From: Oryzomonas sp. | GTDB lineage: Bacteria; Desulfobacterota; Desulfuromonadia; Geobacterales; Pseudopelobacteraceae | Length of the DNA stretch: 64,000 nucleotides | Direction of reading: 5' to 3' | Assembly: GCA_031292255.1 (NCBI GenBank) | Contig: JARLHN010000041.1 | Coordinates: forward strand, 1 to 64,000 | Shown: positions 1-64,000 of the stretch, piece after piece | Position numbering within the stretch: the first letter of the stretch is position 1 | Layout: each line of letters starts with the position of its first letter | Program-made: the position numbers and the translations under genes | Notes under the pieces: model-generated | The model's database searches: none | Seen by the model: only the letters and a program-made list of their open reading frames with translations | What the model was told of the DNA's origin: nothing

Positions 1-139
1 CCTGGGGATCAAGAACATCAAGATCGGGCCGTCATTGCCGGCCTTCATCAGCCCCAACGTGCTCAACTTCCTGGTGGAAAACTTCAACCTCGGCCCGATC
101 ACCACCGCCGATGCCGACCTGAAGGCCATACTGGGATAA
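1..139 (+). CDS. hcp: Hydroxylamine reductase (hybrid cluster protein), C-terminal end only
   Basis: The frame opening at base 2 encodes 45 residues and ends at TAA 137-139; the rest of the gene lies upstream of the window. The visible tail includes [17 protein letters not shown] and a final DLKAILG, which match the conserved C-terminus of hybrid cluster proteins. In the family this iron-sulfur-oxygen enzyme reduces hydroxylamine or nitric oxide in the cytoplasm and serves nitrosative-stress defence in anaerobes. The cluster ligands are upstream and cannot be checked. A stem-loop follows the stop directly. Confidence 0.8.
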
Positions 140-141
140 CG

Positions 142-172
142 CCGATTCCACATCAAGGATGAAATCAAGGCG
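142..172 (+). repeat. Short copy of a dispersed intergenic repeat
   Basis: About 31 bases just after the hcp stop (a CCGATTCCA block, then ATCAAGGATGAAATCAAGG) are almost identical to bases 36118-36149, which follow the galU stop. Both copies begin immediately after a stop codon in the same orientation. This is a 3'-flank repeat family, here fused to the hcp terminator. Confidence 0.6.
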
Positions 173-203
173 CGGGCTTCGGCTCCGCGCCTTGATGCAT
201 TTT
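164..203 (+). terminator. Intrinsic terminator after hcp
   Basis: A 12-bp perfect stem (ATCAAGGCGCGG pairing with CCGCGCCTTGAT) carries a small TTCG-containing loop and is followed by a short TTTT run. It sits 25 bases after the hcp stop. The U-tract is short, so termination may be partial. Confidence 0.6.
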
Positions 204-301
204 GGAGAGTCCCCGGCGGCTTTGCTAACTGCCTGTTTACGGAGTGATTAATTTTCCCGTACCTCTGCATTGGGACTGTAAATAAAATCATGGATATGGT
301 A

Positions 302-330
302 TTGGAAGATACTCATTGATCAATTATAGT
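302..330 (+). promoter_or_regulatory. Candidate sigma-70 promoter for the CBS-GGDEF gene
   Basis: TTGGAA at 302-307 and TATAGT at 325-330 are separated by exactly 17 bases, about 50 bases upstream of the ATG at 380. The surrounding sequence is AT-rich and intergenic. Confidence 0.4.
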
Positions 331-379
331 GATATATTGAGATATCTAGCCTTTTTACAGATTTCAAGGAACGAAACCG

Positions 380-2134
380 ATGAGCATAGCCGCAAGTAAG
401 ACAAAAACAAAGATCAGGCAGATCATCTCCCGGCAGGTGATCAGTGTAACGCCGGATACGCTGGCGAAGGAAGTGATCGCTTGCATGGCGCAGGCCAGGA
501 TCAGTTGCCTCATCGTGGCGGAAAAGAAAAAGCCGCTTGGAATCTTCACCGAGCGCGACCTGGTCAGGTTGGTCAACGAGCCGGGAGCCTTCGTGAACCG
601 GCCGATCCGTGAACTGATGACCAGCCCGGTGGTTACCATCTCCGGCAGCCTGAACATCTACGAGGCCTACAGCCTTATGCTCACCAACAGGATCCGCCAC
701 CATGTGGTGGTGGACCCAAGCGGCAGGATATTGGGACTCATGACCCAGTCCGACCTGATCAATCACCTGGGACACGAGTACTTCGTGGAGTTGCGCAAGA
801 TCGAACAGGTCATGACGACCGGCGTCATGACCGTCGCCAGCAACGCCCCGATCCGCGAAGCCCTCGGCATCATGGCCGGTCCGGGGATCAGTTGTGTCGT
901 CGTGGCAGACCACCGCATCCCGCTCGGCATCGTGACCGAACGGGATGCGGTCCGGCTGGTGGCCGAAGGCGTTGACCTGGGAACCGTTCCGGTCAGCATG
1001 GCCATGAGCAGTCCGGTGCTGACCGTGGCCACCGGGACATCGGTCTACGAGGCAGCCCTGATCATGAGGCGGGAAAAGATCCGGCGAGTGGTGGTGGTCA
1101 ACAAAGAGGGCAAGATCGAGGGCATCATCACCCAATCCGATATCATCAAGGGGCTGGAAGGGCACTACATCGAATCATTGAAGGAGATCATCCGGACGAA
1201 GGAAAACATCTTCCAGCAGACCGCCAAAGAGCTACTGGACAAGACCATCTTCCTGGACAATATCCTCAGGTCCTCCATCAGCATGGCGATCGTCGCTACC
1301 GACAGCGCGTTGAAAATCAAGTACTTCAACCCGGTGGCGGAAAAGGTGTTCGGGTGCAGCGCGGCCTCGGCCATCGGCCATTCTGCCGCGGATGTGCTCT
1401 TCCTGGAGGAAATCGCCCCCATCAGCCTGCCCACGGCACGGGAGACGCTGCTGAGTGAGGGCAAGTGCACCTTTCCCGCCGAAAAACGAAAGGATGGGGC
1501 CACCCTCTTCTACGACGGCAGCATGTCCGCCATCCTGGACAAGCAGGACAAGCTGGCGGGTTTCGTGCTGATGCTCGACGATATAACCGAGCGCAGGCAA
1601 CGCGAGGACACCATCCATCACTTGGCGTATCATGACGCCTTGACCGGCCTGCCCAACCGGGTATTGCTCAACGACCGCCTTTGCCAGGCGCTGGCCTCGG
1701 CAAGCCGCACCGGCACCCGGGGGGCGCTGATGCTCCTCGACCTGGACCGCTTCAAGGATATCAACGACAGCCTCGGGCACAGCATGGGCGACCTGCTGCT
1801 CAAGGCCGTCGGCGAGCGGCTGACGGGGCTCCTGCGCAAGAGCGATACCGTCTCACGCATGGGGGGGGACGAATTCGTGTTGCTGTTGCCGACCATAGCC
1901 TCGACGGAAAGTGCCGCCGTGACCGCCGCCAAGATCGTCGCGGCGTTTAACAAGCCATTCGTCTGCAACGGGCACATCCTCTCAATAACCGCCAGCATCG
2001 GGATTGCGGATTTCCCCGATGACGGCGAGGATGCGGAAACCGTGGTGAAAAATGCCGACATCGCCCTTTACCGGGTCAAGGAGGCGGGGAAAAACGCTTT
2101 CCAGCGCTATACCACGCCGCCGGAAAGCGGGTAG
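380..2134 (+). CDS. Diguanylate cyclase with four CBS domains and a PAS domain
   Basis: The 584-residue protein has two tandem CBS pairs (about residues 1-245), recognisable from repeated IFTERDLVRLV and GLMTQSDLI-type segments. A linker and PAS domain follow (about 290-405), then a GGDEF domain (about 410-578). The catalytic GGDEF motif is intact near residue 495. An RxxD (RKSD) lies exactly five residues before it, so a c-di-GMP product-inhibition site is present. No signal peptide or membrane segment is visible, so it should be cytosolic. By family knowledge CBS pairs bind adenine nucleotides, so an energy-state input to c-di-GMP synthesis is an inference. The ATG is preceded by AAGGAACGAAACCG. 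It appears to be a single-gene unit. Confidence 0.85.
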   Translation: MSIAASKTKTKIRQIISRQVISVTPDTLAKEVIACMAQARISCLIVAEKKKPLGIFTERDLVRLVNEPGAFVNRPIRELMTSPVVTISGSLNIYEAYSLMLTNRIRHHVVVDPSGRILGLMTQSDLINHLGHEYFVELRKIEQVMTTGVMTVASNAPIREALGIMAGPGISCVVVADHRIPLGIVTERDAVRLVAEGVDLGTVPVSMAMSSPVLTVATGTSVYEAALIMRREKIRRVVVVNKEGKIEGIITQSDIIKGLEGHYIESLKEIIRTKENIFQQTAKELLDKTIFLDNILRSSISMAIVATDSALKIKYFNPVAEKVFGCSAASAIGHSAADVLFLEEIAPISLPTARETLLSEGKCTFPAEKRKDGATLFYDGSMSAILDKQDKLAGFVLMLDDITERRQREDTIHHLAYHDALTGLPNRVLLNDRLCQALASASRTGTRGALMLLDLDRFKDINDSLGHSMGDLLLKAVGERLTGLLRKSDTVSRMGGDEFVLLLPTIASTESAAVTAAKIVAAFNKPFVCNGHILSITASIGIADFPDDGEDAETVVKNADIALYRVKEAGKNAFQRYTTPPESG

Positions 2135-2302
2135 CCCTTGGGACACGCGGAGGAGTCCCGGCTTTTCCGTGGGTGCTGTACTTTGGGATGATTTTTTGTA
2201 TCTATCTGCTTTGCACAGTCTTTATATCTCCTGTTGCTTCGATTCCTCTTGTGCCTTTGCCTCCCTCTCGTCCATGGATTTCGTCGTGTCGCACGATAGA
2301 CA

Positions 2303-2380
2303 ACGAAAAAGCCCGCCATTTCTGACGGGCTTCCGTACTCTATCGAATGTTGCCGGGTTTAAATATGGCGAGAGAGGACA
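2303..2380 (-). repeat. Left imperfect direct repeat (candidate att site) of the tRNA-Ser element
   Basis: About 78 bases match 7543-7625 in order: the terminator hairpin, then TGCCGG, then an AT-rich stretch, then a degenerate copy of the tRNA 3' end (TGGCGAGAGAGGA at 2366-2378). On the right, the same order leads into the real tRNA-Ser gene. This is the expected trace of integration into a tRNA 3' end, but the core is diverged, so the exact crossover point is unclear. Confidence 0.55.
2305..2334 (-). terminator. Intrinsic terminator at the left end of the integrated element
   Basis: On the minus strand a stem of AAGCCCG and CGGGCTT is followed by a TTTTT run. It resembles the terminator below the tRNA-Ser gene (7545-7577) in stem, loop and flanks. 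It is probably the original tRNA-Ser terminator, moved away by insertion of the element. Confidence 0.65.
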
Positions 2381-2436
2381 TCTAATTCATTGGTATCTAT
2401 TTGTAAATAAAGCTTATTATTTATAAGCAAACCAAT

Positions 2437-2458
2437 ATACCTCCAAACATACCTCCAA
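2437..2458 (+). repeat. Two arm-type direct repeats at the left end of the element
   Basis: ATACCTCCAAA at 2437-2447 and ATACCTCCAA at 2449-2458 are nearly contiguous. The same unit occurs four more times at 7421-7497, upstream of the integrase. Their restriction to the two ends of the element suggests integrase or excisionase binding sites. Confidence 0.6.
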
Positions 2459-2476
2459 TTTAATTGCACAAGGGAA

Positions 2477-2707
2477 TTAACTGGAAACTTCCGGCTGACA
2501 GATCAATTGCCGAATATCAGCAACATTCCAGCAGGTCGTTCGTTCCCCGAGCTTTATCGGTTGCGGATAACGCCCTGACTTCACACCGGCCCACCATGTT
2601 GACTTGCTTACAGGAATGACAGGCGGAATGCCCTTCTTTTTATTGCCAAGAATCTGAGACAGCCGCACAAGGCCGATTTCAGGAAGTATATTGTTTTGCG
2701 TTTGCAT
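2477..2707 (-). CDS. AlpA-family small DNA-binding regulator / excisionase-like protein
   Basis: The 76-residue protein has the AlpA/MerR-like helix-turn-helix pattern: RLSQILGN, then IPVSKSTWWAGVKSGRYPQPIKLG, then WNVADIRQLI. Family members are phage and satellite regulators that switch on integrase genes or act as directionality factors. It is the last gene of the minus-strand pair with the HUH protein (8-base gap), close to the left arm repeats, which suits a role in excision or integrase control. The role is inferred; the fold assignment is fairly secure. Confidence 0.75.
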   Translation of the reverse strand: MQTQNNILPEIGLVRLSQILGNKKKGIPPVIPVSKSTWWAGVKSGRYPQPIKLGERTTCWNVADIRQLICQPEVSS

Positions 2708-2715
2708 AGTCCCTC

Positions 2716-3933
2716 CTAAAACGGCAGATCAACGGCTATCGGTTCATCGTCGTATGCCAATACCGTGTCTATGCCGTCCATTGCTACCTGGATCATTGTA
2801 ATGAAATCCATACCGGTTTTCGCAGATGTTCCCCTTGTGGTATGAATACGCCCCAGCTTATCCCGCCAGAAGCGTACTCGTTTGGGAGCGGGCAAGGACA
2901 TACCCCAATCTGCCACATAGCCGCCATTCTCCTTAATTTCCCATTCAAGCCGTTCTTTGATCCGCAGAAAGGCATTGCGCTTGCTTCTACCGTAAAAGTC
3001 ATATTTGACTGGTTTTGAGCCTTGTAAAAGGTTTTGCGTCATGCCGTAGCGCTTACCGTCAATCGGGCAATTACCCTTCTTCATATATTTGAGCATGTAG
3101 TTGACGGCATGATCCTGGTTATTGAGTCTTTTCACGTTGACGCTGTTATTGGCCTGCCCCCATATCTTGACGAGATATTTGGCTTCGATGAATTGGCGAT
3201 CAACCAGGAGATGAAAATGGATGTTGCCGTTTTGCTGAACCTCAGCCACCCATATGTAACTAAGCCGCCAGGACACCTTGCCGGTCTTTTCCGCCATACG
3301 GTCGTATTTTTTTTTCAAGGTATTGAGGAACTTGGTAAACTGTTTCTTAGCCCATTCCTGGCAAACTCTGCCATCTTCATCCAGTGTTGATCGTGACGGA
3401 TCACAGGTCAGGGTAATGAATAACTTAAAGGAGGTAATACGGCAATCAACCGCCCGGCGTATCTTCTTTTTGGCCTGACGGGTAAACTCGGTTGATTTAG
3501 CCTTGCCAGTACGACCAGGAGCACGCTTATTGCCACGGGAATAACACCCGCCGGTAATCTCTCCACTAGGGTAAACATTCAAACAGGCACCAACCCCAAA
3601 ACCTTGAGCTTCTTCATAATCAAGCAACGTTTGCCGTTGATCGTGAGTAAGATCACTCAAGTCACGCCGTGAAGGATTTGAAAGAATACGATTTAAGGTA
3701 TCTGTCAGAGTTTCTGAACTGTTATCAAGTTCAAGAAGCCGCCCTTCGGGCTGGCAGTATGTTTCCATGCCTGGGAGCGGAGGATGGTAATTGCTGCGTC
3801 GCTCTGTGTGAGGTTCCGACTTACCGGTGGGGATGCCGGTTGAACCGGCAAACCCCACCGGCAAGCCGGGGCTATTTAAAACCTTTATGCTCTGCTGTGA
3901 TTGAAAACCTGTAGGTTCGTGCTGAGGGAACAT
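2716..3933 (-). CDS. HUH-type rolling-circle replication initiator (Rep)
   Basis: The 405-residue protein carries the three Rep motifs in order: FITLTCDP near residues 172-179, HFHLLVD near 239-245 (the metal-binding HUH signature), and YMLKYMKK near 279-286 with two candidate catalytic tyrosines. Proteins of this family nick one strand of a plasmid or phage origin and stay covalently attached to the 5' end. A strong AGGAGG lies four bases before the ATG. The first 80 residues look low-complexity and are not recognised. The gene implies that the excised element can or could replicate as a circle. No helicase domain is visible, so a host helicase would be needed. Confidence 0.8.
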   Translation of the reverse strand: MFPQHEPTGFQSQQSIKVLNSPGLPVGFAGSTGIPTGKSEPHTERRSNYHPPLPGMETYCQPEGRLLELDNSSETLTDTLNRILSNPSRRDLSDLTHDQRQTLLDYEEAQGFGVGACLNVYPSGEITGGCYSRGNKRAPGRTGKAKSTEFTRQAKKKIRRAVDCRITSFKLFITLTCDPSRSTLDEDGRVCQEWAKKQFTKFLNTLKKKYDRMAEKTGKVSWRLSYIWVAEVQQNGNIHFHLLVDRQFIEAKYLVKIWGQANNSVNVKRLNNQDHAVNYMLKYMKKGNCPIDGKRYGMTQNLLQGSKPVKYDFYGRSKRNAFLRIKERLEWEIKENGGYVADWGMSLPAPKRVRFWRDKLGRIHTTRGTSAKTGMDFITMIQVAMDGIDTVLAYDDEPIAVDLPF

Positions 3934-4002
3934 GGTGCCTCCTGAGGATTAAAATTTTCCTCAGGAGACCACGAAATCAGGGGAGGGGATCGGACACGGA
4001 AA

Positions 4003-4947
4003 TCACTTTTTTTTGTCCGTGCTTAATACATGACGCCAAAGATTGCGGTCTGGCTGTAGTGCACGGGCTAATGCCTCTGGTTCATCTGGAAGGTCATCAT
4101 TCAAATTGCATTTACTATCTTTATCAAATGCCTCAATCAATTCGAAAAGGTCTTGGGGGGTAAGGGGCTTTTGTGTTACGTGGGAGAGTGCAGAGATAAA
4201 CCCGACCTGTGAAAGCAGGATATTCCGGCGGGAATTAACTCCCCTGGGAGGTTTCAAGGATGCTTCTATCAGTTTCCGGTACTTGCCTGATGAATGGCCT
4301 GCCCGTAGCTGGATTATCTGCTTGCCGATAACAGGATCATGGAGCAAGAACTGGTCAAGCCGGAGTAACTTCTCCAATGAGTCGAAATCCCCGTATTGAG
4401 CCTTGCGGTATAATCGTGTAGGAGACATGCGGTAGAGAGCCCAACAAGGGACCGCCACAAAAACGTAGAAGCTACTCTCCAGGGGAGTCTCTGCAACGAG
4501 TTTATTCATTCTTCTCCTGATAGCGGCACTGGTCGGGACGTTTGAGAATTCTTCTTCAAGGCTCTTCTCAGAGATATCAAGGACCATTTGCAGCAACTCC
4601 CAAGCCTCTTTCATCTCATCCGGTGACTGATGAATATCAATCGATACATTCTTTTCAACACTTTTTTGTTTGGCAATTTTTTTGAGCATTCCGGCAAAAA
4701 AATTAACAAAGTTTTTGCCGTAAACTGCTGACCAGATGGCTTTAGTCTGTTCGATTGTTCTTCGGGGTGCTCGGTACATGGCAAACCAGGAGGGGAGATC
4801 CGGAAGAGGGAATTTGTGACTGGCGAAGCGCCGAAGCTTCAGCGCCTGGAAGTCTTCATGCATATCCTGAACGGTTGAAACCAGGTGGGCAGCAAATACC
4901 CTGATGATATAGGGCTTATCCTTACCCCATTTTTGCATTTCCATCAT
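4003..4947 (-). CDS. Hypothetical protein of the integrated element
   Basis: The 314-residue protein is not recognised. It is largely helical and charged, without a signal peptide or clear membrane segments, and ends in a lysine-rich tail. An AGGAGG precedes two consecutive ATG codons, at 4947 and 4944; the second has the better spacing. It lies upstream of the Rep gene on the same strand, about 70 bases away, so the two and the AlpA-like gene probably form one transcript. A replication or maintenance accessory role is possible from context only. Confidence 0.6.
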   Translation of the reverse strand: MMEMQKWGKDKPYIIRVFAAHLVSTVQDMHEDFQALKLRRFASHKFPLPDLPSWFAMYRAPRRTIEQTKAIWSAVYGKNFVNFFAGMLKKIAKQKSVEKNVSIDIHQSPDEMKEAWELLQMVLDISEKSLEEEFSNVPTSAAIRRRMNKLVAETPLESSFYVFVAVPCWALYRMSPTRLYRKAQYGDFDSLEKLLRLDQFLLHDPVIGKQIIQLRAGHSSGKYRKLIEASLKPPRGVNSRRNILLSQVGFISALSHVTQKPLTPQDLFELIEAFDKDSKCNLNDDLPDEPEALARALQPDRNLWRHVLSTDKKK

Positions 4948-5066
4948 GCAACCTCCTGAATTTCCGATTGACTTGTTGTGAGTTGGATATTAGCATGCCG
5001 CAACTGTAGGATGATTGCAACAGAGGACTGTGATTTGTCTAACTAGTTGGAAAAAAGGTAATTGAG

Positions 5067-5540
5067 ATGTTTTGCCCAAAATGTGGAACTGAATATCGTG
5101 ATGGCTTTTCAAAATGCTCTGACTGCGGCAGCATTCTTGTGAATGAGCCACCTCCGCCAAAGCAGAACAAGAAACTGGAGAAGCCTCCAATAGCCCTCTA
5201 TTCTCCAACTGACGAACTTGAGCTCTCTATGATTCGCGGCCTCCTAGATGCAGACGAGATTCGCTACTTTGTGTTAAACGATTATTTTGGCTCCATGCGT
5301 GTTGGTCCGCAGATCGATCTAATCAATAAAAAAACGATTATGGTCGCTCCTGAAGACATTGGCCGCGCAAAGGAACTCATTTCAAGTTTCCTTGAACGAC
5401 AGTTGCCAGAAGATGGCGAAGAGCAAGAACAATATACAATTGGGCAAAAGCTAAGAATGATTTTTGAAGCGATGTTCTTTTGGTGGTTCGTGCCAGGAAG
5501 GAAACGCCGCAAGAAACAGCCTGACACGCCAAGGCTATAA
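5067..5540 (+). CDS. Zinc-ribbon plus DUF2007-like protein
   Basis: The 157-residue protein begins with a zinc ribbon (CPKCG at 3-7, then CSDCG near 17-21). After a proline/lysine linker comes a domain of about 70 residues (ALYSPTDELELSMIRGLLDADEIRYFV, through INKKTIMVAPEDIGRAKELI) that resembles the DUF2007 putative signal-transducing fold. The tail is basic. It is transcribed divergently from the replication genes and may be cargo. AAGGT precedes the start. Function unknown. Confidence 0.6.
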   Translation: MFCPKCGTEYRDGFSKCSDCGSILVNEPPPPKQNKKLEKPPIALYSPTDELELSMIRGLLDADEIRYFVLNDYFGSMRVGPQIDLINKKTIMVAPEDIGRAKELISSFLERQLPEDGEEQEQYTIGQKLRMIFEAMFFWWFVPGRKRRKKQPDTPRL

Positions 5541-5616
5541 GCGATGCTTAACAATCTGATTCTGCAGTGAAACTCGCAAACCCCAGACCCGTTAATCGAA
5601 TGGATTAGGAACTTTT

Positions 5617-6018
5617 ATGACATGTAACTTATCAACATTAAGAAGATCAATATTTGTTGTAGCTTTTATTGGATGCTATTTTATGGCTTTTATTGCCACA
5701 TTATGTCTATTTATTAATCATGAGCCTTTATATAGGAGGGCTCTTGGTGCAATCTGTTTTTATTATGTATGTTATTTCTTTACAATACTTAATACAACCA
5801 TATCAGTTAATGATGATTTAATAGAATTCAATAGTTTAATAAATAAGAAAAAAGTTATGTGTTCCAGTATTATATCAATACATAAAAATAGATGGATCGG
5901 TTGCCTGATATTCAAGACTACATCAGGTTCTATTTGGGTATCTACTAACCTTAATGGAATTAAAGAGCTGATAACTATGATAAAAACAAATAACACATCG
6001 TTAAAGGTAACAATATAA
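5617..6018 (+). CDS. Small membrane protein, AT-rich, unknown
   Basis: The 133-residue protein has two hydrophobic segments (about 11-33 and 40-60), followed by a soluble region beginning ISVNDDLIEFNSL. That region recalls the bacterial PH-like domains often attached to paired membrane helices. Base composition is far more AT-rich than the flanking chromosome, which supports recent acquisition. AGGAAC lies before the ATG. It follows the zinc-ribbon gene on the same strand after 76 bases. No function can be assigned. Confidence 0.5.
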   Translation: MTCNLSTLRRSIFVVAFIGCYFMAFIATLCLFINHEPLYRRALGAICFYYVCYFFTILNTTISVNDDLIEFNSLINKKKVMCSSIISIHKNRWIGCLIFKTTSGSIWVSTNLNGIKELITMIKTNNTSLKVTI

Positions 6019-6136
6019 AATAGCAGTCTGACCAGAGAGTACACTGGGCAAGCCAGTGACTGCTAGAGCCTTTAGAGTGAAATATGTTCTTCCCATTGGT
6101 GCCCACTTTTATACGCGTTTGGGAGCCAACGAGAAA

Positions 6137-7406
6137 TCACGCCATTCTCTTCAAAGGTATCACCTTTGCACCAGCCTTCAATCCGTCAAGGTAATCAGCC
6201 CAAAGCTGCATCATCTTCTTTCGTGCCTCAAGGTGTGTAGTTCGATTGTACGCACGTCCTAACGCATCTCTAACGGTATGGGCAAGCTGATGTTCAATTA
6301 CTTCCGGCTTTATTTGTAATACTTCATCAAGAATTGTTCTCGCCATTGCCCTGAATCCATGGGCGGTCATTTCCTCTTTGCTATACCCCATACGCCTTAT
6401 TGCCTGATTGATAGTGTTGTCGCTGATCGGTTTTAAGGTTGTCGTCATGCTGGGAAAAAGAAAACTCCCCGAACCGGTGAGAGGATGGAGCGCCTTAAGT
6501 ATTTCGATGGCTTGCCGGGACAAGGGAACAAGATGCTTCTCCCCCTTACGAGCTTCTTTGAGGCGCTTCTTTGAGGCGCTTCTTTAATTTCATCCGTTCA
6601 ATTGGCACATTCCACTCACCTACATCAAGATCAAATTCAGACCATTCGGCCCAACGAATCTCACCGGGACGCTGGAAGACAAGGGCAGAAAGCCGCATAG
6701 CACACTTGACAACAAATGATCCAGTGTACTCATCCATTGCCCGCAGAAACGGCGCAACATCTTTGGGATCGGTAAGGGCTGCATGGTGTTTTGGAATAAC
6801 AGGCGTAAGCGTTCCCTTCAAATCAGCCGTACAATCACGCTCAGCACGTCCGGTGGCAACTGCATAACGAAACACTTGACCGCAGATTGATTTGATCCTG
6901 TGCGCCGTTTCGATTTTTTCGCGTGCTTCAATACGCCGGAATACCTGTAGCAGATCGGTTGCTTTAAGATCGGCAATCGGGCGAGCACCCACATGGGGAA
7001 AAACATCACGCTTCAAGCGACTGATTACTGTTGCAGCATGCGTCGTAGACCATACCGGCAGTTGCCGGTTATACCATTCCCATGCTATCGCTTCGAATGT
7101 GTCTGCCAATTGCTCTAGGGATTGCTTCTGAGCTTTACGCGCCTCACCTGGGTCAACGCCATTGGCTAACAATTGCTTTACTTCTTCACGGCGCTGTCGC
7201 GCGGCAGCGAGACTCACGGCAGGGTAAGCGCCCATGGCAAGGATTTTCCGCTTACCTCCAAAACGGTAATCAAACCTCCACAGCTTGCCGCCTGTAGGAG
7301 TCACCAGGAGGAAGAGGCCGTACCCGTCCATCAGCTTATAATCCTGGGCCTGTGGTTTTGCGCTTTTGACTTGAGAGTCAGAGAGGGGAGTAATCCGCTT
7401 GGGCAT
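6137..7406 (-). pseudogene. int: Tyrosine recombinase (integrase), frameshifted by a 13-bp duplication
   Basis: Two reading frames together encode one P4-like phage integrase of about 420 residues. The N-terminal part starts at 7406 (MPKRITPLSDSQVK, preceded by GGAG) and carries the DUF4102-like and core-binding domains up to RMKLKKRLKEA. The C-terminal part continues with SRQAIEILKALHPLTGSG, the HGFRAMART box (HxxR) and HTVRDALGRAYNRT with the catalytic tyrosine. A perfect tandem duplication at 6553-6578 shifts the frame and creates a stop. Removing one 13-base copy restores EARKGEKHLVPLS, the usual family sequence. The gene points away from tRNA-Ser. The product as written would lack most catalytic residues. 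Confidence 0.85.
6553..6578 (+). repeat. 13-bp perfect tandem duplication that breaks the integrase
   Basis: CTTCTTTGAGGCG occurs at 6553-6565 and again at 6566-6578, with a further partial CTTCTTT at 6579-6585. A 13-base insertion cannot keep frame. It converts the integrase into two open frames. Confidence 0.9.
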
Positions 7407-7420
7407 GGGCTTTTCTCCTT

Positions 7421-7497
7421 TTTGGAGGTATGGAGAAGAACGTTTTGGAGGTATCCACTTTATTTTGGAGGTATAGCACCCCATATATACCTCCAAA
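7421..7497 (-). repeat. Four arm-type repeats upstream of the integrase
   Basis: TTTGGAGGTAT occurs at 7421-7431, 7444-7454 and 7464-7474, spaced about 20-23 bases apart, and once inverted at 7487-7497. The same unit is present twice at the other end of the element (2437-2458). Helical-turn spacing and presence at both ends match arm-type binding sites of tyrosine integrases. They may also overlap the integrase promoter and allow autoregulation. Confidence 0.65.
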
Positions 7498-7544
7498 AAA
7501 GCTGGACTACATCATACCAAGCTGGACAAACCAGAACAAGAAAA

Positions 7545-7577
7545 AAGAAAAAGCCCCTGATTTCTCAAGGGCTTTTA
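7545..7577 (-). terminator. Intrinsic terminator downstream of tRNA-Ser
   Basis: On the minus strand AAAGCCC, a loop, and GGGCTTT are followed by a T-rich tail. It lies about 30 bases beyond the tRNA CCA end. It is similar to the hairpin at 2305-2334 and is probably the copy carried in by the element. Confidence 0.65.
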
Positions 7578-7607
7578 AACTGCATCGGACTCTGCCGGAT
7601 TATTTAC

Positions 7608-7698
7608 TGGCGGAGAGAGAGGGATTCGAACCCTCGGTACGCTATTAACGTACACACGCTTTCCAGGCGTGCTCCTTCAACCGCTCGGACATCTCTCC
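7608..7698 (-). tRNA. tRNA-Ser (anticodon GGA)
   Basis: The 91-base gene on the minus strand has a GGAGAGA/TCTCTCC acceptor stem, discriminator G and encoded CCA. The anticodon stem is CACGC/GCGTG with loop CTGGAAA (anticodon GGA). A long variable arm typical of class II tRNAs and a GGTTCGAATCC T-arm are present. It reads UCC and UCU serine codons. The integrated element abuts its 3' end. Confidence 0.95.
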
Positions 7699-7806
7699 AC
7701 ACAAGGAGAGGAAATATAATATAGCCGGATGCATTTGTCCAGCATTTCATATTATGCTTTGAAAAGTTGACGGGATGATTGTACAGTCCGGTCAGGAGCC
7801 ATAACG

Positions 7807-8553
7807 ATGAACATTGCCATAATCACCGCCATGCCGGAGGAGACGCGGGCCGTCCTGAAGGCGACCGGTCCGGCCGAGTCCCGGAAAATCGGGGGCCTAA
7901 AGGCCTTTCGCTGCCGCACACCGCAGCACGACCTGCTGCTTGTTGAGTCCGGCATGGGCTTCAAGAATGCCGCTTTTGCCGCAGAGTCACTGCTGGGGGA
8001 GTCCCGTCCGGACCTGTTGATCTCGGCCGGGTTTTGCGGCGGCATAGCGCCGGAGCTGCGCGTCGGCGACGTGGCGGTCAGCATTGGGTTGTGTGTCGTT
8101 GCCGGGGGGGTGGTCCAGCAGGTCCCCGTGGAGATTGCCGCTGCGGGTCGTAACTTTATCGCCCGGCAGTCGCCGGCAGGCGCTCGGGTGTTCGCCAGCC
8201 TGTTTGCCGGCACTCAGTCGATCATGGCAAAAAAAGATCTTGCCCCATTGCTCCCACCCGGTGCCCCCTGCCCGGTGGTGGAGATGGAGAGTAGCGCCAT
8301 CGCCATCGTGGCCGTGGAGAACGGCATCCCCTTCCTCGGCATCCGCACCGTCAGCGATCCGGCCGACGAGGAACTGGGCTTCTCCCTGGAAGAATTCACC
8401 GACCACCACCTACGCATCCGTCCCCACAGGGTCGCCCTGACCATCCTGCGCAAACCATGGATCATACCCCAACTCATTCGTCTGGCCCGCAACAGCCGTA
8501 TCGCCGCAGACAGCCTTTCCCAGGCCGTTGCCCGCTTGCTGGCGTCCCTGTAA
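7807..8553 (+). CDS. Nucleoside phosphorylase/nucleosidase family protein (HpnG- or MTAN-like)
   Basis: The 248-residue protein shows the purine nucleoside phosphorylase superfamily layout: N-terminal MNIAIITAMPEE, a central SGMGFKNAA and ISAGFCGGI, and VVEMESSAIA, the ribose-binding signature of MTA/SAH nucleosidases. A family substrate cannot be fixed from sequence. Hopanoid-associated phosphorylases (HpnG) and 5'-methylthioadenosine/SAH nucleosidases are both plausible. AGGAG precedes the ATG. It is convergent with a CruF-like gene, and no hopanoid synthesis genes are visible nearby. Cytosolic. Confidence 0.7.
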   Translation: MNIAIITAMPEETRAVLKATGPAESRKIGGLKAFRCRTPQHDLLLVESGMGFKNAAFAAESLLGESRPDLLISAGFCGGIAPELRVGDVAVSIGLCVVAGGVVQQVPVEIAAAGRNFIARQSPAGARVFASLFAGTQSIMAKKDLAPLLPPGAPCPVVEMESSAIAIVAVENGIPFLGIRTVSDPADEELGFSLEEFTDHHLRIRPHRVALTILRKPWIIPQLIRLARNSRIAADSLSQAVARLLASL

Positions 8554-8601
8554 GCGCCTTCGCTTTCGCACAGGCACCAAGCTCGCCGGGGACGAAGTGG
8601 A

Positions 8602-9483
8602 TTAACGGGTTTTCGGTGTGGTTGCCGCCGGGGACCAGGGGTAGTCGCGGACATGTTCGCCGAACTCTTCCATGGTGTAGCGGTTGACCCGCCGCAACGC
8701 CAGCATAACGACGATCAGAAGCGGCAGGGTGTACATGAGGATGCCGCACAGGGCCATGAAACGCTCACCGATCAGGAAGGTCATGGCAATGTTGAAGATA
8801 AGCACCGACAGGTAGAGGACCGGGCCCAGCAGGGAGCGGAAAGGAAGATTGCAGACGCCATTGGGGGGATTGCCGGGGCGGCGGGCATCGATCTGCTGGA
8901 ATGCGGCCACCAGGCAAAAGCTGGTCAATAACCACCCCCAATAGTTGGAGAGCGGCACGCCGAAGTGGATGCCGTTTTCCCGGTAGCCGTAGATCTGGCC
9001 CAGGAACCAGCGCCGTCCCTGCAAGGCCACCGGATCGACCACGATATCGAGAAAGGTCTGCAGGAACGCCCCGAGAACCAGCGCCGCCAGGGAGCGGCGA
9101 ATTGTGCGCGTCTCCAGGGTGGCCAGATTCCAGCGCCAGGACTTGAGGGGCGAAAGAATGAACAGGGCCGTGGCGTAGCTGCAATAGGCCAGGAAGACGT
9201 AGGAGAGGGAGTCGAAGAACGGCACCCCGGCGACCCACAATTCCCTGCTGCTGGTGGTGTCGAGGTAGTAGTACCAGCCGTAGGGAAAGCCGGTGTTGAT
9301 GGAGAGCCACTCCGAGGCAAAGGCGATCAGGTAGCCGGCCACGGTGAAGGTTATGGTCCTGCGCCAGCCGACGTGAGGCACGCAGGCCAGAAGATAGGCC
9401 GCGAAAAAGGCAAACACGTAGGGGCGCATGGTGAAGGTGCCGATGGCTATGTCGAAAAAAGCGCTGCCGGTTGCAAATGACAT
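8602..9483 (-). CDS. Carotenoid biosynthesis (CruF/DUF422-like) integral membrane protein
   Basis: The 293-residue, very hydrophobic protein has about seven membrane segments. Conserved patches include NTGFPYGWYYY near residue 65, FFDSLSYVFLAY, and FLDIVVDPVA near 145, as in the Caroten_synth family that contains C50-carotenoid 2'',3''-hydratase CruF. GAGGT precedes the ATG. It starts eight bases after the MlaD-like gene stops, so the two are probably cotranscribed. The reaction here is unproven, and no phytoene synthase is nearby. Confidence 0.65.
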   Translation of the reverse strand: MSFATGSAFFDIAIGTFTMRPYVFAFFAAYLLACVPHVGWRRTITFTVAGYLIAFASEWLSINTGFPYGWYYYLDTTSSRELWVAGVPFFDSLSYVFLAYCSYATALFILSPLKSWRWNLATLETRTIRRSLAALVLGAFLQTFLDIVVDPVALQGRRWFLGQIYGYRENGIHFGVPLSNYWGWLLTSFCLVAAFQQIDARRPGNPPNGVCNLPFRSLLGPVLYLSVLIFNIAMTFLIGERFMALCGILMYTLPLLIVVMLALRRVNRYTMEEFGEHVRDYPWSPAATTPKTR

Positions 9484-9491
9484 GGCTGACC

Positions 9492-10541
9492 TCAGAACAA
9501 CGTGCCGATCACACTGCCGAGGACCGATATGGGCCCGGTATCCTGCAGGCCTTCCATGGCCTTTTCGGTCTTCTTGAGGGTCGATATGGCATTCAGGTAC
9601 AACTTGTCGTCATTGACCAGCTTGCCGATGGTGCCTTCGCCGTTGTTGATCTTGCGGGTGATTTCCTTGAGGTTGGCCACCGTGTCCTTCAATTCATCGT
9701 AGAGGGCCGGGTCGTTGACCAGCTTGCCGGCCGTGCCTTCACCCTTGTCGATACGCGCGGCAATGCGGTTCAGCGACCCCATGCCGTCTCGCATCTCCTT
9801 GACCGTGGCCAGGGCATCGGTGTAGAGGCGGTCATCGGTCAGAAGCTTGCCGGCCGTGCCTTCGCCCCGCTCCAGGCGGGCGCTGACCGTTTTCAGGCTG
9901 CCGGCCACGTCGCGGATGTCGTGTCCCAGCTGTTTGTCGTTCACCAGCATCCCCAGAGCGCCCTCGCCCTTGTCGATCTTGGCGGTAATGCTGGAGATGC
10001 TCTGCAAGGAGGTATTCACAGCCGTGCGGTTCTCATCCAGGATGGCGGAGATCTTCTTCAGAACCTCGTTCTGGTTGCGGTCCAGATTGACGATCAACTG
10101 CTTGGCGTCCTTGGTCAGCCCCCCCACGTTGTCCATAATGGTATCGATGCCGAACGCTTCGGTGCTTTTCAGCGTGCTGCCGGATGGGAGGTCCGGACTC
10201 GCGGGGGAACCAAAGGAGAGCCCCAGGAATTGTCCTCCCAGCATGCTCGTCGTGCGTAAGCAGGCCACCGTGTCCTTCTTGATATGGGTGCCCGGCTTGA
10301 CCTCGAAATCCACCTGCACCTGGCTGTCCTGAACGGCTATCTTGGTGATCGTCCCCACTTCGACCCCGGCCAGTTTGACGGCATCCCCCTGCTTGAGTCC
10401 GGTGGTGGAGGAGAGAAACACCTTGTAGGGGACTCCCCGGTCAAAGATCTTCCAGCGATTGCCCACTTCCAGCATCAGGCCGAACAGGATGATGCTGAGA
10501 ATAAAGAAGAGACCGACTTTTGCTTCGTGCGACAGGGGCAT
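9492..10541 (-). CDS. MlaD/MCE-family lipid-transport protein with repeated GEGxxGKL motifs
   Basis: I start the gene at the ATG at 10541 (MPLSHEAKVG, with GGAG upstream). This gives 349 residues with one N-terminal anchor (about 9-26) and an MCE domain (about 36-115, containing GLKQGDAVKLAGVEVG). The C-terminal half carries four copies of an [ILN]xxGEGxxGxLxxD motif within a helical tail. MCE proteins are substrate-binding parts of ABC systems moving phospholipids between the membranes. The permease and ATPase are not adjacent, so its partner is elsewhere. The next gene downstream is the CruF-like membrane protein. Confidence 0.8.
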   Translation of the reverse strand: MPLSHEAKVGLFFILSIILFGLMLEVGNRWKIFDRGVPYKVFLSSTTGLKQGDAVKLAGVEVGTITKIAVQDSQVQVDFEVKPGTHIKKDTVACLRTTSMLGGQFLGLSFGSPASPDLPSGSTLKSTEAFGIDTIMDNVGGLTKDAKQLIVNLDRNQNEVLKKISAILDENRTAVNTSLQSISSITAKIDKGEGALGMLVNDKQLGHDIRDVAGSLKTVSARLERGEGTAGKLLTDDRLYTDALATVKEMRDGMGSLNRIAARIDKGEGTAGKLVNDPALYDELKDTVANLKEITRKINNGEGTIGKLVNDDKLYLNAISTLKKTEKAMEGLQDTGPISVLGSVIGTLF

Positions 10542-10723
10542 ACATGATTCTCCTACCGTGGCATGACCGACCATATCCAGATGTATCCGACCCGCCATTA
10601 TACCCATCAACAACAGGTTAGCAATCATATTGTGTTTTTGCGATGTTCCCGTTATTCTGTTCCTGAATCCACGGCACTTTCACGGATTCGAGTGGTCCCC
10701 ATATTCGACCAGGAGGGTACTGC

Positions 10724-11950
10724 ATGGTTTCATTCGAAGAAGCCCGGAACGTCATTCTCTCCTCCGTGTCCGCCGTTGGCGCGGAGCACATCCATCTGCT
10801 GGACGCCGCAGGGCGGATATTGGCCGAAGATATGGCCGCGCCGTGGGACATGCCATTGTGGGACAACTCGGCCATGGACGGCTATGCCGTAAATTCCGCC
10901 GATTGCGCCACAGTTCCCTGCAAGCTGCGGGTAAGCGCCTTCCTGCCGGCGGGCGCCCGGGCCGAGGACGTGCGCGTGGAACAGGGGTGTGCCGTCAGGA
11001 TCATGACCGGCGCGCCCACCCCCGAGGGATGCAATGCGGTCGTGCCGGTGGAGGAAACCGATAACGGCGACCATGAGGTAATCCTGCGGGAACCGGTCAG
11101 GAGAGGGCAGCACATCCGCATCAGGGGCGAGGACGTTGCAGCGGGGGCGACCTTTGCCCGTGCCGGCGCGATCATACGCCCCCCGGAGGCGAACATGCTG
11201 GCCAGCCTCGGCATGGCGCTGGTGCCGGTCTATCGCCGGCCCACCGTGGCGATCCTCTCCACCGGCGACGAGCTTGTGGAACTGGGCATAACACCGGGTC
11301 CGGGCGAAATCGTCAACAGCAACGCCCTGTCGTTGGCAACCGCTGTGCGGGAAACCGGCGCAATGCCGCTGATTATCGGCATCGCGCGGGATACGCGGGC
11401 AAGCCACCTGGAGAAGCTGCAGGAAGGACTGAAGGCCGATGTACTTATTACCTCGGCCGGCATCTCGGCCGGCGACCGCGACCTGGTGCGCGAGGCGCTT
11501 GAAGAGTTGGGGGTGCGGCTACTCTTCTGGCAGGTCGGCATCAAGCCGGGCGGACCGACGGCCTTTGCCCTGCACGGTACGACACCCGTATTCTCGCTGC
11601 CCGGCAACCCGGTCTCCACCATGATCACCTTCGAGGAATTCGTGCGGCCGGCACTGCTCAAAATGCAGGGGCATCACCGTGTGCTGCGGCCGCTCTTCAA
11701 GGCCGTCCTGCGCGAGGAGTTGCGCAAAAAGCCGGGCAAGGTCCAGATCGTGCGCATCCGCCTGGAGCGGGAAGACGGGCGCTGGTACGCCGCGTCGGCC
11801 GGAGATCAGCGGACCTCGATCACAAGGACCATGGTGGACGCCGAGGCCGTCGCCGTCCTGCCCGCCGGCAGCACCTGTTTCACGGCCGGCGACGAGGTGG
11901 ACGCGCACTTTTACGGGAATCATATCGACCTATTGGAGGCAACCCCATGA
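10724..11950 (+). CDS. moeA: Molybdopterin molybdenumtransferase MoeA
   Basis: The 408-residue protein has the full MoeA order: N-terminal DNSAMDGYAV near residue 48, VRIMTGAPTPEG near 90, the MoCF domain with STGDELVELG near 180 and TSAGISAGDRD near 240, SLPGNPVS near 292, and a C-terminal beta domain. It inserts molybdate into adenylated molybdopterin in the last step of Moco synthesis, in the cytoplasm. An AGGAGG-like site precedes the ATG. Its stop overlaps the start of nfo (ATGA), so the pair is translationally coupled although the functions are unrelated. Confidence 0.93.
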   Translation: MVSFEEARNVILSSVSAVGAEHIHLLDAAGRILAEDMAAPWDMPLWDNSAMDGYAVNSADCATVPCKLRVSAFLPAGARAEDVRVEQGCAVRIMTGAPTPEGCNAVVPVEETDNGDHEVILREPVRRGQHIRIRGEDVAAGATFARAGAIIRPPEANMLASLGMALVPVYRRPTVAILSTGDELVELGITPGPGEIVNSNALSLATAVRETGAMPLIIGIARDTRASHLEKLQEGLKADVLITSAGISAGDRDLVREALEELGVRLLFWQVGIKPGGPTAFALHGTTPVFSLPGNPVSTMITFEEFVRPALLKMQGHHRVLRPLFKAVLREELRKKPGKVQIVRIRLEREDGRWYAASAGDQRTSITRTMVDAEAVAVLPAGSTCFTAGDEVDAHFYGNHIDLLEATP

Positions 11951-12801
11951 ACGACTATCTCGGCGCCCACATGTCCATCGCCGGCGGCCTGCACCTGGCC
12001 ATTGACCGGGCCGTTGCCGCCGGCTGCGGCGTGGTGCAGATCTTCACCCGCAACTCGAACCAGTGGAAGGGCAAGGCGATCAGCGAGGCCGATGCGACCC
12101 TGTTCCGGGAAAAGTTCGCCGCCTCCGGCCTAGCCGAGGTCGTTTCCCACGACATCTACCTGATCAACCTGGCGGCGCCTCCCGGCGAGGGACGGGACAA
12201 GAGCCTGGCCGCCTTCCGGGACGAGTTGGAGACCTGCGCCCGGCTCGGCATCGCCAAGGTGGTCATGCACCCCGGCTCACACCTGGCCGACTCGCCGGAG
12301 ACCGGCCTGGGTCGAGTGGTCGAGGCCTTTGACCACCTGTTCCGCGAGGTGCCGCAGTTCGAGGGAAAGGTGCTGCTGGAGACGACCGCCGGCCAGGGGA
12401 CCAACCTTGGAAGGACCTTCGAGGAGTTGCAGGTAATCATCGACGGATCGAAATTTCCGGAGAAATTCGGCGTCTGCTTCGATACGTGCCACACCTTTGC
12501 CGCGGGCTACGACACCGCTACGGAGGCAGGTTACGCCGATACCATGGAACAGTTCGACCGCATCATCGGCCTGGGGCTGTTGCAATGCTTCCATTTCAAC
12601 GACTCGAAAAAGGGGCTCGGCTCCCGCGTGGACCGGCACGACCACATCGGCCAGGGTGCCCTGGGGTTGAACCCGTTCCGCTTCATCCTCAACGACCCGC
12701 GTTTTGCCGCTGTCCCCAAGATCCTGGAGACCCCCAAGGGCGACAACGACGAGATGGACGCAGTGAATCTGGGGGTGCTGCGGGGGTTGGTGAAGGCATA
12801 G
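11947..12801 (+). CDS. nfo: Endonuclease IV (AP endonuclease)
   Basis: The 284-residue protein shows the zinc-cluster motifs of endonuclease IV in order: LGAHMSIAGGL, VVMHPGSH, LETTAGQG, FDTCHTFAAGYD, CFHFNDSK and VDRHDHIGQG. Length matches the family. It cleaves 5' to abasic sites in base excision repair. The ATG overlaps the moeA stop by four bases. A dispersed repeat follows 11 bases after the stop. Confidence 0.93.
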   Translation: MNDYLGAHMSIAGGLHLAIDRAVAAGCGVVQIFTRNSNQWKGKAISEADATLFREKFAASGLAEVVSHDIYLINLAAPPGEGRDKSLAAFRDELETCARLGIAKVVMHPGSHLADSPETGLGRVVEAFDHLFREVPQFEGKVLLETTAGQGTNLGRTFEELQVIIDGSKFPEKFGVCFDTCHTFAAGYDTATEAGYADTMEQFDRIIGLGLLQCFHFNDSKKGLGSRVDRHDHIGQGALGLNPFRFILNDPRFAAVPKILETPKGDNDEMDAVNLGVLRGLVKA

Positions 12802-12812
12802 TTCGACCTTGG

Positions 12813-12950
12813 CAGGTTGTTGAAAATCATCATGAGGAGGCCGTTATGCAAGGCGCAAGCGAGCGATAAAGCGAGGCGTCTCGGTACGTTGAGCCTTTGA
12901 GCGAGCAACAGCGACGCAGAACAGCCCCGCAGTAGATTTTCAACAACCTG
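12813..12950. repeat. Dispersed repeat with complementary CAGGTTGTTGAAAAT ends
   Basis: The 138-bp unit begins with CAGGTTGTTGAAAAT (12813-12827) and ends with its exact complement (12936-12950). Inside are GGCGCAAGCGAGC, GGTACGTTGAG and CGAGCAACAGCGACGCAG blocks. The copy after galU (36117-36250) shares the GGTACGTTGAG core and a variant AACAACCTG end. It fills the space between convergent nfo and the HD-nuclease gene, touching the latter's stop codon, and could fold into a long hairpin and act as a bidirectional terminator. Confidence 0.7.
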
Positions 12951-14066
12951 TCAAAACAGGTCCAGATTCTCCAGCGCCTTCAGAGGCTGATTGCTGAATC
13001 CCGGTTTTTCTTCCCGCTGCGCCGGTCGGGCAACGGGCTGCACCTGAATGACCGGCTCCGCCGCCTCTGGCGCCGGTTCCTCGCACTCCTCGCAAACAGC
13101 CTCGCGCTCCCCTTCCATGCCGTTACCCTTGAAAAAATAGCGGTCATACAGCCGGTGGTGGGACGTCCAGCGTGAACTGCTGGCGCTTTCCCGGGCGATA
13201 TGGGACTGGATGCCGTTGATCTTGGAATCCATGTCGTCCAGGTAGTTGAGGATGGTGGCCTCTACGGTCTTGGGGCGTTTGGGAGAACCATACTCGTATT
13301 GGCCGTGGTGGGAGAGGAGCATGTGCTTGAGCAGCATGGACAACTCCCGCGGAAAGCCCTCCACTAGGCGGATCTTGTCCTCCACCAACTCCACGCCGAT
13401 GGTGATGTGTCCCAACAGTTTCCCCTCGTCGGTGTAATCGAAAGCGCGTTCATAGCTCATCTCATGGATCTTGCCGACGTCATGCAACAGCGCCCCGACC
13501 ACCAGCAGGTCTTCGTTGATCCCCTCGTACTGCGGCACAATGGTCTTGACCAGCCTGACGACCGAAAGCGAGTGTTCCATGAGCCCGCCCAGGTAGACAT
13601 GGTGCATCCCCTTGGCGGCCGGCGCCGTACGGTACTTGGACATGAGGGGCTCATCCGCCAGGAACGTCTCCATGAGCCCCTTGAGATGAGGATCAACGAT
13701 GGCAGCCACCACCGCATCCAGTTCCCGGCGCATGTCGTTGCCGTCGCGGGGAGACTCGGGCAGGAAGTCGGCCAGATTGACCCCCTCCTCGGCGATCTTG
13801 GTGATCTCGGCCACCACCACCTGCATCTTGTTCAGATAGACCGATGCCTTGCCGCGCACCTGCACGAAATCATCCCGCTCAAAGAGCTTGTCCAGCGCAT
13901 CGACGTTGTCCCAGATCTTGGCGTCCACCTCGCCGCTCTTGTCCATCAGACGCAGGTTCATGTAGGGCTTGCCGTTCTTGGCCATGGCCATGATCTTTTC
14001 CTTGACCAGGAAAACGGCGGTGACCGGGTCGCGGTCCTTTATGTCGGCTACGAATTGTTTTGCCAC
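12951..14066 (-). CDS. OB-fold plus HD-domain 3'-5' exoribonuclease (YhaM-like)
   Basis: The 371-residue protein has an N-terminal OB-fold nucleic-acid domain (about 10-100, with LRLMDKSGEVDAKIWD). An HD phosphohydrolase domain follows (about 155-295), with MEHSLSVVRL, LLHDVGKI (the HD pair) and LLSHHGQYEYG. The order matches YhaM, a 3'-5' exonuclease. The C-terminal 50 residues are Pro/Glu-rich and unique. It has its own intergenic region upstream. Its stop codon abuts the dispersed repeat. Confidence 0.8.
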   Translation of the reverse strand: MAKQFVADIKDRDPVTAVFLVKEKIMAMAKNGKPYMNLRLMDKSGEVDAKIWDNVDALDKLFERDDFVQVRGKASVYLNKMQVVVAEITKIAEEGVNLADFLPESPRDGNDMRRELDAVVAAIVDPHLKGLMETFLADEPLMSKYRTAPAAKGMHHVYLGGLMEHSLSVVRLVKTIVPQYEGINEDLLVVGALLHDVGKIHEMSYERAFDYTDEGKLLGHITIGVELVEDKIRLVEGFPRELSMLLKHMLLSHHGQYEYGSPKRPKTVEATILNYLDDMDSKINGIQSHIARESASSSRWTSHHRLYDRYFFKGNGMEGEREAVCEECEEPAPEAAEPVIQVQPVARPAQREEKPGFSNQPLKALENLDLF

Positions 14067-14106
14067 GTGGCGCTCCTTTTACGTTACGAATACAGACTTG
14101 TACAGA

Positions 14107-14141
14107 GAACTTGTCCGTGAATAAGCTTTGCGGATAAGTTC
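14107..14141. repeat. Inverted repeat upstream of the HD nuclease
   Basis: GAACTTGTCCG and CGGATAAGTTC pair in 10 of 11 positions around a 13-base loop, 41 bases before the gene start. No T-run follows on either strand, so an operator or leader hairpin is more likely than a terminator. Confidence 0.35.
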
Positions 14142-14253
14142 TTGGTTCATCAGGGGGGCGGAAGGGCATCCTGAAAATAACATGTACCACGGAGAACGGG
14201 GAGGGTCACGGAGAAAATCGACAAAAGGCCCGTTACCCGCCGTTTCATCCTGT

Positions 14254-15867
14254 TTATCCCCTTCTGACCTTACCGCTTGTATCGGCTTCACGGAGCCTTT
14301 CCGCAATGGTATCCGCGATTCTGATGCCGTCGATGGCCGAGCTCATGATGCCGCCGGCATAGCCGGCCCCCTCGCCCGCCGGGTACAGCCCCGCGAGTCC
14401 GGTCGATTCGTAGCGTTCATTGCGCAGTATCCGCACCGGGGCCGACGTGCGGGACTCGATGCCGACCAGGGTGGCCTCGGCGGTGATGAAGCCCCGCAGC
14501 TTGCGCCCGAACTCGCTGATCCCTTCCCGCAGGGTCTGGGTTATGAATGGCGGCAGCACTGTAGCCAGGTCGGCTTCGACGATGCCGGGCCGGTAGCTGG
14601 ACGAGAGCAAGCCCTTGCCCGGCAGCCCCATGAAGCCCATCAGGTTGCCGGCCGGGGCACGGTAGCCTCCCCCGCCGGCCTGGAAGGCCTGTTGCTCCCA
14701 ATGGCGCTGGAACCTGACGCCGGCCAGCGGGTCTGCGCCGCCGAAATCGGCCGGGGTGACGTTCACCACCAGGGCGCTGTTGGCGAACGGGGTATTGCGC
14801 ATCTGGCCGCTCATGCCGTTGGTGACCACGCCTCCTTCTTCGGATGCGCCGCCAATGACCACGCCGCCGGGGCACATGCAGAAGGAATAGGCGCTCCGGC
14901 CGGTGGCGTTGTTGTTCCAGGTAACTGCATAATCGGCCGCCGGCAGGTTGGGGTGGCGCGGGCCGCCATACTGGATCCGGTCGATCAGTGCCTGGGGATG
15001 CTCCACCCTCAGGCCCATGGCAAAGGCCTTGCGCTCCAGCGGCACCTTGCGCCGTTCCAGCAGTTCGTAGGTATCCCGCGCGCTGTGGCCGCTGGCCAGG
15101 ACAAGGAGATCGCACGGCAACTCCGTCTCCCCATTGACAATGACCGCGGAAACGGCTCCGCCGGCGACGACGATATCGGTCAGCCGGCAGCCGAAACGTA
15201 TCCCGAACCCCTTCTCCAACAGGTGCCTTCGTATGGCGCTGACGACCGTGCGCAAACGATCGGTGCCGATATGGGGTTTGGCCAGATAGCGGATTTCGGG
15301 CGGCGCCCCGAAACCGGCCATCTGCCCCAGCACCCAGGGTACCAGCGGATCTTTTGATCGGCAGGTCAGCTTGCCGTCCGAGAAGGTGCCGGCGCCCCCC
15401 TCGCCGAATTGAACATTGCTCTCCGGGTCGAGCAGCCCTGCCTTCCAGAATTTCCGGACATCAAGGCTGCGCTGCTCCACAGCCTGACCCCGCTCGATAA
15501 CCGTAGCGGTCAGGCCGTACTCGGCCAAACGCAGCGCCGTGAACAGCCCGGCGGGGCCGCTGCCGACAATAACGATCCGCTGCAGCGCCTTGACCGGTGC
15601 GAAGACGTTCGGCAACGATTCCGGCTGCCACTCCAGGTCCGGTTCGGAGGCCAAACGGGCCAGCAGGGGTGCGTCGTCGGCAAGTGAGAATGATACGGTA
15701 TATATGACCTTGACGCGGGGCTTGCGCCGGGCGTCGATACCTTTGCGGAGGATGCGGAAGTCTCGCAGTGCCGCAGGTGGGACGTCGAGCTGCAATGAAA
15801 CAAGCTCGGGCAGGCGGTCTTCCCCGTCATGCGGCGAAATGGTGAGGTTACGATAGATAAACGGCAT
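14254..15867 (-). CDS. FAD-dependent dehydrogenase (COG2509 type)
   Basis: The 537-residue protein has a ~95-residue N-terminal domain of the kind that precedes the FAD domain in this family. Next come the dinucleotide-binding VGSGPAGLFTALRLAE (about 100-115), FGEGGAGTFSDGKL, an ASGHSARDTYELL segment, the cysteine-containing CMCPGGVV, and the terminal PAGEGAGYAGGI FAD signature. The substrate of the family is unknown. It starts three bases after the receiver gene stops and ends a long minus-strand gene run. Confidence 0.8.
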   Translation of the reverse strand: MPFIYRNLTISPHDGEDRLPELVSLQLDVPPAALRDFRILRKGIDARRKPRVKVIYTVSFSLADDAPLLARLASEPDLEWQPESLPNVFAPVKALQRIVIVGSGPAGLFTALRLAEYGLTATVIERGQAVEQRSLDVRKFWKAGLLDPESNVQFGEGGAGTFSDGKLTCRSKDPLVPWVLGQMAGFGAPPEIRYLAKPHIGTDRLRTVVSAIRRHLLEKGFGIRFGCRLTDIVVAGGAVSAVIVNGETELPCDLLVLASGHSARDTYELLERRKVPLERKAFAMGLRVEHPQALIDRIQYGGPRHPNLPAADYAVTWNNNATGRSAYSFCMCPGGVVIGGASEEGGVVTNGMSGQMRNTPFANSALVVNVTPADFGGADPLAGVRFQRHWEQQAFQAGGGGYRAPAGNLMGFMGLPGKGLLSSSYRPGIVEADLATVLPPFITQTLREGISEFGRKLRGFITAEATLVGIESRTSAPVRILRNERYESTGLAGLYPAGEGAGYAGGIMSSAIDGIRIADTIAERLREADTSGKVRRG

Positions 15868-15870
15868 CCG

Positions 15871-16284
15871 TCAGCCTTGCTGAAACCTTTTCCGCTCCAG
15901 GAGCTGTTCGACGATAATGACGATATCCACCGCTTTGGTGGACTTGGGGATATGCACCTTGGCACCCATGTCGGGGGCATCGTGCTCGTGGGGAGGCTCA
16001 TGAAACATGGAGGTCAACATGACAATCACCGGTTGTTTGTCACCCGACAGGCGGCCGATCTCCATGCAGGTGCTGACGCCTCCCATACGCGGCATCACCA
16101 GGTCGGAGATCACGACATCAGGGGCCTTTTCCAGGAAGAGCTTGATCCCCTCAATGCCGTCACTGGCGTTAATTGCCGTAAACCCGTTCTCGTTGAAGGT
16201 GTCGGAAAGCACCTTCTGGAAAAAAGGGTCGTCGTCGATGATCAGGATTTTTCCGCGTGATTCCTTCATGGTTGGCCCATCCAA
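15871..16284 (-). CDS. Stand-alone receiver-domain response regulator
   Basis: The 137-residue protein is a single REC domain: acidic pocket IIDDD, phosphoacceptor in VISDLVMPRMGG, signalling MLTS, and lysine in HIPKS. There is no output domain, so it acts by protein contact. The start could also be the ATG at 16269 (MKESRGK); neither has a good ribosome site. It follows the REC-histidine kinase gene and is a plausible phosphotransfer partner of it. Confidence 0.85.
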   Translation of the reverse strand: MDGPTMKESRGKILIIDDDPFFQKVLSDTFNENGFTAINASDGIEGIKLFLEKAPDVVISDLVMPRMGGVSTCMEIGRLSGDKQPVIVMLTSMFHEPPHEHDAPDMGAKVHIPKSTKAVDIVIIVEQLLERKRFQQG

Positions 16285-16361
16285 GGGGAAATAAGGCTAA
16301 CTATATCCACTTATTGCGGAAAAGAAAAGTGGAATGCTCACGGTTTTCGGATTTGATCGCT

Positions 16362-17555
16362 TCAGGCTTGAAAAACGGCAGGAAATTCCAGACGAAAAAC
16401 CGTCCCTTCCGGTGAACTCTTCTCAATCGCAATGCTTCCCTGGTAAAGTCGGGCGATGCGCCGGACCACCGGCAGCCCCATACCGGTGCCACGGGACTTG
16501 GTGGTAAAAAACGGCTCGAAGATGTTCGGCAGGGTATCGGCCGGGATACCACCTCCACTGTCGCCGACCTTGACCACCACCCGGCCTCCTTCTTCGTAAA
16601 TCTCAATATCGAGTCGGCCGCCGCCGGGCATCACGTCCAGAGCGTTCAGGAACAGGTTGGTGAAGATCTGCTCCAACTCCGCCGGATCGGCCTTGATGGC
16701 CGGCGGCACGCCGTGATAACGCCGCTCGACACGGATGTTGCCGGTTTCAATCTGGGGGGAAAAGGCGTCGATGGCATTATCCACGACCCGGTCGATCTGC
16801 ACCTCCGAGGAGATACTTCGGCTGCGACGGGAGGCGCCCAAAAGTTTGGAGATGATGGAGTCGATCCGATCGACCTCCTTGAGGACCTTGTCCAGGTAAT
16901 CCGTTTGCTCCAGGTCGGCGCTGTTCTGGCGCATCAGCTGCACAAAGAGCGAGATGGTATTGAGCGGATTGCGGATCTCATGGGCCATGCCGGCTGAAAG
17001 GTAGCCCAGCGCGGCCAGTTTTTCGGATTGGGCGATCTCGGACTGGGCCTTTTGCAGCGCTTCCGTTTTCTCTCGAACCCGCTTCTGCAATTCCTGGTTC
17101 CAGTTGTCGATCTCTTCGACTAGCCGCGCTTGCTCCCGCTGCAGCGCCTTGTTGTGGAGCTCGATATCCCGGATTCGCAGGACACTGTCGAGGCGTTCCA
17201 GCAGGCTGCGGTTGTTGAACGGCTTGAGAATGTATTCGGAAGCCCCTCCCTTCATCAGTTCAACGGCAAGCTCTTCGTTCCCCTTGCCGGTAAACATGAT
17301 GACATAGGTGTCCGGATAACACGCTTTGATCTCCCGCAAGGCCGCAAGGCCGTCCATCTCGGGCATCATGTAGTCCAAGAGCACCAATTCCGGCGCTTGG
17401 GAAGAGATGATTTCCATCCCCTGCCGGGCGGTGGAGGCGGTAAGCGCATGATAACCCTTGCGTGTGAGGATCAGGCTGGTGAGTTCGAGGATATTGGGGT
17501 CGTCGTCGATGACGACGACCGTTGCCTTACTATCGGAAGAAGGTGTGGTGCTCAT
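16362..17555 (-). CDS. Receiver-histidine kinase hybrid without membrane segments
   Basis: The 397-residue protein has an N-terminal REC domain (about 11-125; [16 protein letters not shown]), a coiled coil (about 130-180), a HisKA dimerisation helix with the phosphoacceptor in [10 protein letters not shown] near residue 193, and an HATPase domain (N-box [13 protein letters not shown]1 [25 protein letters not shown]). It is cytoplasmic. The order REC-HK suggests the kinase is controlled by phosphorylation from another kinase. It lies between usp and a single receiver on the same strand with short gaps. Confidence 0.88.
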
Positions 17556-17595
17556 AGCGAAAAACGCCGGGCAAAAACGGTGTCCGGCGCACCGT

Positions 17596-18048
17596 TCATT
17601 GTTCCGCCGGGAGGCGAATCGTCAGAACCGGGCAGGAAGCCCCGCGAACGACACGTTCCGCGGTGCTGCCGAAGATCAGGTGGTCAAGGCCGGTGCGGCC
17701 ATGGGTGCCGAGCACAACCAGCGAAGCGGCCGATTCCTGGGCCGAACGGATAATCTCCTCGTAAGGGATGCCGGTGACGATGGACGTCGTGAAGTTGGTA
17801 AAATCTCCCATCTTCGTACTGCAAAACTTGGCCATCATCTTTTCGGCCCCCTCTTCGATCTCTTTCTCCAATTGCTCGAAGGATATGTGGGGGACATAGA
17901 AACCGCGCAAATCGACCGGCTCATTGATGACATGCAGTATCGTAAGCTGTGAATCGAACTGTTTCGCCAGGGTTAGGGCATAATCGAATGCGTAATCAGA
18001 GTTTTCCGAAAAATCGATGGCCGTCAGGATCTTGTTGAACGGTTTCAT
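17596..18048 (-). CDS. Universal stress protein (UspA family, ATP-binding type)
   Basis: The 150-residue single-domain protein starts KILTAIDFSENSDYAFDYAL. It carries the C-terminal GxxG-x9-G(S/T) nucleotide loop (GTHGRTGLDHLIFGST) that marks ATP-binding Usp proteins. It sits between two receiver-containing genes, with about 40-base gaps on each side, and is probably expressed with them. Confidence 0.9.
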   Translation of the reverse strand: MKPFNKILTAIDFSENSDYAFDYALTLAKQFDSQLTILHVINEPVDLRGFYVPHISFEQLEKEIEEGAEKMMAKFCSTKMGDFTNFTTSIVTGIPYEEIIRSAQESAASLVVLGTHGRTGLDHLIFGSTAERVVRGASCPVLTIRLPAEQ

Positions 18049-18086
18049 TTCAGTACCCCCTCATGTAGATGTAGAAAAACAAAGCA

Positions 18087-18455
18087 CTAGTCGAATATTT
18101 TTCGAATGATCTTTTTGAGTTCATCTATCTTGACCGGCTTGTTGATATACTCGAGAGCCCCCAAATTCATGGCCTCAATATACGACTCTACCTCACCATA
18201 GGCGGTAACCATGATAACATTGCTCTCGGGATGGCTTCTGCTCAGCTCCCGCAGAAAGGACAGCCCGTTCATCTCCGGCATATTGATATCGGTGATGATC
18301 AGTTCGACCTCTTTACCCCGCAGGTAATTGAGCGCCTCGTAACCGTTACCGGCCAGCGCTACATCATACCCCTCGCGAACCAGAATTTTCGAGAGCGCAA
18401 CACGGGCGTTCTCCTCATCATCAACCACCAGTATGCGTTTTTGCTCCTCTGCCAC
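18087..18455 (-). CDS. Stand-alone receiver-domain response regulator
   Basis: The 122-residue protein is a complete REC domain of the CheY/NtrC type: VVDDEEN, phosphoacceptor in ITDINMPEMNG, VTAYGEVE and INKPV. No output domain is present. It is located between the GAF protein and Usp genes in the same run. A role as a phosphorelay intermediate for the neighbouring REC-kinase is an inference. Confidence 0.88.
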   Translation of the reverse strand: MAEEQKRILVVDDEENARVALSKILVREGYDVALAGNGYEALNYLRGKEVELIITDINMPEMNGLSFLRELSRSHPESNVIMVTAYGEVESYIEAMNLGALEYINKPVKIDELKKIIRKIFD

Positions 18456-18510
18456 AACGCGCTCCCTGACTTGGCACTAAATTGAAAGTATAGCACGGAG
18501 CACTACCGTG

Positions 18511-19257
18511 TCAAGAAACAGCGGGCCTTTTCTCCCCGCTTTTGGCCGATGCCGCTTTCTCGCGAAGCTTGATCGCCGAAAGGATCAGGTTTGCAATGAT
18601 CGACACAAAGTAAATTTCGTCCTCGGGAAAGCTCCGCATGGATGTGGTCTGAAGGTTGATGACCCCATAGACGTCCTTCTTGTCGGTTATGGGGAAGGAG
18701 AGCATCGAGTTGTATTTCTCTTCGTTCAGTTCTTTGAAGACCTTGTAACGCGGATCCTGGGAGGCGCGGCTCAGGTTGATGGGCTGCATTTCCTTGGCAA
18801 CGGTGCCGGTAATCCCCTCGCCGATCTTGAGGCGGATCACGCCTATCTTTTCCTGCTCGTACCCGTACGTGGCCATCAAAACCAGTTCCCCGTTCTCCAG
18901 GAGATAGATGTTGCAGACACTGGCGTGAAGCTGTACGGCAAGCTTGGTTGCCACCATGTGCAGTACTTCGGAGAGCTCGAAGTCGGAAGAAACCAGCATG
19001 CTGATCTCTTCCAGGGAGATGATCTCCATGTGTTCACGGTTCGCCCGCTGCATGGTCAGCACCATCTTGCCTTTTTCGCTTTCCATGTAGGGGGTGAAAT
19101 TGGCCTTGTGATAGAACGGATTGACGGTCTTCACCTTCTCCGTCTGGGTGCGGAAGTCGGAAAAACCGCAGGAACACGTCATTTTAACCCGGTAGTTATC
19201 GATGCGCTGGCTGCTCATCACTTTACCGCACTTACGGCAACGCGCTGTTATCTGCAT
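18511..19257 (-). CDS. Zinc-ribbon and GAF-domain sensor protein
   Basis: The 248-residue protein has an N-terminal CxxC...CxC zinc-binding segment (CRKCG near 8, MTCSCGF near 30), a linker, and a GAF domain (about 75-232) with VCNIYLLENGELVLMAT and FPITDKKDVYGVINL. There is no catalytic output. The gap to the RodZ-like gene is 20 bases and to the receiver gene 55 bases. GAF domains bind small molecules or redox cofactors; the ligand is unknown. Confidence 0.75.
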   Translation of the reverse strand: MQITARCRKCGKVMSSQRIDNYRVKMTCSCGFSDFRTQTEKVKTVNPFYHKANFTPYMESEKGKMVLTMQRANREHMEIISLEEISMLVSSDFELSEVLHMVATKLAVQLHASVCNIYLLENGELVLMATYGYEQEKIGVIRLKIGEGITGTVAKEMQPINLSRASQDPRYKVFKELNEEKYNSMLSFPITDKKDVYGVINLQTTSMRSFPEDEIYFVSIIANLILSAIKLREKAASAKSGEKRPAVS

Positions 19258-19277
19258 GCTGCTCTCCTGGGGACGTT

Positions 19278-20168
19278 TTACGGCTGGACGCCGTTGGCGT
19301 CAAGCATAATGGAAATAGGTTTCCCGGCAGGCCCAAGTGGTTTGAGCGCCTTGCCGTTTATCTCGACCTCCACCCCCCCTGCATTGGACAATTCAAGGGC
19401 AATGTTCTTTTCGGCTTTCCATTCGATGGCGTCGCCGGCCGTCAGATCATACGTTTGGGACTGTCCTCCGTCGATGGTGACATTGAGGGTCCCGTTCTGA
19501 CTCACTCTCATGCGCGCGATAAAACCTTTCTGCGTTTCGGCCGGTTGCGCCGGGACACTGTTCTGATCGACCGGCGGCGTATCTTTGGGTTTCTCGGCGG
19601 CGGGAAGCGGCTTTTTTTCCGTTTTTTGAAGAGTGGACAGCGTATGGACGCTGGAGCGCGCCGGCTGAATTGCCAGCACCGGCGCGGTTGCCGGCACCGG
19701 CTGTTGCCGGGGTGCCGGAGTGGCGGCCTGCTCCCGAATGGGCGGGATCCCGGAGCGGTTGATGATACTTGCCGTGATGATGATCAGCAACAGCAAAAAA
19801 GCCGGCAGAATGAATTTTCGCAGTGATCTGCGTTTCTTCGGAGTTTCAGCCTCGCCGCCCGTCCTGCCCTGGTGCGCCGCAGCCGGCAGGCCGTTAAACT
19901 GCGCCTGCTGCTTGTCGTACTGCCGGATCACGTCATCGGGGTTAAGACCGAGATAAGAGGCGTAGGTACGCAGAAAGCCTTTCAGATAGGCCTTGTTGGC
20001 AAACTCCTCTGTCCTGTCGTTTTCCAGAGCCAGAAGATAGTTCTTCCCCATTTTGGTCGCCTCAACGGCCTCGTCGAGGGATATGCCGTGATACTCGCGG
20101 CATCGCCTGAGAACAGCTCCAAGGGAGTTGGATGGGGAACCACCATTGTTCGGTACGGTTTCGGACAA
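19278..20168 (-). CDS. RodZ-like helix-turn-helix membrane protein with DUF4115 domain
   Basis: The 296-residue protein has a cytoplasmic HTH (about 17-85; LRRCREYHGISLDEAVEATKM), a basic stretch before one transmembrane helix (about 117-136), a Pro/Thr-rich periplasmic linker, and a C-terminal DUF4115 beta domain (about 215-296). This is the architecture of RodZ, which links the MreB cytoskeleton to the envelope. The ATG lies 11 bases after the TPR lipoprotein stop. Assignment as true RodZ is likely but not certain. Confidence 0.75.
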   Translation of the reverse strand: MSETVPNNGGSPSNSLGAVLRRCREYHGISLDEAVEATKMGKNYLLALENDRTEEFANKAYLKGFLRTYASYLGLNPDDVIRQYDKQQAQFNGLPAAAHQGRTGGEAETPKKRRSLRKFILPAFLLLLIIITASIINRSGIPPIREQAATPAPRQQPVPATAPVLAIQPARSSVHTLSTLQKTEKKPLPAAEKPKDTPPVDQNSVPAQPAETQKGFIARMRVSQNGTLNVTIDGGQSQTYDLTAGDAIEWKAEKNIALELSNAGGVEVEINGKALKPLGPAGKPISIMLDANGVQP

Positions 20169-20179
20169 TCAGTCCTCGC

Positions 20180-20938
20180 TTACTTGAGAAGCTCCAGATA
20201 TCCTATGGATGCATGTCCCAATTCAGAGTCGGGAATGATGCGAAGCACCTCGTTAAAGGAGCGTTTGGCGGCATCAAGACTGTTTTGCTTGAGCTGTGCC
20301 AAGCCAAGATAATAATAGGCAGCGCCAAAGTCTTTAAATATTTCAAGGGCCTTATGATATTCGGTGATGGCCTGCTCGGTCTTATCCATGGCAAACAAGA
20401 CCCTGCCGAGGGCAAGCCGGGCCGCCGGATTGCGCGGATTGGCGACGATCACGTCCCGAAGCTCCTCAAGCGCCTTGGGATAGTCTCCCTTGCCAAGATA
20501 GGCCAGCCCCAGGTTAATGGACGCATTTTCGCTATCCTGATAAAAGATGTCATCCTTGACGATCTTGAACTGCCTGACAGCGTTGTCCCACTGCTTGAGT
20601 TCGAGATAGACCACCCCCAGATCATTACGGGCCGACGAGTAGTCCGGTTTCAGCGTAATGGCCTGCTGGAGCTTCTGTCCAGCCAGCTCATAACGCTTTT
20701 TGCCCAGATAGGCCAAGCCCAGATTATAGAGCACATCTGGATTTCCGGGTTCGGATTTTTCCGCTTCGGTCAGCTCTATCAGGGCGCTGGTGTAATTGCG
20801 CTCCCTCAGGTAGGAAAGCCCCATCTGGTAATGGTAGGAGCCCGGGTTATTCTTCACCTCCTGCCGGCGTCCGGTGGCACAACCGGCCAAAGCCAGTGAC
20901 GCGAGAAGGAGTGCGATGTAAAATCGGCAGAATTTCAT
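20180..20938 (-). CDS. TPR-repeat outer-membrane lipoprotein (PilF/Tgl-like)
   Basis: I start at 20938 (MKFCRFYIALLLASLALAGC), because this gives a lipoprotein signal with the LALAGC lipobox; an in-frame ATG at 21001 would bury it. The mature protein contains about six tetratricopeptide repeats with signatures such as NLGLAYLGKKRYELA and NLGLAYLGKGDYPKA. Family members include PilF/Tgl pilotins for type IV pilus secretins and general scaffolds. It is followed by the RodZ-like gene after 11 bases. The specific partner is unknown. Confidence 0.75.
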   Translation of the reverse strand: MKFCRFYIALLLASLALAGCATGRRQEVKNNPGSYHYQMGLSYLRERNYTSALIELTEAEKSEPGNPDVLYNLGLAYLGKKRYELAGQKLQQAITLKPDYSSARNDLGVVYLELKQWDNAVRQFKIVKDDIFYQDSENASINLGLAYLGKGDYPKALEELRDVIVANPRNPAARLALGRVLFAMDKTEQAITEYHKALEIFKDFGAAYYYLGLAQLKQNSLDAAKRSFNEVLRIIPDSELGHASIGYLELLK

Positions 20939-21013
20939 GGGCATCCGATCAAGCGGATTCAATCCCGCGGCGAAAGTAGCAAAACAAACAAAACTTGTCA
21001 ATAAATCATACGG

Positions 21014-21937
21014 TTACGGTTTAAGACCGCTTATATCCCGAAAACTCGTCAGCGCCTTGAAATTCCGGTAGCGGGCCTCGATCTCCCGGTATTCCAAGCG
21101 TTTCATGCGGTTGAGGCTGAAATCCTCCACATTGAAGGACGCCATCACCGAGCCGAAGACGATCGCTTGGCGGATGCCGTCCTCGGACAGATCACCGGTA
21201 TTGGCAAGGTATCCCATAAAGCCTCCGGCAAAGGTGTCGCCGGCGCCAGTCGGGTCAAAGACCTCTTCCAGAGGGTAGGCCGGTGCTGCAAACATCGAGT
21301 CTGCCGTGAACATCAGCACCCCGTACTCGCCGCGCTTGACCACCAACCGCTTGCACCCCAACGCGATGATGTCGCGAGCCGCCTTGACCAGGTTTGATTG
21401 ATTGGTGAACTGGCGCGCCTCACCCTCGTTGATGACCACGATGTCAACCTTCCGGAGCACATTCTTCAACGCCTCGGGCTTGGATGAAATCCAGAAATTC
21501 ATGGTGTCGCACGCCACCAGCTTCGGCCTGCGCACCTGGTCCAGCACCTCCGTCTGCAGGTCGGGGTCAATGTTCGCGAGAAAGAGATATTCGGCATCAC
21601 GGTAGGATTCGGGCAGGTCGGGACGGAATTCCGTCAACACGTTGAGCTGCGTATCCAGGGTCTGTGCCTCGTTCAGGTCGTAGCCGTATCTTCCGGTCCA
21701 GTGAAAGGTCTTCCCGGGGATCCGCTGAAGGCCGTCTGTATTGATATCACGGGAGTGGAGAAAGCTTATGTGCTCAGCGGGGAAATCGTCCCCCACCACC
21801 GCCACCAGCGAAACATCGGTGAAGAAGCTGGCCGAGGTGGAAAAATAGGTGGCCGAACCACCCAGGACATTCTCTCCCCTGCCAAAGGGGGTTTCCACCG
21901 TATCAAAGGCTACGGTGCCGACGACAACGATTCCCAT
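21014..21937 (-). CDS. PfkB-family sugar/nucleoside kinase
   Basis: The 307-residue protein has the PfkB N-terminal GxxxxD segment (VVGTVAFDTVETPFG), the GG motif (LGGSATYFS), and the catalytic signature DPTGAGDTFAGGF near residue 230 with the base Asp. The substrate is not determined. It begins 29 bases after mtnP ends on the same strand, which suggests a nucleoside or ribose-1-phosphate-type substrate linked to methylthioadenosine breakdown; this is inference. The start has weak ribosome-site support. Confidence 0.8.
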   Translation of the reverse strand: MGIVVVGTVAFDTVETPFGRGENVLGGSATYFSTSASFFTDVSLVAVVGDDFPAEHISFLHSRDINTDGLQRIPGKTFHWTGRYGYDLNEAQTLDTQLNVLTEFRPDLPESYRDAEYLFLANIDPDLQTEVLDQVRRPKLVACDTMNFWISSKPEALKNVLRKVDIVVINEGEARQFTNQSNLVKAARDIIALGCKRLVVKRGEYGVLMFTADSMFAAPAYPLEEVFDPTGAGDTFAGGFMGYLANTGDLSEDGIRQAIVFGSVMASFNVEDFSLNRMKRLEYREIEARYRNFKALTSFRDISGLKP

Positions 21938-21966
21938 AGAAAAACATCTCCCTGTAAATGTAGGAT

Positions 21967-22833
21967 CTACAAATATTTGCCTATGATCAGATCAAGTTTT
22001 TGCTTCGTTTCGGCCGGAATGACCGATGTGTCGCTTATGATGGCATATCGAAGGGCGCTGCCGCATGGGCAGTGCTGTTCCCGACCATGGATGGAGGCCA
22101 CGGCATGACGGATGATGTCCTTGGCCATGGCGACATTTTGCTTGATGATCTGGACCACCGCTTCAACCGACACGTCGTCATGGGCAGTATGCCAGCAGTC
22201 ATAATCGGTGGACAGGGCGATGATGCCGTAACAAATCTCGGCTTCACGCGCCAACTTGGCTTCAGTCAGGTTGGTCATGCCGATTATTGCCGCCTCGAAA
22301 TTGCGATACATGAACGATTCGGCACGGGTCGAAAAGGCCGGCCCCTCCATGCAGATGTAGGTGCCACCCTTGTGGGCGGTCGCCCCGGCCGTGAGGGCAG
22401 CCGCATGGAGAACATCCGACAACTCATGGCAGACCGGATCGGCAAAGCCGACATGGGCAACGACCCCTTCGCCAAAGAAAGTATCCTTGCGGACGCCCTT
22501 GGTTCGGTCAATGAACTGGTCCGGTATGACAATATGGCCCGGGGCGATGATCTCCTTGAGGCTCCCCACGGCTGATACGGAAATGATCCGCTCCACGCCG
22601 AGCGCTTTCATCCCGTAAATATTGGCGCGGTAGTTGACTTCGGACGGCAACAAACTGTGGCCACGCCCATGGCGGGGAAGAAATGCCATCCGCACGCCGT
22701 TCAGCAATCCGGTAACGTACTCGTCAGAAGGATTGCCGAAGGGCGTTTCCATCCGCACCCGCCGGACATCCTCCAGGCCTTCCATCTCGTAGAGACCGCT
22801 CCCGCCGATAACGCCGATTGCCGCTTCCTTCAT
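21967..22833 (-). CDS. mtnP: S-methyl-5'-thioadenosine phosphorylase
   Basis: I choose the ATG at 22833 (MKEAAIGVIGGSGLYEM), which has GGAG eight bases upstream; a longer frame begins at 22857. The 288-residue protein contains the phosphate-binding IGGSGLY and LPRHGRGHSLLPSEVNYRANIYGMK segments (the latter split in the gene), YICMEGPAFSTRAES and GMTNLTEAKLAREAE, as in MTA phosphorylases. It converts methylthioadenosine and phosphate to adenine and methylthioribose-1-phosphate. It is the first gene of a long minus-strand run. Confidence 0.9.
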   Translation of the reverse strand: MKEAAIGVIGGSGLYEMEGLEDVRRVRMETPFGNPSDEYVTGLLNGVRMAFLPRHGRGHSLLPSEVNYRANIYGMKALGVERIISVSAVGSLKEIIAPGHIVIPDQFIDRTKGVRKDTFFGEGVVAHVGFADPVCHELSDVLHAAALTAGATAHKGGTYICMEGPAFSTRAESFMYRNFEAAIIGMTNLTEAKLAREAEICYGIIALSTDYDCWHTAHDDVSVEAVVQIIKQNVAMAKDIIRHAVASIHGREQHCPCGSALRYAIISDTSVIPAETKQKLDLIIGKYL

Positions 22834-22976
22834 GATCCCGGCTCCTTCTTTATACATAGCCTGTAAAACGCATAAACTGTACGGGTTTTGGGCGTAAACT
22901 TCAACCGTTATTTTCCATAATGCCGCTTGCCGGGCGGCTTTTCATGCAGGTATTTCTTGCCGGCCAAAATTAACAC

Positions 22977-23005
22977 TTGCCTTTCTCCTCCGAGAACTTT
23001 ATATT
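22977..23005 (+). promoter_or_regulatory. Candidate sigma-70 promoter for the DEAD-box helicase
   Basis: TTGCCT (22977-22982) and TATATT (23000-23005) are exactly 17 bases apart. They predict a start near 23012 and a leader of about 225 bases before the helicase ATG at 23240. The rest of the 22834-23239 gap shows no gene apart from the hairpin at 23026. Confidence 0.5.
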
Positions 23006-23025
23006 GATTGATAGACTTGTACCCG

Positions 23026-23059
23026 AAACGGCGGCATGGTGTCCGCCGTTTTTATTTTG
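23026..23059 (+). terminator. Terminator-like hairpin inside the helicase leader
   Basis: AAACGGCGG and CCGCCGTTT form a 9-bp perfect stem with an 8-base loop, followed by TTTTATTTT. It lies about 14 bases after the predicted transcription start and has no gene before it. It is therefore either an attenuator for the helicase or the end of a very short RNA. Confidence 0.6.
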
Positions 23060-23239
23060 ATCATCGCATTCTGCCCCTCCTGCATTCAATCTCCCATTGA
23101 ACAAAGCAGACCATTTGGCAGGCGAAGATTATGTCTGCCGCACGGTACTGCCGTCCTGTCATGGATCATTCAGGTTGATCCTGCGGCCCGCGCGCGCCTT
23201 TCCTCACACCGACAACACCAAAGAAAAGGAATCTGTCCC

Positions 23240-24589
23240 ATGACGTTTGACGAACTGGGCCTCAATGCGGCCATCCTCAGGGCGGTTGCCGACTGCGGCT
23301 ACACCATCCCCACTCCTGTACAAGAACAGTCCATACCGTTGGCCATGGCCGGCCACGACTTGATCGCCACGGCCCAAACCGGAACCGGCAAGACCGCAGC
23401 CTTTGTCTTGCCGGCTCTTCAACGCCTGGCCACCCCCTCCACCATGCCCGGCAAAGGCCCCCGCATCCTGGTCCTCACGCCAACCCGCGAACTGGCAGGC
23501 CAGGTCATGGATGCCGCCCGCAACTACGGACGCGGCTTCCGCCCCCGCTGCGGCACCTTGTTGGGCGGAATGCCCTACCGCGAACAGTTGCGCCTGCTTT
23601 CGGCGCCGGTAGACATTATCGTCGCCACGCCGGGCCGTCTGCTGGACCATCTGGAACGCGGCAGTGTCCGCCTGGACCGCCTGGAGATGCTTATCCTGGA
23701 TGAGGCCGACCGTATGCTGGACATGGGCTTCAGTGAAGACATGGACAAGATCGTGGCCTGTGCCCCTGTCGATCGCCAAACCATGATGTTTACCGCCACC
23801 ATGGATGCCACCGTCAGCAAGCTGGCGGAACGCATGCTGCGCAACCCGAAACGGGTGGAACTGGCAGTGCGCACAACCTCCAACGCCCTGATAGAACAGC
23901 GCCTGCACGTTGCCGACAGCCTGCATCACAAAAAGGAACTCCTCAATCACCTGGTCAGCGACCAGGCATTGACCAGGGCCATCATATTCTCGGCCACCAA
24001 ACGCGATGCCGACGAATTGGCGCGCGAGCTTACCCGCAACGGCCACCAGGCCGCGGCCCTGCACGGGGATATGAACCAGATCGCCCGCAACAAAACCATC
24101 GAGCGCATGCGCCGTGGAGGCATCCGCCTCTTGGTGGCGACCGATGTGGCTGCACGCGGCCTGGACGTCAGCGGCATCAGCCACGTGATCAACTTCGACC
24201 TGCCGCGCTTTGCCGAGGATTATGTCCACCGCATCGGACGCACCGGCCGCGCCGGGGCTTCCGGTATCGCCATCTCCTTTGTTTCCCGGTCGGAATTGAA
24301 TTATCTGGAGAGGATCGAGCGCTTCATCGGCAAGAGACTGCCCGAGCAGAATATCGAAGGACTGGCCCCGCTTGCCATCCTGCGACGGAATTCCGGAGGG
24401 GCAAAAAGGCCCGCGGGTTCGGGAGGGAGCCGTTACGCCAAACCGGGCGTCAAGGCCGGCTCCTCGCAGGGGCAGCCAAAAACGTGGGATAATGCCGGAA
24501 AATCGGCTTCCGCGAGGCCGCGCCGCACGCCGAGCCACCAACCGGTGGTGGAATATCGTAGCAGGCGGGTACCGTCTGAAAATCATTAA
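23240..24589 (+). CDS. DEAD-box ATP-dependent RNA helicase (RhlE-like)
   Basis: The ATG at 23240 (MTFDELGLN) starts the Q-motif region; an in-frame ATG at 23036 would sit inside the leader hairpin. The 449-residue protein has PTPVQEQSIP (Q motif), AQTGTGKT (motif I), DEAD (II), FTAT (III) and HRIGRTGRAG (VI), then a basic, Gly/Ser-rich tail that likely binds RNA. The family remodels rRNA and mRNA, often in cold adaptation. AAGGA precedes the start. Confidence 0.9.
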   Translation: MTFDELGLNAAILRAVADCGYTIPTPVQEQSIPLAMAGHDLIATAQTGTGKTAAFVLPALQRLATPSTMPGKGPRILVLTPTRELAGQVMDAARNYGRGFRPRCGTLLGGMPYREQLRLLSAPVDIIVATPGRLLDHLERGSVRLDRLEMLILDEADRMLDMGFSEDMDKIVACAPVDRQTMMFTATMDATVSKLAERMLRNPKRVELAVRTTSNALIEQRLHVADSLHHKKELLNHLVSDQALTRAIIFSATKRDADELARELTRNGHQAAALHGDMNQIARNKTIERMRRGGIRLLVATDVAARGLDVSGISHVINFDLPRFAEDYVHRIGRTGRAGASGIAISFVSRSELNYLERIERFIGKRLPEQNIEGLAPLAILRRNSGGAKRPAGSGGSRYAKPGVKAGSSQGQPKTWDNAGKSASARPRRTPSHQPVVEYRSRRVPSENH

Positions 24590-24602
24590 TCAATGAATGA
24601 AC

Positions 24603-24637
24603 AAAAACCCCGGAGGCCATAAGGCCGCCGGGGTTTT
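24603..24637. terminator. Bidirectional terminator between the helicase and rlmN
   Basis: AAAACCCCGG, GGCC and complements form a strong stem with an ATAA loop, with A and T runs on the two sides. It serves both convergent genes. Confidence 0.85.
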
Positions 24638-24652
24638 TGTCTTTTTACCCTA

Positions 24653-25693
24653 TCATTTTTCCAGCCGTCCCTTCAACTGTCCGCAGGCTGCCGAGATATC
24701 GCCGCCTCGGCTGTCGCGGGTGATGACCGTCACATGGCGGTCGATCAGGTATTTGTGGAAGGCATCCACGGCTGCGCGGGTCGGGGCCTTGAAATCGCAC
24801 CCTTCATGCTCGTTGAAGGGGATCAGGTTCACCTTGTTGGGAATATCACTGGTCAGACGCAGCAGGCGCTTGGCATCCTCCAGCGTATCGTTCACCCCCC
24901 CCAGCATGACATATTCGAAGGTGACCTTGCGCCGGCCCGGCAGGGGAAACTCCTTGCAGGCCTTGAGCAGATCCCTGAGCGGGTATCGCCGGTTGACCGG
25001 CATGATCCGATCGCGCAGTTCGTCGGTGGTGGCGTTCAGCGAAACCGCCAGGTTGACGGTCGGCACCTCGCGGCCGAGCCGCTCCATCTCCGGCACCAGC
25101 CCACAGGTTGAGACAGTAACCCGCCGGTTGGAGAATTGCAGGCCATTGCCGTCGATCATGATCAGGATGGCCGGAATGACGTTGTCCAGATTGTGCAGCG
25201 GTTCGCCCATGCCCATCATGACGACGTTACGGATATCAATTTCGCGCCTCACCGCCATGATCTGGTTGACGATCTCCGCGGTTGCCAGGTTGCGGGTCAG
25301 CCGGAAGGTCCCGGTAAGGCAGAATTCACACCCCATGGCGCAACCGGCCTGGGACGAGATGCACAGGGTGTTGCGCCCCTCATCCGGTATCAACACGGCT
25401 TCGACGGCATTGCCGTCCGAAAGCGCGAAGAGATACTTTTTCGTCCCGTCGCACCCCTCCTCGACCGCTTCCGGCGCAAGATCGCTGATAAAGGCCGTCT
25501 CGGCCAACTCCACGCGCAGCTCCTTCGAGAGATTGCTCATCTCTTCGAACGAACGGGCGTTTTTCTGGTAGATCCACTTGAATATCTGGGTGGCGCGGAA
25601 GCGTTCCTTGCCCTTGCCCTGGAGGAAGTGTTCCAGGGCCGGCAAGGTCAGGTTTTTAAGATCGGTCTTCCCCGTCATCTTTGTCGTGATCAT
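24653..25693 (-). CDS. rlmN: Dual-specificity RNA methyltransferase RlmN (radical SAM)
   Basis: The 346-residue protein carries the radical-SAM cluster motif CAMGCEFC (CxxxCxxC) near residue 115, [12 protein letters not shown], and the C-terminal catalytic cysteine region [10 protein letters not shown]. It methylates A2503 of 23S rRNA and A37 of some tRNAs. The ATG at 25693 overlaps the mtgA stop as ATGA and has AGGA upstream, so I prefer it over the internal ATG at 25678. It is translationally coupled to mtgA. Confidence 0.93.
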
Positions 25694-26631
25694 TTCTTTT
25701 CCTGGCCGGTTTCTTCCGGAGCCTCCGGCTGGGCACCGCCGGCCGGCGGCTCCCCTGAGGGCGTACTTTCCGCCTCCGGCGCCTTCTCCTGTGGCATATC
25801 GGCCGGTTGCCCGGCCGGTTCATTCCTGGCCGACGACGGTGCCGTGAACACCGGCGACGTAGCGATACTCTTGTCAACCTTGCGCTGCATCCCCGCGATA
25901 TTCGGCTGTTGAGCCAGCGCTGCCCGATATTCGCCTTCGCTCAAGACCCCTTTCTGGTGTAACAGCTTCAGGATCATGTCGGAACGACGCAGCACCTTTC
26001 CCAGGTTTTTGTAAGGGTTGTAGGCAAGCCGCGGGCCAGGCAGCATGGCGGCCAGGAAGGCGCTCTCCCTCGGGGTCAGGGCCGATGCCGATTTGCCGAA
26101 GTAGTAATGGGCGCCGTTGCCGATGCCATAGACCATCGGCCCCAACTCGACCACATTCAGGTAGAGTTCGATGATCCGCCCTTTACTCAATTCCTGCTCC
26201 ATGCGCCAGGCCAGGTAGATCTCCTTGAGCTTGCGGGTAACGGTCTTCTCGCGGGAAAGGAAGAGGTTCTTGGCGGTCTGCTGGGTGATGGTAGAGGCGC
26301 CGCGTTTGAGGCTTTTCTTTTCCAGATCGTATTTGATGGCATTCTTGATGGCCTTGACGTCAAAGCCTTCATGCCGGTAGAAGTTGCTGTCCTCGGCCAG
26401 GATCACGGCCCACTTCATTTCGGGCGGGATCCGGTCGGAAGGGGTCCAGTAGCGATTTTTCGGCCCAACCACAAAGGGATGGTACTCACCCTGCCAGTCC
26501 TTCACCTGGATTGTCATGGTGAATGTGCGGTCAACCAGATCGGAAACCGGTGGCGCCAGGCTCAGGGAGATGCCGATATAGGCGAGGTAACAGGCGATAG
26601 CCAGCAGGATGTAGAGGATGAATTTTTTCAC
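25690..26631 (-). CDS. mtgA: Monofunctional peptidoglycan glycosyltransferase
   Basis: The 313-residue protein has an N-terminal membrane anchor (about 4-24) and a glycosyltransferase 51 domain with the catalytic [12 protein letters not shown] near residue 80, [17 protein letters not shown], and [11 protein letters not shown]. There is no transpeptidase domain. After residue 240 it has an unusual Pro/Glu/Ala-rich tail of about 70 residues not typical of the family. It polymerises lipid II at the outer face of the inner membrane. Confidence 0.9.
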
Positions 26632-26669
26632 AATTGGTTATTATTACCAGAATATGGCCGCGGCGGGAA

Positions 26670-27824
26670 CTATTTTTCCTTGCCCCCTTCTTCCTGGGGC
26701 GTTATTTCGGTCGATACAAGCTCGACGGCCACCGTTCCGAACGGCGATGTCGTCTCCACCCGCACCGGCACTTTTTTCCCATCGTTGGTGAGCCAGATCG
26801 ACATATCCCCTGTTCTTCTGAAAATCCCTTTCTGCTTGACGTGGCGCAGCAGCAGGCTGTCCACCTTCTTGAAATTGCGAAGCCGGACCTCCTCTTGACG
26901 CACAATTTCAACCGGTACCAGCGCATAGGTATCACCGTCGTAAACATGCAGTATCACCGTTGTGCCGGTCTGTAAAGGCCTGTTCCTGAGGTAATAGAAT
27001 GAGGACAGGGTATCGAGCACGTCGCTGGTTGGTACGGTCTCATTGGAGTACCGATTCCGAATGCGGTCGATCCAGAACACGCGCTTGTCTCTCAGGAAGA
27101 GAGTGAAACCGATGTCGCTCCTGAAAGAGCCTTCCTGTTGTCTGATCTTGGTCATGATGAAGTTGCCGCCGATGGTGTGTCTGGTCTCCATGAAATCATC
27201 GACAGGGTATATGCTTGACAGGACGGTATTTGTCCTGGTCCTCAGAGTTATCCGGACCTCGTTGTTTTCGTTTTTTGCTTCGAGTTCCACGCTTCCCACC
27301 GGCACGCCCAACAAAGTGATCAGATAGGATAGCTTTTCACTTTTTGATGACAGAAACTCGGCGGCGGTTCTCAGGGGAGGGGGAATTGCAACTGCTGCCG
27401 CATTGTGCCGCGAGGCGGTGGGCTGCGGGGTCGGCGCCGGTTCACTGGTCCGGGCACTGCTATCAGTCTTTTCCTTGTCGATTACAATAGGCTTGACACT
27501 CTTCGGTTCAACCGGGTCTTTTCCCACTGCCGCCGGAGGCGTGCCGGCCTCCTCGCCCGGCGCCCGGGCATGATTCCCGGCATCGGGCACATCTTCCCCA
27601 GCGTTGTCTGCAGGGCTGGTCTTTTGGCCGTCGGAGTCAGCGGATGGTGCGGCGTCATTACGCGGTTGTACCACGTCTACCATGACGGCCTGCAGCGGGT
27701 TTACCGGCGCTGCAAAATTGTAGTCCCCAAACCTTCCCTGCGACATAAGTACCAGCAGGTGCACCAAAACGGATAACCCCAAATAGGCAGCCAAAGTTCG
27801 GATTTTATCGGATTGTGTTCTCAT
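26670..27824 (-). CDS. DUF3108 envelope protein with TonB-like N-terminus
   Basis: I start at 27824 (MRTQSDKIRTLAAYLG). The 384-residue protein has a single N-terminal hydrophobic segment (LGLSVLVHLLVLM), a Pro/Ala-rich disordered region (about 45-165), and a C-terminal DUF3108-like beta domain (about 170-375; LITLLGVPVGSVELE, VFWIDRIRNRYS, LRNRPLQTGTTV, KKVPVRVETTSPFG). The fold resembles periplasmic lipid-handling proteins. It precedes mtgA by 38 bases on the same strand, so an envelope role is likely. Function unknown. Confidence 0.7.
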   Translation of the reverse strand: MRTQSDKIRTLAAYLGLSVLVHLLVLMSQGRFGDYNFAAPVNPLQAVMVDVVQPRNDAAPSADSDGQKTSPADNAGEDVPDAGNHARAPGEEAGTPPAAVGKDPVEPKSVKPIVIDKEKTDSSARTSEPAPTPQPTASRHNAAAVAIPPPLRTAAEFLSSKSEKLSYLITLLGVPVGSVELEAKNENNEVRITLRTRTNTVLSSIYPVDDFMETRHTIGGNFIMTKIRQQEGSFRSDIGFTLFLRDKRVFWIDRIRNRYSNETVPTSDVLDTLSSFYYLRNRPLQTGTTVILHVYDGDTYALVPVEIVRQEEVRLRNFKKVDSLLLRHVKQKGIFRRTGDMSIWLTNDGKKVPVRVETTSPFGTVAVELVSTEITPQEEGGKEK

Positions 27825-27999
27825 TTGACCCGAACTCTCGAATTGGACAATGCAACGTATTTGTACCGCCAATTTTGGACACTACCGGTGCTTGGTTGCT
27901 ACATATGGCAATAAACGACCAGCTACATTTTATTGCCGTTCAATGACAACCATCACCGGCAGCGGCACAAATGAACGGTAGGACAGCTTCCAGAAAGAG

Positions 28000-28027
28000 G
28001 GGCCGGCGATTTTTCGCCGGCCCATTT
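28000..28027 (-). terminator. Hairpin terminator after the cytochrome operon
   Basis: GGGCCGGCGA and TCGCCGGCCC form a 10-bp perfect stem with a four-base loop, about 60 bases past the outer cytochrome stop. The following T-content is moderate. Confidence 0.65.
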
Positions 28028-28082
28028 CATTCAGACCCGCGCAAAGGGAACCCGCCCCTCTGCGTTGTACAGATACCGCTAA

Positions 28083-30365
28083 TCAGTAGGTTACCGGACG
28101 GATGGAAGTTTCACCATTTCTGGGTGCACGTACCGATGTCCCCGGTGCCTGAGAATGATCTGAGCAACCGCCCCAGTTGCCGTACAGAAGCTGACCATTC
28201 GGGGCTGTGAGGCCATTGGCAGCAGGAACCAGGCTGCTGGTTATACCGGTACCTTCCGGATCGGTGGCTGGAGTAGTTCCATTCGATATGGTATAGCAGC
28301 CGGCCGGCCCCGCTTGGTGCGAGTGTGATCCTGTTCCTATTATGCCGACAAAACGTACCGAGGCATTTTCTTCCCAGTTGGCGTCATTGGTTGTACCGCC
28401 GGTCAGGAATTTATAGGGAGGTTGTCCCAAGTTGTTGGTAACCGCCGCCGATGAATGACCTCCGAAGATGCCGCCTTTGGTGCCCGGAACGTACATGACG
28501 TTGCCGAGACCCGGCAGGAAGCGTTCGTGCTTTGTGGTATTGCCCGCGCCGTCTGTGTAGGTAGCGTCTTTGGCCCCGTGGATGCCGCCGAAGATATTGC
28601 CGGCGCTTATGCCGCTGGCGTGGCAGTTGGAGCACTGGATGCCAAAGATATTGCTGTTGGTGCTACCAACAGGGGCACCGAAAACGTCGGTTCCGAAGGT
28701 AAATGAGTAAGTATCCTGAAGTCGATTTGCACCTATCAGATTGACGCTGTTGGTGTTTATCGCGGCATCGCAGTTGCCCTCCTGGTCACCACTATTTTGT
28801 TCGCCGACATGTGAATTAATGCCGTAAGTGTTTATCGCATGGCAGTTGAAACAAACAAGGTAGGGGGTAACCTTGTCCGGGAAATAATTAGCTTTGCTGT
28901 CCGATTGAATACCCTGATGCCTATGATCGGAACCGATACTGTTGCGCAGCAGGTACTCGTTGTTGGAACCGTGGGCGCCGATGGCGGTCTTGTAGAAATT
29001 GGTGATGCCGCTGCCGAAGGCTGTTGACAAATTGCCGAACGCAACGGAACCCCTGGTTGCAAACTGGCCGACCGTGTGGCATTCGGCGCAATGGAGGACA
29101 GAATCATCGCCCAGAGTTTTGTCGGTGGTACCCGGGGCAGGCGACAGTGTGCGATAGGTAGCGTTTAACTTGCCGGCGTCATAAATGGTTGTACGTGCGC
29201 CTGGCAGGGTTGCGGTAGAGTTTCTGGCAAATGCCAGCACGCCGGTGTTGCCCGGATTGCTAACAACACGGGTTGCGCCGGCTACCCTGGTACGGCCGGA
29301 ATAGCGCTGTCCCATGACGGCGTGGTGTGAGGGGTTGGCGGTATTGAACTGACTCGCGACATCGACTACTGCCGGACGCTGCATCAGGTCATATTGGTTG
29401 GAAATGGTGTCGCCGAACGGGTTGGTCGGAGAAGCTAACTTGCCGGCAGCGACAATGTTATTGGCGTTGATGATGATTTGAATCTGGGCGCTCATCGGTG
29501 AGCTTGCGCCGGTGGCACTATGGCAGCCCATGCAGAAGTTGTCCATGGCGGTGAAGTTCGGATTCTCCGGATTCCACTGCATGTCGGTGTCGTTATTGAC
29601 ATTGCGCAGGTGGACCATATTGTCTACCATGTGCTTGGTTTGGTCGATGACGATTGCGCCGTTGCTGACAGTACCTTCCATATGGCAGGCGGCGCAGTGA
29701 GCTTTATTAAGAGTTACACCGGTTACATGATGCGACCACTTGCCGAACTCCTGGACAACGTTGCGGACGCCGGCGTTGTCGTTGACAAGGGTTCCATGCT
29801 GCGGAGCGGCTACATTATGGCAAAAAACGCAGTCATTGGGATCGTTATTAGGGTCATTGGCTGTCAGGACCTTGGATGTCACCTGGGCGGCGTGGATACC
29901 TCCATTGGCGGTGATGGAGTGGCAATGGCTGCATTCGTTGGGAAAATTCAGGCTTGTGTTTTCTGTCGCGACCACCCCGGGAATTTGACTGTCAGCGCCG
30001 CCGTGGCAGGCTGCATTGCTGCACTGGGTCATGCCGGTGGCGGCGTTTATGGCCAGCGGGTTTGGAAACGGAATCGGGCCGACGCCATTGTGCTCGGCGC
30101 CACCGCCGTGGCATCCCTGGCAACCTGGTCCACCAACGTCCAGGTTATGTGCCGCATTCGCATATTCATTAACAAGGTCAAGGCCTGATACGGGGTCAAT
30201 TGTGGTTGAGTGGCAGGTGATGCACGTCCCTTCATCAACTAATGCAACGCCTCCGTTAGTGGAACCGGTAGTCCCCTCTTTGCTGGACGAGCCGCAGCCG
30301 TTCAACAGTGCGGCGCACGACACAACACTCAACAGCATCGCGATTCGTAACATCTTGATCTTCAT
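28083..30365 (-). CDS. Outer-membrane multiheme c-type cytochrome lipoprotein (OmcB-like)
   Basis: The 760-residue protein has a lipoprotein signal ending LLNGC near residue 24. I count nine CxxCH motifs (CITCH, CQGCH, CSHCH, CVFCH, CAACH, CMGCH, CAECH, CFNCH, CSNCH) plus one CSNAACH (CX4CH). Ten hemes are therefore possible. Size, lipobox and position after a porin and an octaheme cytochrome match the outer cytochrome of Geobacter porin-cytochrome conduits (OmcB, reported with 12 hemes). It would pass electrons from the conduit to extracellular metals or partners. GGAGG lies before the ATG. The long C-terminal half has few hemes and is rich in Asn, Gly and Thr. Confidence 0.85.
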   Translation of the reverse strand: MKIKMLRIAMLLSVVSCAALLNGCGSSSKEGTTGSTNGGVALVDEGTCITCHSTTIDPVSGLDLVNEYANAAHNLDVGGPGCQGCHGGGAEHNGVGPIPFPNPLAINAATGMTQCSNAACHGGADSQIPGVVATENTSLNFPNECSHCHSITANGGIHAAQVTSKVLTANDPNNDPNDCVFCHNVAAPQHGTLVNDNAGVRNVVQEFGKWSHHVTGVTLNKAHCAACHMEGTVSNGAIVIDQTKHMVDNMVHLRNVNNDTDMQWNPENPNFTAMDNFCMGCHSATGASSPMSAQIQIIINANNIVAAGKLASPTNPFGDTISNQYDLMQRPAVVDVASQFNTANPSHHAVMGQRYSGRTRVAGATRVVSNPGNTGVLAFARNSTATLPGARTTIYDAGKLNATYRTLSPAPGTTDKTLGDDSVLHCAECHTVGQFATRGSVAFGNLSTAFGSGITNFYKTAIGAHGSNNEYLLRNSIGSDHRHQGIQSDSKANYFPDKVTPYLVCFNCHAINTYGINSHVGEQNSGDQEGNCDAAINTNSVNLIGANRLQDTYSFTFGTDVFGAPVGSTNSNIFGIQCSNCHASGISAGNIFGGIHGAKDATYTDGAGNTTKHERFLPGLGNVMYVPGTKGGIFGGHSSAAVTNNLGQPPYKFLTGGTTNDANWEENASVRFVGIIGTGSHSHQAGPAGCYTISNGTTPATDPEGTGITSSLVPAANGLTAPNGQLLYGNWGGCSDHSQAPGTSVRAPRNGETSIRPVTY

Positions 30366-30395
30366 AGTTTACCTCCTTCTTTAGGTAATTACTTA

Positions 30396-31100
30396 TTAAA
30401 ATGTGCCCGGAAGGTGACATTGCAGGCACACCTTGCTGTTGCTCCTGTCCTTGTAGTTGCCGGCCTTGAACCCTCGCGGGTGAGGATTCACCCCGCCGCC
30501 CGCTGATCTTGCGCTGTGGCAGTTTTTACACACAGAGCCGTCCTCATGGCAGGTCTGGCAGGCCTGAAGGTTCTTGCGCGCCTCGCTGCCGTGATCGGCT
30601 CCCCAGCTCGGGCCTGTCGTCTGAGTCCGGTGCGACACGAAGCCCAACGAATGCAGCCCACTCTGGGGTAGCTTGCTGTGGCAGGCGACGCAGTATTTTT
30701 CGTCATGGCAGCGATAGCATTGCTGCTGGTTATCCTGCGCCTTGATCGGGTGGATCTGCAGCCAGCCGCTGCGGTGACTTTTCGGCTCGTAATCGCGGCG
30801 CGCATTGCTCTGGGCCAAGTCATCGCCCGTGCCGCCCCCCTGGTGACAGTCAAGGCACCAGGCCTGAGCGTGGCACTGGCTGCAATTGTTGCCCGCCTTG
30901 CTGGCCAGGACCCGATGGCCACGCACAAAATCGGCGTCGTGGTTAGGGGCAACACCTTCTCCTTTATGGCAGTCGTTGCAATCCTTGATCGCCGTCTTGG
31001 CGTACTCTGCATGGGACATCTTCTTGTCGGCGTAGGACCGTTGCTGCATGCAGATCAGGCCAAGGCCGAGAATTGCTGGGATCAATACGATTCGCTTCAC
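30396..31100 (-). CDS. Periplasmic octaheme c-type cytochrome (OmaB-like)
   Basis: The protein starts at GTG 31100, with AGGAGG nine bases upstream. The 234-residue product has a signal peptide and eight CxxCH motifs (CNDCH, CSQCH, CLDCH, CYRCH, CVACH, CQTCH, CKNCH, CLQCH). OmaB/OmaC of Geobacter are also octaheme proteins of this size that plug a porin from the periplasmic side. The gene lies 17 bases after the porin gene, with the outer cytochrome 30 bases further on. Confidence 0.87.
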   Translation of the reverse strand: MKRIVLIPAILGLGLICMQQRSYADKKMSHAEYAKTAIKDCNDCHKGEGVAPNHDADFVRGHRVLASKAGNNCSQCHAQAWCLDCHQGGGTGDDLAQSNARRDYEPKSHRSGWLQIHPIKAQDNQQQCYRCHDEKYCVACHSKLPQSGLHSLGFVSHRTQTTGPSWGADHGSEARKNLQACQTCHEDGSVCKNCHSARSAGGGVNPHPRGFKAGNYKDRSNSKVCLQCHLPGTF

Positions 31101-31117
31101 GTATGTGTCCCTCCTTT

Positions 31118-32332
31118 CTAAAATTCGTAGTTGAAGACGACCCGGCCTTGCCAGTCGCTTTTGTACTGTGCATTGTCGTTATCTTCAACCCGGACGGACG
31201 CCGATGTATTCTTGGTAAGCTTGTACTTGCCGCCCAACCAGTATTTGCGCGCGGTTTCATTGCCGGTAGTCCTGTCGAACACATACACGTCGTACTGAAG
31301 TCCGGCGGCAACTTCCAGAGGCTTGATCGGCCTGTAGGTGGCATCGATGCTGCCGCCGCTCAGGTTGCCACCGTAACCGTTGTTGCGATCAAAATTCAAA
31401 TTCACCTGGAGATTTTCAATCGGGCGAATTCGGCAGCCGATCTCTATGACGTCCGAGCCATCGTTGCCTTCGCCGTAGAATTGCCTGGTGTAGCCGGCAT
31501 TGACCGACAGCTTGTCGTTAATGGTGTAGTCGCCCCGGATAAGGGCTTCCTGGTAACGATCAACGGCAAAGATCGAATAAATCGACGTTGAGTCGAAGGT
31601 CGGGTAGCTCTGGTACCATTCCGCGGTCAGGACGAGGTCTGCCATGGGAAAGTACTTGACGCCCGTCAACAACTCGTTGAATGTTTCGCTCGGCAGGTCG
31701 AACCGGGTGTTGGCGTAGAATTTGAACGAGTTGTAGTACTGCTTGAAGGTGGCGCCGATCTGATCACGGGCGAGGCCGTCATTGTCGAACTTCATGAAAT
31801 AGCTTAGTTCCGCATCGGTATTTTTGAAGCCGGCCAGATACGCGGCTGCTCCAAAAGCGAAGGCCCGCATTTGGCTGGCCTCTCCATCCAGACCAAAGAT
31901 GACGTTGCGTCCGCCCATGACCGAGAAGGCGATCGGGCCGACATTCTTCAGGTCGATCTTGCCGCCGTCGATAAGGGCTGAACCGGCCGCATAATTGACG
32001 AACTGGCGGCCGAATCGCAGATCCACCTTGTCGTATAGATTGCTGTAGTCGCCGTACAGGTAATAGAGCCGACCATTGTTGCCAGAGCCGTTACGGACAT
32101 CCTCGGTGACACGGCCATAGCCCTGGAAGGAAAGCTTGCCTTCCGTGTCGACCTTGGTAATCGACAGATTGAGATACTCTCCAAATTCAGCCTGCTTGTT
32201 GCCGGTAAAGATATCGGTAAACCAGCCATACTGAGTGGAGCTTATGCCATGGATCTCCGCCGACCAGGCAAAAGTCGATGCCAATACAACCGTTACACCG
32301 GCAAACAGGCAGAATAATCTTTTACATGTCAT
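31118..32332 (-). CDS. Outer-membrane beta-barrel porin of a porin-cytochrome conduit (OmbB-like)
   Basis: I start at 32332 (MTCKRLFCLFAG), which has a near-perfect AAGGAGG six bases upstream; the longer frame would contain that site. The 404-residue protein has a signal peptide ending near FAWSA and alternating amphipathic strands, such as LSFQGYGRV and VDLRFGRQFVNYA. It ends VVFNYEF with the terminal Phe needed for barrel assembly. It is first in the three-gene operon and would house the periplasmic octaheme cytochrome. The leader upstream contains a structured element and a terminator. Confidence 0.8.
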   Translation of the reverse strand: MTCKRLFCLFAGVTVVLASTFAWSAEIHGISSTQYGWFTDIFTGNKQAEFGEYLNLSITKVDTEGKLSFQGYGRVTEDVRNGSGNNGRLYYLYGDYSNLYDKVDLRFGRQFVNYAAGSALIDGGKIDLKNVGPIAFSVMGGRNVIFGLDGEASQMRAFAFGAAAYLAGFKNTDAELSYFMKFDNDGLARDQIGATFKQYYNSFKFYANTRFDLPSETFNELLTGVKYFPMADLVLTAEWYQSYPTFDSTSIYSIFAVDRYQEALIRGDYTINDKLSVNAGYTRQFYGEGNDGSDVIEIGCRIRPIENLQVNLNFDRNNGYGGNLSGGSIDATYRPIKPLEVAAGLQYDVYVFDRTTGNETARKYWLGGKYKLTKNTSASVRVEDNDNAQYKSDWQGRVVFNYEF

Positions 32333-32426
32333 CAGAAACCTCCTTTCCACGTAATCTCACATCTCTCAAACCAATCAATGTCCCGTTTTCTTCACCACCT
32401 TTCTTTCATACGGCATATGGTCAATT

Positions 32427-32465
32427 AAAAAAAACCGAACTGTGCGAAGAATGCACATCCTTCGG
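32427..32465 (-). terminator. Intrinsic terminator in the leader of the porin-cytochrome operon
   Basis: On the minus strand CCGAA and TTCGG, with an inner GTGC/GCAC stem, are followed by eight T residues. It lies about 95 bases upstream of the porin start, so it would stop the operon's own transcript unless an alternative fold forms. Its 5' arm overlaps the end of the upstream structured element (GCCGAAGG), as in transcriptional riboswitches. Confidence 0.7.
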
Positions 32466-32545
32466 CAGCTCGGCTATCTTTGCGCCCAAGCGCTGAAGAT
32501 CTGCGGTTCTCCGCTCCCTACCCACGAAGGGTCAGGCTTAATAGG
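32461..32545 (-). promoter_or_regulatory. Structured leader, candidate riboswitch for the porin-cytochrome operon
   Basis: Read on the minus strand, the segment holds three hairpins in series: ACCC-TTCG-TGGGT, GCGG-AGAA-CCGC, and AUCUU-CA-GCGC-UUGG-GCGC-AA-AGAU. It ends in GCCGAAGG, which is shared with the following terminator stem. Short pieces (GGTAGG-AGCGG, GGGCGCAAAG, UAGC-G-CUGCCGA) recall GEMM-I c-di-GMP/cGAMP aptamers, which control cytochrome genes in Geobacter. Their order does not match the consensus, so the class is left open. Confidence 0.45.
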
Positions 32546-32582
32546 GGTGTTTCAATTTGTTTAGAAAGTACTGTTGTAGAGA

Positions 32583-32610
32583 ATTGTATCATCGATATCT
32601 ACCTGTACAA
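32583..32610 (-). promoter_or_regulatory. Candidate promoter of the porin-cytochrome operon
   Basis: On the minus strand TTGTAC (32605-32610) and TACAAT (32583-32588) are 16 bases apart, giving a leader of about 245 bases that contains the hairpins and terminator. The remaining gap up to 33052 shows no coding region that I can support. Confidence 0.4.
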
Positions 32611-32844
32611 CTGCAGCAAAATTATATTTTTATAACATTATCGGGAGGAAGTAGTATCCCAACTGCTGATTTCGGGTTTATCCGGTTCACATCCGGGCCG
32701 TAATACATCCGGCGGAAAAACGGTCTTGGTAAACAACATATCTTTTATGGGTGTGGTACTCGTACATTGACAAATTTGAAGTATAATTATCATACAGTTC
32801 ATGTCCGGTTACGTGTTTGCAGCAAGTCGAAATCCCCTCATGCG

Positions 32845-32880
32845 CCCCTTCGGATCCAGCAGGAGAGGGTGGCCGAAGGC
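32845..32880. repeat. CCCTTCGG...CAGCAGG...CCGAAGG repeat, copy 1
   Basis: About 36 bases are similar to 34631-34670. The ends are complementary (CCCTTCGG with CCGAAGG) and can form a hairpin. Both copies are intergenic and flank the AT-rich islet and lipoprotein genes. Confidence 0.4.
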
Positions 32881-33052
32881 CGGGGGGGGATAAGGCAGGG
32901 TTGTAACTCAATAACAAAGACTAAACCGAACACCACGGGTTATATGCGTTGTCTTTTCCGCACAACCTCCGTCCGGAGGATTACCGACAACGGCGGCGAG
33001 TTCCATGTGAAGAAATGAACACGGTCCATATTCCATGCTCGGGGGAACATTT

Positions 33053-33559
33053 ATGAGAAATGTCTTTGTAAGGCTGCTGGTAGTCTCAGCCTTGGCTGCG
33101 GCAGCGTGTGCCGGCTGCAGCAGGAAGGAACAGCGGCCGGCCCAGGCGTCGCAGCAGAAGAAGGATGTGATCGCGGACCCGCGGGATGAAATCGATGTCG
33201 TTCCGGTCAGGGACAGGGTGCTGGAGCATTACAAGGCCGGGAATTTCGAGGCGATCTACCAAGAGGCCTCGAAGGGCTTCCGACAGGTCGGCCAGAAGGA
33301 GCAGTTTGTAGCTCTCTGGAAGAATCAGCTTGAGCAGACCGGCGCTATCAAGGACTTTAAGGAAACCGGTCACGGCATCAGGCCCGCCGACAAGTTCCTG
33401 ATCTTCACCTATCATGTTCAATACGAGAAGATGCCAAAGGAACTGCGCATGATCTTCGGCCGCTCCGATGCAGGGAAGATGCAACCCTTCGGCCGTTCCA
33501 ATGATGGGAAGATGGAACTGACAGGCATCCACCAGACGGACAATAATAAGAATAAGTAG
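33053..33559 (+). CDS. Small putative lipoprotein, unknown
   Basis: I start at the ATG at 33053 (MRNVFVRLLVVSALAAAACAGC), which gives a lipoprotein signal with an ACAGC lipobox. The mature part (about 145 residues) is hydrophilic, with YKAGNFEAIYQEASKGF and HVQYEKMPKELRMIFGRSDAG. The first of these resembles the small helical-beta domains (DUF4019/DUF3887 type) found in periplasmic proteins. No family is certain. GGGGGAA precedes the start. Composition is like the host genome. Confidence 0.65.
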   Translation: MRNVFVRLLVVSALAAAACAGCSRKEQRPAQASQQKKDVIADPRDEIDVVPVRDRVLEHYKAGNFEAIYQEASKGFRQVGQKEQFVALWKNQLEQTGAIKDFKETGHGIRPADKFLIFTYHVQYEKMPKELRMIFGRSDAGKMQPFGRSNDGKMELTGIHQTDNNKNK

Positions 33560-33741
33560 CGTATTATTGCCCGAGAATAAAAAGCCAAGATCAGCCGGAG
33601 GGTGCCGGGCAGGGCCGTGGGCGGCGGAGCGAAGAGGCTGTTGCGGGTTGATCTTTGAGGCTTTCCTCACCAAGAACCTTTCACTAATTTCCTTGGGAAC
33701 GATTTATTATTCTGGTTATCGAAACTGAAAAGGAGTTGAGT

Positions 33742-34221
33742 ATGATTAAGTTTGTTCTTGCAGGGTTTGTCGGATGTTTTTTCCTTGTTGGGGGAACTGT
33801 TTGCCAGGCGGCTAAATGGGATAAAAATGATTTTAAAGACAAGTCTGTTGAGATGGCTTTTTATAAAGCAGATAGCATTAAGGTACAGGGAAAAATAATA
33901 AATTTGACGGAGAAATACATCCTTACAAGAGATGGTGCAAAACGCGCAATGCAAAGTCTTTCAAAATACCCGGCATGCAAGCAGAGCATAGATAAAAAGG
34001 GCGGAGCTGCACATTACCAGCATGACTATCAGATTGAGGATGGTAAAGCAAGAATAGCTGCCATTAGGTTTTACAACAAGGACAATGAAATGCTGTGCAC
34101 GGATAAAGACATGGGAAAAAACGCTGTAGATAGATCATGGAAAAAAATAGGTCGTCACTCTCAAATGGAAAATATATATTATGATCTTGTTACCAGATAC
34201 AAGATAGTTGTTCCTAAATGA
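33742..34221 (+). CDS. Small secreted protein, AT-rich, unknown
   Basis: The ATG at 33742 is preceded by AAGGAG at six bases; a TTG two codons earlier is less likely. The 159-residue protein has a signal peptide with probable cleavage after VCQA and a basic mature domain rich in Lys and Tyr, ending RYKIVVPK. Base composition is much more AT-rich than the flanks, which suggests transfer. Its stop overlaps the next frame (ATGA). Function unknown. Confidence 0.6.
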   Translation: MIKFVLAGFVGCFFLVGGTVCQAAKWDKNDFKDKSVEMAFYKADSIKVQGKIINLTEKYILTRDGAKRAMQSLSKYPACKQSIDKKGGAAHYQHDYQIEDGKARIAAIRFYNKDNEMLCTDKDMGKNAVDRSWKKIGRHSQMENIYYDLVTRYKIVVPK

Positions 34222-34451
34222 ACTATGATCAAGTTATTTATTTTATTTTCACATTCGCATTTACGGAAGGTCTGGCAGCGGTTGTTGTGGAAAAGGGTGC
34301 CCGTGCTAAAGCAGGTTTTATCGACGATAAGGGCAAATTTATAATCAAGCCGCAATTTGATGACGCATCGCAATTTTCCGAAGGATTCGCAGCAGTTAAC
34401 GTTGGGAAAAACCGTGGATATATTGACAAAAACGGCATAATGGTGATATGA
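34218..34451 (+). pseudogene. WG-repeat protein fragment
   Basis: The 77-residue frame contains one and a half WG/KWG-type beta repeats: FTEGLAAVVV, AGFIDDKGKFIIKPQFDDASQFSEGFAAV, RGYIDKNGIMVI. Full WG-repeat proteins have many such units and usually a signal peptide. Here the frame begins within the end of the preceding gene and stops after the second partial unit, so it is probably a remnant of a longer gene. It could still be translated by coupling (ATGA overlap). Confidence 0.55.
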
Positions 34452-34630
34452 TAACAATTCTATGAAGCCGCAGCTACAATGGTTAGACTGCCGGCTACTT
34501 TTGAAATTAATCCGTTTTGTCCGTTTTAGTCATGTGCAATAGAGTTAAAACCCTGCCTCATGCCCTCAGCCGCCATTAGGCCACCCGCTCCCGCTGGGTG
34601 AGGGGCTGATCCGGGTTTCTTCTTCTTCAG

Positions 34631-34670
34631 GCCCTTCGGGTTCAGCAGGGGCAGGTGCCCCGAAGGGGCG
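34631..34670. repeat. CCCTTCGG...CAGCAGG...CCGAAGG repeat, copy 2
   Basis: This matches the copy at 32845-32880. The rest of the 34452-34783 gap is GC-rich and low in coding signal, with a CCCGCTGGGTGAGGGG block typical of junk repeats in these genomes. Confidence 0.4.
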
Positions 34671-34783
34671 AATGATGGTAATTTTGACTTGAGCAAAAAC
34701 CTAACCGGGCATTACTGATTTTGATATTGAATGAGGGAATCAAACAGGTTGTGTAGAACTGCACAGAAAGGTGGAATGTAAAA

Positions 34784-35020
34784 ATGCCGGTTTATGAGTA
34801 TCAATGTCAGGATTGCAATCACCAGTTCGAGCTTCGCCAGAAATTCTCCGATCCAGCGGCCAGCGAGTGTCCCGAGTGCGGTGGGGCCGTACAAAAGATG
34901 ATATCGGCCACCACCTTCAGCCTTAAAGGAGACGGGTGGTTCGCCCAGGGATACTGTCCGAAAACGGAATCCCCCAAGCCCGCGGCTTGCGCGGGAGGAG
35001 GCTGTTGCGGGGGTCATTGA
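34784..35020 (+). CDS. FmdB-family zinc-ribbon protein
   Basis: The 78-residue protein starts MPVYEYQCQDCNHQFELRQ and has the two CxxC pairs of the FmdB/CxxC_CxxC_SSSS family (CQDC, CPEC), then FSLKGDGWF and a short Cys/Gly tail ending GGCCGGH. Members are small cytosolic zinc proteins of unclear, possibly regulatory function. A strong terminator follows 22 bases after the stop. Confidence 0.85.
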   Translation: MPVYEYQCQDCNHQFELRQKFSDPAASECPECGGAVQKMISATTFSLKGDGWFAQGYCPKTESPKPAACAGGGCCGGH

Positions 35021-35041
35021 TCCCCCTGAGGATTTCCCTGT

Positions 35042-35068
35042 AAATCCCCCTTTTGGGGGATTTCTTTT
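35042..35068 (+). terminator. Intrinsic terminator after the FmdB-family gene
   Basis: AAATCCCCC and GGGGGATTT form a 9-bp perfect stem with a TTTT loop, followed by CTTTT. Confidence 0.85.
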
Positions 35069-35249
35069 GCCGGTAATCCGCGGAGGTTTCCTTACGACTC
35101 CTGAATGTTTCTTTGCAAATCCGCAAATTGAAACGTATTATGTCCCTGCCCTTTGATTGCGCAAGCGCCGGTAGCATGATTGGCGGAAATCTTGGACGGC
35201 AATGCCTGTTTTTGCTTGAAACAAGGATGGAATCGCGAGAGGAGTCCAC

Positions 35250-36116
35250 ATGAAAGTCAAAAAAGCGGTATTTCCGGTTGCCGGCCTCGGCACCAGGTTT
35301 CTGCCCGCCACCAAGTCCTCACCCAAGGAAATGCTGCCGTTGATCGATAAGCCGCTGGTGCAGTACGTGGTCGAAGAAGCGGTTGCTTCGGGAATCGAAC
35401 AGATCCTGTTCGTTACCGGCAGGGGCAAACGGGCCATCGAGGATCATTTCGACATCTCCATCGAACTGGAATGGCACCTGGAGGAAAAGGGGAAACAGCA
35501 GACCCTGAAGGCGATCCGTGAAATCGCCGATATGCTCGACATCTTTTATGTCCGCCAGAAAAAGGCCCTGGGCTTGGGACACGCCATTCTCTGTGCCAAG
35601 GATTTCGTGGGCAATGAGCCGTTTGCCGTCCTCTTGGGCGATGACATTATCGACAGTGAGCGCCCCTGCTTGCGGCAACTGCTGGATGTCCACGATGAGC
35701 TGGGTGGTTCGGTGCTGGCGCTTGAGAAGGTCCCCATGGAGAACATCTCTGCCTACGGCTGTGTCAAGGCGAACCGGTTATCGGAACGGGTCTTTCAGGT
35801 GGAGGACATGGTGGAGAAACCCAAACGGGAGGCAGCGCCTTCGGACATGGCCATTATCGGTCGCTATGTCCTGACGCCGCGCATCTTCGAGATTCTGGAG
35901 CGGCAGGAGCCGGGCCAGGGGGGCGAGATCCAACTCACCGACGCCATCCTCAAGCTCTCAAAGGAAGAAACGGTTTTCGGCTGCCTCTTCGAAGGGTTGC
36001 GCCACGACTGCGGAGATAAGCTGGGCTTCCTCAAGGCCACGGTGGACATGGCCTTGAAGCGGGATGAGTTCAAGATCGAGTTTGAGCGTTACCTGCATCA
36101 GAGATTGGCGCAGTAA
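35250..36116 (+). CDS. galU: UTP-glucose-1-phosphate uridylyltransferase
   Basis: The 288-residue protein has the nucleotidyltransferase signature VFPVAGLGTRFLPATKSSPKEML (split by its conserved GLGTRF core), KPLVQYVVEEA, LGLGHAILCA, FAVLLGDDII and VEDMVEKP. It makes UDP-glucose for polysaccharide and cell-surface synthesis. AGGAG lies before the ATG. It stands alone on the plus strand and is followed at once by a dispersed repeat. Confidence 0.93.
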   Translation: MKVKKAVFPVAGLGTRFLPATKSSPKEMLPLIDKPLVQYVVEEAVASGIEQILFVTGRGKRAIEDHFDISIELEWHLEEKGKQQTLKAIREIADMLDIFYVRQKKALGLGHAILCAKDFVGNEPFAVLLGDDIIDSERPCLRQLLDVHDELGGSVLALEKVPMENISAYGCVKANRLSERVFQVEDMVEKPKREAAPSDMAIIGRYVLTPRIFEILERQEPGQGGEIQLTDAILKLSKEETVFGCLFEGLRHDCGDKLGFLKATVDMALKRDEFKIEFERYLHQRLAQ

Positions 36117-36250
36117 TACCGATTCCAAATCAAGGATGAAATCAAGGCGGCGAGAATTGAGGCGACGAAAGCGTACCCTACGGTACGTTGAGTTTTCGAG
36201 CGGGCGTCAACGCCGCGGCCCGGCCCCGCAAGAGATATTGAACAACCTGC
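36117..36250. repeat. Dispersed repeat after galU
   Basis: The 134-bp unit starts directly after the galU stop. Its first 31 bases match 142-172 after hcp. Its middle (CCCTACGGTACGTTGAG) and end (AACAACCTG) match the 12813-12950 unit. It thus links the two partial families and ends at the stop of the next gene on the other strand. Confidence 0.65.
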
Positions 36251-36633
36251 TATTTCCGCTCCTTCTGCCAGACAAATTCCGGCTCGAAATAGGGATCATA
36301 AAAACCGGGATAAGGAAAAGGAAACGTGAACACCTCACCCACGCCGCTCAACGTCCTGACCAGCGTCATGCCGATCCCCTTGAGGGGTCCGACGGAAAGC
36401 CCCATCGCAGCCCCATCCTCTTGAAATGTCTTGTAAACCTGCTTCGGCAACTCCCACCACCCCAACGTGATGTTGGAGACCCCGCGAACCATTTTGAGAG
36501 ACATCCCTCCGACCACCTCCTGGGGTGTCGAGGTCTCTACAGTCTGGAATTCATTCGAGCCGTGGGACGGTTGCGCGCAGAGGCATACCGCCAGCAGAAG
36601 GCCCGCTGTCATCAGGGAACGGATACGCAACAT
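36250..36633 (-). CDS. TIGR04073-family small secreted protein
   Basis: The 127-residue protein has a signal peptide (MLRIRSLMTAGLLLAVCLCA) and the family core VRGVSNITLGWWELPKQVYK, GPLKGIGMTLVRTLSGVGEV and FPYPGFYDPYFEPEFVW. The family is described as exosortase-system-associated, but no exosortase or PEP-CTERM gene is in this window. It is a paralogue of the preceding gene, and its AGGAGG lies inside that gene's end. Confidence 0.75.
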   Translation of the reverse strand: MLRIRSLMTAGLLLAVCLCAQPSHGSNEFQTVETSTPQEVVGGMSLKMVRGVSNITLGWWELPKQVYKTFQEDGAAMGLSVGPLKGIGMTLVRTLSGVGEVFTFPFPYPGFYDPYFEPEFVWQKERK

Positions 36634-36634
36634 G

Positions 36635-37051
36635 CTAGTGTGCCTCCTGCTGGGAAGCCGCCGGGCTGTTTTGGGAGGAAATCCCCGACATGTCCCGCTT
36701 CGGTTCCCACCCTTCCCACACGTAGGACGGCTCGATCATGGGGTCATAATAACCGGGCTGGGGAACAAGAAAGAACAGCGCCTCCGTTACGCCGATAAAC
36801 CCCCGGTATAACGTCATGATAACCCCCTTGGCCGGGCCAACGACATAACCGGCGCCACCCATATCACGGACGGTCAGCATCGACTGTTTGGGAATCTCGA
36901 CAATACAGGTGGCGGTATTGGCTAAGCCGCGTGTAAACTTGACGGCCATCTTTTCAGCGATCATCTCAGGCTGCTGATCGGCACGGACCAGCACTGGAAC
37001 CGTCAGTACGACGGCCAGCAGTACAACGGGGAGCAGAAGGTTGGTCTTCAT
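36635..37051 (-). CDS. TIGR04073-family small secreted protein, paralogue
   Basis: The 138-residue protein has a signal peptide (MKTNLLLPVVLLAVVL) and the same pattern as its neighbour: FTRGLANTATCIVEIPKQ, GPAKGVIMTLYRGFIGVTEA, QPGYYDPMIEPSYVWEGW. It adds a Ser/Gln-rich tail. The two genes are one base apart and arose by tandem duplication. Location is likely periplasmic or outer membrane; role unknown. Confidence 0.75.
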   Translation of the reverse strand: MKTNLLLPVVLLAVVLTVPVLVRADQQPEMIAEKMAVKFTRGLANTATCIVEIPKQSMLTVRDMGGAGYVVGPAKGVIMTLYRGFIGVTEALFFLVPQPGYYDPMIEPSYVWEGWEPKRDMSGISSQNSPAASQQEAH

Positions 37052-37121
37052 GGCTTCTCCTTTTGTGGGCGATTACTGTCTTCAGTAGGCTCTTACCACA
37101 AACGACCGCTGCATGCAAGCT

Positions 37122-39362
37122 TCACAGGTCAAAAAGCGTTGGCTCCTTGGGAAGATACGGCTCAAAACGACGCTTGAGATGACGCAGCTTCTCGATGTAG
37201 TAGGGGATATTTATATCGGGACGGGCGGGGTCGTAGGCACCCACGGGGCGGCAATGCTCATACGCCGTCGCATCCCGCCCCGAGCCGCCGACATAGTAGC
37301 TGACCTGATCGCCGGCCCGATAGACGCGTTGCGACGCCAGAGCGATCTCAAAGGCGGCCGCGGGGTTGCGCTTCCCCAGGTTGACCTTCTCCCGGTATGA
37401 CGCCGGCGACTCATTGAGCGTCTCCGTGCGGGCCACCCAGGCCACGTCCAGATCCCTTGACCGGAGGCGAGCCAGATACTTCTGAAACAGCCGTTCTATA
37501 TCCGCCGGCGAGCCGGTCAAAAGCAACGCGATGCAATCCTTCATGAACTCACGCAGATATCGCTCCAAGCCCCGCGAACGAAGCCCGCTCCCCTTGATGG
37601 TGATCCGGCCGTCATACCCCCGGAGGGCATAGTTTTTGGCCTTGTAGGCAAGCATGGATTGGTACCTGCCGTCCATCTCCACCTCGATCTCCTCGGGAAA
37701 ACCGTGTGATACTCGTTTCACCAGGGCCTGCTCGTCTGCCTCGGTAACGCAGGATTCCGGCGGTCTGAAGTAGATCCCGTCCGTATCCACCTCAACCGGC
37801 ACGGCCTCTTCCGCCTTCAGAAGATCGATCATGGTTCTTATGGTCAGCCGCCCCAGACGGGTCACCTCGGCGGCGGCCTCGGGATCGGAAAAATTATGCA
37901 GCGGAGCCCCGAGGTAGCCGAAAAAAGAATTGATCAGCACCTTGAACACCTGCTGCAAGGCATCGTAGTAGTGGCGCTCGCCATCGGCGGCGCTCTCACG
38001 GGCGGACCGCTTTGCCTCCAGCCGGAAGCGGCGCAGTTCCGCCAGCATCGGCAGGAAAAGCCCCAGGGTATCCTTGGCCGGGCCGAGCCGGTAGGTCAGC
38101 ATCAGTGAGGGATAGAGCGACGCCACGTCGCAATGGACGATCGGCCCCCAAACGCCTTGCACCGCACTCTCGGTGTACCCCCCCCCGAAGGCGGGCGCCT
38201 CGCCTGTGCGCCGGGGTATGGCATGCCCCCGGTGCAGGTATTCCCGCAAAAACAGCGCATTGATGCGGGTCGCATTGCCCCGCAGGGGACAGTTCTGGAA
38301 GGAATAGGGAAAGATGCGGGTCTGCAGGAACCACGGGTAGCCCAGCAGGCGGAACAGGGACAGGGTCTCTCGCACATCGTCCAGATTGTAGCGGTAGAGC
38401 GTCTCCGGATTGTGGTCAAAGGTGGCGGCAATCCCGCTCCCCTCCAGGTAGACCCGCTCGTCCGCCGCAATGCCGAAATGCCGGGCGACCTGCTTAAGGC
38501 CGTGGCTTTCCAGGCTGCGTAGCGAGATGTCGTAGAGCTGCACCAGAAAATAGGTATCGATGATATGGCGGCCGTACACGTCCCAGCGGGGATAATCGAT
38601 GACCTTCTCCGCAAGGGTCCAGCGCGAATTTGCCGTGATGCGGGGAGCTGCGCCGTTTCGGCCCCAGTCAAGGCGGATGCCGTGCAGATCGGCGCGAGTG
38701 GCGATGTAGTCCAGGTCGAACCTGAATATGTTGTGGCCGACGATGACATCCGGGTCACAGCCATGGATCGCTTCATTGAGCGCCCGGAGCATGGCCGGTT
38801 CGTCGAGTTGGTCGCCGCGCAACACGGTTTCCCGACCGTGGGAATCCTTGAGGGCAATGGAGACGATGCGGTCTTCCCGGCGCTTGGGGTTTGAGAACTC
38901 GAACCCTTCCGCGCAGTAGGTTTCTATATCCAGCACGAGGCAGCGCAGGTCGCCGAACTCCAGCCCCTTGAACAGCGTCGCGCCGGTGGTCAGCAGGTAC
39001 TGGTGCGAAAGATCAGCAATGAACAGGTAGGGGGCATCGGCAGAGCCGGCAGGTATGCCGGTCTTGGCGGCAAGGAACTCCCGCGCCGTCAGGCAGTCGC
39101 CCCACGAATCGAACAGGAGCTGGAACCGGTAAAAATCGTCGCCAGTCAGTTGGCGTACCGAGCAGGGCGCCCGGCAGCCGCTCACAAGTGCCGGATCGCT
39201 GAGCAGGATGAAAGGGCGAAAGGGTTCGTCGTGGAATTTCACGCCGTGGCTCGTCCTGAAAAAGAGGCGCACAAACGGGCCCGCCGGCTCGACGGCAATG
39301 ATGCCGATCCGGTCGTCATGCCCGAACAACAGAGGGTTATGTCCCATATCGCTCATCTGCAT
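37122..39362 (-). CDS. polB: Family B DNA polymerase (Pol II type)
   Basis: The 746-residue protein has the exonuclease motifs LVLDIETY (ExoI, near 143), VGHNIFRFDLDYI (ExoII, near 209) and YNLDDVRET (ExoIII, near 329). Polymerase motifs are DVASLYPSLM (A), KVLINSFFGYLG (B) and VDTDGIYF (C, near 545). All catalytic acids are present, so it should be a proofreading polymerase. It is somewhat shorter than E. coli Pol II (783 residues). The ribosome site is weak. Damage regulation is expected in the family, but I see no clear LexA box. Confidence 0.9.
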   Translation of the reverse strand: MQMSDMGHNPLLFGHDDRIGIIAVEPAGPFVRLFFRTSHGVKFHDEPFRPFILLSDPALVSGCRAPCSVRQLTGDDFYRFQLLFDSWGDCLTAREFLAAKTGIPAGSADAPYLFIADLSHQYLLTTGATLFKGLEFGDLRCLVLDIETYCAEGFEFSNPKRREDRIVSIALKDSHGRETVLRGDQLDEPAMLRALNEAIHGCDPDVIVGHNIFRFDLDYIATRADLHGIRLDWGRNGAAPRITANSRWTLAEKVIDYPRWDVYGRHIIDTYFLVQLYDISLRSLESHGLKQVARHFGIAADERVYLEGSGIAATFDHNPETLYRYNLDDVRETLSLFRLLGYPWFLQTRIFPYSFQNCPLRGNATRINALFLREYLHRGHAIPRRTGEAPAFGGGYTESAVQGVWGPIVHCDVASLYPSLMLTYRLGPAKDTLGLFLPMLAELRRFRLEAKRSARESAADGERHYYDALQQVFKVLINSFFGYLGAPLHNFSDPEAAAEVTRLGRLTIRTMIDLLKAEEAVPVEVDTDGIYFRPPESCVTEADEQALVKRVSHGFPEEIEVEMDGRYQSMLAYKAKNYALRGYDGRITIKGSGLRSRGLERYLREFMKDCIALLLTGSPADIERLFQKYLARLRSRDLDVAWVARTETLNESPASYREKVNLGKRNPAAAFEIALASQRVYRAGDQVSYYVGGSGRDATAYEHCRPVGAYDPARPDINIPYYIEKLRHLKRRFEPYLPKEPTLFDL

Positions 39363-39435
39363 GGCGGCGGCTTTCAGTGATTGTTTCGGTGGTTACATAT
39401 TTGAATCGCAGGGGTGAACGCTGTTTACCCAATCA

Positions 39436-39455
39436 GGGCGCATGCGATGCGTCCC
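39436..39455. repeat. Short palindromic GGGCGCAT/ATGCGTCCC repeat
   Basis: A near-perfect 20-base palindrome of a type often dispersed in bacterial intergenic DNA lies between polB and the peroxiredoxin terminator. Confidence 0.35.
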
Positions 39456-39461
39456 TACTAC

Positions 39462-39494
39462 AAAAAAGGCGTAGCACCAAGTGCCGCGCCTTTT
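39462..39494 (-). terminator. Intrinsic terminator after the peroxiredoxin gene
   Basis: On the minus strand AAAAGGCG and CGCCTTTTTT, with an inner GGCAC/GTGCT pairing, form a stem followed by a T-run, about 70 bases past the stop codon. Confidence 0.75.
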
Positions 39495-39562
39495 CATGAA
39501 TTATTCCCCTAACAGCCAGGAGGATAATGGCGTTTCTTCAAATACATGGCATGCTCCCATCA

Positions 39563-40162
39563 CTATTTGCCGTGTTTGGCAAGGTAACTGGCAACGCCTT
39601 CCTCTGTCGGTCTCATGGCTTCGTCGCCTTCCTGCCAGTTGGCCGGACAGACCTGGTCGCCGTGGGCTTCGACAAACTGGAGGGCATCCACCATGCGCAG
39701 GGCTTCAGACACATTGCGACCCAACGGCAGGTCGTTGATGACCGCGTGGCGGATGACACCCTTGGTATCGATCAGAAAGAGACCGCGCAGGGCAACGGAG
39801 TCGTTGAAAAGGATGCCGTATTCCCTGGCGATATTCTTGTTCAGGTCGGACACCAGCGGGTACTGGATGTTACCGATGCCGCCATCCTCTACAGGGGTAT
39901 TCTTCCAGGCAAGGTGGGTGAATTTGGAATCTACCGAGACCCCTATCACCTCTGTGTTGCGCTTTTTGAATTCATCCAGTTTCTTGTTGAAGGCCAGGAT
40001 CTCGGATGGGCAGACAAAGGTGAAGTCCAGGGGGTAGAAGAACAGGACGACGTTTTTGCCCTTGTAGCTGGAAATGCTGATCTGGCCGAAGGCATTGTCG
40101 GGCAGGACCGCATCGGCGGTGAAATCGGGGGCTTGCTGGGTGACGAGTGAGGCGATTGGCAT
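39563..40162 (-). CDS. Typical 2-Cys peroxiredoxin (AhpC/TSA family)
   Basis: The 199-residue protein has the peroxidatic cysteine in FYPLDFTFVCPSE near residue 51 and the resolving cysteine in DQVCPANWQEG near 171, plus the GLFLIDTKGVIRH segment. It reduces hydrogen peroxide and organic peroxides in the cytoplasm using thioredoxin or a similar donor. GGAGAG precedes the ATG. It is a single-gene unit with its own terminator. Confidence 0.92.
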   Translation of the reverse strand: MPIASLVTQQAPDFTADAVLPDNAFGQISISSYKGKNVVLFFYPLDFTFVCPSEILAFNKKLDEFKKRNTEVIGVSVDSKFTHLAWKNTPVEDGGIGNIQYPLVSDLNKNIAREYGILFNDSVALRGLFLIDTKGVIRHAVINDLPLGRNVSEALRMVDALQFVEAHGDQVCPANWQEGDEAMRPTEEGVASYLAKHGK

Positions 40163-40278
40163 GGGATTCTCTCCTTTTGTAGATGGTCACATCGAATGGA
40201 ATAACTAATACCAGCCAACCCGGCACCTGTCAAGAGGATAAAAATAGTCTTTTAGTCTTTTTATCAATTGCATCGTAT

Positions 40279-40425
40279 GTGTGAAATGACAAAATAAGTT
40301 GTCACTGGCCAATAAATGTTGTCATTCTGAGGCATATTAAATGAGATAGTCGTTTATATTCAACAAGATATGCATTGAATATATGACAAAATATGTTGTC
40401 ATTCTAATTGACAATTTTTTTGTCA
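40279..40425. repeat. Iteron array 1: TGACAA-N5/6-TTGTCA palindromes
   Basis: Perfect TGACAA-N6-TTGTCA palindromes lie at 40287-40304 and 40384-40401. A half-site TTGTCA lies at 40319-40324, and a TGACAA-N5-TTGTCA palindrome at 40409-40425. Read on the minus strand the unit is (A/G)TGACAACAT...TTGTCAT. The context GTGTGAAATGACAAAAT is repeated exactly at 52929-52943. Spacing is irregular. The array could be transposase-binding sites at a transposon end or operators for the adjacent regulator. The rest of the 40163-40667 gap holds a short frame, a terminator and a promoter. Confidence 0.75.
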
Positions 40426-40460
40426 ATGGATTTGGATTTTATTATTGGAAAGGGAAGGAA

Positions 40461-40523
40461 ATGTTCGGATCCAGTATGGCTCTCCAACACAGAGAAAGTG
40501 GACACTCTGGGCATTACTCGTAA
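40461..40523 (+). CDS. Possible 20-residue leader peptide
   Basis: ATG at 40461, preceded by a purine-rich AAGGGAAGGAA, opens a 20-codon frame ending in TAA at 40521-40523, two bases before a strong terminator stem. The product is Ser/His-rich and unlike anything I recognise. It may equally be a short untranslated RNA between the repeat array and the terminator. Confidence 0.25.
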   Translation: MFGSSMALQHRESGHSGHYS

Positions 40524-40524
40524 G

Positions 40525-40557
40525 AAAACCCGTGGGGCACACACCGGGTTTTTTTTT
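40525..40557 (+). terminator. Intrinsic terminator upstream of the sigma-54 regulator gene
   Basis: AAAACCCG and CGGGTTTT, with a 12-base GC-rich loop, are followed by nine T residues in all. It isolates the regulator's own promoter from transcription starting in the repeat array. Confidence 0.8.
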
Positions 40558-40592
40558 GCATTAATTCATAGTTCGATGATAAAAGTCTGAGG

Positions 40593-40608
40593 TGGTCGAA
40601 ATTTTGCC
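40593..40608 (+). promoter_or_regulatory. Candidate sigma-54 promoter of the first NtrC-like gene
   Basis: TGGTCG...TTTTGCC has GG at 40594-40595 and GC at 40606-40607, with the required 10-base interval. It is 60 bases before the ATG. The -24 element deviates from TGGCAC, so it would be a weak site, possibly autoregulated. Confidence 0.4.
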
Positions 40609-40667
40609 TTGAAGGAGTTGGTTGGGATGAAAAGCTATCCTCAGTTTAATCCTATGAAGGCACAGTT

Positions 40668-42080
40668 ATGACGAATATTACCCTACTCATAATTGAGGAC
40701 GATCTGAACCTTCGCAAGGGTATTGCCGCCTATTTCAGATATTTGGGGTATTCCATCCTTGAAGCATCAAATGGGAAGGAAGGCCTCGAAGTTTTTGAAC
40801 GAGGAAAGCCGGATATTGTATTCACCGACCTTCGGATGCCTGTTCTTGACGGTTTTGCCGTCATTAAGGAAATAACGCAACAGAGTCCGGATACGCCGAT
40901 CATTGTAATTTCAGGTACTGGGGTGATAATCGACGCGATTCAGGCAATGCGGCTCGGCGCTAAGGATTATGTGGTCAAGCCGATTCACGAAATGGAAGAA
41001 TTGGAACTGATTGTAGACCGGGCGTTGACAGAAAATTCTCTTCGTCACGAAGTTGATTCTCTCAAACGCAAGCTGCTGGGCGGACACGTGAAGGTGCATC
41101 CTGCCTTCTCGCCGATAACGACTCAAGCGCCTTCCATGCTGGCCGTCCTCCATTATCTTGAGGTAGTTGCCGTCACCGGCCAGCCCGTTCTGATCAATGG
41201 AGAGACAGGGGTCGGCAAGGAACTCCTCTCCCAGGCAATCCACACCATAAGCTCCCGAAAAGGCGCCTTTATTGCCATTAACGTGGCTGGCCTGGATGAC
41301 CAGATGTTTTCCGACACACTTTTCGGCCACCTCAGAGGGGCATTCACCGGCGCCGACAGGATCAGGGAAGGGCTCCTGGCACAGGCACGCGGAGGCACGC
41401 TCTTTCTCGACGAGATCGGTGACCTGAACGAATCGTCTCAGATCAAGTTGCTCCGTCTGCTCCAGGAAGGGGAATATTATCCTTTGGGCTCCGATATGCC
41501 TAGAAAGACTGATGCTCGTATTGTCGTCGCCACTCATTGCGACCTGCGCGCCATGATGGAAGCGGGCAATTTCAGGAAGGATCTCTATTACCGCCTGGCG
41601 ACGCACCAGGTAGTTGTCCCCTCCCTCAAGGACCGTCACGGCGACATCCCGTTGTTGCTTGACCGGTTTCTGGATGATGCAGCAGCAGAAATGGCAAAAA
41701 AAAGGCCAACACCGTCGCCGGAACTTTCGTCTTACCTTGAGTCGTACCACTTTCCCGGCAACATACGTGAGTTGAAGGCAATGGTATTCGATGCGGTCGC
41801 TCAGCATACGCAGGGCGTCCTCTCCATGAACAGCTTTCTCAAGGCCATCGGCAGGGGGCGGGATTGCCAGCCACCTGTTGTCGCGGAAAACGGGGCGGCG
41901 GTTGTCATTCGGGATGCAGGAGGCGAACGTATCCCAACACTCAAGGAAGCCGAGGATGCGCTGATTGCCGATGCCCTCAAACGCGCCAATGGCAACCAGG
42001 GGGTTGCAGCCGGTTATCTCGGAATCAATCGCTCCGCCCTGAACAAAAAAATTCAAAAACGAAAAAACAATTTTATCTGA
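40668..42080 (+). CDS. Sigma-54-dependent response regulator (NtrC family)
   Basis: The 470-residue protein has a receiver domain (phosphoacceptor D54 in FTDLRMP, lysine in VVKPI near 104), an AAA+ domain with Walker A GETGVGKE at 178-185, the sigma-54 contact loop GAFTGA at 224-229 and Walker B TLFLDEI near 244-250. It ends with a Fis-type HTH (NQGVAAGYLGINRSALNKKI). All parts for sigma-54 activation are intact. The receiver closely resembles that of the REC-EAL protein at 50264, so both may serve one kinase. The next gene has a strong sigma-54 promoter, a likely target. Confidence 0.93.
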   Translation: MTNITLLIIEDDLNLRKGIAAYFRYLGYSILEASNGKEGLEVFERGKPDIVFTDLRMPVLDGFAVIKEITQQSPDTPIIVISGTGVIIDAIQAMRLGAKDYVVKPIHEMEELELIVDRALTENSLRHEVDSLKRKLLGGHVKVHPAFSPITTQAPSMLAVLHYLEVVAVTGQPVLINGETGVGKELLSQAIHTISSRKGAFIAINVAGLDDQMFSDTLFGHLRGAFTGADRIREGLLAQARGGTLFLDEIGDLNESSQIKLLRLLQEGEYYPLGSDMPRKTDARIVVATHCDLRAMMEAGNFRKDLYYRLATHQVVVPSLKDRHGDIPLLLDRFLDDAAAEMAKKRPTPSPELSSYLESYHFPGNIRELKAMVFDAVAQHTQGVLSMNSFLKAIGRGRDCQPPVVAENGAAVVIRDAGGERIPTLKEAEDALIADALKRANGNQGVAAGYLGINRSALNKKIQKRKNNFI

Positions 42081-42103
42081 ATACGCTCCCCCGTTCTGAC
42101 CCC

Positions 42104-42250
42104 TGCGAAAAATTTCCCTCAGCTCTAATTTTCCCACCGAATAACAACACCCTGAAATTACGTATAGTTATATTCATCTCTCCCCGGTCTCTGCGAAATA
42201 TTTCCCACCCGTAGAACATCGCGCATCCAGCTTAACCATACGAAATATCG
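42104..42250 (+). promoter_or_regulatory. Candidate activator-binding sites upstream of the chemoreceptor genes
   Basis: TGCGAAAAATTTCCC at 42104-42118 and TGCGAAATATTTCCC at 42192-42206 are near-identical direct repeats. A third related block, TACGAAATATCG, lies at 42239-42250. They are 15-160 bases upstream of the sigma-54 site at 42264, a usual range for enhancer sites. Confidence 0.4.
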
Positions 42251-42263
42251 TGGCAATTTCATG

Positions 42264-42280
42264 TGGCATGGTACCTGCTT
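42264..42280 (+). promoter_or_regulatory. Sigma-54 promoter of the chemoreceptor operon
   Basis: TGGCATGGTACCTGCTT has GG at 42265-42266 and GC at 42277-42278 with exactly 10 bases between, close to the TGGCAC-N5-TTGC consensus. It is about 57 bases before the chemoreceptor ATG. Confidence 0.7.
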
Positions 42281-42335
42281 TTTATACGGGTAAATCTGCA
42301 CACATTACACTCGAAACAATTTAAAGAGGTGGGCC

Positions 42336-43976
42336 ATGGGATTCGTACGGAATATGTCAATTGTTGGCAAACTGGCAACCGGTTTTGGTATCGCGCTTCT
42401 ACTCATTCTGATTATCGGCCTGTTTGGTATGCAGCAGACCTTGAAACTGGGAAATCTCGGGGAACGCATGACTGTCGTTGACTCAGAGATTCTAGAACAG
42501 GGTGGCAACCTCGCAGAAAACGCACTGCAACTGCGCCGCTTCGAGAAGGATCTGTTCATCAACATAGGCAATTCAGAGGACATGAAGGAATACAGCGCCA
42601 AGTGGGAAGGGTCTCGAAAGAAAATATTAGAAATCACAGCAAGATTAGAGAAATTGTCCAGGGAGAATGGAGAGAAGCTGGATTTTGGGCCGATCAAGAC
42701 ATGTATGCAGGATTACTTCAACGGATTTGCCACGGTCAGCTCCAGGGTCTTATCGGGCGAACTGGCCACTACCGCCGATGCCAACAACGCCATGAAACCT
42801 TACAAGGATCCAATTCACAAATTTGAAAAGGAAGTGGAAACTATTACCTGCTACGCTACGAAGAAAATGGAAGATAACAAGTTCATAATCGTCAGCGTAA
42901 AAAGACAAGTCATAACAAATATCAGCATCCTGATTGTTGCCGGCTTCTTCCTGGTGTCCGTGTTTACGTACTTCATAGCACGCAGCATCACAAAACCGAT
43001 TCAAGAAACCATTGCCGCCATCAATGCAATATCCTCAGGGGATCTGACACACAAGATCACCTATGATTCGCGTGATGAACTGGGCGTCATGAGCAAGCAG
43101 TTTAACCAATTTACGGCGAAACTCCGCGATATAATAACAAGCGTTATTCAGAGCACTGTTCATGTCGCAAGCGCTTCCGCTGAATTTTCCAGCACAGCCG
43201 AGAGCATGGCAACTGCCACCGATCAGCTTACCTCACAAGCCGCTACCGTTGCCACCGCAACGGAAGAGATGGCGGCTACCGCAAGTGATATCGCCTGCAA
43301 CAGCGGAATGGCGGCAGAGGGATCGAACCAGGCCAATGAGTCAGCCATGGATGGTACCCGGGTGGTTGAAATGACCATGCAGGTTATGGACAAGATAGCC
43401 GAACAGGTTAAGAGCAGCTCAAAAACCGTTGATGAACTGGGCCGTCGTTCCGACCAGATCGGTGAAATCGTTGGAACTATCGAAGACATAGCTGATCAGA
43501 CCAACCTGCTGGCCTTGAATGCAGCCATAGAGGCAGCCCGTGCCGGTGAGCAGGGGCGTGGTTTTGCGGTCGTTGCCGATGAGGTTCGCGCCCTGGCTGA
43601 GCGAACCACCAGGGCGACAAAGGAGATCGGTGAGATGATTAAATCGATCCAGAAAGAGACCAGGAACGCAGTAAACGAAATGGAACAGGGGGTACAAGGG
43701 GTTGCCAAAGGGAGTGAAGAGGCTTTCAAATCCGGCCAGGCGCTCAAAACAATCCTTGACAGGGTTGGAAACGTAACTGTGCAAGTCAGCCAGATCGCCA
43801 CTGCCGCTGAAGAGCAAAGCGCCACAAGTATCGAGATAAGCAATAATATCCAGGAAATGACTTTTGTAATCCAGCAGAGTTCCGTAGGCACCCAGCAGAT
43901 AGCCACGTCATCGTCTGAGATGGCAAGAATGGCCGAGGAGCTAAAAAATCAGATCAGCTGGTTCAAGGTAGCCTGA
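42336..43976 (+). CDS. Methyl-accepting chemotaxis protein
   Basis: The 546-residue protein has TM1 (about 12-33), a helical periplasmic domain of about 150 residues of the four-helix-bundle type, TM2 (about 191-212), HAMP (about 212-265) and a cytoplasmic signalling domain with the invariant hairpin tip [36 protein letters not shown] (conserved throughout). There is no C-terminal receptor-tether pentapeptide. The ligand is unknown. GAGGTG precedes the ATG. It is first in a run with a second receptor, receiver, CheW and STAS-like gene. Confidence 0.93.
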
Positions 43977-44034
43977 TAATCCCGAGAGCGTAATTGTCGT
44001 CAGCATAAATAACAGTAACAGGAGAAAAATCATC

Positions 44035-45660
44035 ATGTTCAAAAATCTTGGTGTGCAAGGAAAATTGGTAGCAGCATTTTTCTTGGCAAGTGTCATCACG
44101 CTGGCGGTCGGTGTTACCGGCTTTGTCGGCGCAAGCAGGCTGGGCGACAGCTTAAATGAAATCGCGGGTAACCGTACCCCCAGTATTTTAGGTTTGGGTT
44201 ATATCAATGAAGCCCAAACTGCGGTGCTGCGCTCGGAACGCTCCTTGTTGCTTGACTTGCCTGAAGAGGCCCGGCAGCGGCTTGAGAAGCGGCTTGACGT
44301 CAGTTGGGAGAATGCCGCCAAGGGATGGAGCATCTATGAACCACTACCTCAGGCCAAGGAGGAGGAAGCCGCCTGGAAGCAGTTTGTGCCGGCCTGGGAC
44401 AAGTGGAAGAAGGAGCATCAACAGGTCATGGCGTTGATCAGGGAAGGTAAACGCGATGAGGCCAAGGCATTATCATTCGGAGCGCCTGCAAAATCCTTCA
44501 ATGAAGCTGAGGCATTATTGGTAAAGATATTGGACCTCAACGCAAAATATGCAACCGATGAACTTAATAAAGGAAAATCATTGATCAAGACGGTCCAAAG
44601 CCTGTCAGTGATCATCACTGTCATCGGTTTTCTTTTGTCCATCCTCCTCGGTTTCTTCATCGCCCGCGGCATCAAGCGTCCCCTGGCTGCCGGTGTTGCA
44701 GTGGCCAATGCCATGGCTGCCGGTGACCTGACTGTTGATGTACAGGTGACGTCCAGAGACGAAACCGGCCAACTGATGGAGGCCATGAAAAACATGGTTC
44801 ACAAGCTGCGCGAGATGGTCTCCCACACCGTGGACATTTCAGCCGGTATCGCCTCCGCTTCACAGCAGCTTCAGGCCACCTCCGAGCAAATCGCCACCGG
44901 CGCCGAAGAGGTGGCTGCCCAGGCCAATACCGTGGCAACAGCCAGCGAGGAGATGGCAGCCACCAGCAGCGACATTGCCCGCAACTGCTCCATGGCCGCG
45001 AATGCCTCCACGCAGTCCACCAGCGCGGCAACATCTGGGGCCGCGGTCGTACAGGAGACCATCACCGGCATGAACATCATAGCTGAACGGGTGCGCCAGA
45101 CCTCCAAGACTATCGAAGCCCTCGGATCTCGCTCAGAACAGATCGGCGACATTGTCGGCACTATTGAAGACATTGCCGATCAGACCAACCTGCTGGCCCT
45201 CAACGCCGCCATCGAGGCTGCTCGTGCCGGCGAACAGGGACGCGGCTTCGCCGTTGTGGCCGACGAGGTGCGTGCTCTTGCCGAGCGGACCACCAAGGCC
45301 ACTCGCGAGATCGGCGAGATGATCAAGGCCATCCAGAACGAAACCCGTGAGGCGGTCAAGGCCATGGAGGAAGGGGTTCAAGAAGTTGAGAAGGGGGCAA
45401 CGTCTTCGCAGAAATCGGGCCAGGCCCTGGAAGAGATCCTCGATCGTATCAACGAGGTCACCATGCAGGTGAACCAGATTGCTACGGCGGCGGAAGAGCA
45501 GACAGCTACCACCGGTGAAGTGACCAGCAACATCCAGCAGATCACCGAGGTGGTGCACCAGACGGCGAGAGGCGCCGAGGAGACGGCCAGTGCGGCTGCC
45601 CAACTGGCTGATCAGGCCCAGGGACTGCAAAATCTGGTCAGGCAGTTCAGACTTTCATAG
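44035..45660 (+). CDS. Methyl-accepting chemotaxis protein
   Basis: The 541-residue protein has TM1 (about 10-30), a helical periplasmic sensor rich in charged residues (about 31-185), TM2 (about 186-207), HAMP and the conserved signalling hairpin. The periplasmic domain differs from that of the preceding receptor, so it should sense something else. It starts 58 bases after the first receptor and shares its transcript. GGAG lies ten bases before the ATG. Confidence 0.93.
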
Positions 45661-45730
45661 TCTCGAACCACTTACACATGGGGTCCCTCGCCTGTCACAC
45701 CACAACAGGCGAGCTACCACGGAGAAAAGT

Positions 45731-46198
45731 ATGTCCAGTAGCTTCGATGCAATAAATGAGGATAACACCCAATGCCATTATCCTTTTTCAGCTTCAGAGA
45801 ATGGTGCGCCGCTTCGCATCCTGTTGGTGGATGATCAAGAATTAAACCGGACGCTTGTCGCTAGTATGCTGAAAGATATGGGATACTCTCTGGAGGTTTC
45901 GGAAAACGGCAAGGAAGCCGTGAGTAAATGGGAAAACGGCAGCTTCGACCTGATCCTTATGGATATCAACATGCCTATTATCGATGGCATTGAGGCCCCT
46001 TGGATTATTCGCAACCATGAAAAGGACAGGGGCGATTACACGCCAATCATCGCTTTTTCGGCGGATTTTGATAAGGAAGATTCAGGAGAATATTCAAGTC
46101 TGGGGTTTGACGGCTTTGTCAGGAAGCCGCTTATCCTTCCGACGTTAATACAGGAAATAAATCGTTGCATTCCGTTGAGACGGCCCAAGCTGGCGTAG
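45731..46198 (+). CDS. Receiver-domain protein
   Basis: The ATG at 45731 (MSSSFDAINEDN, preceded by GGAGAAAAGT) is preferred; the upstream extension overlaps the receptor gene. The 155-residue product has a ~35-residue N-terminal extension and one REC domain: VDDQELNRTLVASML, phosphoacceptor in LILMDINMPIIDG, and RKPLI. It is of the type found at the end of hybrid kinases rather than a CheY for motor binding. No output domain. Confidence 0.85.
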   Translation: MSSSFDAINEDNTQCHYPFSASENGAPLRILLVDDQELNRTLVASMLKDMGYSLEVSENGKEAVSKWENGSFDLILMDINMPIIDGIEAPWIIRNHEKDRGDYTPIIAFSADFDKEDSGEYSSLGFDGFVRKPLILPTLIQEINRCIPLRRPKLA

Positions 46199-46275
46199 TT
46201 ATTCCGCACGCGGCAGCGGGGGGGAGCTAAATTTATGCACCATTTTAAAGAAATTCCAAATCGAGGAGACTATAA

Positions 46276-46764
46276 ATGTCCACAGCACTTGTTGCTATAA
46301 AGCCCAAGGAATCTAATGGGGATCTGACCCAAATGGTCAGCTTCTCGCTCAGTCATGAGGAATACGGGGTTGAAGTTCTCAAGGTGCGGGAGATCATACG
46401 GATGGCCGGCATCACCCACATTCCCAATGCCCCGCATTATCTGGAGGGGATTATCAATCTCCGCGGCAAAGTCATTCCGGTCATCTCCATGCGCAAAAGG
46501 TTTGGCATGATGGAACAGGAACACAGTACCCAGACTCGCATCATTATCATGGATATAGAAGGAGAGTTGATGGGCTTCATTGTGGATGCTGTTTCGGAGG
46601 TAATCCGCATCTCGGCCGGGGAGATTCAACCCCCACCGGCGACAGTGGCAGATGGAGGAGAGCAGGAATGTATAGCCGGTGTTATCAACCGGTCTGATCG
46701 CTTGTTGGTGCTGCTCGATCTGGACAGGATATTCTCCCGTGAGGAAAAGCAGTTGTTCGCCTGA
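46276..46764 (+). CDS. cheW: Chemotaxis coupling protein CheW
   Basis: The 162-residue protein has the CheW beta-fold signatures: VSFSLSHEEYGVEVLKVREI, IPNAPHYLEGIINLRGKVIPVI, and GFIVDAVSEVIRI. It links receptors to the CheA kinase in signalling arrays. GAGGAG lies seven bases before the ATG. No CheA, CheR or functional CheB is in the window, so these receptors must join arrays encoded elsewhere. Confidence 0.92.
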   Translation: MSTALVAIKPKESNGDLTQMVSFSLSHEEYGVEVLKVREIIRMAGITHIPNAPHYLEGIINLRGKVIPVISMRKRFGMMEQEHSTQTRIIIMDIEGELMGFIVDAVSEVIRISAGEIQPPPATVADGGEQECIAGVINRSDRLLVLLDLDRIFSREEKQLFA

Positions 46765-46785
46765 ATCGGTATGGAGGAAAATAGA

Positions 46786-47322
46786 GTGGCTGAAATACAA
46801 ACATTCATTTCAAGTGAATTGACGATAAGAAAAATCATCGGCGAGGTGACTGCCAGTGTATTGATGGATAATTTGCGGCAATTCTATGCGGGGCACGTTA
46901 CGGAAAACGTGATATGGGATCTGACGGATGGGTCCATTGGCAATTTGACGTCAAGCAACATGAAGCAGATTTCAGAGTTAGTCCTTCATCATGCCCATAC
47001 CAGGATTGATGGGAAAACGGCTATAGCGGCCCCGGAAAATGTGGACTTCGGTATGAGTAGAATGCTCCATACCTATGCAGATATTGGAAATATACCGTTT
47101 GAAACACAAATATTTCGAACGCTGGCGGAGGCTGCCAAATGGGTAGGAGTCGATCTGTCGGCAATTGACAATGTGACCGAACTACCGGATGCCCGGATCG
47201 GCTATATAGCCAGCCGTTCGGAGATCAGCCCAGCCGTGGAGATGGACAGGTGCTGCTCACAAAACCCATTACCCCTCTGCATCTGCCACAAGGTGCGGGA
47301 AATACTGGACGACCGTTCTTGA
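46786..47322 (+). CDS. SpoIIAA/STAS-like protein with C-terminal extension
   Basis: I prefer GTG 46786, which has GGAGG eight bases upstream; ATG 46771 would overlap that site. The 178-residue protein has a STAS-like start (SELTIRKIIGEVTASVLMDNLRQFYA, VIWDLTDGSIGNLTSSNM), then a domain with KTAIAAPENVDFGMSRMLHTYA and FETQIFRTLAEAAKWVG. The Cys-rich tail (RCCSQNPLPLCICHKV) is unusual. It resembles the small protein at 52029 and may be a regulatory partner. Function unknown. Confidence 0.55.
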   Translation: MAEIQTFISSELTIRKIIGEVTASVLMDNLRQFYAGHVTENVIWDLTDGSIGNLTSSNMKQISELVLHHAHTRIDGKTAIAAPENVDFGMSRMLHTYADIGNIPFETQIFRTLAEAAKWVGVDLSAIDNVTELPDARIGYIASRSEISPAVEMDRCCSQNPLPLCICHKVREILDDRS

Positions 47323-47392
47323 GGCATACTATATTCCCTGAAACGAATGGCGGCACCCTTGGGCGCTGTTGTAGGGAAACGGGGAGGAATGC

Positions 47393-50239
47393 ATGGCGAT
47401 AATAAATTTCCGCCAGGGCGGATGTGCCATGATAGCGTGTGTCGTTATGTTCACAGCAGCGATGCTGCTGTGCTGCGCAACAGCCGAAGCGGATCCGCAG
47501 GGGAAATCGCTGCTCCTGCTCGGCAACCTGGATTATCCTCCGCTCAATTTCATTGAAAACGGAATTTCCAAGGGGGTGACGGTCGATATCGTGAGGGCTC
47601 TGTCCAAGGAGATGGGACGTCAGATCAATATCGAACTGACCGACTGGAACACCGCCCAGGAGAAGGTCCTCAAGGGCGAGGCTGACGGGCTGATCGAGAT
47701 GAGCATTTCCGATAAGCGCAAGCAACTCTACGATTTCTCCAATCCGATATTGACGAACGAGTTCAGCCTGTTTGTCCGCAGCGATGATATACGTATCAGA
47801 GGGGTGGGCAACCTTGCCGGGATGAAGGTCGCGGTGACCAAGGGAGGATTGCCAGATGTATTCATGGAGGCGCGTCCCGAGGTTGTGGTGGTTCCGGTCG
47901 GAAGCTACCGCGAGGGGGTCGAGCGGCTTGCAGCCGGGAGCGTGGACGCATTTGCCGGTGACCGCTGGGTAGGAGCATACATTATCCGTACACATGACCT
48001 GCGAGGCATAAAGGTCACAGGTTCACCCTTTGCGTCGCTGCCGGGAGCCATTGCCATCAGGAAAGGGAATCCGCAACTGGTGGCGGAGATCAACCAAGCC
48101 ATCGCAAGACTGGAAAAAACGGGTGCAATAGCGCGGATTCAAGACAAGTGGCGTCCGCAGGAAATGGTCTTTCTCTCGTGGCAGCGGGCGAGAAGGATCG
48201 TGATAACGGCGGCGTCTCTTGTACTGTTGGTGTTGGCCGGTGCCATAGCTATCTGGATCATGTCCCTCAAACGGCAGATTCGCGAGCGTAAGAAGGCGGA
48301 ACAGGCCTTGCTGGGAAGCCAGGCCATACTGTCGCAAATATTGGACTCCATCCCGCAGGGGATATTCTGGAAGGATCGTGACTGCGTCTACCAGGGATGC
48401 AACAAGATTCTCGCTAAAACTCTGGGGTTTAGCGCCTCCGACCAAGTAATCGGAAAGACCGATTTCGATCTGTCTTGGCCGCAGGAAGAGGCAGAGGCTT
48501 ACCGGGCGGATGACCAAGATGTGATGGAGACCGGTAGACCAAAGCGGCACATTGTGGAACCGTTGCAGCAGGCCGATGGTAGCCGGCTGTGGGTTGACAC
48601 TACCAAGGTTCCTCTTGCTGATGATAGCGGCAATGTGTATGGCGTTCTTGGCGTCTTCGACGATATTACCGACCGCAGGAAAAATGAGGAAGCTCTTCGG
48701 GAAAGCGAGAGGAAATACCGTGAACTCGTTGAAAACCTGAACGTCGGCGTCTTCAGGAGCATACCGACGTCAGAGCGTGTCGTGAGCGCCAACACCGCAC
48801 TGGTTGAAATCTTCGGCTATGACACACTGTCGGAGTTCCAACGACAGCCGATCTCGGCCCACTACCACCACGACACTGACTGGTCTCTCATCATCGAAAA
48901 GGTTTCCCGCGAGGGGCAGATCAAGGATTGGGAAGTGGAGGCCTGCAAGAAGGATGGCAGCACCATTTGGATTACTATCAGCGCCAAGGCGCACTATGAT
49001 GGACATGGAACTGCTGTCCGTTGGATCGACGGTATCATCGAGGACATCACCGAGCGGCGCCGCACGGAAGAAATATTACGGGAAAACGAACAGCGCTTCC
49101 GTGCGATTTTTGAACATTCGGGGATCGGCATTGCCGTCGTGGATATGCAAGGACATCCCATAGAAAGCAACCCTGTGCTCTTGAAGATGCTAGGCTACAA
49201 TGAAGAAGAACTTGGCGTCATGAGGTTCACGGAGTTTACCCATCCCGACGATAGAGATCCGGATTGGGGGCTTTTCGGCGAACTCCTTGAAGGAAAGCGT
49301 GACCGCTACCAGATAGAAAAACGCTATGTCACAAAAACCGGGCAGGTGATATGGGGGCGCTTGACGGTTTCCATCATCCGGGATGCCGCAGGCAATCCAT
49401 TGTACTGTATCGGCATGGTCGACGACATTACCGAGCGTCAACAGATGCAGGAGATAATGGTCCAGGCCGAAAAGATGGCCATGATCGCGGGGTTGGCGGC
49501 CGGCATGGCCCACGAAATCAATAATCCGCTTGGGATTATCGTGCAGAACCTTCAGGTGTTGGAGCAGCGCTTTTCTCCAAGATATTCGCGGAATATCGAG
49601 GTTGCTGAACAGGTTGGCTTAGACTTCGGGCTGTTGCTCAAATATCTGGAACGCCAGGAGATTTTTGATTTCATCAACGGCATGAAAGATGCCGGCAAAC
49701 GGGCGTCTAAGGTTATGACCAATACGCTGCAATTCAGCAGGAAAAGCGGTGAGGGGCACCAGTCCGTTTTTCTGCCGGCAGTTTGCGACCAGGCCTTGGA
49801 AATGACAGAAAATGATTACGACCTCAAGAAGCGTTATGATTTCAAGGCCATTACGATTTTCAGGGAGTATGCCGATGATCTGCCGCAGATATCGGTCAAC
49901 ATATCCGAAATCGTGCAAGTGCTGATCAATCTGCTCAAAAATGCCGCCCAGGCATTGTCAGAAGGCAGCATTGACAGGAAGCCGTTGATACGTATCAGTG
50001 CGCGCCGCCACAATGGCATGGTCGAACTTAAAATCTCGGATAACGGGCCAGGAATGCCGGAAGAGATAAGGCGACGTGTTTTCGAACCTTTCTTCACCAC
50101 CAAGGAGGTGGGCGTCGGCACCGGTCTCGGTCTGGCGGTCTCATACACCATCATAACTAATAATCACGGGGGCTCGATTGATGTTGACTCATCACCGGGC
50201 AACGGCACCTGCTTTACCATTCAACTGCCAATAAAGTAA
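47393..50239 (+). CDS. Membrane histidine kinase with periplasmic solute-binding sensor and three PAS domains
   Basis: The 948-residue protein has a signal segment (about 12-32), a periplasmic type-3 solute-binding domain (about 38-258; [35 protein letters not shown]), one TM helix (about 270-290), PAS domains at about 308-430, 440-560 and 565-685, and a HisKA domain with H near 706 in [11 protein letters not shown]. The HATPase has [19 protein letters not shown] and [16 protein letters not shown] precedes the ATG. The sensor fold normally binds amino acids or small carboxylates. It lies 24 bases before a receiver-EAL gene, its obvious partner. Confidence 0.9.
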
Positions 50240-50263
50240 TTAGATGCATCCTGAGGCTCAGCT

Positions 50264-52000
50264 ATGAATGAAATAAATCAGACGATATTGACCATAGAAG
50301 ATGATCGGGACGTGCGTCGTGGCATTGCCGCCTTTCTCGAGTATGCCGGTTTCAAGGTGCTTGAAGCGGACAATGGCCGTAAAGGGATTGAGGTTTTTGA
50401 GCGGGAACATCCCGATCTTGTCCTGACCGACTTGAAAATGCCGGTGATGGATGGATTTTCAGTCATTTCGGCGATCGCGCAAATGAGTCCCGGTGTTCCC
50501 GTGGTTGCCATATCCGGAACGGGTGTTGTAACTGATGCAGTTGAGGCTATACGCAGAGGCGCATGGGACTTCATCACCAAGCCGATCAGCGACCTCAACG
50601 AGTTGGTAACCATTGCCAGAAAAGTGCTGGAACAGGCCGAAGAACGCCGGGAGCATCAAGATTACCTGAGCAACCTTGAAGGCATGGTTACTACTCAATC
50701 CCGGCAATTATCGGATCTGACAAGCGTGGACGCGCTCACCGGTCTGCCTACCAAATCGCGGTTGGAAGAATTTTTTCAGCAGGGGCTTTTATCACACGAT
50801 TTACCTGCAAATCCGCTCCTGTTGCTGATCGAGCTGGACAATTTCAATTCCGTGAATCACTCCCATGGCAATGATTATAGCGATTTAATACTTTTGGAGA
50901 CAGGCAAGCGCCTTAAATCGGCATTAAGGGCATGTGGCGAGGTTTGCCGAGTGAATGAGGCCAGGTTTGCCATGTTGGTATTTGGTTATGACAAACCATC
51001 ACAATTGGCCGCTGAGATCAAAACCTGCTTTAAAGAACCGTTCCAAATATTAGGCCAGGAATTTTTTATCAGCGTGAGTATCGGCATTTCCGTGTTCCCT
51101 CAAGACGGCGAGTCGTTTGGAAAGCTTATCCGAAATGCCGACATTGCCTTATCGGAGGCAAGGATCCTGGGCAGGAACAGGCACGTTTATTACTCCATCG
51201 GACTGAGCGACAAAATTCAAGAACGTATAAAATTGGAAACTCGTCTCCAGCATGCACTTGAAAGAAATGAGTACCTTCTTAATTATCAACCCAAATTCGA
51301 TTCAAAAACGCACCAGGTCATGGGCATGGAAGTCCTTTTGCGATGGCAACCGGCCGGGACAGATAGGCCGGAATCACCAGCGGTCTTTGTTCCGGTCCTG
51401 GAAGAGGGCGGCCTGATCGTGCCAGTCGGAGAATGGGTCCTTCGAACAGCCTGTTCGCAGTACGTCCAATGGAGATCTCATGGAATGCCCCCTTTGCGGC
51501 TTTCAGTTAATATTTCCGTTCACCAGTTTCACTCCGGCATACTGGTCGATACCGTGAGGGCAGTCTTGCAAGATACGGGTATGGACCCATCCTGTCTGTG
51601 CCTCGAAATCACAGAAAGCATCGTAATGAAAGACATCCAACAGACAATCGAGACTCTCCATGCATTTGTGGAGATGGGGATCAAGCTTTCTCTGGACGAT
51701 TTCGGCACCGGCTACTCGTCGCTTTCCTATCTCAGAAAAATGCCGCTCCATGAGATAAAAATAGACCGATCGTTCGTCATGAACCTGCCTGACGACTGCA
51801 GTGCGGTTGCTATTACTGAATCCATCATCGCCATGGCCCACAGCCTGAATTTGACGATTGTTGCAGAGGGTGTCGAAACGGAGGAACAACTGGATTTTTT
51901 TGCAGCGCGGCGGTGCCAGGAGATTCAGGGGTTCTACTTTAGCAAACCATTAAATGGAGAAGATTTCCTCCAATTTGTATCACGATCTAGAAGCTTCTAG
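50264..52000 (+). CDS. Receiver - degenerate GGDEF - EAL c-di-GMP phosphodiesterase
   Basis: The 578-residue protein has a REC domain (D56 in LTDLKMP), a short coil, and a GGDEF-like domain (about 155-305) in which the catalytic motif is replaced by NEARF, so it should not make c-di-GMP. The EAL domain (about 320-570) has EVL in place of EAL but keeps the glutamate, SVNISVHQF, EITES, LDDFGTGYSSL, IKIDRSFV and EGVET, so hydrolysis is expected. The degenerate domain may bind GTP as an allosteric site. It follows the sensor kinase by 24 bases. Confidence 0.88.
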   Translation: MNEINQTILTIEDDRDVRRGIAAFLEYAGFKVLEADNGRKGIEVFEREHPDLVLTDLKMPVMDGFSVISAIAQMSPGVPVVAISGTGVVTDAVEAIRRGAWDFITKPISDLNELVTIARKVLEQAEERREHQDYLSNLEGMVTTQSRQLSDLTSVDALTGLPTKSRLEEFFQQGLLSHDLPANPLLLLIELDNFNSVNHSHGNDYSDLILLETGKRLKSALRACGEVCRVNEARFAMLVFGYDKPSQLAAEIKTCFKEPFQILGQEFFISVSIGISVFPQDGESFGKLIRNADIALSEARILGRNRHVYYSIGLSDKIQERIKLETRLQHALERNEYLLNYQPKFDSKTHQVMGMEVLLRWQPAGTDRPESPAVFVPVLEEGGLIVPVGEWVLRTACSQYVQWRSHGMPPLRLSVNISVHQFHSGILVDTVRAVLQDTGMDPSCLCLEITESIVMKDIQQTIETLHAFVEMGIKLSLDDFGTGYSSLSYLRKMPLHEIKIDRSFVMNLPDDCSAVAITESIIAMAHSLNLTIVAEGVETEEQLDFFAARRCQEIQGFYFSKPLNGEDFLQFVSRSRSF

Positions 52001-52028
52001 CATGGCAATTCTCGTTTTTTCAACACCT

Positions 52029-52397
52029 TCAGGTGTTGGGCTCTTCCATAAGCCATCGAAGGGCTTCCTGTTCTTCAGAAAAGACCTTTAAAATGGCCCC
52101 CCGATTTACGGCCGTGTCTTCTCCAAATTTATTTACTAACTTGGGGTCGGCAAATGCAGCAATCTTGAACGGTGGTGGTAAGACTTGCGCCGCGTATTCT
52201 CCAGACCAAAAGCGAGTCATTTCAGAGTCGGGTCGAGATAGCTCACACATGTCAAAAATAAGATATTTAAAGCCTTGCTGATCAGCCTCGGTCTTAATCT
52301 CATCGAGTGATTGCCTCATGGCCGGTGTAGTCCATTCTCCACACATTTTGACCAGAAGGTATTCAGGATGTATATGAAACTGCACTTCGATAGCCAT
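52029..52397 (-). CDS. SpoIIAA/STAS-like small protein
   Basis: The 122-residue cytosolic protein has the alternating beta/alpha order of a SpoIIAA-like fold: VQFHIHPEYLLVKMCGEW, then FKYLIFDMCELSRPD, FKIAAFADPKLVNKFGED, and a terminal EEQEALRWLMEE. Similar proteins occur beside two-component genes. It is transcribed opposite to the kinase operon from its own promoter. Function unknown. Confidence 0.6.
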   Translation of the reverse strand: MAIEVQFHIHPEYLLVKMCGEWTTPAMRQSLDEIKTEADQQGFKYLIFDMCELSRPDSEMTRFWSGEYAAQVLPPPFKIAAFADPKLVNKFGEDTAVNRGAILKVFSEEQEALRWLMEEPNT

Positions 52398-52417
52398 AAG
52401 CTTATTTCCTCATCAAT

Positions 52418-52445
52418 ATTATAACTCAACTTTCGCAGTTGGCAA
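52418..52445 (-). promoter_or_regulatory. Sigma-70 promoter for the STAS-like gene
   Basis: On the minus strand TTGCCA (52440-52445) and TATAAT (52418-52423) are 16 bases apart, 20 bases before the gene's start codon; the leader is very short. Confidence 0.5.
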
Positions 52446-52589
52446 TTACGTTTAACTCTGCTGTTATTAATGAAATAGCGCCGCAAACAGGGTTAACATG
52501 ATTTTGTTCCCCAACAAAACCGCTTACACAGAGAGACGACGCTATGCGCCATGTCACTCACAATCATGCTGGGTTTTAGGAATTGACTG

Positions 52590-52800
52590 GGTATGCCGGG
52601 CTTTTATCCGATCCTGGATGTGACTGTACTTCGCGGCCATGGCGAATCGTGGCATTACGAAGCGTCTCTTGGACCACTTTGACGTCGCTCGTTTATAGGT
52701 AGAGAGCTGCGCTCAGCAGGTATGCCGCAGCGCATGACAGGCGAGATGCGGCCGGCTGATGACTGCGTTGCTGTAGATCGTGTCGATTAGCATGCTCAAG
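52590..52800 (-). pseudogene. Remnant of a XerC/D-type site-specific recombinase
   Basis: On the minus strand HALRHT (about 52719-52737) matches the HxLRHT active-site box. About 30 bases further, in another frame, comes VKVVQETLRNATI (about 52644-52686), which matches the VKVVQELLRHANI segment of transposon-type tyrosine recombinases. The catalytic tyrosine region is degraded to REVQSHPG. Stops and frameshifts separate the pieces, so only a decayed C-terminal piece survives. The flanking 52446-52590 sequence shows no gene. Confidence 0.65.
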
Positions 52801-52837
52801 CCGAGCCCGCTCAGACTCGAACCATTAATCCCTTCAC

Positions 52838-52961
52838 AGTGACAACATATATTGGCATTTGTCCTTCTGCTAACCTATTGATTTTTAATATCCCTGAGTG
52901 ACAACATATTTTGGCATTTCACAGTCGTGTGAAATGACAAAATCATGTTGTCACTTAAAGA
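52838..52961. repeat. Iteron array 2: MITE-like 124-bp unit
   Basis: AGTGACAACATATATTGGCATTT begins the unit, and the complement of AGTGACAACAT...TTTGTCATTT ends it, forming imperfect terminal inverted repeats of about 23 bases. A further internal copy (TGACAACATATTTTGGCA) is at 52899-52916. The right end, GTGTGAAATGACAAAAT plus GTTGTCACT, matches array 1. The first 47 bases match 57976-58022 in about 37 positions. Confidence 0.7.
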
Positions 52962-53109
52962 AGGCTATTACCATTTTTATTATCAGCAGTCAAAAAAGCC
53001 GAAATTACGTGTACGGACGAACCGCTCGTGGCACTAGCAAGCTGACGCAGTCGATAGTATAATAATTCAAACCTTGAGAGGTAGTCAGCAGTTTTGATAT
53101 AGGTAACGA

Positions 53110-54891
53110 ATGATGACTATTTCATATCGATCAGAAATCCGCAGCCGGGCGAGAATCCATTTCATTTCTTTCCTTTCGTTTCTGCTCATAACGGTTTTCC
53201 TTACCGGCAAAGCCGGTTCGGTTGATCTCTCGGCACAAGGTGCGCCCCATGTTATTGTCGTCGGCGGCGATCGGGATTATCCTCCCTATGAATTCATAGA
53301 CAAGAACGGTCAACCGGCAGGGTTCAACGTTGAACTTACCAAGGCCATCGCCGATGTCATGGGGATGAAGGTAGAGTTCAAACTCGGCGGCTGGTCGGAG
53401 CAGCGATCAGCTCTGCAGAATGGGCACGTTGACGTTCTGGAGGGGATGTCGTTGTCGGAAGAGCGGGTCAAAGAAGTAGAATTTTCTCTGCCGTATGCCA
53501 TGGTCAACCATGCGGTGTTCGCCCGTCGCGATTCTCCGATGGTAAACTCCCTCGCTGAGCTGGAAGGGAAATCGGTAGCCGTCCACCGGGGCGGGATCAT
53601 GCACGACAAGTTGGTACGGGAAGGTTTTTCCGGCAGCCTCCAGCTTACTCCGACCCCGGCGGATGCTTTACGTCTTCTGGCAGCCGGTAAAGCTGATTAT
53701 GCCATCGTCGCCATCGTACCAGGCATGTACATCATTCGCGAACTGAAGCTGACCAACCTCTATCCAGCGGTGCGTAACGTGGCTACCCACCGCTACGGCT
53801 TTGCCGTCAGGAAAGGGAACACGGAGCTGTTGTCACGCTTCAACGAGGGGATGGCCATCCTCAGGAAAACCGGTCAGTACGATACGATTTACAACAAATG
53901 GCTGGGAGTGCTGGAGCCGGAGCGTGTCGATTGGCGCACCATCGTCAAGTACGGAGCGGTAGTAGTTGTCCCACTGGTGGTTCTCCTGGGGGGTTTTGCG
54001 CTTTGGTCGCGTACCCTGCACCAGCAGGTTGCTTTGCGTACTATTGACCTGACACGGGAAATAGCCGAACGCAAACACGCCGAAGAAGAGTTGCGCCTTA
54101 ACCAGCAACAGCTTGTCCAGGCCGACAAATTGGCTGCTCTGGGTGTTCTGGTTTCCGGGGTTGCCCACGAGATAAACAACCCGACCGGCCTTATTCTCCT
54201 AGATGTTCCGATCTTGAAACGGGCTCAGAGCGATACGGAAAGAATTCTCGAAGAATATTTTGGGGTGCATGGTGATTTCACCATCGGCGGACTCCCTTAT
54301 TCTGAAATGCGCGATGAGATCCCGAGGATCCTCGACGAAATGCAGGATGGGGCCAAACGTATCAAACGGATCGTCAACGATCTGAAAGATTTTGCCCGGC
54401 GCGATGATACGGCCAATAAAGAACATATCGACCTTAATACGGTGGTCCGTACGGCACTGCGGTTGGTCGATCCGACGATTCGCAAGGCAACGAATCACCT
54501 GACCGTCGATTACGGTGAGGGGATACCGCCGATATTGGGCAACAGCCAAAGGATCGAGCAGGTGGTGGTCAACCTGATTCTCAATGCCTGTCAGGCTCTG
54601 CCGGATGCGGAGCGGGGCATTTGGATCAAAACCCTCTTCAACCGTGCTACGGCGAGTGTTATTCTGGTGGCGCGAGATGAAGGGATCGGCATTGCCCACG
54701 AGAACCTGTCGCGCCTGACGGATCCTTTTTTCACCACCAAGCGGGAGAACGGCGGAACCGGTCTCGGTTTGTCGGTATCCGACGGCATCATCAAGGAACA
54801 TGGCGGCCACCTTGACTTTGAATCCGTCCTTGGCGCCGGCACAACCGTTACTCTGTCGATACCCGCATTCTCCAAGGAGTTGACAACATGA
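53110..54891 (+). CDS. Histidine kinase with periplasmic solute-binding sensor
   Basis: The 593-residue protein has a signal/TM segment (about 15-36), one type-3 solute-binding domain (about 48-270; DRDYPPYEFIDKNGQPAGFNVEL, ALQNGHVDVLEGMSLSEERV), TM2 (about 283-305), a coiled linker, and HisKA with H near 353 in GVAHEINNPTG. The HATPase has NLILNACQALP, DEGIGIAHEN and NGGTGLGLSVS. It lacks PAS domains. Its stop overlaps the start of the sigma-54 regulator (ATGA), making a coupled two-component pair. The ligand may be an amino acid or dicarboxylate carried by the Dcu transporter downstream. Confidence 0.92.
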   Translation: MMTISYRSEIRSRARIHFISFLSFLLITVFLTGKAGSVDLSAQGAPHVIVVGGDRDYPPYEFIDKNGQPAGFNVELTKAIADVMGMKVEFKLGGWSEQRSALQNGHVDVLEGMSLSEERVKEVEFSLPYAMVNHAVFARRDSPMVNSLAELEGKSVAVHRGGIMHDKLVREGFSGSLQLTPTPADALRLLAAGKADYAIVAIVPGMYIIRELKLTNLYPAVRNVATHRYGFAVRKGNTELLSRFNEGMAILRKTGQYDTIYNKWLGVLEPERVDWRTIVKYGAVVVVPLVVLLGGFALWSRTLHQQVALRTIDLTREIAERKHAEEELRLNQQQLVQADKLAALGVLVSGVAHEINNPTGLILLDVPILKRAQSDTERILEEYFGVHGDFTIGGLPYSEMRDEIPRILDEMQDGAKRIKRIVNDLKDFARRDDTANKEHIDLNTVVRTALRLVDPTIRKATNHLTVDYGEGIPPILGNSQRIEQVVVNLILNACQALPDAERGIWIKTLFNRATASVILVARDEGIGIAHENLSRLTDPFFTTKRENGGTGLGLSVSDGIIKEHGGHLDFESVLGAGTTVTLSIPAFSKELTT

Positions 54892-56297
54892 CCCAACAAG
54901 CCTATCCCGGCTTCAGCATCCTCTTGGTCGATGATGAGCCTGCCTGGTTGAATTCGCTTTCCCTTATCCTGAGAAGCTGCGCCGGATTAATCAATATCAA
55001 AACATGCCAGGAGAGCCGGGATGTAATGGGACTGCTTGCCAATGGGGATATCGGCCTTGTCATCCTCGATCTCACCATGCCCTTCCTGTCGGGTGAAGAA
55101 CTCCTCAAACAAATCAGTGAGCAGCACCCCGAAGTCATCGCCATTGTCGTCAGCGGGCTTAATCAACTTGAAACCGCAGTCCGCTGCATGAAACTTGGCG
55201 CGTTCGACTATTTCATCAAGACCGATGAAGAAGAGCGGATTGTCGGGGGGGTGCTGCGAGCCGTCCGGATGAAGGAAATGCAACGCGATTACCTGGAGAT
55301 GTCAACCAGTCTGGCCAGCGGCGAATTGCGTCATCCTGAGGCGTTTGCCGCCATCGTCACCGCAGATCGGGCACTCCTGAAGGTCTTTGCCTATCTGGAG
55401 GCGGTTGCTAAGAGCCCTCAGCCACTCCTGATAACCGGCGAGAGCGGGGTGGGCAAAGAGCTGGTCGCACAGGCTGCCCATCGTTTGAGCGGTTGTCGAG
55501 GCAAACTGGTGACGGTCAATGTCGCCGGCCTGGATGACAATGTCTTTGCCGACAGCCTCTTCGGCCACATCCGGGGGGCCTTCACCGGCGCCGAGCATGT
55601 CCGGCGCGGCATGGTCGAGGAGGCGGCCGATGGGACCTTGTTTCTTGACGAGATCGGTGACTTGAGTATTGCTTCCCAAGTCAAGTTGTTGCGGTTGCTG
55701 CAGGAAGGGGAGTTCTTCCCCATTGGCTGCGATCAGCCCAAACGCATCAAGGCACGCATCATAGTGGCCACCCATCAGAACCTGACGGAAAAGGAGAGAT
55801 CGGGTGCCTTCCGCCGGGATCTCTTCTATCGCCTCCGCATCCATCAGGTTCATATTCCGCCTTTGCGGGAACGGCCAGGTGACATCCCGCTGCTCTTGGA
55901 TCATTTCCTGGAAGAGGCGGCTCGAACCTTGGGCAAAAAGAAACCAACTCCTCCCAGGGAGCTGGCTCAGTATCTGGCGTCATACAGCTTCCCTGGCAAT
56001 GTACGTGAACTCAGGGCAATGGTTTATGACGCCGTCAGTGTGCATCAAAACCGGATGCTTTCAATGGACTCGTTTGTCAATGCTGCCGAAAGATCCAAAT
56101 CCGTTACAGGAGAAACTCCCTCCCACCCCAAACAAAATCCCTTTGCCGGGTTTGCCGAACTTCCCACCTTCAGCGAAGCTGCCGGATTTCTTGTGACCGA
56201 AGCGATGAACCGTGCCAGCGGCAATCAGACGATGGCGGCGCGCCTCCTCGGTATCTCCCAGCCGGCCCTGAACAAACGTTTGAAGGTTATGCGTTGA
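54888..56297 (+). CDS. Sigma-54-dependent response regulator (NtrC family)
   Basis: The 469-residue protein has a receiver (D61 in VILDLTMP, FIKTDEE), an AAA+ domain with Walker A TGESGVGKE, the GAFTGA loop intact, Walker B TLFLDEIGDL, and a Fis-type HTH (NQTMAARLLGISQPALNKRL). The lysine position of the receiver reads IKTD rather than KP. AAGGAG lies before the ATG. A textbook sigma-54 promoter and palindromes lie before the next gene, so activation of the Dcu transporter is the best prediction. Confidence 0.93.
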   Translation: MTQQAYPGFSILLVDDEPAWLNSLSLILRSCAGLINIKTCQESRDVMGLLANGDIGLVILDLTMPFLSGEELLKQISEQHPEVIAIVVSGLNQLETAVRCMKLGAFDYFIKTDEEERIVGGVLRAVRMKEMQRDYLEMSTSLASGELRHPEAFAAIVTADRALLKVFAYLEAVAKSPQPLLITGESGVGKELVAQAAHRLSGCRGKLVTVNVAGLDDNVFADSLFGHIRGAFTGAEHVRRGMVEEAADGTLFLDEIGDLSIASQVKLLRLLQEGEFFPIGCDQPKRIKARIIVATHQNLTEKERSGAFRRDLFYRLRIHQVHIPPLRERPGDIPLLLDHFLEEAARTLGKKKPTPPRELAQYLASYSFPGNVRELRAMVYDAVSVHQNRMLSMDSFVNAAERSKSVTGETPSHPKQNPFAGFAELPTFSEAAGFLVTEAMNRASGNQTMAARLLGISQPALNKRLKVMR

Positions 56298-56302
56298 ACC
56301 CG

Positions 56303-56408
56303 TATAACCAGACGTTATAATTATATCCTTCGGTTATTGCGATCACAACATCTCGATAACATTGATATAAGTTCCAATTACAGGCAAACCGCCATATCCT
56401 CTGGTTAT
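56303..56408 (+). promoter_or_regulatory. Candidate upstream activating sites for the Dcu gene
   Basis: TATAAC-N5-GTTATA (56303-56319) is a perfect palindrome. GTTAT at 56333-56337 and ATAAC at 56356-56360 form a second, wider inverted pair, and another GTTAT is at 56404-56408. They sit about 80-185 bases upstream of the sigma-54 core promoter, a normal distance for enhancer-bound regulators. Confidence 0.5.
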
Positions 56409-56485
56409 GATTTCGAGTATTACAAGACCGTTCTAATACATAATAAAACTGTATTATCTTGGATAGATAGACATATTTTCTCTTT

Positions 56486-56502
56486 TGGCACCCTCCATGC
56501 TT
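56486..56502 (+). promoter_or_regulatory. Sigma-54 promoter of the Dcu transporter gene
   Basis: TGGCACCCTCCATGCTT has a perfect -24 TGGCAC and a -12 TGC with GG (56487-56488) and GC (56499-56500) separated by 10 bases. It lies about 64 bases before the ATG. Confidence 0.8.
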
Positions 56503-56565
56503 TGAAAGGATAGATATGAAAGGGAGCTCATCCCAACAACTCTTTCCCAAACATGGAGGTTTGTC

Positions 56566-57894
56566 ATGGCAATGTTCTGGATCCAATTCGTGCTCGTCCT
56601 CGGCGCTATTCTCCTCGGCATCCGCAGAGGTGGCGTGGCCCTCGGCCTGATCGGCGGAATGGGTGTTTCGCTGTTGGTGCTTGGTTTCCGCAGCTCTCCT
56701 GCTGAACCACCCATCGCGGTCATGCTGATCATCCTGGCTGTGGTGACTGCCGCGGCAACCCTCCAGGTCGCCGGCGGCCTCGATTACCTTGTGCAACTCA
56801 CGGAACGGATGTTGCGCGCCCATCCCAAGTATGTGACCATCCTGGCGCCGCTCAGCACATTCTTTTTAACCGTCTGCTGCGGCACCGGACACGCTGTGTA
56901 TGCGCTGCTACCGGTCATAGCCGACGTAGCGATCAAGACCGGTATCCGCCCTGAACGACCCATGGCCATCTCCAGTGTTGCCTCCCAGATGGGTATAACC
57001 GCCAGCCCGGTGGCCGCCGCAGTAACCTTTTTTCTTGGTTTTGCCGCAAAAACCGGACATCCCGTAACGCTTATCCAAATTCTTGCGGTAACAATGCCGG
57101 CAGGTGTTGTCGGCGTACTGGCTGCCGCCGCCTGGAGTTTCAACCGCGGCAAAGAGCTGGACAAGGATCCCGAGTTCCAAGCCCGCCTTCAGGACCCGGA
57201 TTTTCGTAAGGCACTCAATGCAGATGTCACCACGCTGGACAAACAGATATCAACTACCGCCAAAATTTCCGTAGCCCTTTTCTTCGCCGGAGTCGGCAGC
57301 ATCATCCTCTTTGCCGTTTATCCCAACCTACTGCCGCTCGACTACGGGAACAAACCCGTGCCGATGACCACTGTAGTCCAGTTTGTCATGCTCGCTTTTG
57401 GTGCCTTCATCATGTTTGCCGGCAACGTCAAAGCCAAGGAAATTGCCCACTCCAGCGTGTTCATTGCTGGTATGATCGCCGTTGTCTCTATCTTCGGTAT
57501 TGCTTGGATGAGCGATACCTTCATAACCGCAAATAAAAAGTTTCTGATTGACAACATCGGCATCATGGTGAAGTTGGCACCCTGGACCTTCGCCATCGCC
57601 ACGTTCTGTATATCAGCCTTTGTTAAGAGTCAAGCCGCCACCTTGGCCATTACCTTGCCGCTCGGAGTTGCCCTCGGTCTGCCGATACCGCTACTACTTG
57701 GCCTCGTCCCTGCCAGTTATGCGTACTTTTTCTTTGCTTTCTATCCCAGTGACCTGGCAGCCATAAACTTTGATCGTACCGGCACCACCCATATTGGTAA
57801 ATATCTGCTCAATCACAGTTTCATGATTCCCGGTCTTATCGGAGTAGGCGTATCTACCGTAACGGCATATATGATCTCGCGCGTTATTTTCTAG
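56566..57894 (+). CDS. Anaerobic C4-dicarboxylate transporter, DcuA/DcuB family
   Basis: The 442-residue protein has about 10-12 hydrophobic helices and Dcu-family segments: FWIQFVLVLGAILLGIRRGG at the start, LSTFFLTVCCGTGHAVYALLPVI near residue 95, ISSVASQMGITASPVAAA near 136 and PASYAYFFFAFYPSDLAAINFDRTGTTHIGKYLLNHSF near 380. The family exchanges fumarate, malate or aspartate for succinate across the inner membrane under anaerobiosis. GGAGG lies six bases before the ATG. A good terminator follows. Confidence 0.9.
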   Translation: MAMFWIQFVLVLGAILLGIRRGGVALGLIGGMGVSLLVLGFRSSPAEPPIAVMLIILAVVTAAATLQVAGGLDYLVQLTERMLRAHPKYVTILAPLSTFFLTVCCGTGHAVYALLPVIADVAIKTGIRPERPMAISSVASQMGITASPVAAAVTFFLGFAAKTGHPVTLIQILAVTMPAGVVGVLAAAAWSFNRGKELDKDPEFQARLQDPDFRKALNADVTTLDKQISTTAKISVALFFAGVGSIILFAVYPNLLPLDYGNKPVPMTTVVQFVMLAFGAFIMFAGNVKAKEIAHSSVFIAGMIAVVSIFGIAWMSDTFITANKKFLIDNIGIMVKLAPWTFAIATFCISAFVKSQAATLAITLPLGVALGLPIPLLLGLVPASYAYFFFAFYPSDLAAINFDRTGTTHIGKYLLNHSFMIPGLIGVGVSTVTAYMISRVIF

Positions 57895-57919
57895 ATATCG
57901 GCAGGCTGTGGAATATTAA

Positions 57920-57958
57920 AAGAGGCTGCACGGACAAAGTGCAGCCTCTTCCTGTTTA
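57920..57958 (+). terminator. Intrinsic terminator after the Dcu gene
   Basis: AAGAGGCTGCAC and GTGCAGCCTCTT form a 12-bp perfect stem with a 7-base loop, followed by a pyrimidine-rich tail. Confidence 0.85.
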
Positions 57959-57975
57959 TGATTCCAGATCTACTC

Positions 57976-58072
57976 CGTGACATCATTTATTGGAGTTTGT
58001 CCATCCGATAACCTACTGATTGATCATGTCCCAGTGTGTCCACCAATTGCCGATTTATGTTGCCACTCAAAG
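57976..58072. repeat. Degenerate third copy of the TGACAA repeat unit
   Basis: The first 47 bases (GTGACATCATTTATTGG, TTTGTCC, TAACCTACTGATT blocks) match 52838-52884 in about 37 positions. The last 17 (TATGTTGCCACTCAAAG) match the end of array 2 in about 14; an internal stretch of roughly 25-30 bases is missing. It overlaps the 3' end of a short minus-strand gene that appears truncated there. Confidence 0.6.
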
Positions 58073-58209
58073 TGGGCGACCAGACAGCGTACGAAATTTA
58101 TCAGCCCGTTCCGCTCCAATCTGTTGAACATGGCGGCAACCTTGAAACTGTTGGAGACGGCAAGCTCTTCCAGGGTCACGGTTTCGTGCTCTTCGGTTTT
58201 TTCCGCCAT
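58024..58209 (-). CDS. Small protein, apparently truncated by a repeat insertion
   Basis: The 61-residue frame begins MAEKTEEHETVTLEELAVSNSFKVAAMFNRLERNGLI, which resembles short proteobacterial proteins that normally go on with an acidic helix. From about residue 38 the sequence changes to FVRCLVAHFEWQHKSAIGGHTGT, encoded largely by the repeat unit at 57976-58072. The C-terminus is therefore probably foreign. It starts three bases after the PhnA-like gene ends. Confidence 0.5.
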   Translation of the reverse strand: MAEKTEEHETVTLEELAVSNSFKVAAMFNRLERNGLINFVRCLVAHFEWQHKSAIGGHTGT

Positions 58210-58212
58210 GGT

Positions 58213-58596
58213 TTACCCCAGAAGTCCCGCCTTGACGGTCTCTTCAATGAAACTCTCCTCGATTGCCTCACGTGCCCATGCCTCCTTGCATTGGGCCAGT
58301 ACCCGGGCGGCGCCCTCCGCTACTGCCGGTACGTTGCTCCACAAGGCATTCCGAATGGAGCGCAGTTCGTTCAAGTCGGCCTTCCTGCCTTCGGCCAGCG
58401 CCCTGCACCTGCTGCACAGCAAGGCAAGACGATCCATGTTCGGTTCATCGTCGGGACGCTGGTCCCAGACGCGCAGATCTTCCTTGCCCTCGCACCATTC
58501 ACATTTAAAGCCGGCTCGTTTACCGACAGATTTACCGAAGGAGTTGATCGTTTCCATGCGTTCCTTGTTTGCCAGATAGCCTTTTGCCACAGTCAC
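58213..58596 (-). CDS. PhnA N-terminal-like zinc-ribbon protein
   Basis: The 127-residue protein has CEWC near residue 32 and CSRC near 62 as a zinc-binding pair, with LRVWDQRPDDE between them and LNELRSIRNALWSNVPAVAEGAARVLAQ after. This resembles the PhnA-type zinc-ribbon domain. It lacks the C-terminal PhnA domain, and a role in phosphonate use is not implied. It is cotranscribed with the 61-residue frame. About 290 bases upstream, to the next chemoreceptor, show no gene. Confidence 0.6.
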   Translation of the reverse strand: MTVAKGYLANKERMETINSFGKSVGKRAGFKCEWCEGKEDLRVWDQRPDDEPNMDRLALLCSRCRALAEGRKADLNELRSIRNALWSNVPAVAEGAARVLAQCKEAWAREAIEESFIEETVKAGLLG

Positions 58597-58886
58597 CTCG
58601 AATAGGGGCCTTTCATTTCTGATAAATCGGAATCAAACTTCAATTCCGAACTCCGTTCCACTCAAGATATTGCCGGTTTCATCGGTTCAGCCGAACATGA
58701 CCGCTTATTGCATCCACAACGATCTCATGGCGTAAGTGTTTTCCTACAAGATACCCACATATCATCCTACACGAGAAATAGACTTGCTCCGATTTATTAA
58801 ACACATCATATCATGTATACATAATATAATGGTCGTAGTCATTAGAACTTGTGTACTGCATTATATGATATCAGCAGGGGGAACCA

Positions 58887-60515
58887 ATGTCATTGAGAGA
58901 CATAAACATCGGCGTTCGTCTCATCGTAGGGTTTGGCGTTGTCCTTACCATTATGGTCGTTATCGCAGCTTCCGGCTTTTACGGCATGAGGGGAATGAAC
59001 AAATCAATGACCCAGATTCACATCGAGAACGACGCAAAAGTCAGGAATGCGAATCTGGCGTACGAGAATCTGAACAACATAATGTGGGCTATGCGACTGG
59101 TTCCCTACGCCAGTGGCACGGAAAAACTGCACGCTATCCAGAAACAAATCGGCGAAAGCAGAACCGCATACAAAACGGCAATGGATGAACTCGATAAACT
59201 GGAAACAAACTCGGATGGCAAAACGATAATTGCGACCATCAAAGCAACCCTTGGTGAAGCAGTGCAAACCAATAATCAGGTAATGCAGCTTTCCCAAGAC
59301 GGCAAGCCGGAAGATGCTCTTGCCTTGCAAAAAAGCAAGGCGGACCCACTTACGCTTAAAATTAAAGAAGGATTTGAATCGTTATTAAAATACGAAGAAA
59401 GCCTCAGCAGCAAAAAATTCGATGAGGCGCAATCAGCCTACTTTTCCGACAAAATGATTATGATTGCGTTATTGGTAACGGCTCTACTCATATGTATCGT
59501 CAATGCCGTCGCATTGACCAAAGGCATCACCTCGCCGTTGAACGAAGCGGTGTCATTTGCCCGGAGTGTTGCGGCGGGCGACTTGACAGCACGATGTAAT
59601 TACAATGCTAATGATGAACCCGGCCGCATGGTTGCTTCGTTGAATATAATGGCCGAAAACCTGGGCACCCTTGTAACCCGCATAACTGATGTCTCTGGAA
59701 CCGTTTCCGCAGCTTCAACCCAGCTTCGCTCGACAGCCGTACAGATCGCAACCGGTACCGAGCAGGTGGCAAACCAAACAGGAACCGTCGCAGTCGCCAG
59801 CGAACAGATGTCAGCCACCAGTGGCGATATTGCGCAAAACTGCCTGTTGGCCTCCGAAACGTGCGATAGGGTCGGCAACACCGCGAATGAAAGCGCCGCA
59901 ATAGTTCACAAGTCGATTTTGAGCATGAAGCGCATTGCCGATAGAGTCAAACATACCGCCCTAAGTATCGACTCTCTCGGTATGCGTTCGAATGAGATCG
60001 GTGAGATCGTCGGCACTATTGAGGACATAGCGGACCAGACCAACCTGCTGGCGCTTAATGCCGCCATTGAAGCGGCACGTGCCGGCGAACAGGGCAGGGG
60101 TTTCGCTGTTGTCGCCGATGAAGTAAGGGCCCTCGCTGAAAGAACCACTAAGGCGACACGTGAAATAAGCGAAATGATAAAAGCCATCCAGAATGAGACA
60201 AAGGCGGCCGTGGCAGCCATGGAGGAGGGCGTTGCCGAAGTTGAACATGGGCAGCAGGCTTCAGAGAAATCAGGTGAGGCACTGGAAGAAATCTTGAAGC
60301 AAATAAATGAAATAACAATGCAAGTCAGCCAGATTGCCACTGCTGCTGAAGAACAAACCGCTGCGACACAAGAGATTGCCGGCAATATCCAGCAGGTAAC
60401 CGAGGTGATCCAGGATACCGCCCGTGGAGCCGAAGAGACCTCCTCGGCCGCTCACGAGCTTGCCCAGCAGTCCGTAACCATGCAATCTCTCATCAGCCAG
60501 TTCAAGCTGACTTAA
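58887..60515 (+). CDS. Methyl-accepting chemotaxis protein
   Basis: The 542-residue protein has TM1 (about 11-32), a four-helix-bundle periplasmic domain (about 33-188; [23 protein letters not shown] region), TM2 (about 189-210), HAMP and the conserved hairpin [19 protein letters not shown]. The signalling part is very similar to the two receptors at 42-45.6 kb, the sensor part is not. AGGGGGAA lies before the ATG. No sigma-54 site is visible upstream, so its control differs. Confidence 0.92.
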
Positions 60516-60632
60516 ATATGCTCAACTCTTTGATGCAAGCGCTTGAAAATATATTCCATATCTTTTTCAGATACCTCGATGCCAAGGGCAACGTATTCAA
60601 TTTTGTCATCGGAATGGCCTGGGAGGCATTGC

Positions 60633-62654
60633 ATGCGGGGTTTGCATAGTCTCATCACCGAGAACGAAAACTGGCTCATGCAGCGTGTTCTCCGTTACGC
60701 GAAGGAACACGGCTATACCGAACACACGCCAACGCTTCTGGAAGCCTGGAAAACATCGATTTCTGGCCTCTCTGCACCGCTCCTCGACGTGCTGGCCAAA
60801 GGCGAGACCATCCCGCATTTGGCCATCCATCAGGACTTCATGTCCGACCCGATTTCATCGTTCGGCGTCGTTCAAGCGAAGAGGCACCGGGAACGCGGCA
60901 TAGATTTTTGCCTCTTTCTCGGCCTGATGAAATATTACCGGAAGTCATATATCGACCTCATTAGACAATCAGGCTTTTCCTCTGATGACAAGGAGCGGTA
61001 CCGGGAAATTGTCGCGCTCTATTTTGACCGGGTTGAGCTGGCTTTTTCTACGGAATGGACCCGAACATCGGAATCCGAAAGAAACCAGGAACTTCAGAAA
61101 AAAAATATTGCGCTGAATAACGAGAAAAATAAGTACCTAACCATTTTTGAGAGCTCGCCAAACCCAATCTTTATTATCGACAACTATGATAAGGTCATTA
61201 ACTTCAACTTTGCCGCAGCAAGGATATTTTACGGCATCGATACTCCCGGCAAACAATATTACACCGGTGAGTCCACTGAAATTCCACCGATCATTGCACA
61301 TGACATCAAAAAGTTCGAAGCTAGCCATGACAGCCGTCTCTTCATAGAAAATGAGGTTGAAACAGCTGACGGGAAATATAACTTCGTGGTTTGCATGCAG
61401 AAGCTGCTGGATGTCAGCGGTAAATTTCAGGGTTCGGTATTCATACTCAACAATATAACCCAGTTGAAAATACTGGAGGAAGAGCGGCAAAACCTTTCCA
61501 AACAGCTGCTCCATGTGCAAAAGCTCGAAAGCTTGGGAGTTCTCGCCGGGGGGATTGCCCATGACTTCAACAACATTCTGGTTGGCATAATGGGATACGC
61601 TGACCTGACGCTGATGAACTTGCCATCCATGTCTCCCGACCGTGATAACATCGAGCAAATCATCAAATCCGCCAAAAGCGCCTCTGATCTAACCAAAAAC
61701 CTCTTGGCCTATGCAGGAAAAGGAAAATATACGACCCAGTGCTTGAAACTGGATGATGCTGTTATTGGGCTTGAACATCTGCTTTTAATATCGATATCCA
61801 AATCGTGTGTCCTGAAATTTAATTTTTCGGATAACCTGCCTTCATTCGAAGGCGACATCTCCCAAATTCAACAAATAATTCTCAATCTGGTGATTAATGC
61901 CTCTGATGCGATAAATAATAAAAGTGGCGTCATCAGCATAACAACGGGATTGATTCATATTGACCAGCTCTATTTGAATACGACGCTTTCCGGCGAAAAC
62001 CTCGAAGAAGGTTATTATGTCACGCTGGAAGTCTCCGACAACGGCAGCGGTATGGATGAAGAAACATGTGCGCGTATCTTCGATCCGTTCTTTACCACCA
62101 AATTTACCGGCCGCGGCTTGGGACTCTCAGCTGTTATCGGCATTGTGCGTGGCCATCGCGGGGCTATAAAAGTGTACAGCGAACCGGGCAAGGGAACTTC
62201 ATTCAAGATTTTGTTACCCGCCGTGGAAGTGACCAGTGAACGCTGCCGTGAAAAGAAATCAGATCTATTTCAGGATGTTCGCGGCAGCGGAACGGTACTT
62301 GTCGTTGACGACGAGGAAACAGTCCGCACAGTGGCAAAAATGTTGATAATGCAGTTTGGATACAAGGTACTTACCGCTGAAGATGGGTTGGATGCTCTCA
62401 AGATATATCAAGAAAATATGAATGAAATATCAGTGGTCATCCTCGATATGACGATGCCACATATGGACGGTTCCGAGGCATACACTGAGTTGAGGCGGAT
62501 CAACCCTGACATTAAAGTGATCTTGACAAGCGGCTACAATGAATCCGACAGCATAAACCGTTTCACCGGCAAGGGCTTGGTCGGCTTTATTCAAAAGCCG
62601 TACAGACCAATGGAGCTTGCTGCTTTGCTGAAGGAACATACTGCGCCAATTTGA
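60633..62654 (+). CDS. Hybrid histidine kinase with N-terminal RsbRD-like domain
   Basis: I start at ATG 60633 (MRGLHSLITENENWLM), which has GGGAGG eight bases upstream. The 673-residue protein has an RsbRD_N-like helical domain (about 5-150), a PAS domain (about 165-285), HisKA with H near 310 in GGIAHDFNNIL, an HATPase (NLVINASDAI, DNGSGMDEE, GRGLGLSAV), and a C-terminal receiver with phosphoacceptor near 605 in VVILDMTMPHMDG. No membrane segment is seen, so it is cytosolic. The kinase type (AHDFNN) commonly passes phosphate internally. Confidence 0.88.
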   Translation: MRGLHSLITENENWLMQRVLRYAKEHGYTEHTPTLLEAWKTSISGLSAPLLDVLAKGETIPHLAIHQDFMSDPISSFGVVQAKRHRERGIDFCLFLGLMKYYRKSYIDLIRQSGFSSDDKERYREIVALYFDRVELAFSTEWTRTSESERNQELQKKNIALNNEKNKYLTIFESSPNPIFIIDNYDKVINFNFAAARIFYGIDTPGKQYYTGESTEIPPIIAHDIKKFEASHDSRLFIENEVETADGKYNFVVCMQKLLDVSGKFQGSVFILNNITQLKILEEERQNLSKQLLHVQKLESLGVLAGGIAHDFNNILVGIMGYADLTLMNLPSMSPDRDNIEQIIKSAKSASDLTKNLLAYAGKGKYTTQCLKLDDAVIGLEHLLLISISKSCVLKFNFSDNLPSFEGDISQIQQIILNLVINASDAINNKSGVISITTGLIHIDQLYLNTTLSGENLEEGYYVTLEVSDNGSGMDEETCARIFDPFFTTKFTGRGLGLSAVIGIVRGHRGAIKVYSEPGKGTSFKILLPAVEVTSERCREKKSDLFQDVRGSGTVLVVDDEETVRTVAKMLIMQFGYKVLTAEDGLDALKIYQENMNEISVVILDMTMPHMDGSEAYTELRRINPDIKVILTSGYNESDSINRFTGKGLVGFIQKPYRPMELAALLKEHTAPI

Positions 62655-62746
62655 AGTAACAAACGATATAAATTCAACATTATCATGATGTTTCCTTTCT
62701 CAAAATACAGATATGACTTTTAATGGCTTGCTGATATATTTAGAAA

Positions 62747-63337
62747 ATGGAAAAACATGCCAAACAAGTAAAACCAAGCAAAAATACAAATATTTCAGCC
62801 CCGTTTGTCATCCCGCCAATCCATGAAACAGTGCTCTTTCCCATAATCGGCATCGGCGCCTCCGCCGGCGGATTGGAGGCGCTGGTACAGGAACCATTCA
62901 CTGCCAAGTTCGACAGCATGCCGCGTAGCGCCATAGATGCCGGATTTGCCGACCTGATAGCACCTTCCGAGGAATTACCCGGCAAGATCATCGATTATCT
63001 TCATCATGCCATCATCATCGCCAAAGCAGATCTTTCAAGAGAATTGAAGGAACAAAGCGCCCAGGAGAAGATACTCAACTTGCTGCGAGCCAAGACAGGA
63101 AACGACTTCTCAAAGTACAAGAAGAATACCGTCTACCGCCGGATAGAGCGGCGTATGGGCACACATAAGATCAATAAAATAGCTACATATGTCCGCTACC
63201 TCCAGGAAAATCCCCAGGAAGTGGAACTGCTTTTCAAGGAATTGTTGATCGGAGTGACCAACTTCTTCCGTGACCCGGCAGCCTGGGAACAGTTGCAGAC
63301 CGAAGCGATACCGTTACTGCTGGCGGCCTGCGGTTAA
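62747..63337 (+). pseudogene. CheB-CheR fusion gene with internal deletion and early stop
   Basis: The 196-residue frame starts with a Lys-rich segment and IIGIGASAGGLEAL, the N-terminal CheB methylesterase box. It jumps directly to FDSMPRSAIDAGFADLIAPSEELPGKI, the C-terminal end of CheB, so about 100-150 residues with catalytic His and Asp are missing in frame. The CheR N-terminal domain follows (LLRAKTGNDFSKYKKNTVYRRIERRM, LLIGVTNFFRDPAAWEQL), then a stop just before the SAM-binding region. Neither enzyme can work. Full fusions in related genomes are followed by a PAS sensor, as here. Confidence 0.8.
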
Positions 63338-63455
63338 TCGAACAGGCGCCAGGGAAATAATCCTGCATACGCGACGCCTGAACAGCGGAGCGAGCGACAT
63401 GCCGGAGTCCAACGCCGCCCATTCAGGATAATGCCAAAGACAGAGAAGGTTCTCA

Positions 63456-64000
63456 ATGGGAACAGACAAAAATAAAAGCATGTCAACGGGCGCCGCCCAC
63501 GCCCACCTGCGCAGCAATGCGGAAGAGCGGCGGCGAAAAATATCGGCAAATCCCGAGCTGCCCCGGACTTCTGAAGAGATGCTACGGCTCGTCCATGAGC
63601 TTGAAGTCCATCAGATTGAACTGGAGGTGCAAAACGAGCAATTGCTCCAAACCAGGGATGATCTGGAGAATGCCTTGGCAAGATACTCCGACCTCTATGA
63701 TTATGCCCCTGTCGGCTACTTCACCATCGACGGTGACAGTTCAATCCGTTCCGCGAACTTAAGCGGCGCCGGCCTCATCGGAATCGCACGCTCCCGCCTG
63801 ATTGGCCGGCAACTCAGGCATTTGATCGCCGATGAAGACCGCCCTTTGTTTACTGAATTTATCAATGGGATCTTTGCGAACCGGGGTAAGGAGTCATGCG
63901 AGGTCTCACTCACGCGAGAGGGTAATACCTCAATCTTTGTCCATATCGAAGCCGCATTCGCACCTGATGGGGAGGAATGCCGTATAACCCTGAGCGACAT
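63456..64000 (+). CDS. PAS-domain sensor protein, N-terminal part (runs off the window)
   Basis: ATG 63456 (MGTDKNKSMSTGAAHAHL, with GAAGG upstream) opens a frame to the end of the window, 181 residues so far. It has a coiled segment (MLRLVHELEVHQIELEVQNEQL) that often precedes PAS domains in chemotaxis-linked hybrid kinases, then a PAS domain (YAPVGYFTIDGDSSIRSAN onward). The output is beyond the window; a histidine kinase is likely. It follows the broken CheB-CheR gene by 118 bases. Confidence 0.8.
   Translation, partial: MGTDKNKSMSTGAAHAHLRSNAEERRRKISANPELPRTSEEMLRLVHELEVHQIELEVQNEQLLQTRDDLENALARYSDLYDYAPVGYFTIDGDSSIRSANLSGAGLIGIARSRLIGRQLRHLIADEDRPLFTEFINGIFANRGKESCEVSLTREGNTSIFVHIEAAFAPDGEECRITLSD

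Follow-up and report, generated by a model that had tools for sequence, protein, structure and literature searches.

Probable tandem, non-autonomous elements with Tn7-like ends upstream of a peroxiredoxin gene in Oryzomonas sp.

Tn7 and the Tn7-like elements linked to glmS have asymmetric ends made up of multiple sites, and occupy a single chromosomal site with set position and orientation, as reviewed in PMC11406308. In the I-F3 CAST Tn6677 the 20-bp TnsB sites are unevenly spaced, and at one of the ends an IHF site is flanked by two of them (preprint PMC13370975). A survey that starts from tnsB, and so would not see elements devoid of it, describes cargo of Tn7-like elements delimited by arrays of ~20-bp inverted repeats; its main text nowhere mentions peroxiredoxin, Geobacter or chemotaxis (PMC8649781). 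Our own search, mostly of literature outside subscription journals, found neither a report of Tn7-like elements that consist of cargo alone nor one of an attachment site at a peroxiredoxin gene (prx). The elements described here, from Oryzomonas sp., share these features of layout; their likeness to Tn6677 is one of layout, and they contain no recognisable tns or cas gene. Unlike the glmS-linked elements they lie at prx. One element of the glmS-linked kind, beside what we take to be glmS, is present on C37 of the same genome, and differs in carrying tns genes and in having glmS-side sites of the AAAAATATGTCGGCTACT type, unlike the R ends described below.

The window analysed is a stretch of 64,000 nucleotides (64 kb) from an assembly of 44 contigs that is 88% complete. 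A sequence-only reading of it had proposed that repeat arrays at 40279-40425 and 52838-52961 bound a single cargo-only element, carrying a signalling gene cluster between ends typical of Tn7-like and IS21-like elements. The arrays were found where that reading placed them. When the site pattern TGACAAMATNTNTTGTCA was scanned across the 64 kb with at most three mismatches, near-palindromic sites being counted once per strand, it matched nine times, always inside the two arrays; shuffled sequences gave a mean of 0.89 and a maximum of 3, and none of 100 attained 9. The ends and the adjoining peroxiredoxin gene are arranged as follows:

39563-40162, minus strand: peroxiredoxin gene (prx, AhpC/TSA family; Pfam), its upstream region being the presumed attachment site
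40245-40261, plus strand: conserved prx-promoter motif TAGTCTTTTAGTCTTTT, with the first end site at a nearly constant distance after it
40280-40425, plus strand: left end (L) of element A, with terminus TGTGAAATGACAAAAT and four sites
40287-40304, ~40308-40326, 40384-40401 and ~40408-40425: the L sites of element A (the last weak, E 2)
52838-52923, plus strand: right end (R) of element A, with two sites 59 bp apart and a terminus closing on GGCATTTCACA
52871-52883, minus strand: AATCAATAGGTTA, an IHF-like motif that separates the R sites and matches the IHF consensus WATCAANNNNTTR exactly

The L and R ends of element A have the terminal inverted repeats TGTGAAATG[A/C]CAAAAT in common, and each holds several sites of ~20 bp; in L, two close sites are separated by a gap of ~50-60 bp from two further close sites. 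The exact 16-mer TGTGAAATGACAAAAT occurs twice, at 40280 and at 52928; in inverted orientation it recurs, with a single difference, in a copy whose last base is 52923. Mismatch-free copies of TGTGAAATGMCAAAAT were found in the assembly only at these three positions, two further single matches having two mismatches, and a unit model (E up to 1) recovered the two arrays, a decayed third and one partial copy on C32. Asymmetric L and R ends in inverted orientation, with several putative transposase sites of ~20 bp, are present in element A, in G028 and in G102. Transposon ends are the best reading of the arrays at 40280-40425 and 52838-52923. The proposed pairing of ends holds for element A (40280-52923), and the third right-hand copy, at 52928, opens a second element in tandem, element B (52928-58067):

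52928-52956, plus strand: left end of element B, a single site 4 bp beyond R of element A
53110-54891, plus strand: SBP_bac_3 histidine kinase (Pfam), with 80% relatives elsewhere in the genus
54888-56297, plus strand: REC-sigma54 activator (Pfam), whose 81% relatives adjoin the kinase in G001, G005 and G041
56566-57894, plus strand: DcuA/DcuB C4-dicarboxylate transporter (Pfam)
57975-58067, plus strand: decayed right end (R') of element B

R' was recognised by a BLAST match to 52832-52910 (73% over 79 bp, E 1.4e-9) that predates any model, and the kinase/activator/dcuB trio is also found in G041. The target-site duplication for which the sequence-only reading had called did not appear: none of four elements (A, B, and those of G028 and G130) has an exact 5-bp duplication at its predicted termini, and 4-of-5 matches occur at shifted positions only, in insertions that are old and tandem and whose termini are uncertain.

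Element A encloses a sensory module:

40668-42080, plus strand: REC-sigma54 activator-Fis protein (Pfam)
42336-43976, plus strand: chemoreceptor (4HB-HAMP-MCP; Pfam)
44035-45660, plus strand: chemoreceptor (4HB-HAMP-MCP; Pfam)
45590-46198, plus strand: receiver protein (Pfam), start uncertain, the receiver domain beginning at residue 77 of the ORF
46276-46764, plus strand: CheW (Pfam)
46771-47322, plus strand: 183-aa protein, no Pfam match
47393-50239, plus strand: solute-binding (SBP_bac_3)-PAS histidine kinase (Pfam)
50264-52000, plus strand: REC-GGDEF-EAL protein (Pfam)
52029-52397, minus strand: SpoIIAA/STAS-like protein, weak (Pfam E 0.0041, below the cut-off)

Pfam bears out the regulator, chemoreceptors, receiver, CheW, kinase and REC-EAL protein of the original cargo list, adding a GGDEF domain to the last; the STAS label given there to the 183-aa protein is unproved, and that of the minus-strand gene is weak. 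Homologues of the 183-aa protein occur in nine of 56 other genomes, the best in G009 (67% identity). Relatives with the same genes and no arrays, which would speak against a mobile module, exist in part: an array-free cluster in G021 is partly similar to the cargo of element A (regulator 81%, CheW 81% and part of the kinase 70% identical), and G019 also has related signalling genes without arrays. The sensory module of element A may have moved as one block.

Ends homologous to those of element A enclose unrelated cargo in other genera, L and R flanking hipAB in G028 and chemotaxis genes, as a cluster, in G125-C44; the 0.9-kb element of G130 has no ORF of at least 100 aa. The four-site L layout recurs in G028 and G102; the L of element B and the R of G125-C44 have one site each. 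With an R-end model, scores were 81-89 bits for its training members (this genome, G028, G004 and G005) and 52-55 bits for G102 and G130, which are outside the model. R is followed 3-7 bp later by an L-like terminus in this genome, G028 and G130, and no clear one follows three of the six R ends. Searched against one genome from each of 84,980 species, from which records of this genome were possibly omitted, a 26-base end pattern had no match. A 21-base unit pattern matched 12 stretches, eight of them in five genomes already in the comparison set; the other four, in unrelated organisms, are taken as chance. Viral contigs gave no match, and Rfam gave none over 39.5-54 kb at E 1.

The sites could also be read as operator clusters through which a dimeric regulator would control prx and the genes for the sigma-54 regulator and the solute-binding kinase, since they are imperfect palindromes (TGACAA-N6-TTGTCA, near-palindromic), are intergenic and upstream of regulator genes, and occur as single units upstream of prx in several genomes. 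This is hard to reconcile with opposed L/R pairs enclosing unrelated genes, with an R end in G005 placed after the purT stop, with the conservation of the stretch between the two R sites across loci with unrelated flanks, and with the homology of R to the end of a tns operon. Moreover, among 39 prx loci collected irrespective of ends, only three have one, and in the Oryzomonas genome the arrays do not recur singly as operators. Regulatory operators are thus a very improbable explanation.

The position of the ends is consistent with targeted insertion. Ends lie upstream of prx in eight genomes of three genera (this genome, G004, G011, G027, G028, G102, G125 and G130); the distance from the promoter motif to the end is 36-39 bp in seven, the G004 end is at the same place, and in all eight the terminus faces prx. 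Several sites or an opposite R identify the prx-side end as L in this genome, G028, G102 and G130, and the prx-side end of G125-C31 is suggested to be L as well. Ends away from prx are those of G125-C44 and the R ends of G005 and G004-C32. In five genomes of the same genus the prx orthologues are 92-95% identical, and the flank left of prx is syntenic in G001-G005, with everything beyond the prx promoter differing. Pfam confirms prx, PurT and the SSB of G002; the names glmS, mraZ, ftsI, plsC, galU and radical-SAM used for other genes are presumed, with Pfam domains (SIS, transpeptidase and acyltransferase) for three of them. A near-constant distance and a terminus toward prx are expected if a TniQ/TnsD-type selector binds the prx promoter and TnsC sets the spacing, and a later insertion would then land between prx and the older copy, giving the R-L tandem.

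Both ends are assembled in five elements, in four genomes and 0.9 to 13.6 kb in length. None of the five contains a tns gene by ORF or Pfam analysis, in agreement with the earlier view that no transposase lies inside. In tblastn with 14 Tns proteins, perhaps not the cognate set, so that divergent scraps could be missed, the best match had an E of 0.094 and no remnant was recognised. As no TnsB, TnsC or TniQ gene was recognised in them, we class these only as elements with Tn7-like ends and not as autonomous. For a possible helper, TniQ matches were surveyed (37 in 26 genomes, this one included) and long stretches around 19 of these places and G079 were scanned for ends. An end-like hit was obtained in G043 only. 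This genome, of another family in the same order, has a TnsB/TnsC/TniQ transposon (C145) upstream of a gene that we take, from its first residues, to be ssb; its TnsB matches Tn7 TnsB (7pik) at E 4.7e-42. The R end of element A aligns with an end of this transposon over ~76 bp, the site spacing being 58 bp there and 59 bp here, with a AATCAATAGGTT motif between the sites. Compared with the R ends of this genome, G028 and G102, each pair being scored against 500 shuffles, the TniQ-side end of G043 scored 53, 54 and 38 (shuffle means 20-21) and the ssb-side end 45, 41 and 37 (shuffles 16-18), none of the 500 shuffles reaching any of these scores. Control ends, from the glmS element of this genome and an ssb element of G002, gave shuffle-level scores against the R ends (66-228 of 500). 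Against the L ends, the TniQ-side end of G043 had no match (its score was attained by 48-188 of 500 shuffles), and the ssb-side end scored 29-36 (6, 0 and 1 of 500 shuffles). The G043 transposon, like the present elements, is inserted upstream of the start of a housekeeping gene; it differs in carrying tns genes, in lying at ssb rather than prx, in a TniQ-side end unlike the present L ends and in an ssb-side end of three sites 20 bp apart. In the stretches fetched, the two Tn7-like machineries of the Oryzomonas genome have no matching sites, and a weak R-end match in G037 is not known to be linked to any tns operon.

The homology to the G043 end bears on whether the ends are of another multi-site DDE transposon (Mu-, IS21- or Tn5053-like), or whether the repeats are core sites of a site-specific recombinase. 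Multi-site ends are also described for Tn5053, Tn5090 and Tn552 (PMC8649781), and the window has an integrase-like gene close to its left edge. Against these possibilities, no such transposase was found within the elements, and where homologous ends adjoin transposase genes, those genes belong to the TnsB/TnsC/TniQ set. The IS21-like half of the original comparison found no support, IstA/IstB families being absent from the Pfam matches of element A and B genes. Nor was the decayed tyrosine recombinase suggested beside the right array recovered, four chosen open pieces having no Pfam match at E 10. We consider this family of explanations highly unlikely. Integration at a tRNA 3' end had been raised by a tRNA-like GGACTCGAACC before two of the copies, and was dropped because ARAGORN finds no tRNA there.

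Taken together, the two stretches 40280-52923 and 52928-58067 are probably two tandem non-autonomous elements with Tn7-like ends, presumably moved in trans or stripped of tns genes later. This rests on the ends and their layout, the constant place, the differing cargo, the absence of detectable tns genes and the homology to a tns-bearing end. The earlier notion of a cargo-only element is retained in this form, for two elements rather than one. We infer binding by TnsB, IHF and TniQ, as well as movement, above all in trans. A TnsB-type DDE transposase would bind the short sites at each end, which in element A are the four-site L facing prx and the two-site R with its IHF-like bend site between the sites; movement would depend on TnsABC/TniQ machinery akin to that encoded by the G043 transposon, unless such genes were once present and were lost later. 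The evidence weighing against comprises the lack of a target-site duplication, the lack of an internal tns gene, the array-free signalling genes of G021 and G019, the missing TniQ match in eight of the ten genomes with ends, and the lack of matching sites in the stretches fetched around the two machineries of this genome. Also on this side are the scarcity of ends at prx (three of 39 loci), the three of six R ends with no clear L-like terminus after them, the mismatch between the TniQ-side end of G043 and the L ends, and the statement on cross-mobilisation in PMC13370975 that is taken up below.

A sub-case of these tandem elements is that they are remnants of Tn7-like transposons at prx which were once autonomous and from which tnsABC/tniQ was deleted in place, useful cargo and ends being kept, with no movement in trans. 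Decayed ends (57975-58067 and G004) and many single ends fit such fossils, as do the missing target-site duplication, the lack of a TniQ match in eight of the ten genomes with ends, and the strict end specificity reported in the preprint PMC13370975, according to which such transposons do not cross-mobilise even close homologues. On the other side, none of the five delimited elements holds a recognisable tns gene or remnant, and some of the ends differ very little from one genus to another. Loss in place is possible and, in our view, rather doubtful. With confidence a little short of even, we propose that the elements moved in trans, as Geobacteraceae satellites with Tn7-like ends and no transposition genes that home to the prx promoter, stack in tandem and preferentially carry chemotaxis and two-component cargo, rewiring sensing behind a peroxide-defence gene. 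If so, satellites without transposition genes would escape surveys that start from tnsB. As the survey described in PMC8649781 finds its elements via tnsB, elements with ends only would be missed, and estimates of how much cargo Tn7-type ends have brought into chromosomes could therefore be too low. Sensory modules between such ends suggest a route by which signalling genes might be acquired in this family.

The arrays of repeats that the sequence-only reading had placed on either side of a signalling gene cluster were both found at those places. A degenerate form of the unit matched nine times within the window, always inside the two arrays (0.89 matches expected by shuffling, maximum 3). The 16-base terminus TGTGAAATGACAAAAT lies at 40280 and 52928 and recurs, inverted and with one difference, in a copy ending at 52923; across the genome to which the window belongs (own genome), no further zero-mismatch matches occur, and there are two more with two mismatches. 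The left array comprises four sites, the last weak, and the right end of the signalling element two sites with 59 bp spacing. The copy at 52928 has the orientation of a left end and begins 4 bp past the right end at 52923. A third array at 57975-58067, behind dcuB, aligns with 52832-52910 (73% over 79 bp, E 1.4e-9), a match that predates the building of any model. The order is prx, left end, signalling cluster, right end, left end, kinase, regulator, dcuB and decayed right end, with these features:

39563..40162 (-), peroxiredoxin gene (prx)
40245..40261, prx promoter motif
40280-52923, element A, signalling cluster
52928-58067, element B, HK-RR-dcuB

The arrays are real, but they delimit two elements and not the single one first proposed, the third right-hand copy opening the second. 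Of the two, B is the weaker case, because its right end is decayed and its left end is reduced to the first site. Neither in the window nor in the contig stretch L077 did the models detect a third pair of ends. Around the junction (52897-52957), the right end of A and the left end of B form an imperfect inverted repeat with arms of ~27 bases and a 4-base spacer. At G000:C25:58887-71100, further ORFs that by eye resemble signalling genes continue up to the contig end.

A sequence-only unit model searched over 57 genomes, own included, led to G028, a member of another genus, where a four-site left end like that of the window lies upstream of prx, followed by a hipAB pair and a two-site right end that is likewise like that of the window. 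A right-end model searched over 141 genomes of the order (own included) matched 10 at E 0.01, several weakly; G102 and G130 were new right-end matches outside the training set. With a third model, 10 of 277 class genomes (own included) matched at E 0.001, all from the same family (own, G004, G005, G009, G011, G027, G028, G102, G125 and G130). The exact 21-base pattern, at one genome per species, occurred in 12 stretches, 8 of them within five of the family genomes bearing ends (G011, G028, G102, G125 and G130). On another contig of the own genome, a lone partial right-end-like site (G000:C32:199103-199140; L029:11111-11139) lies just past a gene that by eye we take to be radical-SAM-like; the site is preceded by the tRNA-like GGACTCGAACC, and a similar string precedes the window's right end. 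Near an end of the same contig, a ~34-base repeat (TTAATCGCACTTAGGAATTTC...) occurs in two direct copies (L010:1690-1800).

In five genomes of the same genus, the left flank is conserved up to and including prx and all beyond the prx promoter is different. These relatives therefore lack, at the prx site, the block that begins right of 40.28 kb, the comparison that the sequence-only reading had called for, but the exact empty site is not alignable because the sequence diverges directly past the promoter motif. Among 39 prx loci sampled without regard to ends (own included, and G016 represented by 185 bases only), three have an end (own, G004 and G011); five further prx-linked genomes (G027, G028, G102, G125 and G130) were found through their ends. 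The terminus is directed at prx in 8/8 genomes, and in seven of the eight the distance between promoter motif and first unit is 36-39 bp; G004 fell below the threshold of this distance scan, yet has its end at the same place by prx-locus comparison. The prx-side end is a left end by its four sites in own, G028 and G102, and in G130 by the right end on the opposite side; in G125 two close sites make it likely a left end. A single unit remains at prx in G004, G011 and G027.

In line with the earlier statement that no transposase lies inside, no tns gene was found in any of the five elements assembled from end to end (own A, own B, G028, the element on contig C44 of G125, and G130), and tblastn of 14 Tns proteins from three genomes against these gave a best E of 0.094. 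TniQ is present in 26 of the 141 order genomes (own included) and in only 2/10 genomes with ends, own and G011. Two Tn7-like machineries are present in the own genome: glmS-linked TnsABCD genes on C37, and on C12 (L214:2275-8921) a TnsAB fusion with TnsC and TniQ, upstream of a cell-wall gene cluster with a penicillin-binding protein at L214:11147-13123. In the stretches examined, neither has matching end sites. The glmS-side sites of the C37 element (L213) are 20 bp apart. Within the window, a tyrosine integrase at 6137-7496 has Arm-binding and central domains and a weak catalytic part (E 0.0043), and neighbours an ORF without clear Pfam match and a tRNA-Ser gene at 7608-7698.

In G043, a genome of the same order with a TnsB/TnsC/TniQ transposon upstream of ssb, the right-end model matched between the TniQ gene and an acyltransferase gene at E 0.0055 for one genome, so that about one such match is expected by chance over 141 genomes. 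The TnsB of this operon is related to that of Tn7 (PDB 7pik, E 4.7e-42). Shuffle-tested alignments, not fully independent of the model match because they were made afterwards, placed the TniQ-side end against the right end of G028 over ~76 bp (score 54, shuffle mean 20.1) and gave scores of 53 and 38 against the right ends of own and G102 (0/500 shuffles as high in each case); it matched no left end. The ssb-side end scored 37-45 against the three right ends (0/500) and 29-36 against the three left ends (6, 0 and 1 of 500 shuffles as high). Used as controls, ends of the glmS element in the own genome and of the ssb element in G002 did not match the right ends (66-228/500 shuffles reach the score); against left ends their lowest figure was 11/500. 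The G043 (L212) and G002 (L216) elements are Tn7-like members of a single lineage, with TnsB proteins 40% identical. Each terminates just before the start codon of ssb, a possible attachment site.

Between the two right-end sites lies an IHF-like motif. It is exact in 4/9 right-type ends, both G043 ends among them (single-base shuffles about 1%), and within one mismatch in 8/9 (single-base shuffles 9-23%), counts that are not independent since the nine ends are kin. A left-end-like terminus lies 3-7 bp past the right end in own, G028 and G130, where the fractions of random stretches with an equally high score are 0.0008, 0.0058 and 0.0010 on a matrix that includes a copy of the own terminus; none is clear in G102, G005 or G004. 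A review of Tn7 gives a 5-bp duplication, controlled orientation and a TnsC-set distance as features of the family (PMC11406308). The target-site duplication check proposed earlier found no exact 5-bp duplication in any of the four elements own A, own B, G028 and G130. A preprint describes sites of 20 bp, with an IHF site lying between two of those at one end, and a strict specificity for the ends (PMC13370975); the right end of element A likewise has an IHF-like motif between its two sites. A survey that delimits Tn7-like elements by arrays takes tnsB as starting point (PMC8649781), and the word peroxiredoxin does not occur in the main text of that survey or of PMC10293859.

In G125, left and right ends 13.6 kb apart, the right with a single site, enclose kinases, receivers, two chemoreceptors, CheW and CheX; at its prx, a lone left-type end with two close sites is followed by kinase, CheW, chemoreceptor and CheR, with no right end seen in the stretch examined. 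The prx locus of G102 carries a full left end, and a right end stands on a separate contig, with a kinase gene near each. No ORF in the 0.9-kb element of G130 reaches 100 aa, and the right end of G005 lies behind purT, with mixed genes beyond, including Mrr_N-like and PIN-domain proteins. Elements with these ends thus often, but not always, carry signalling cargo, and a preference for it is not proved. The same gene order without arrays would count against a mobile block, and this is in part the case: related array-free genes exist in G021, as regulator, receiver, chemoreceptors, CheW and kinase in a partly similar order, and in G019 as a kinase-EAL pair. Such clusters outside these elements may be cargo sources, or a sign that the block may not move as one. 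Overall, elements with Tn7-like ends, without recognisable transposition genes and perhaps still moving in trans, stand in tandem at the prx promoter.
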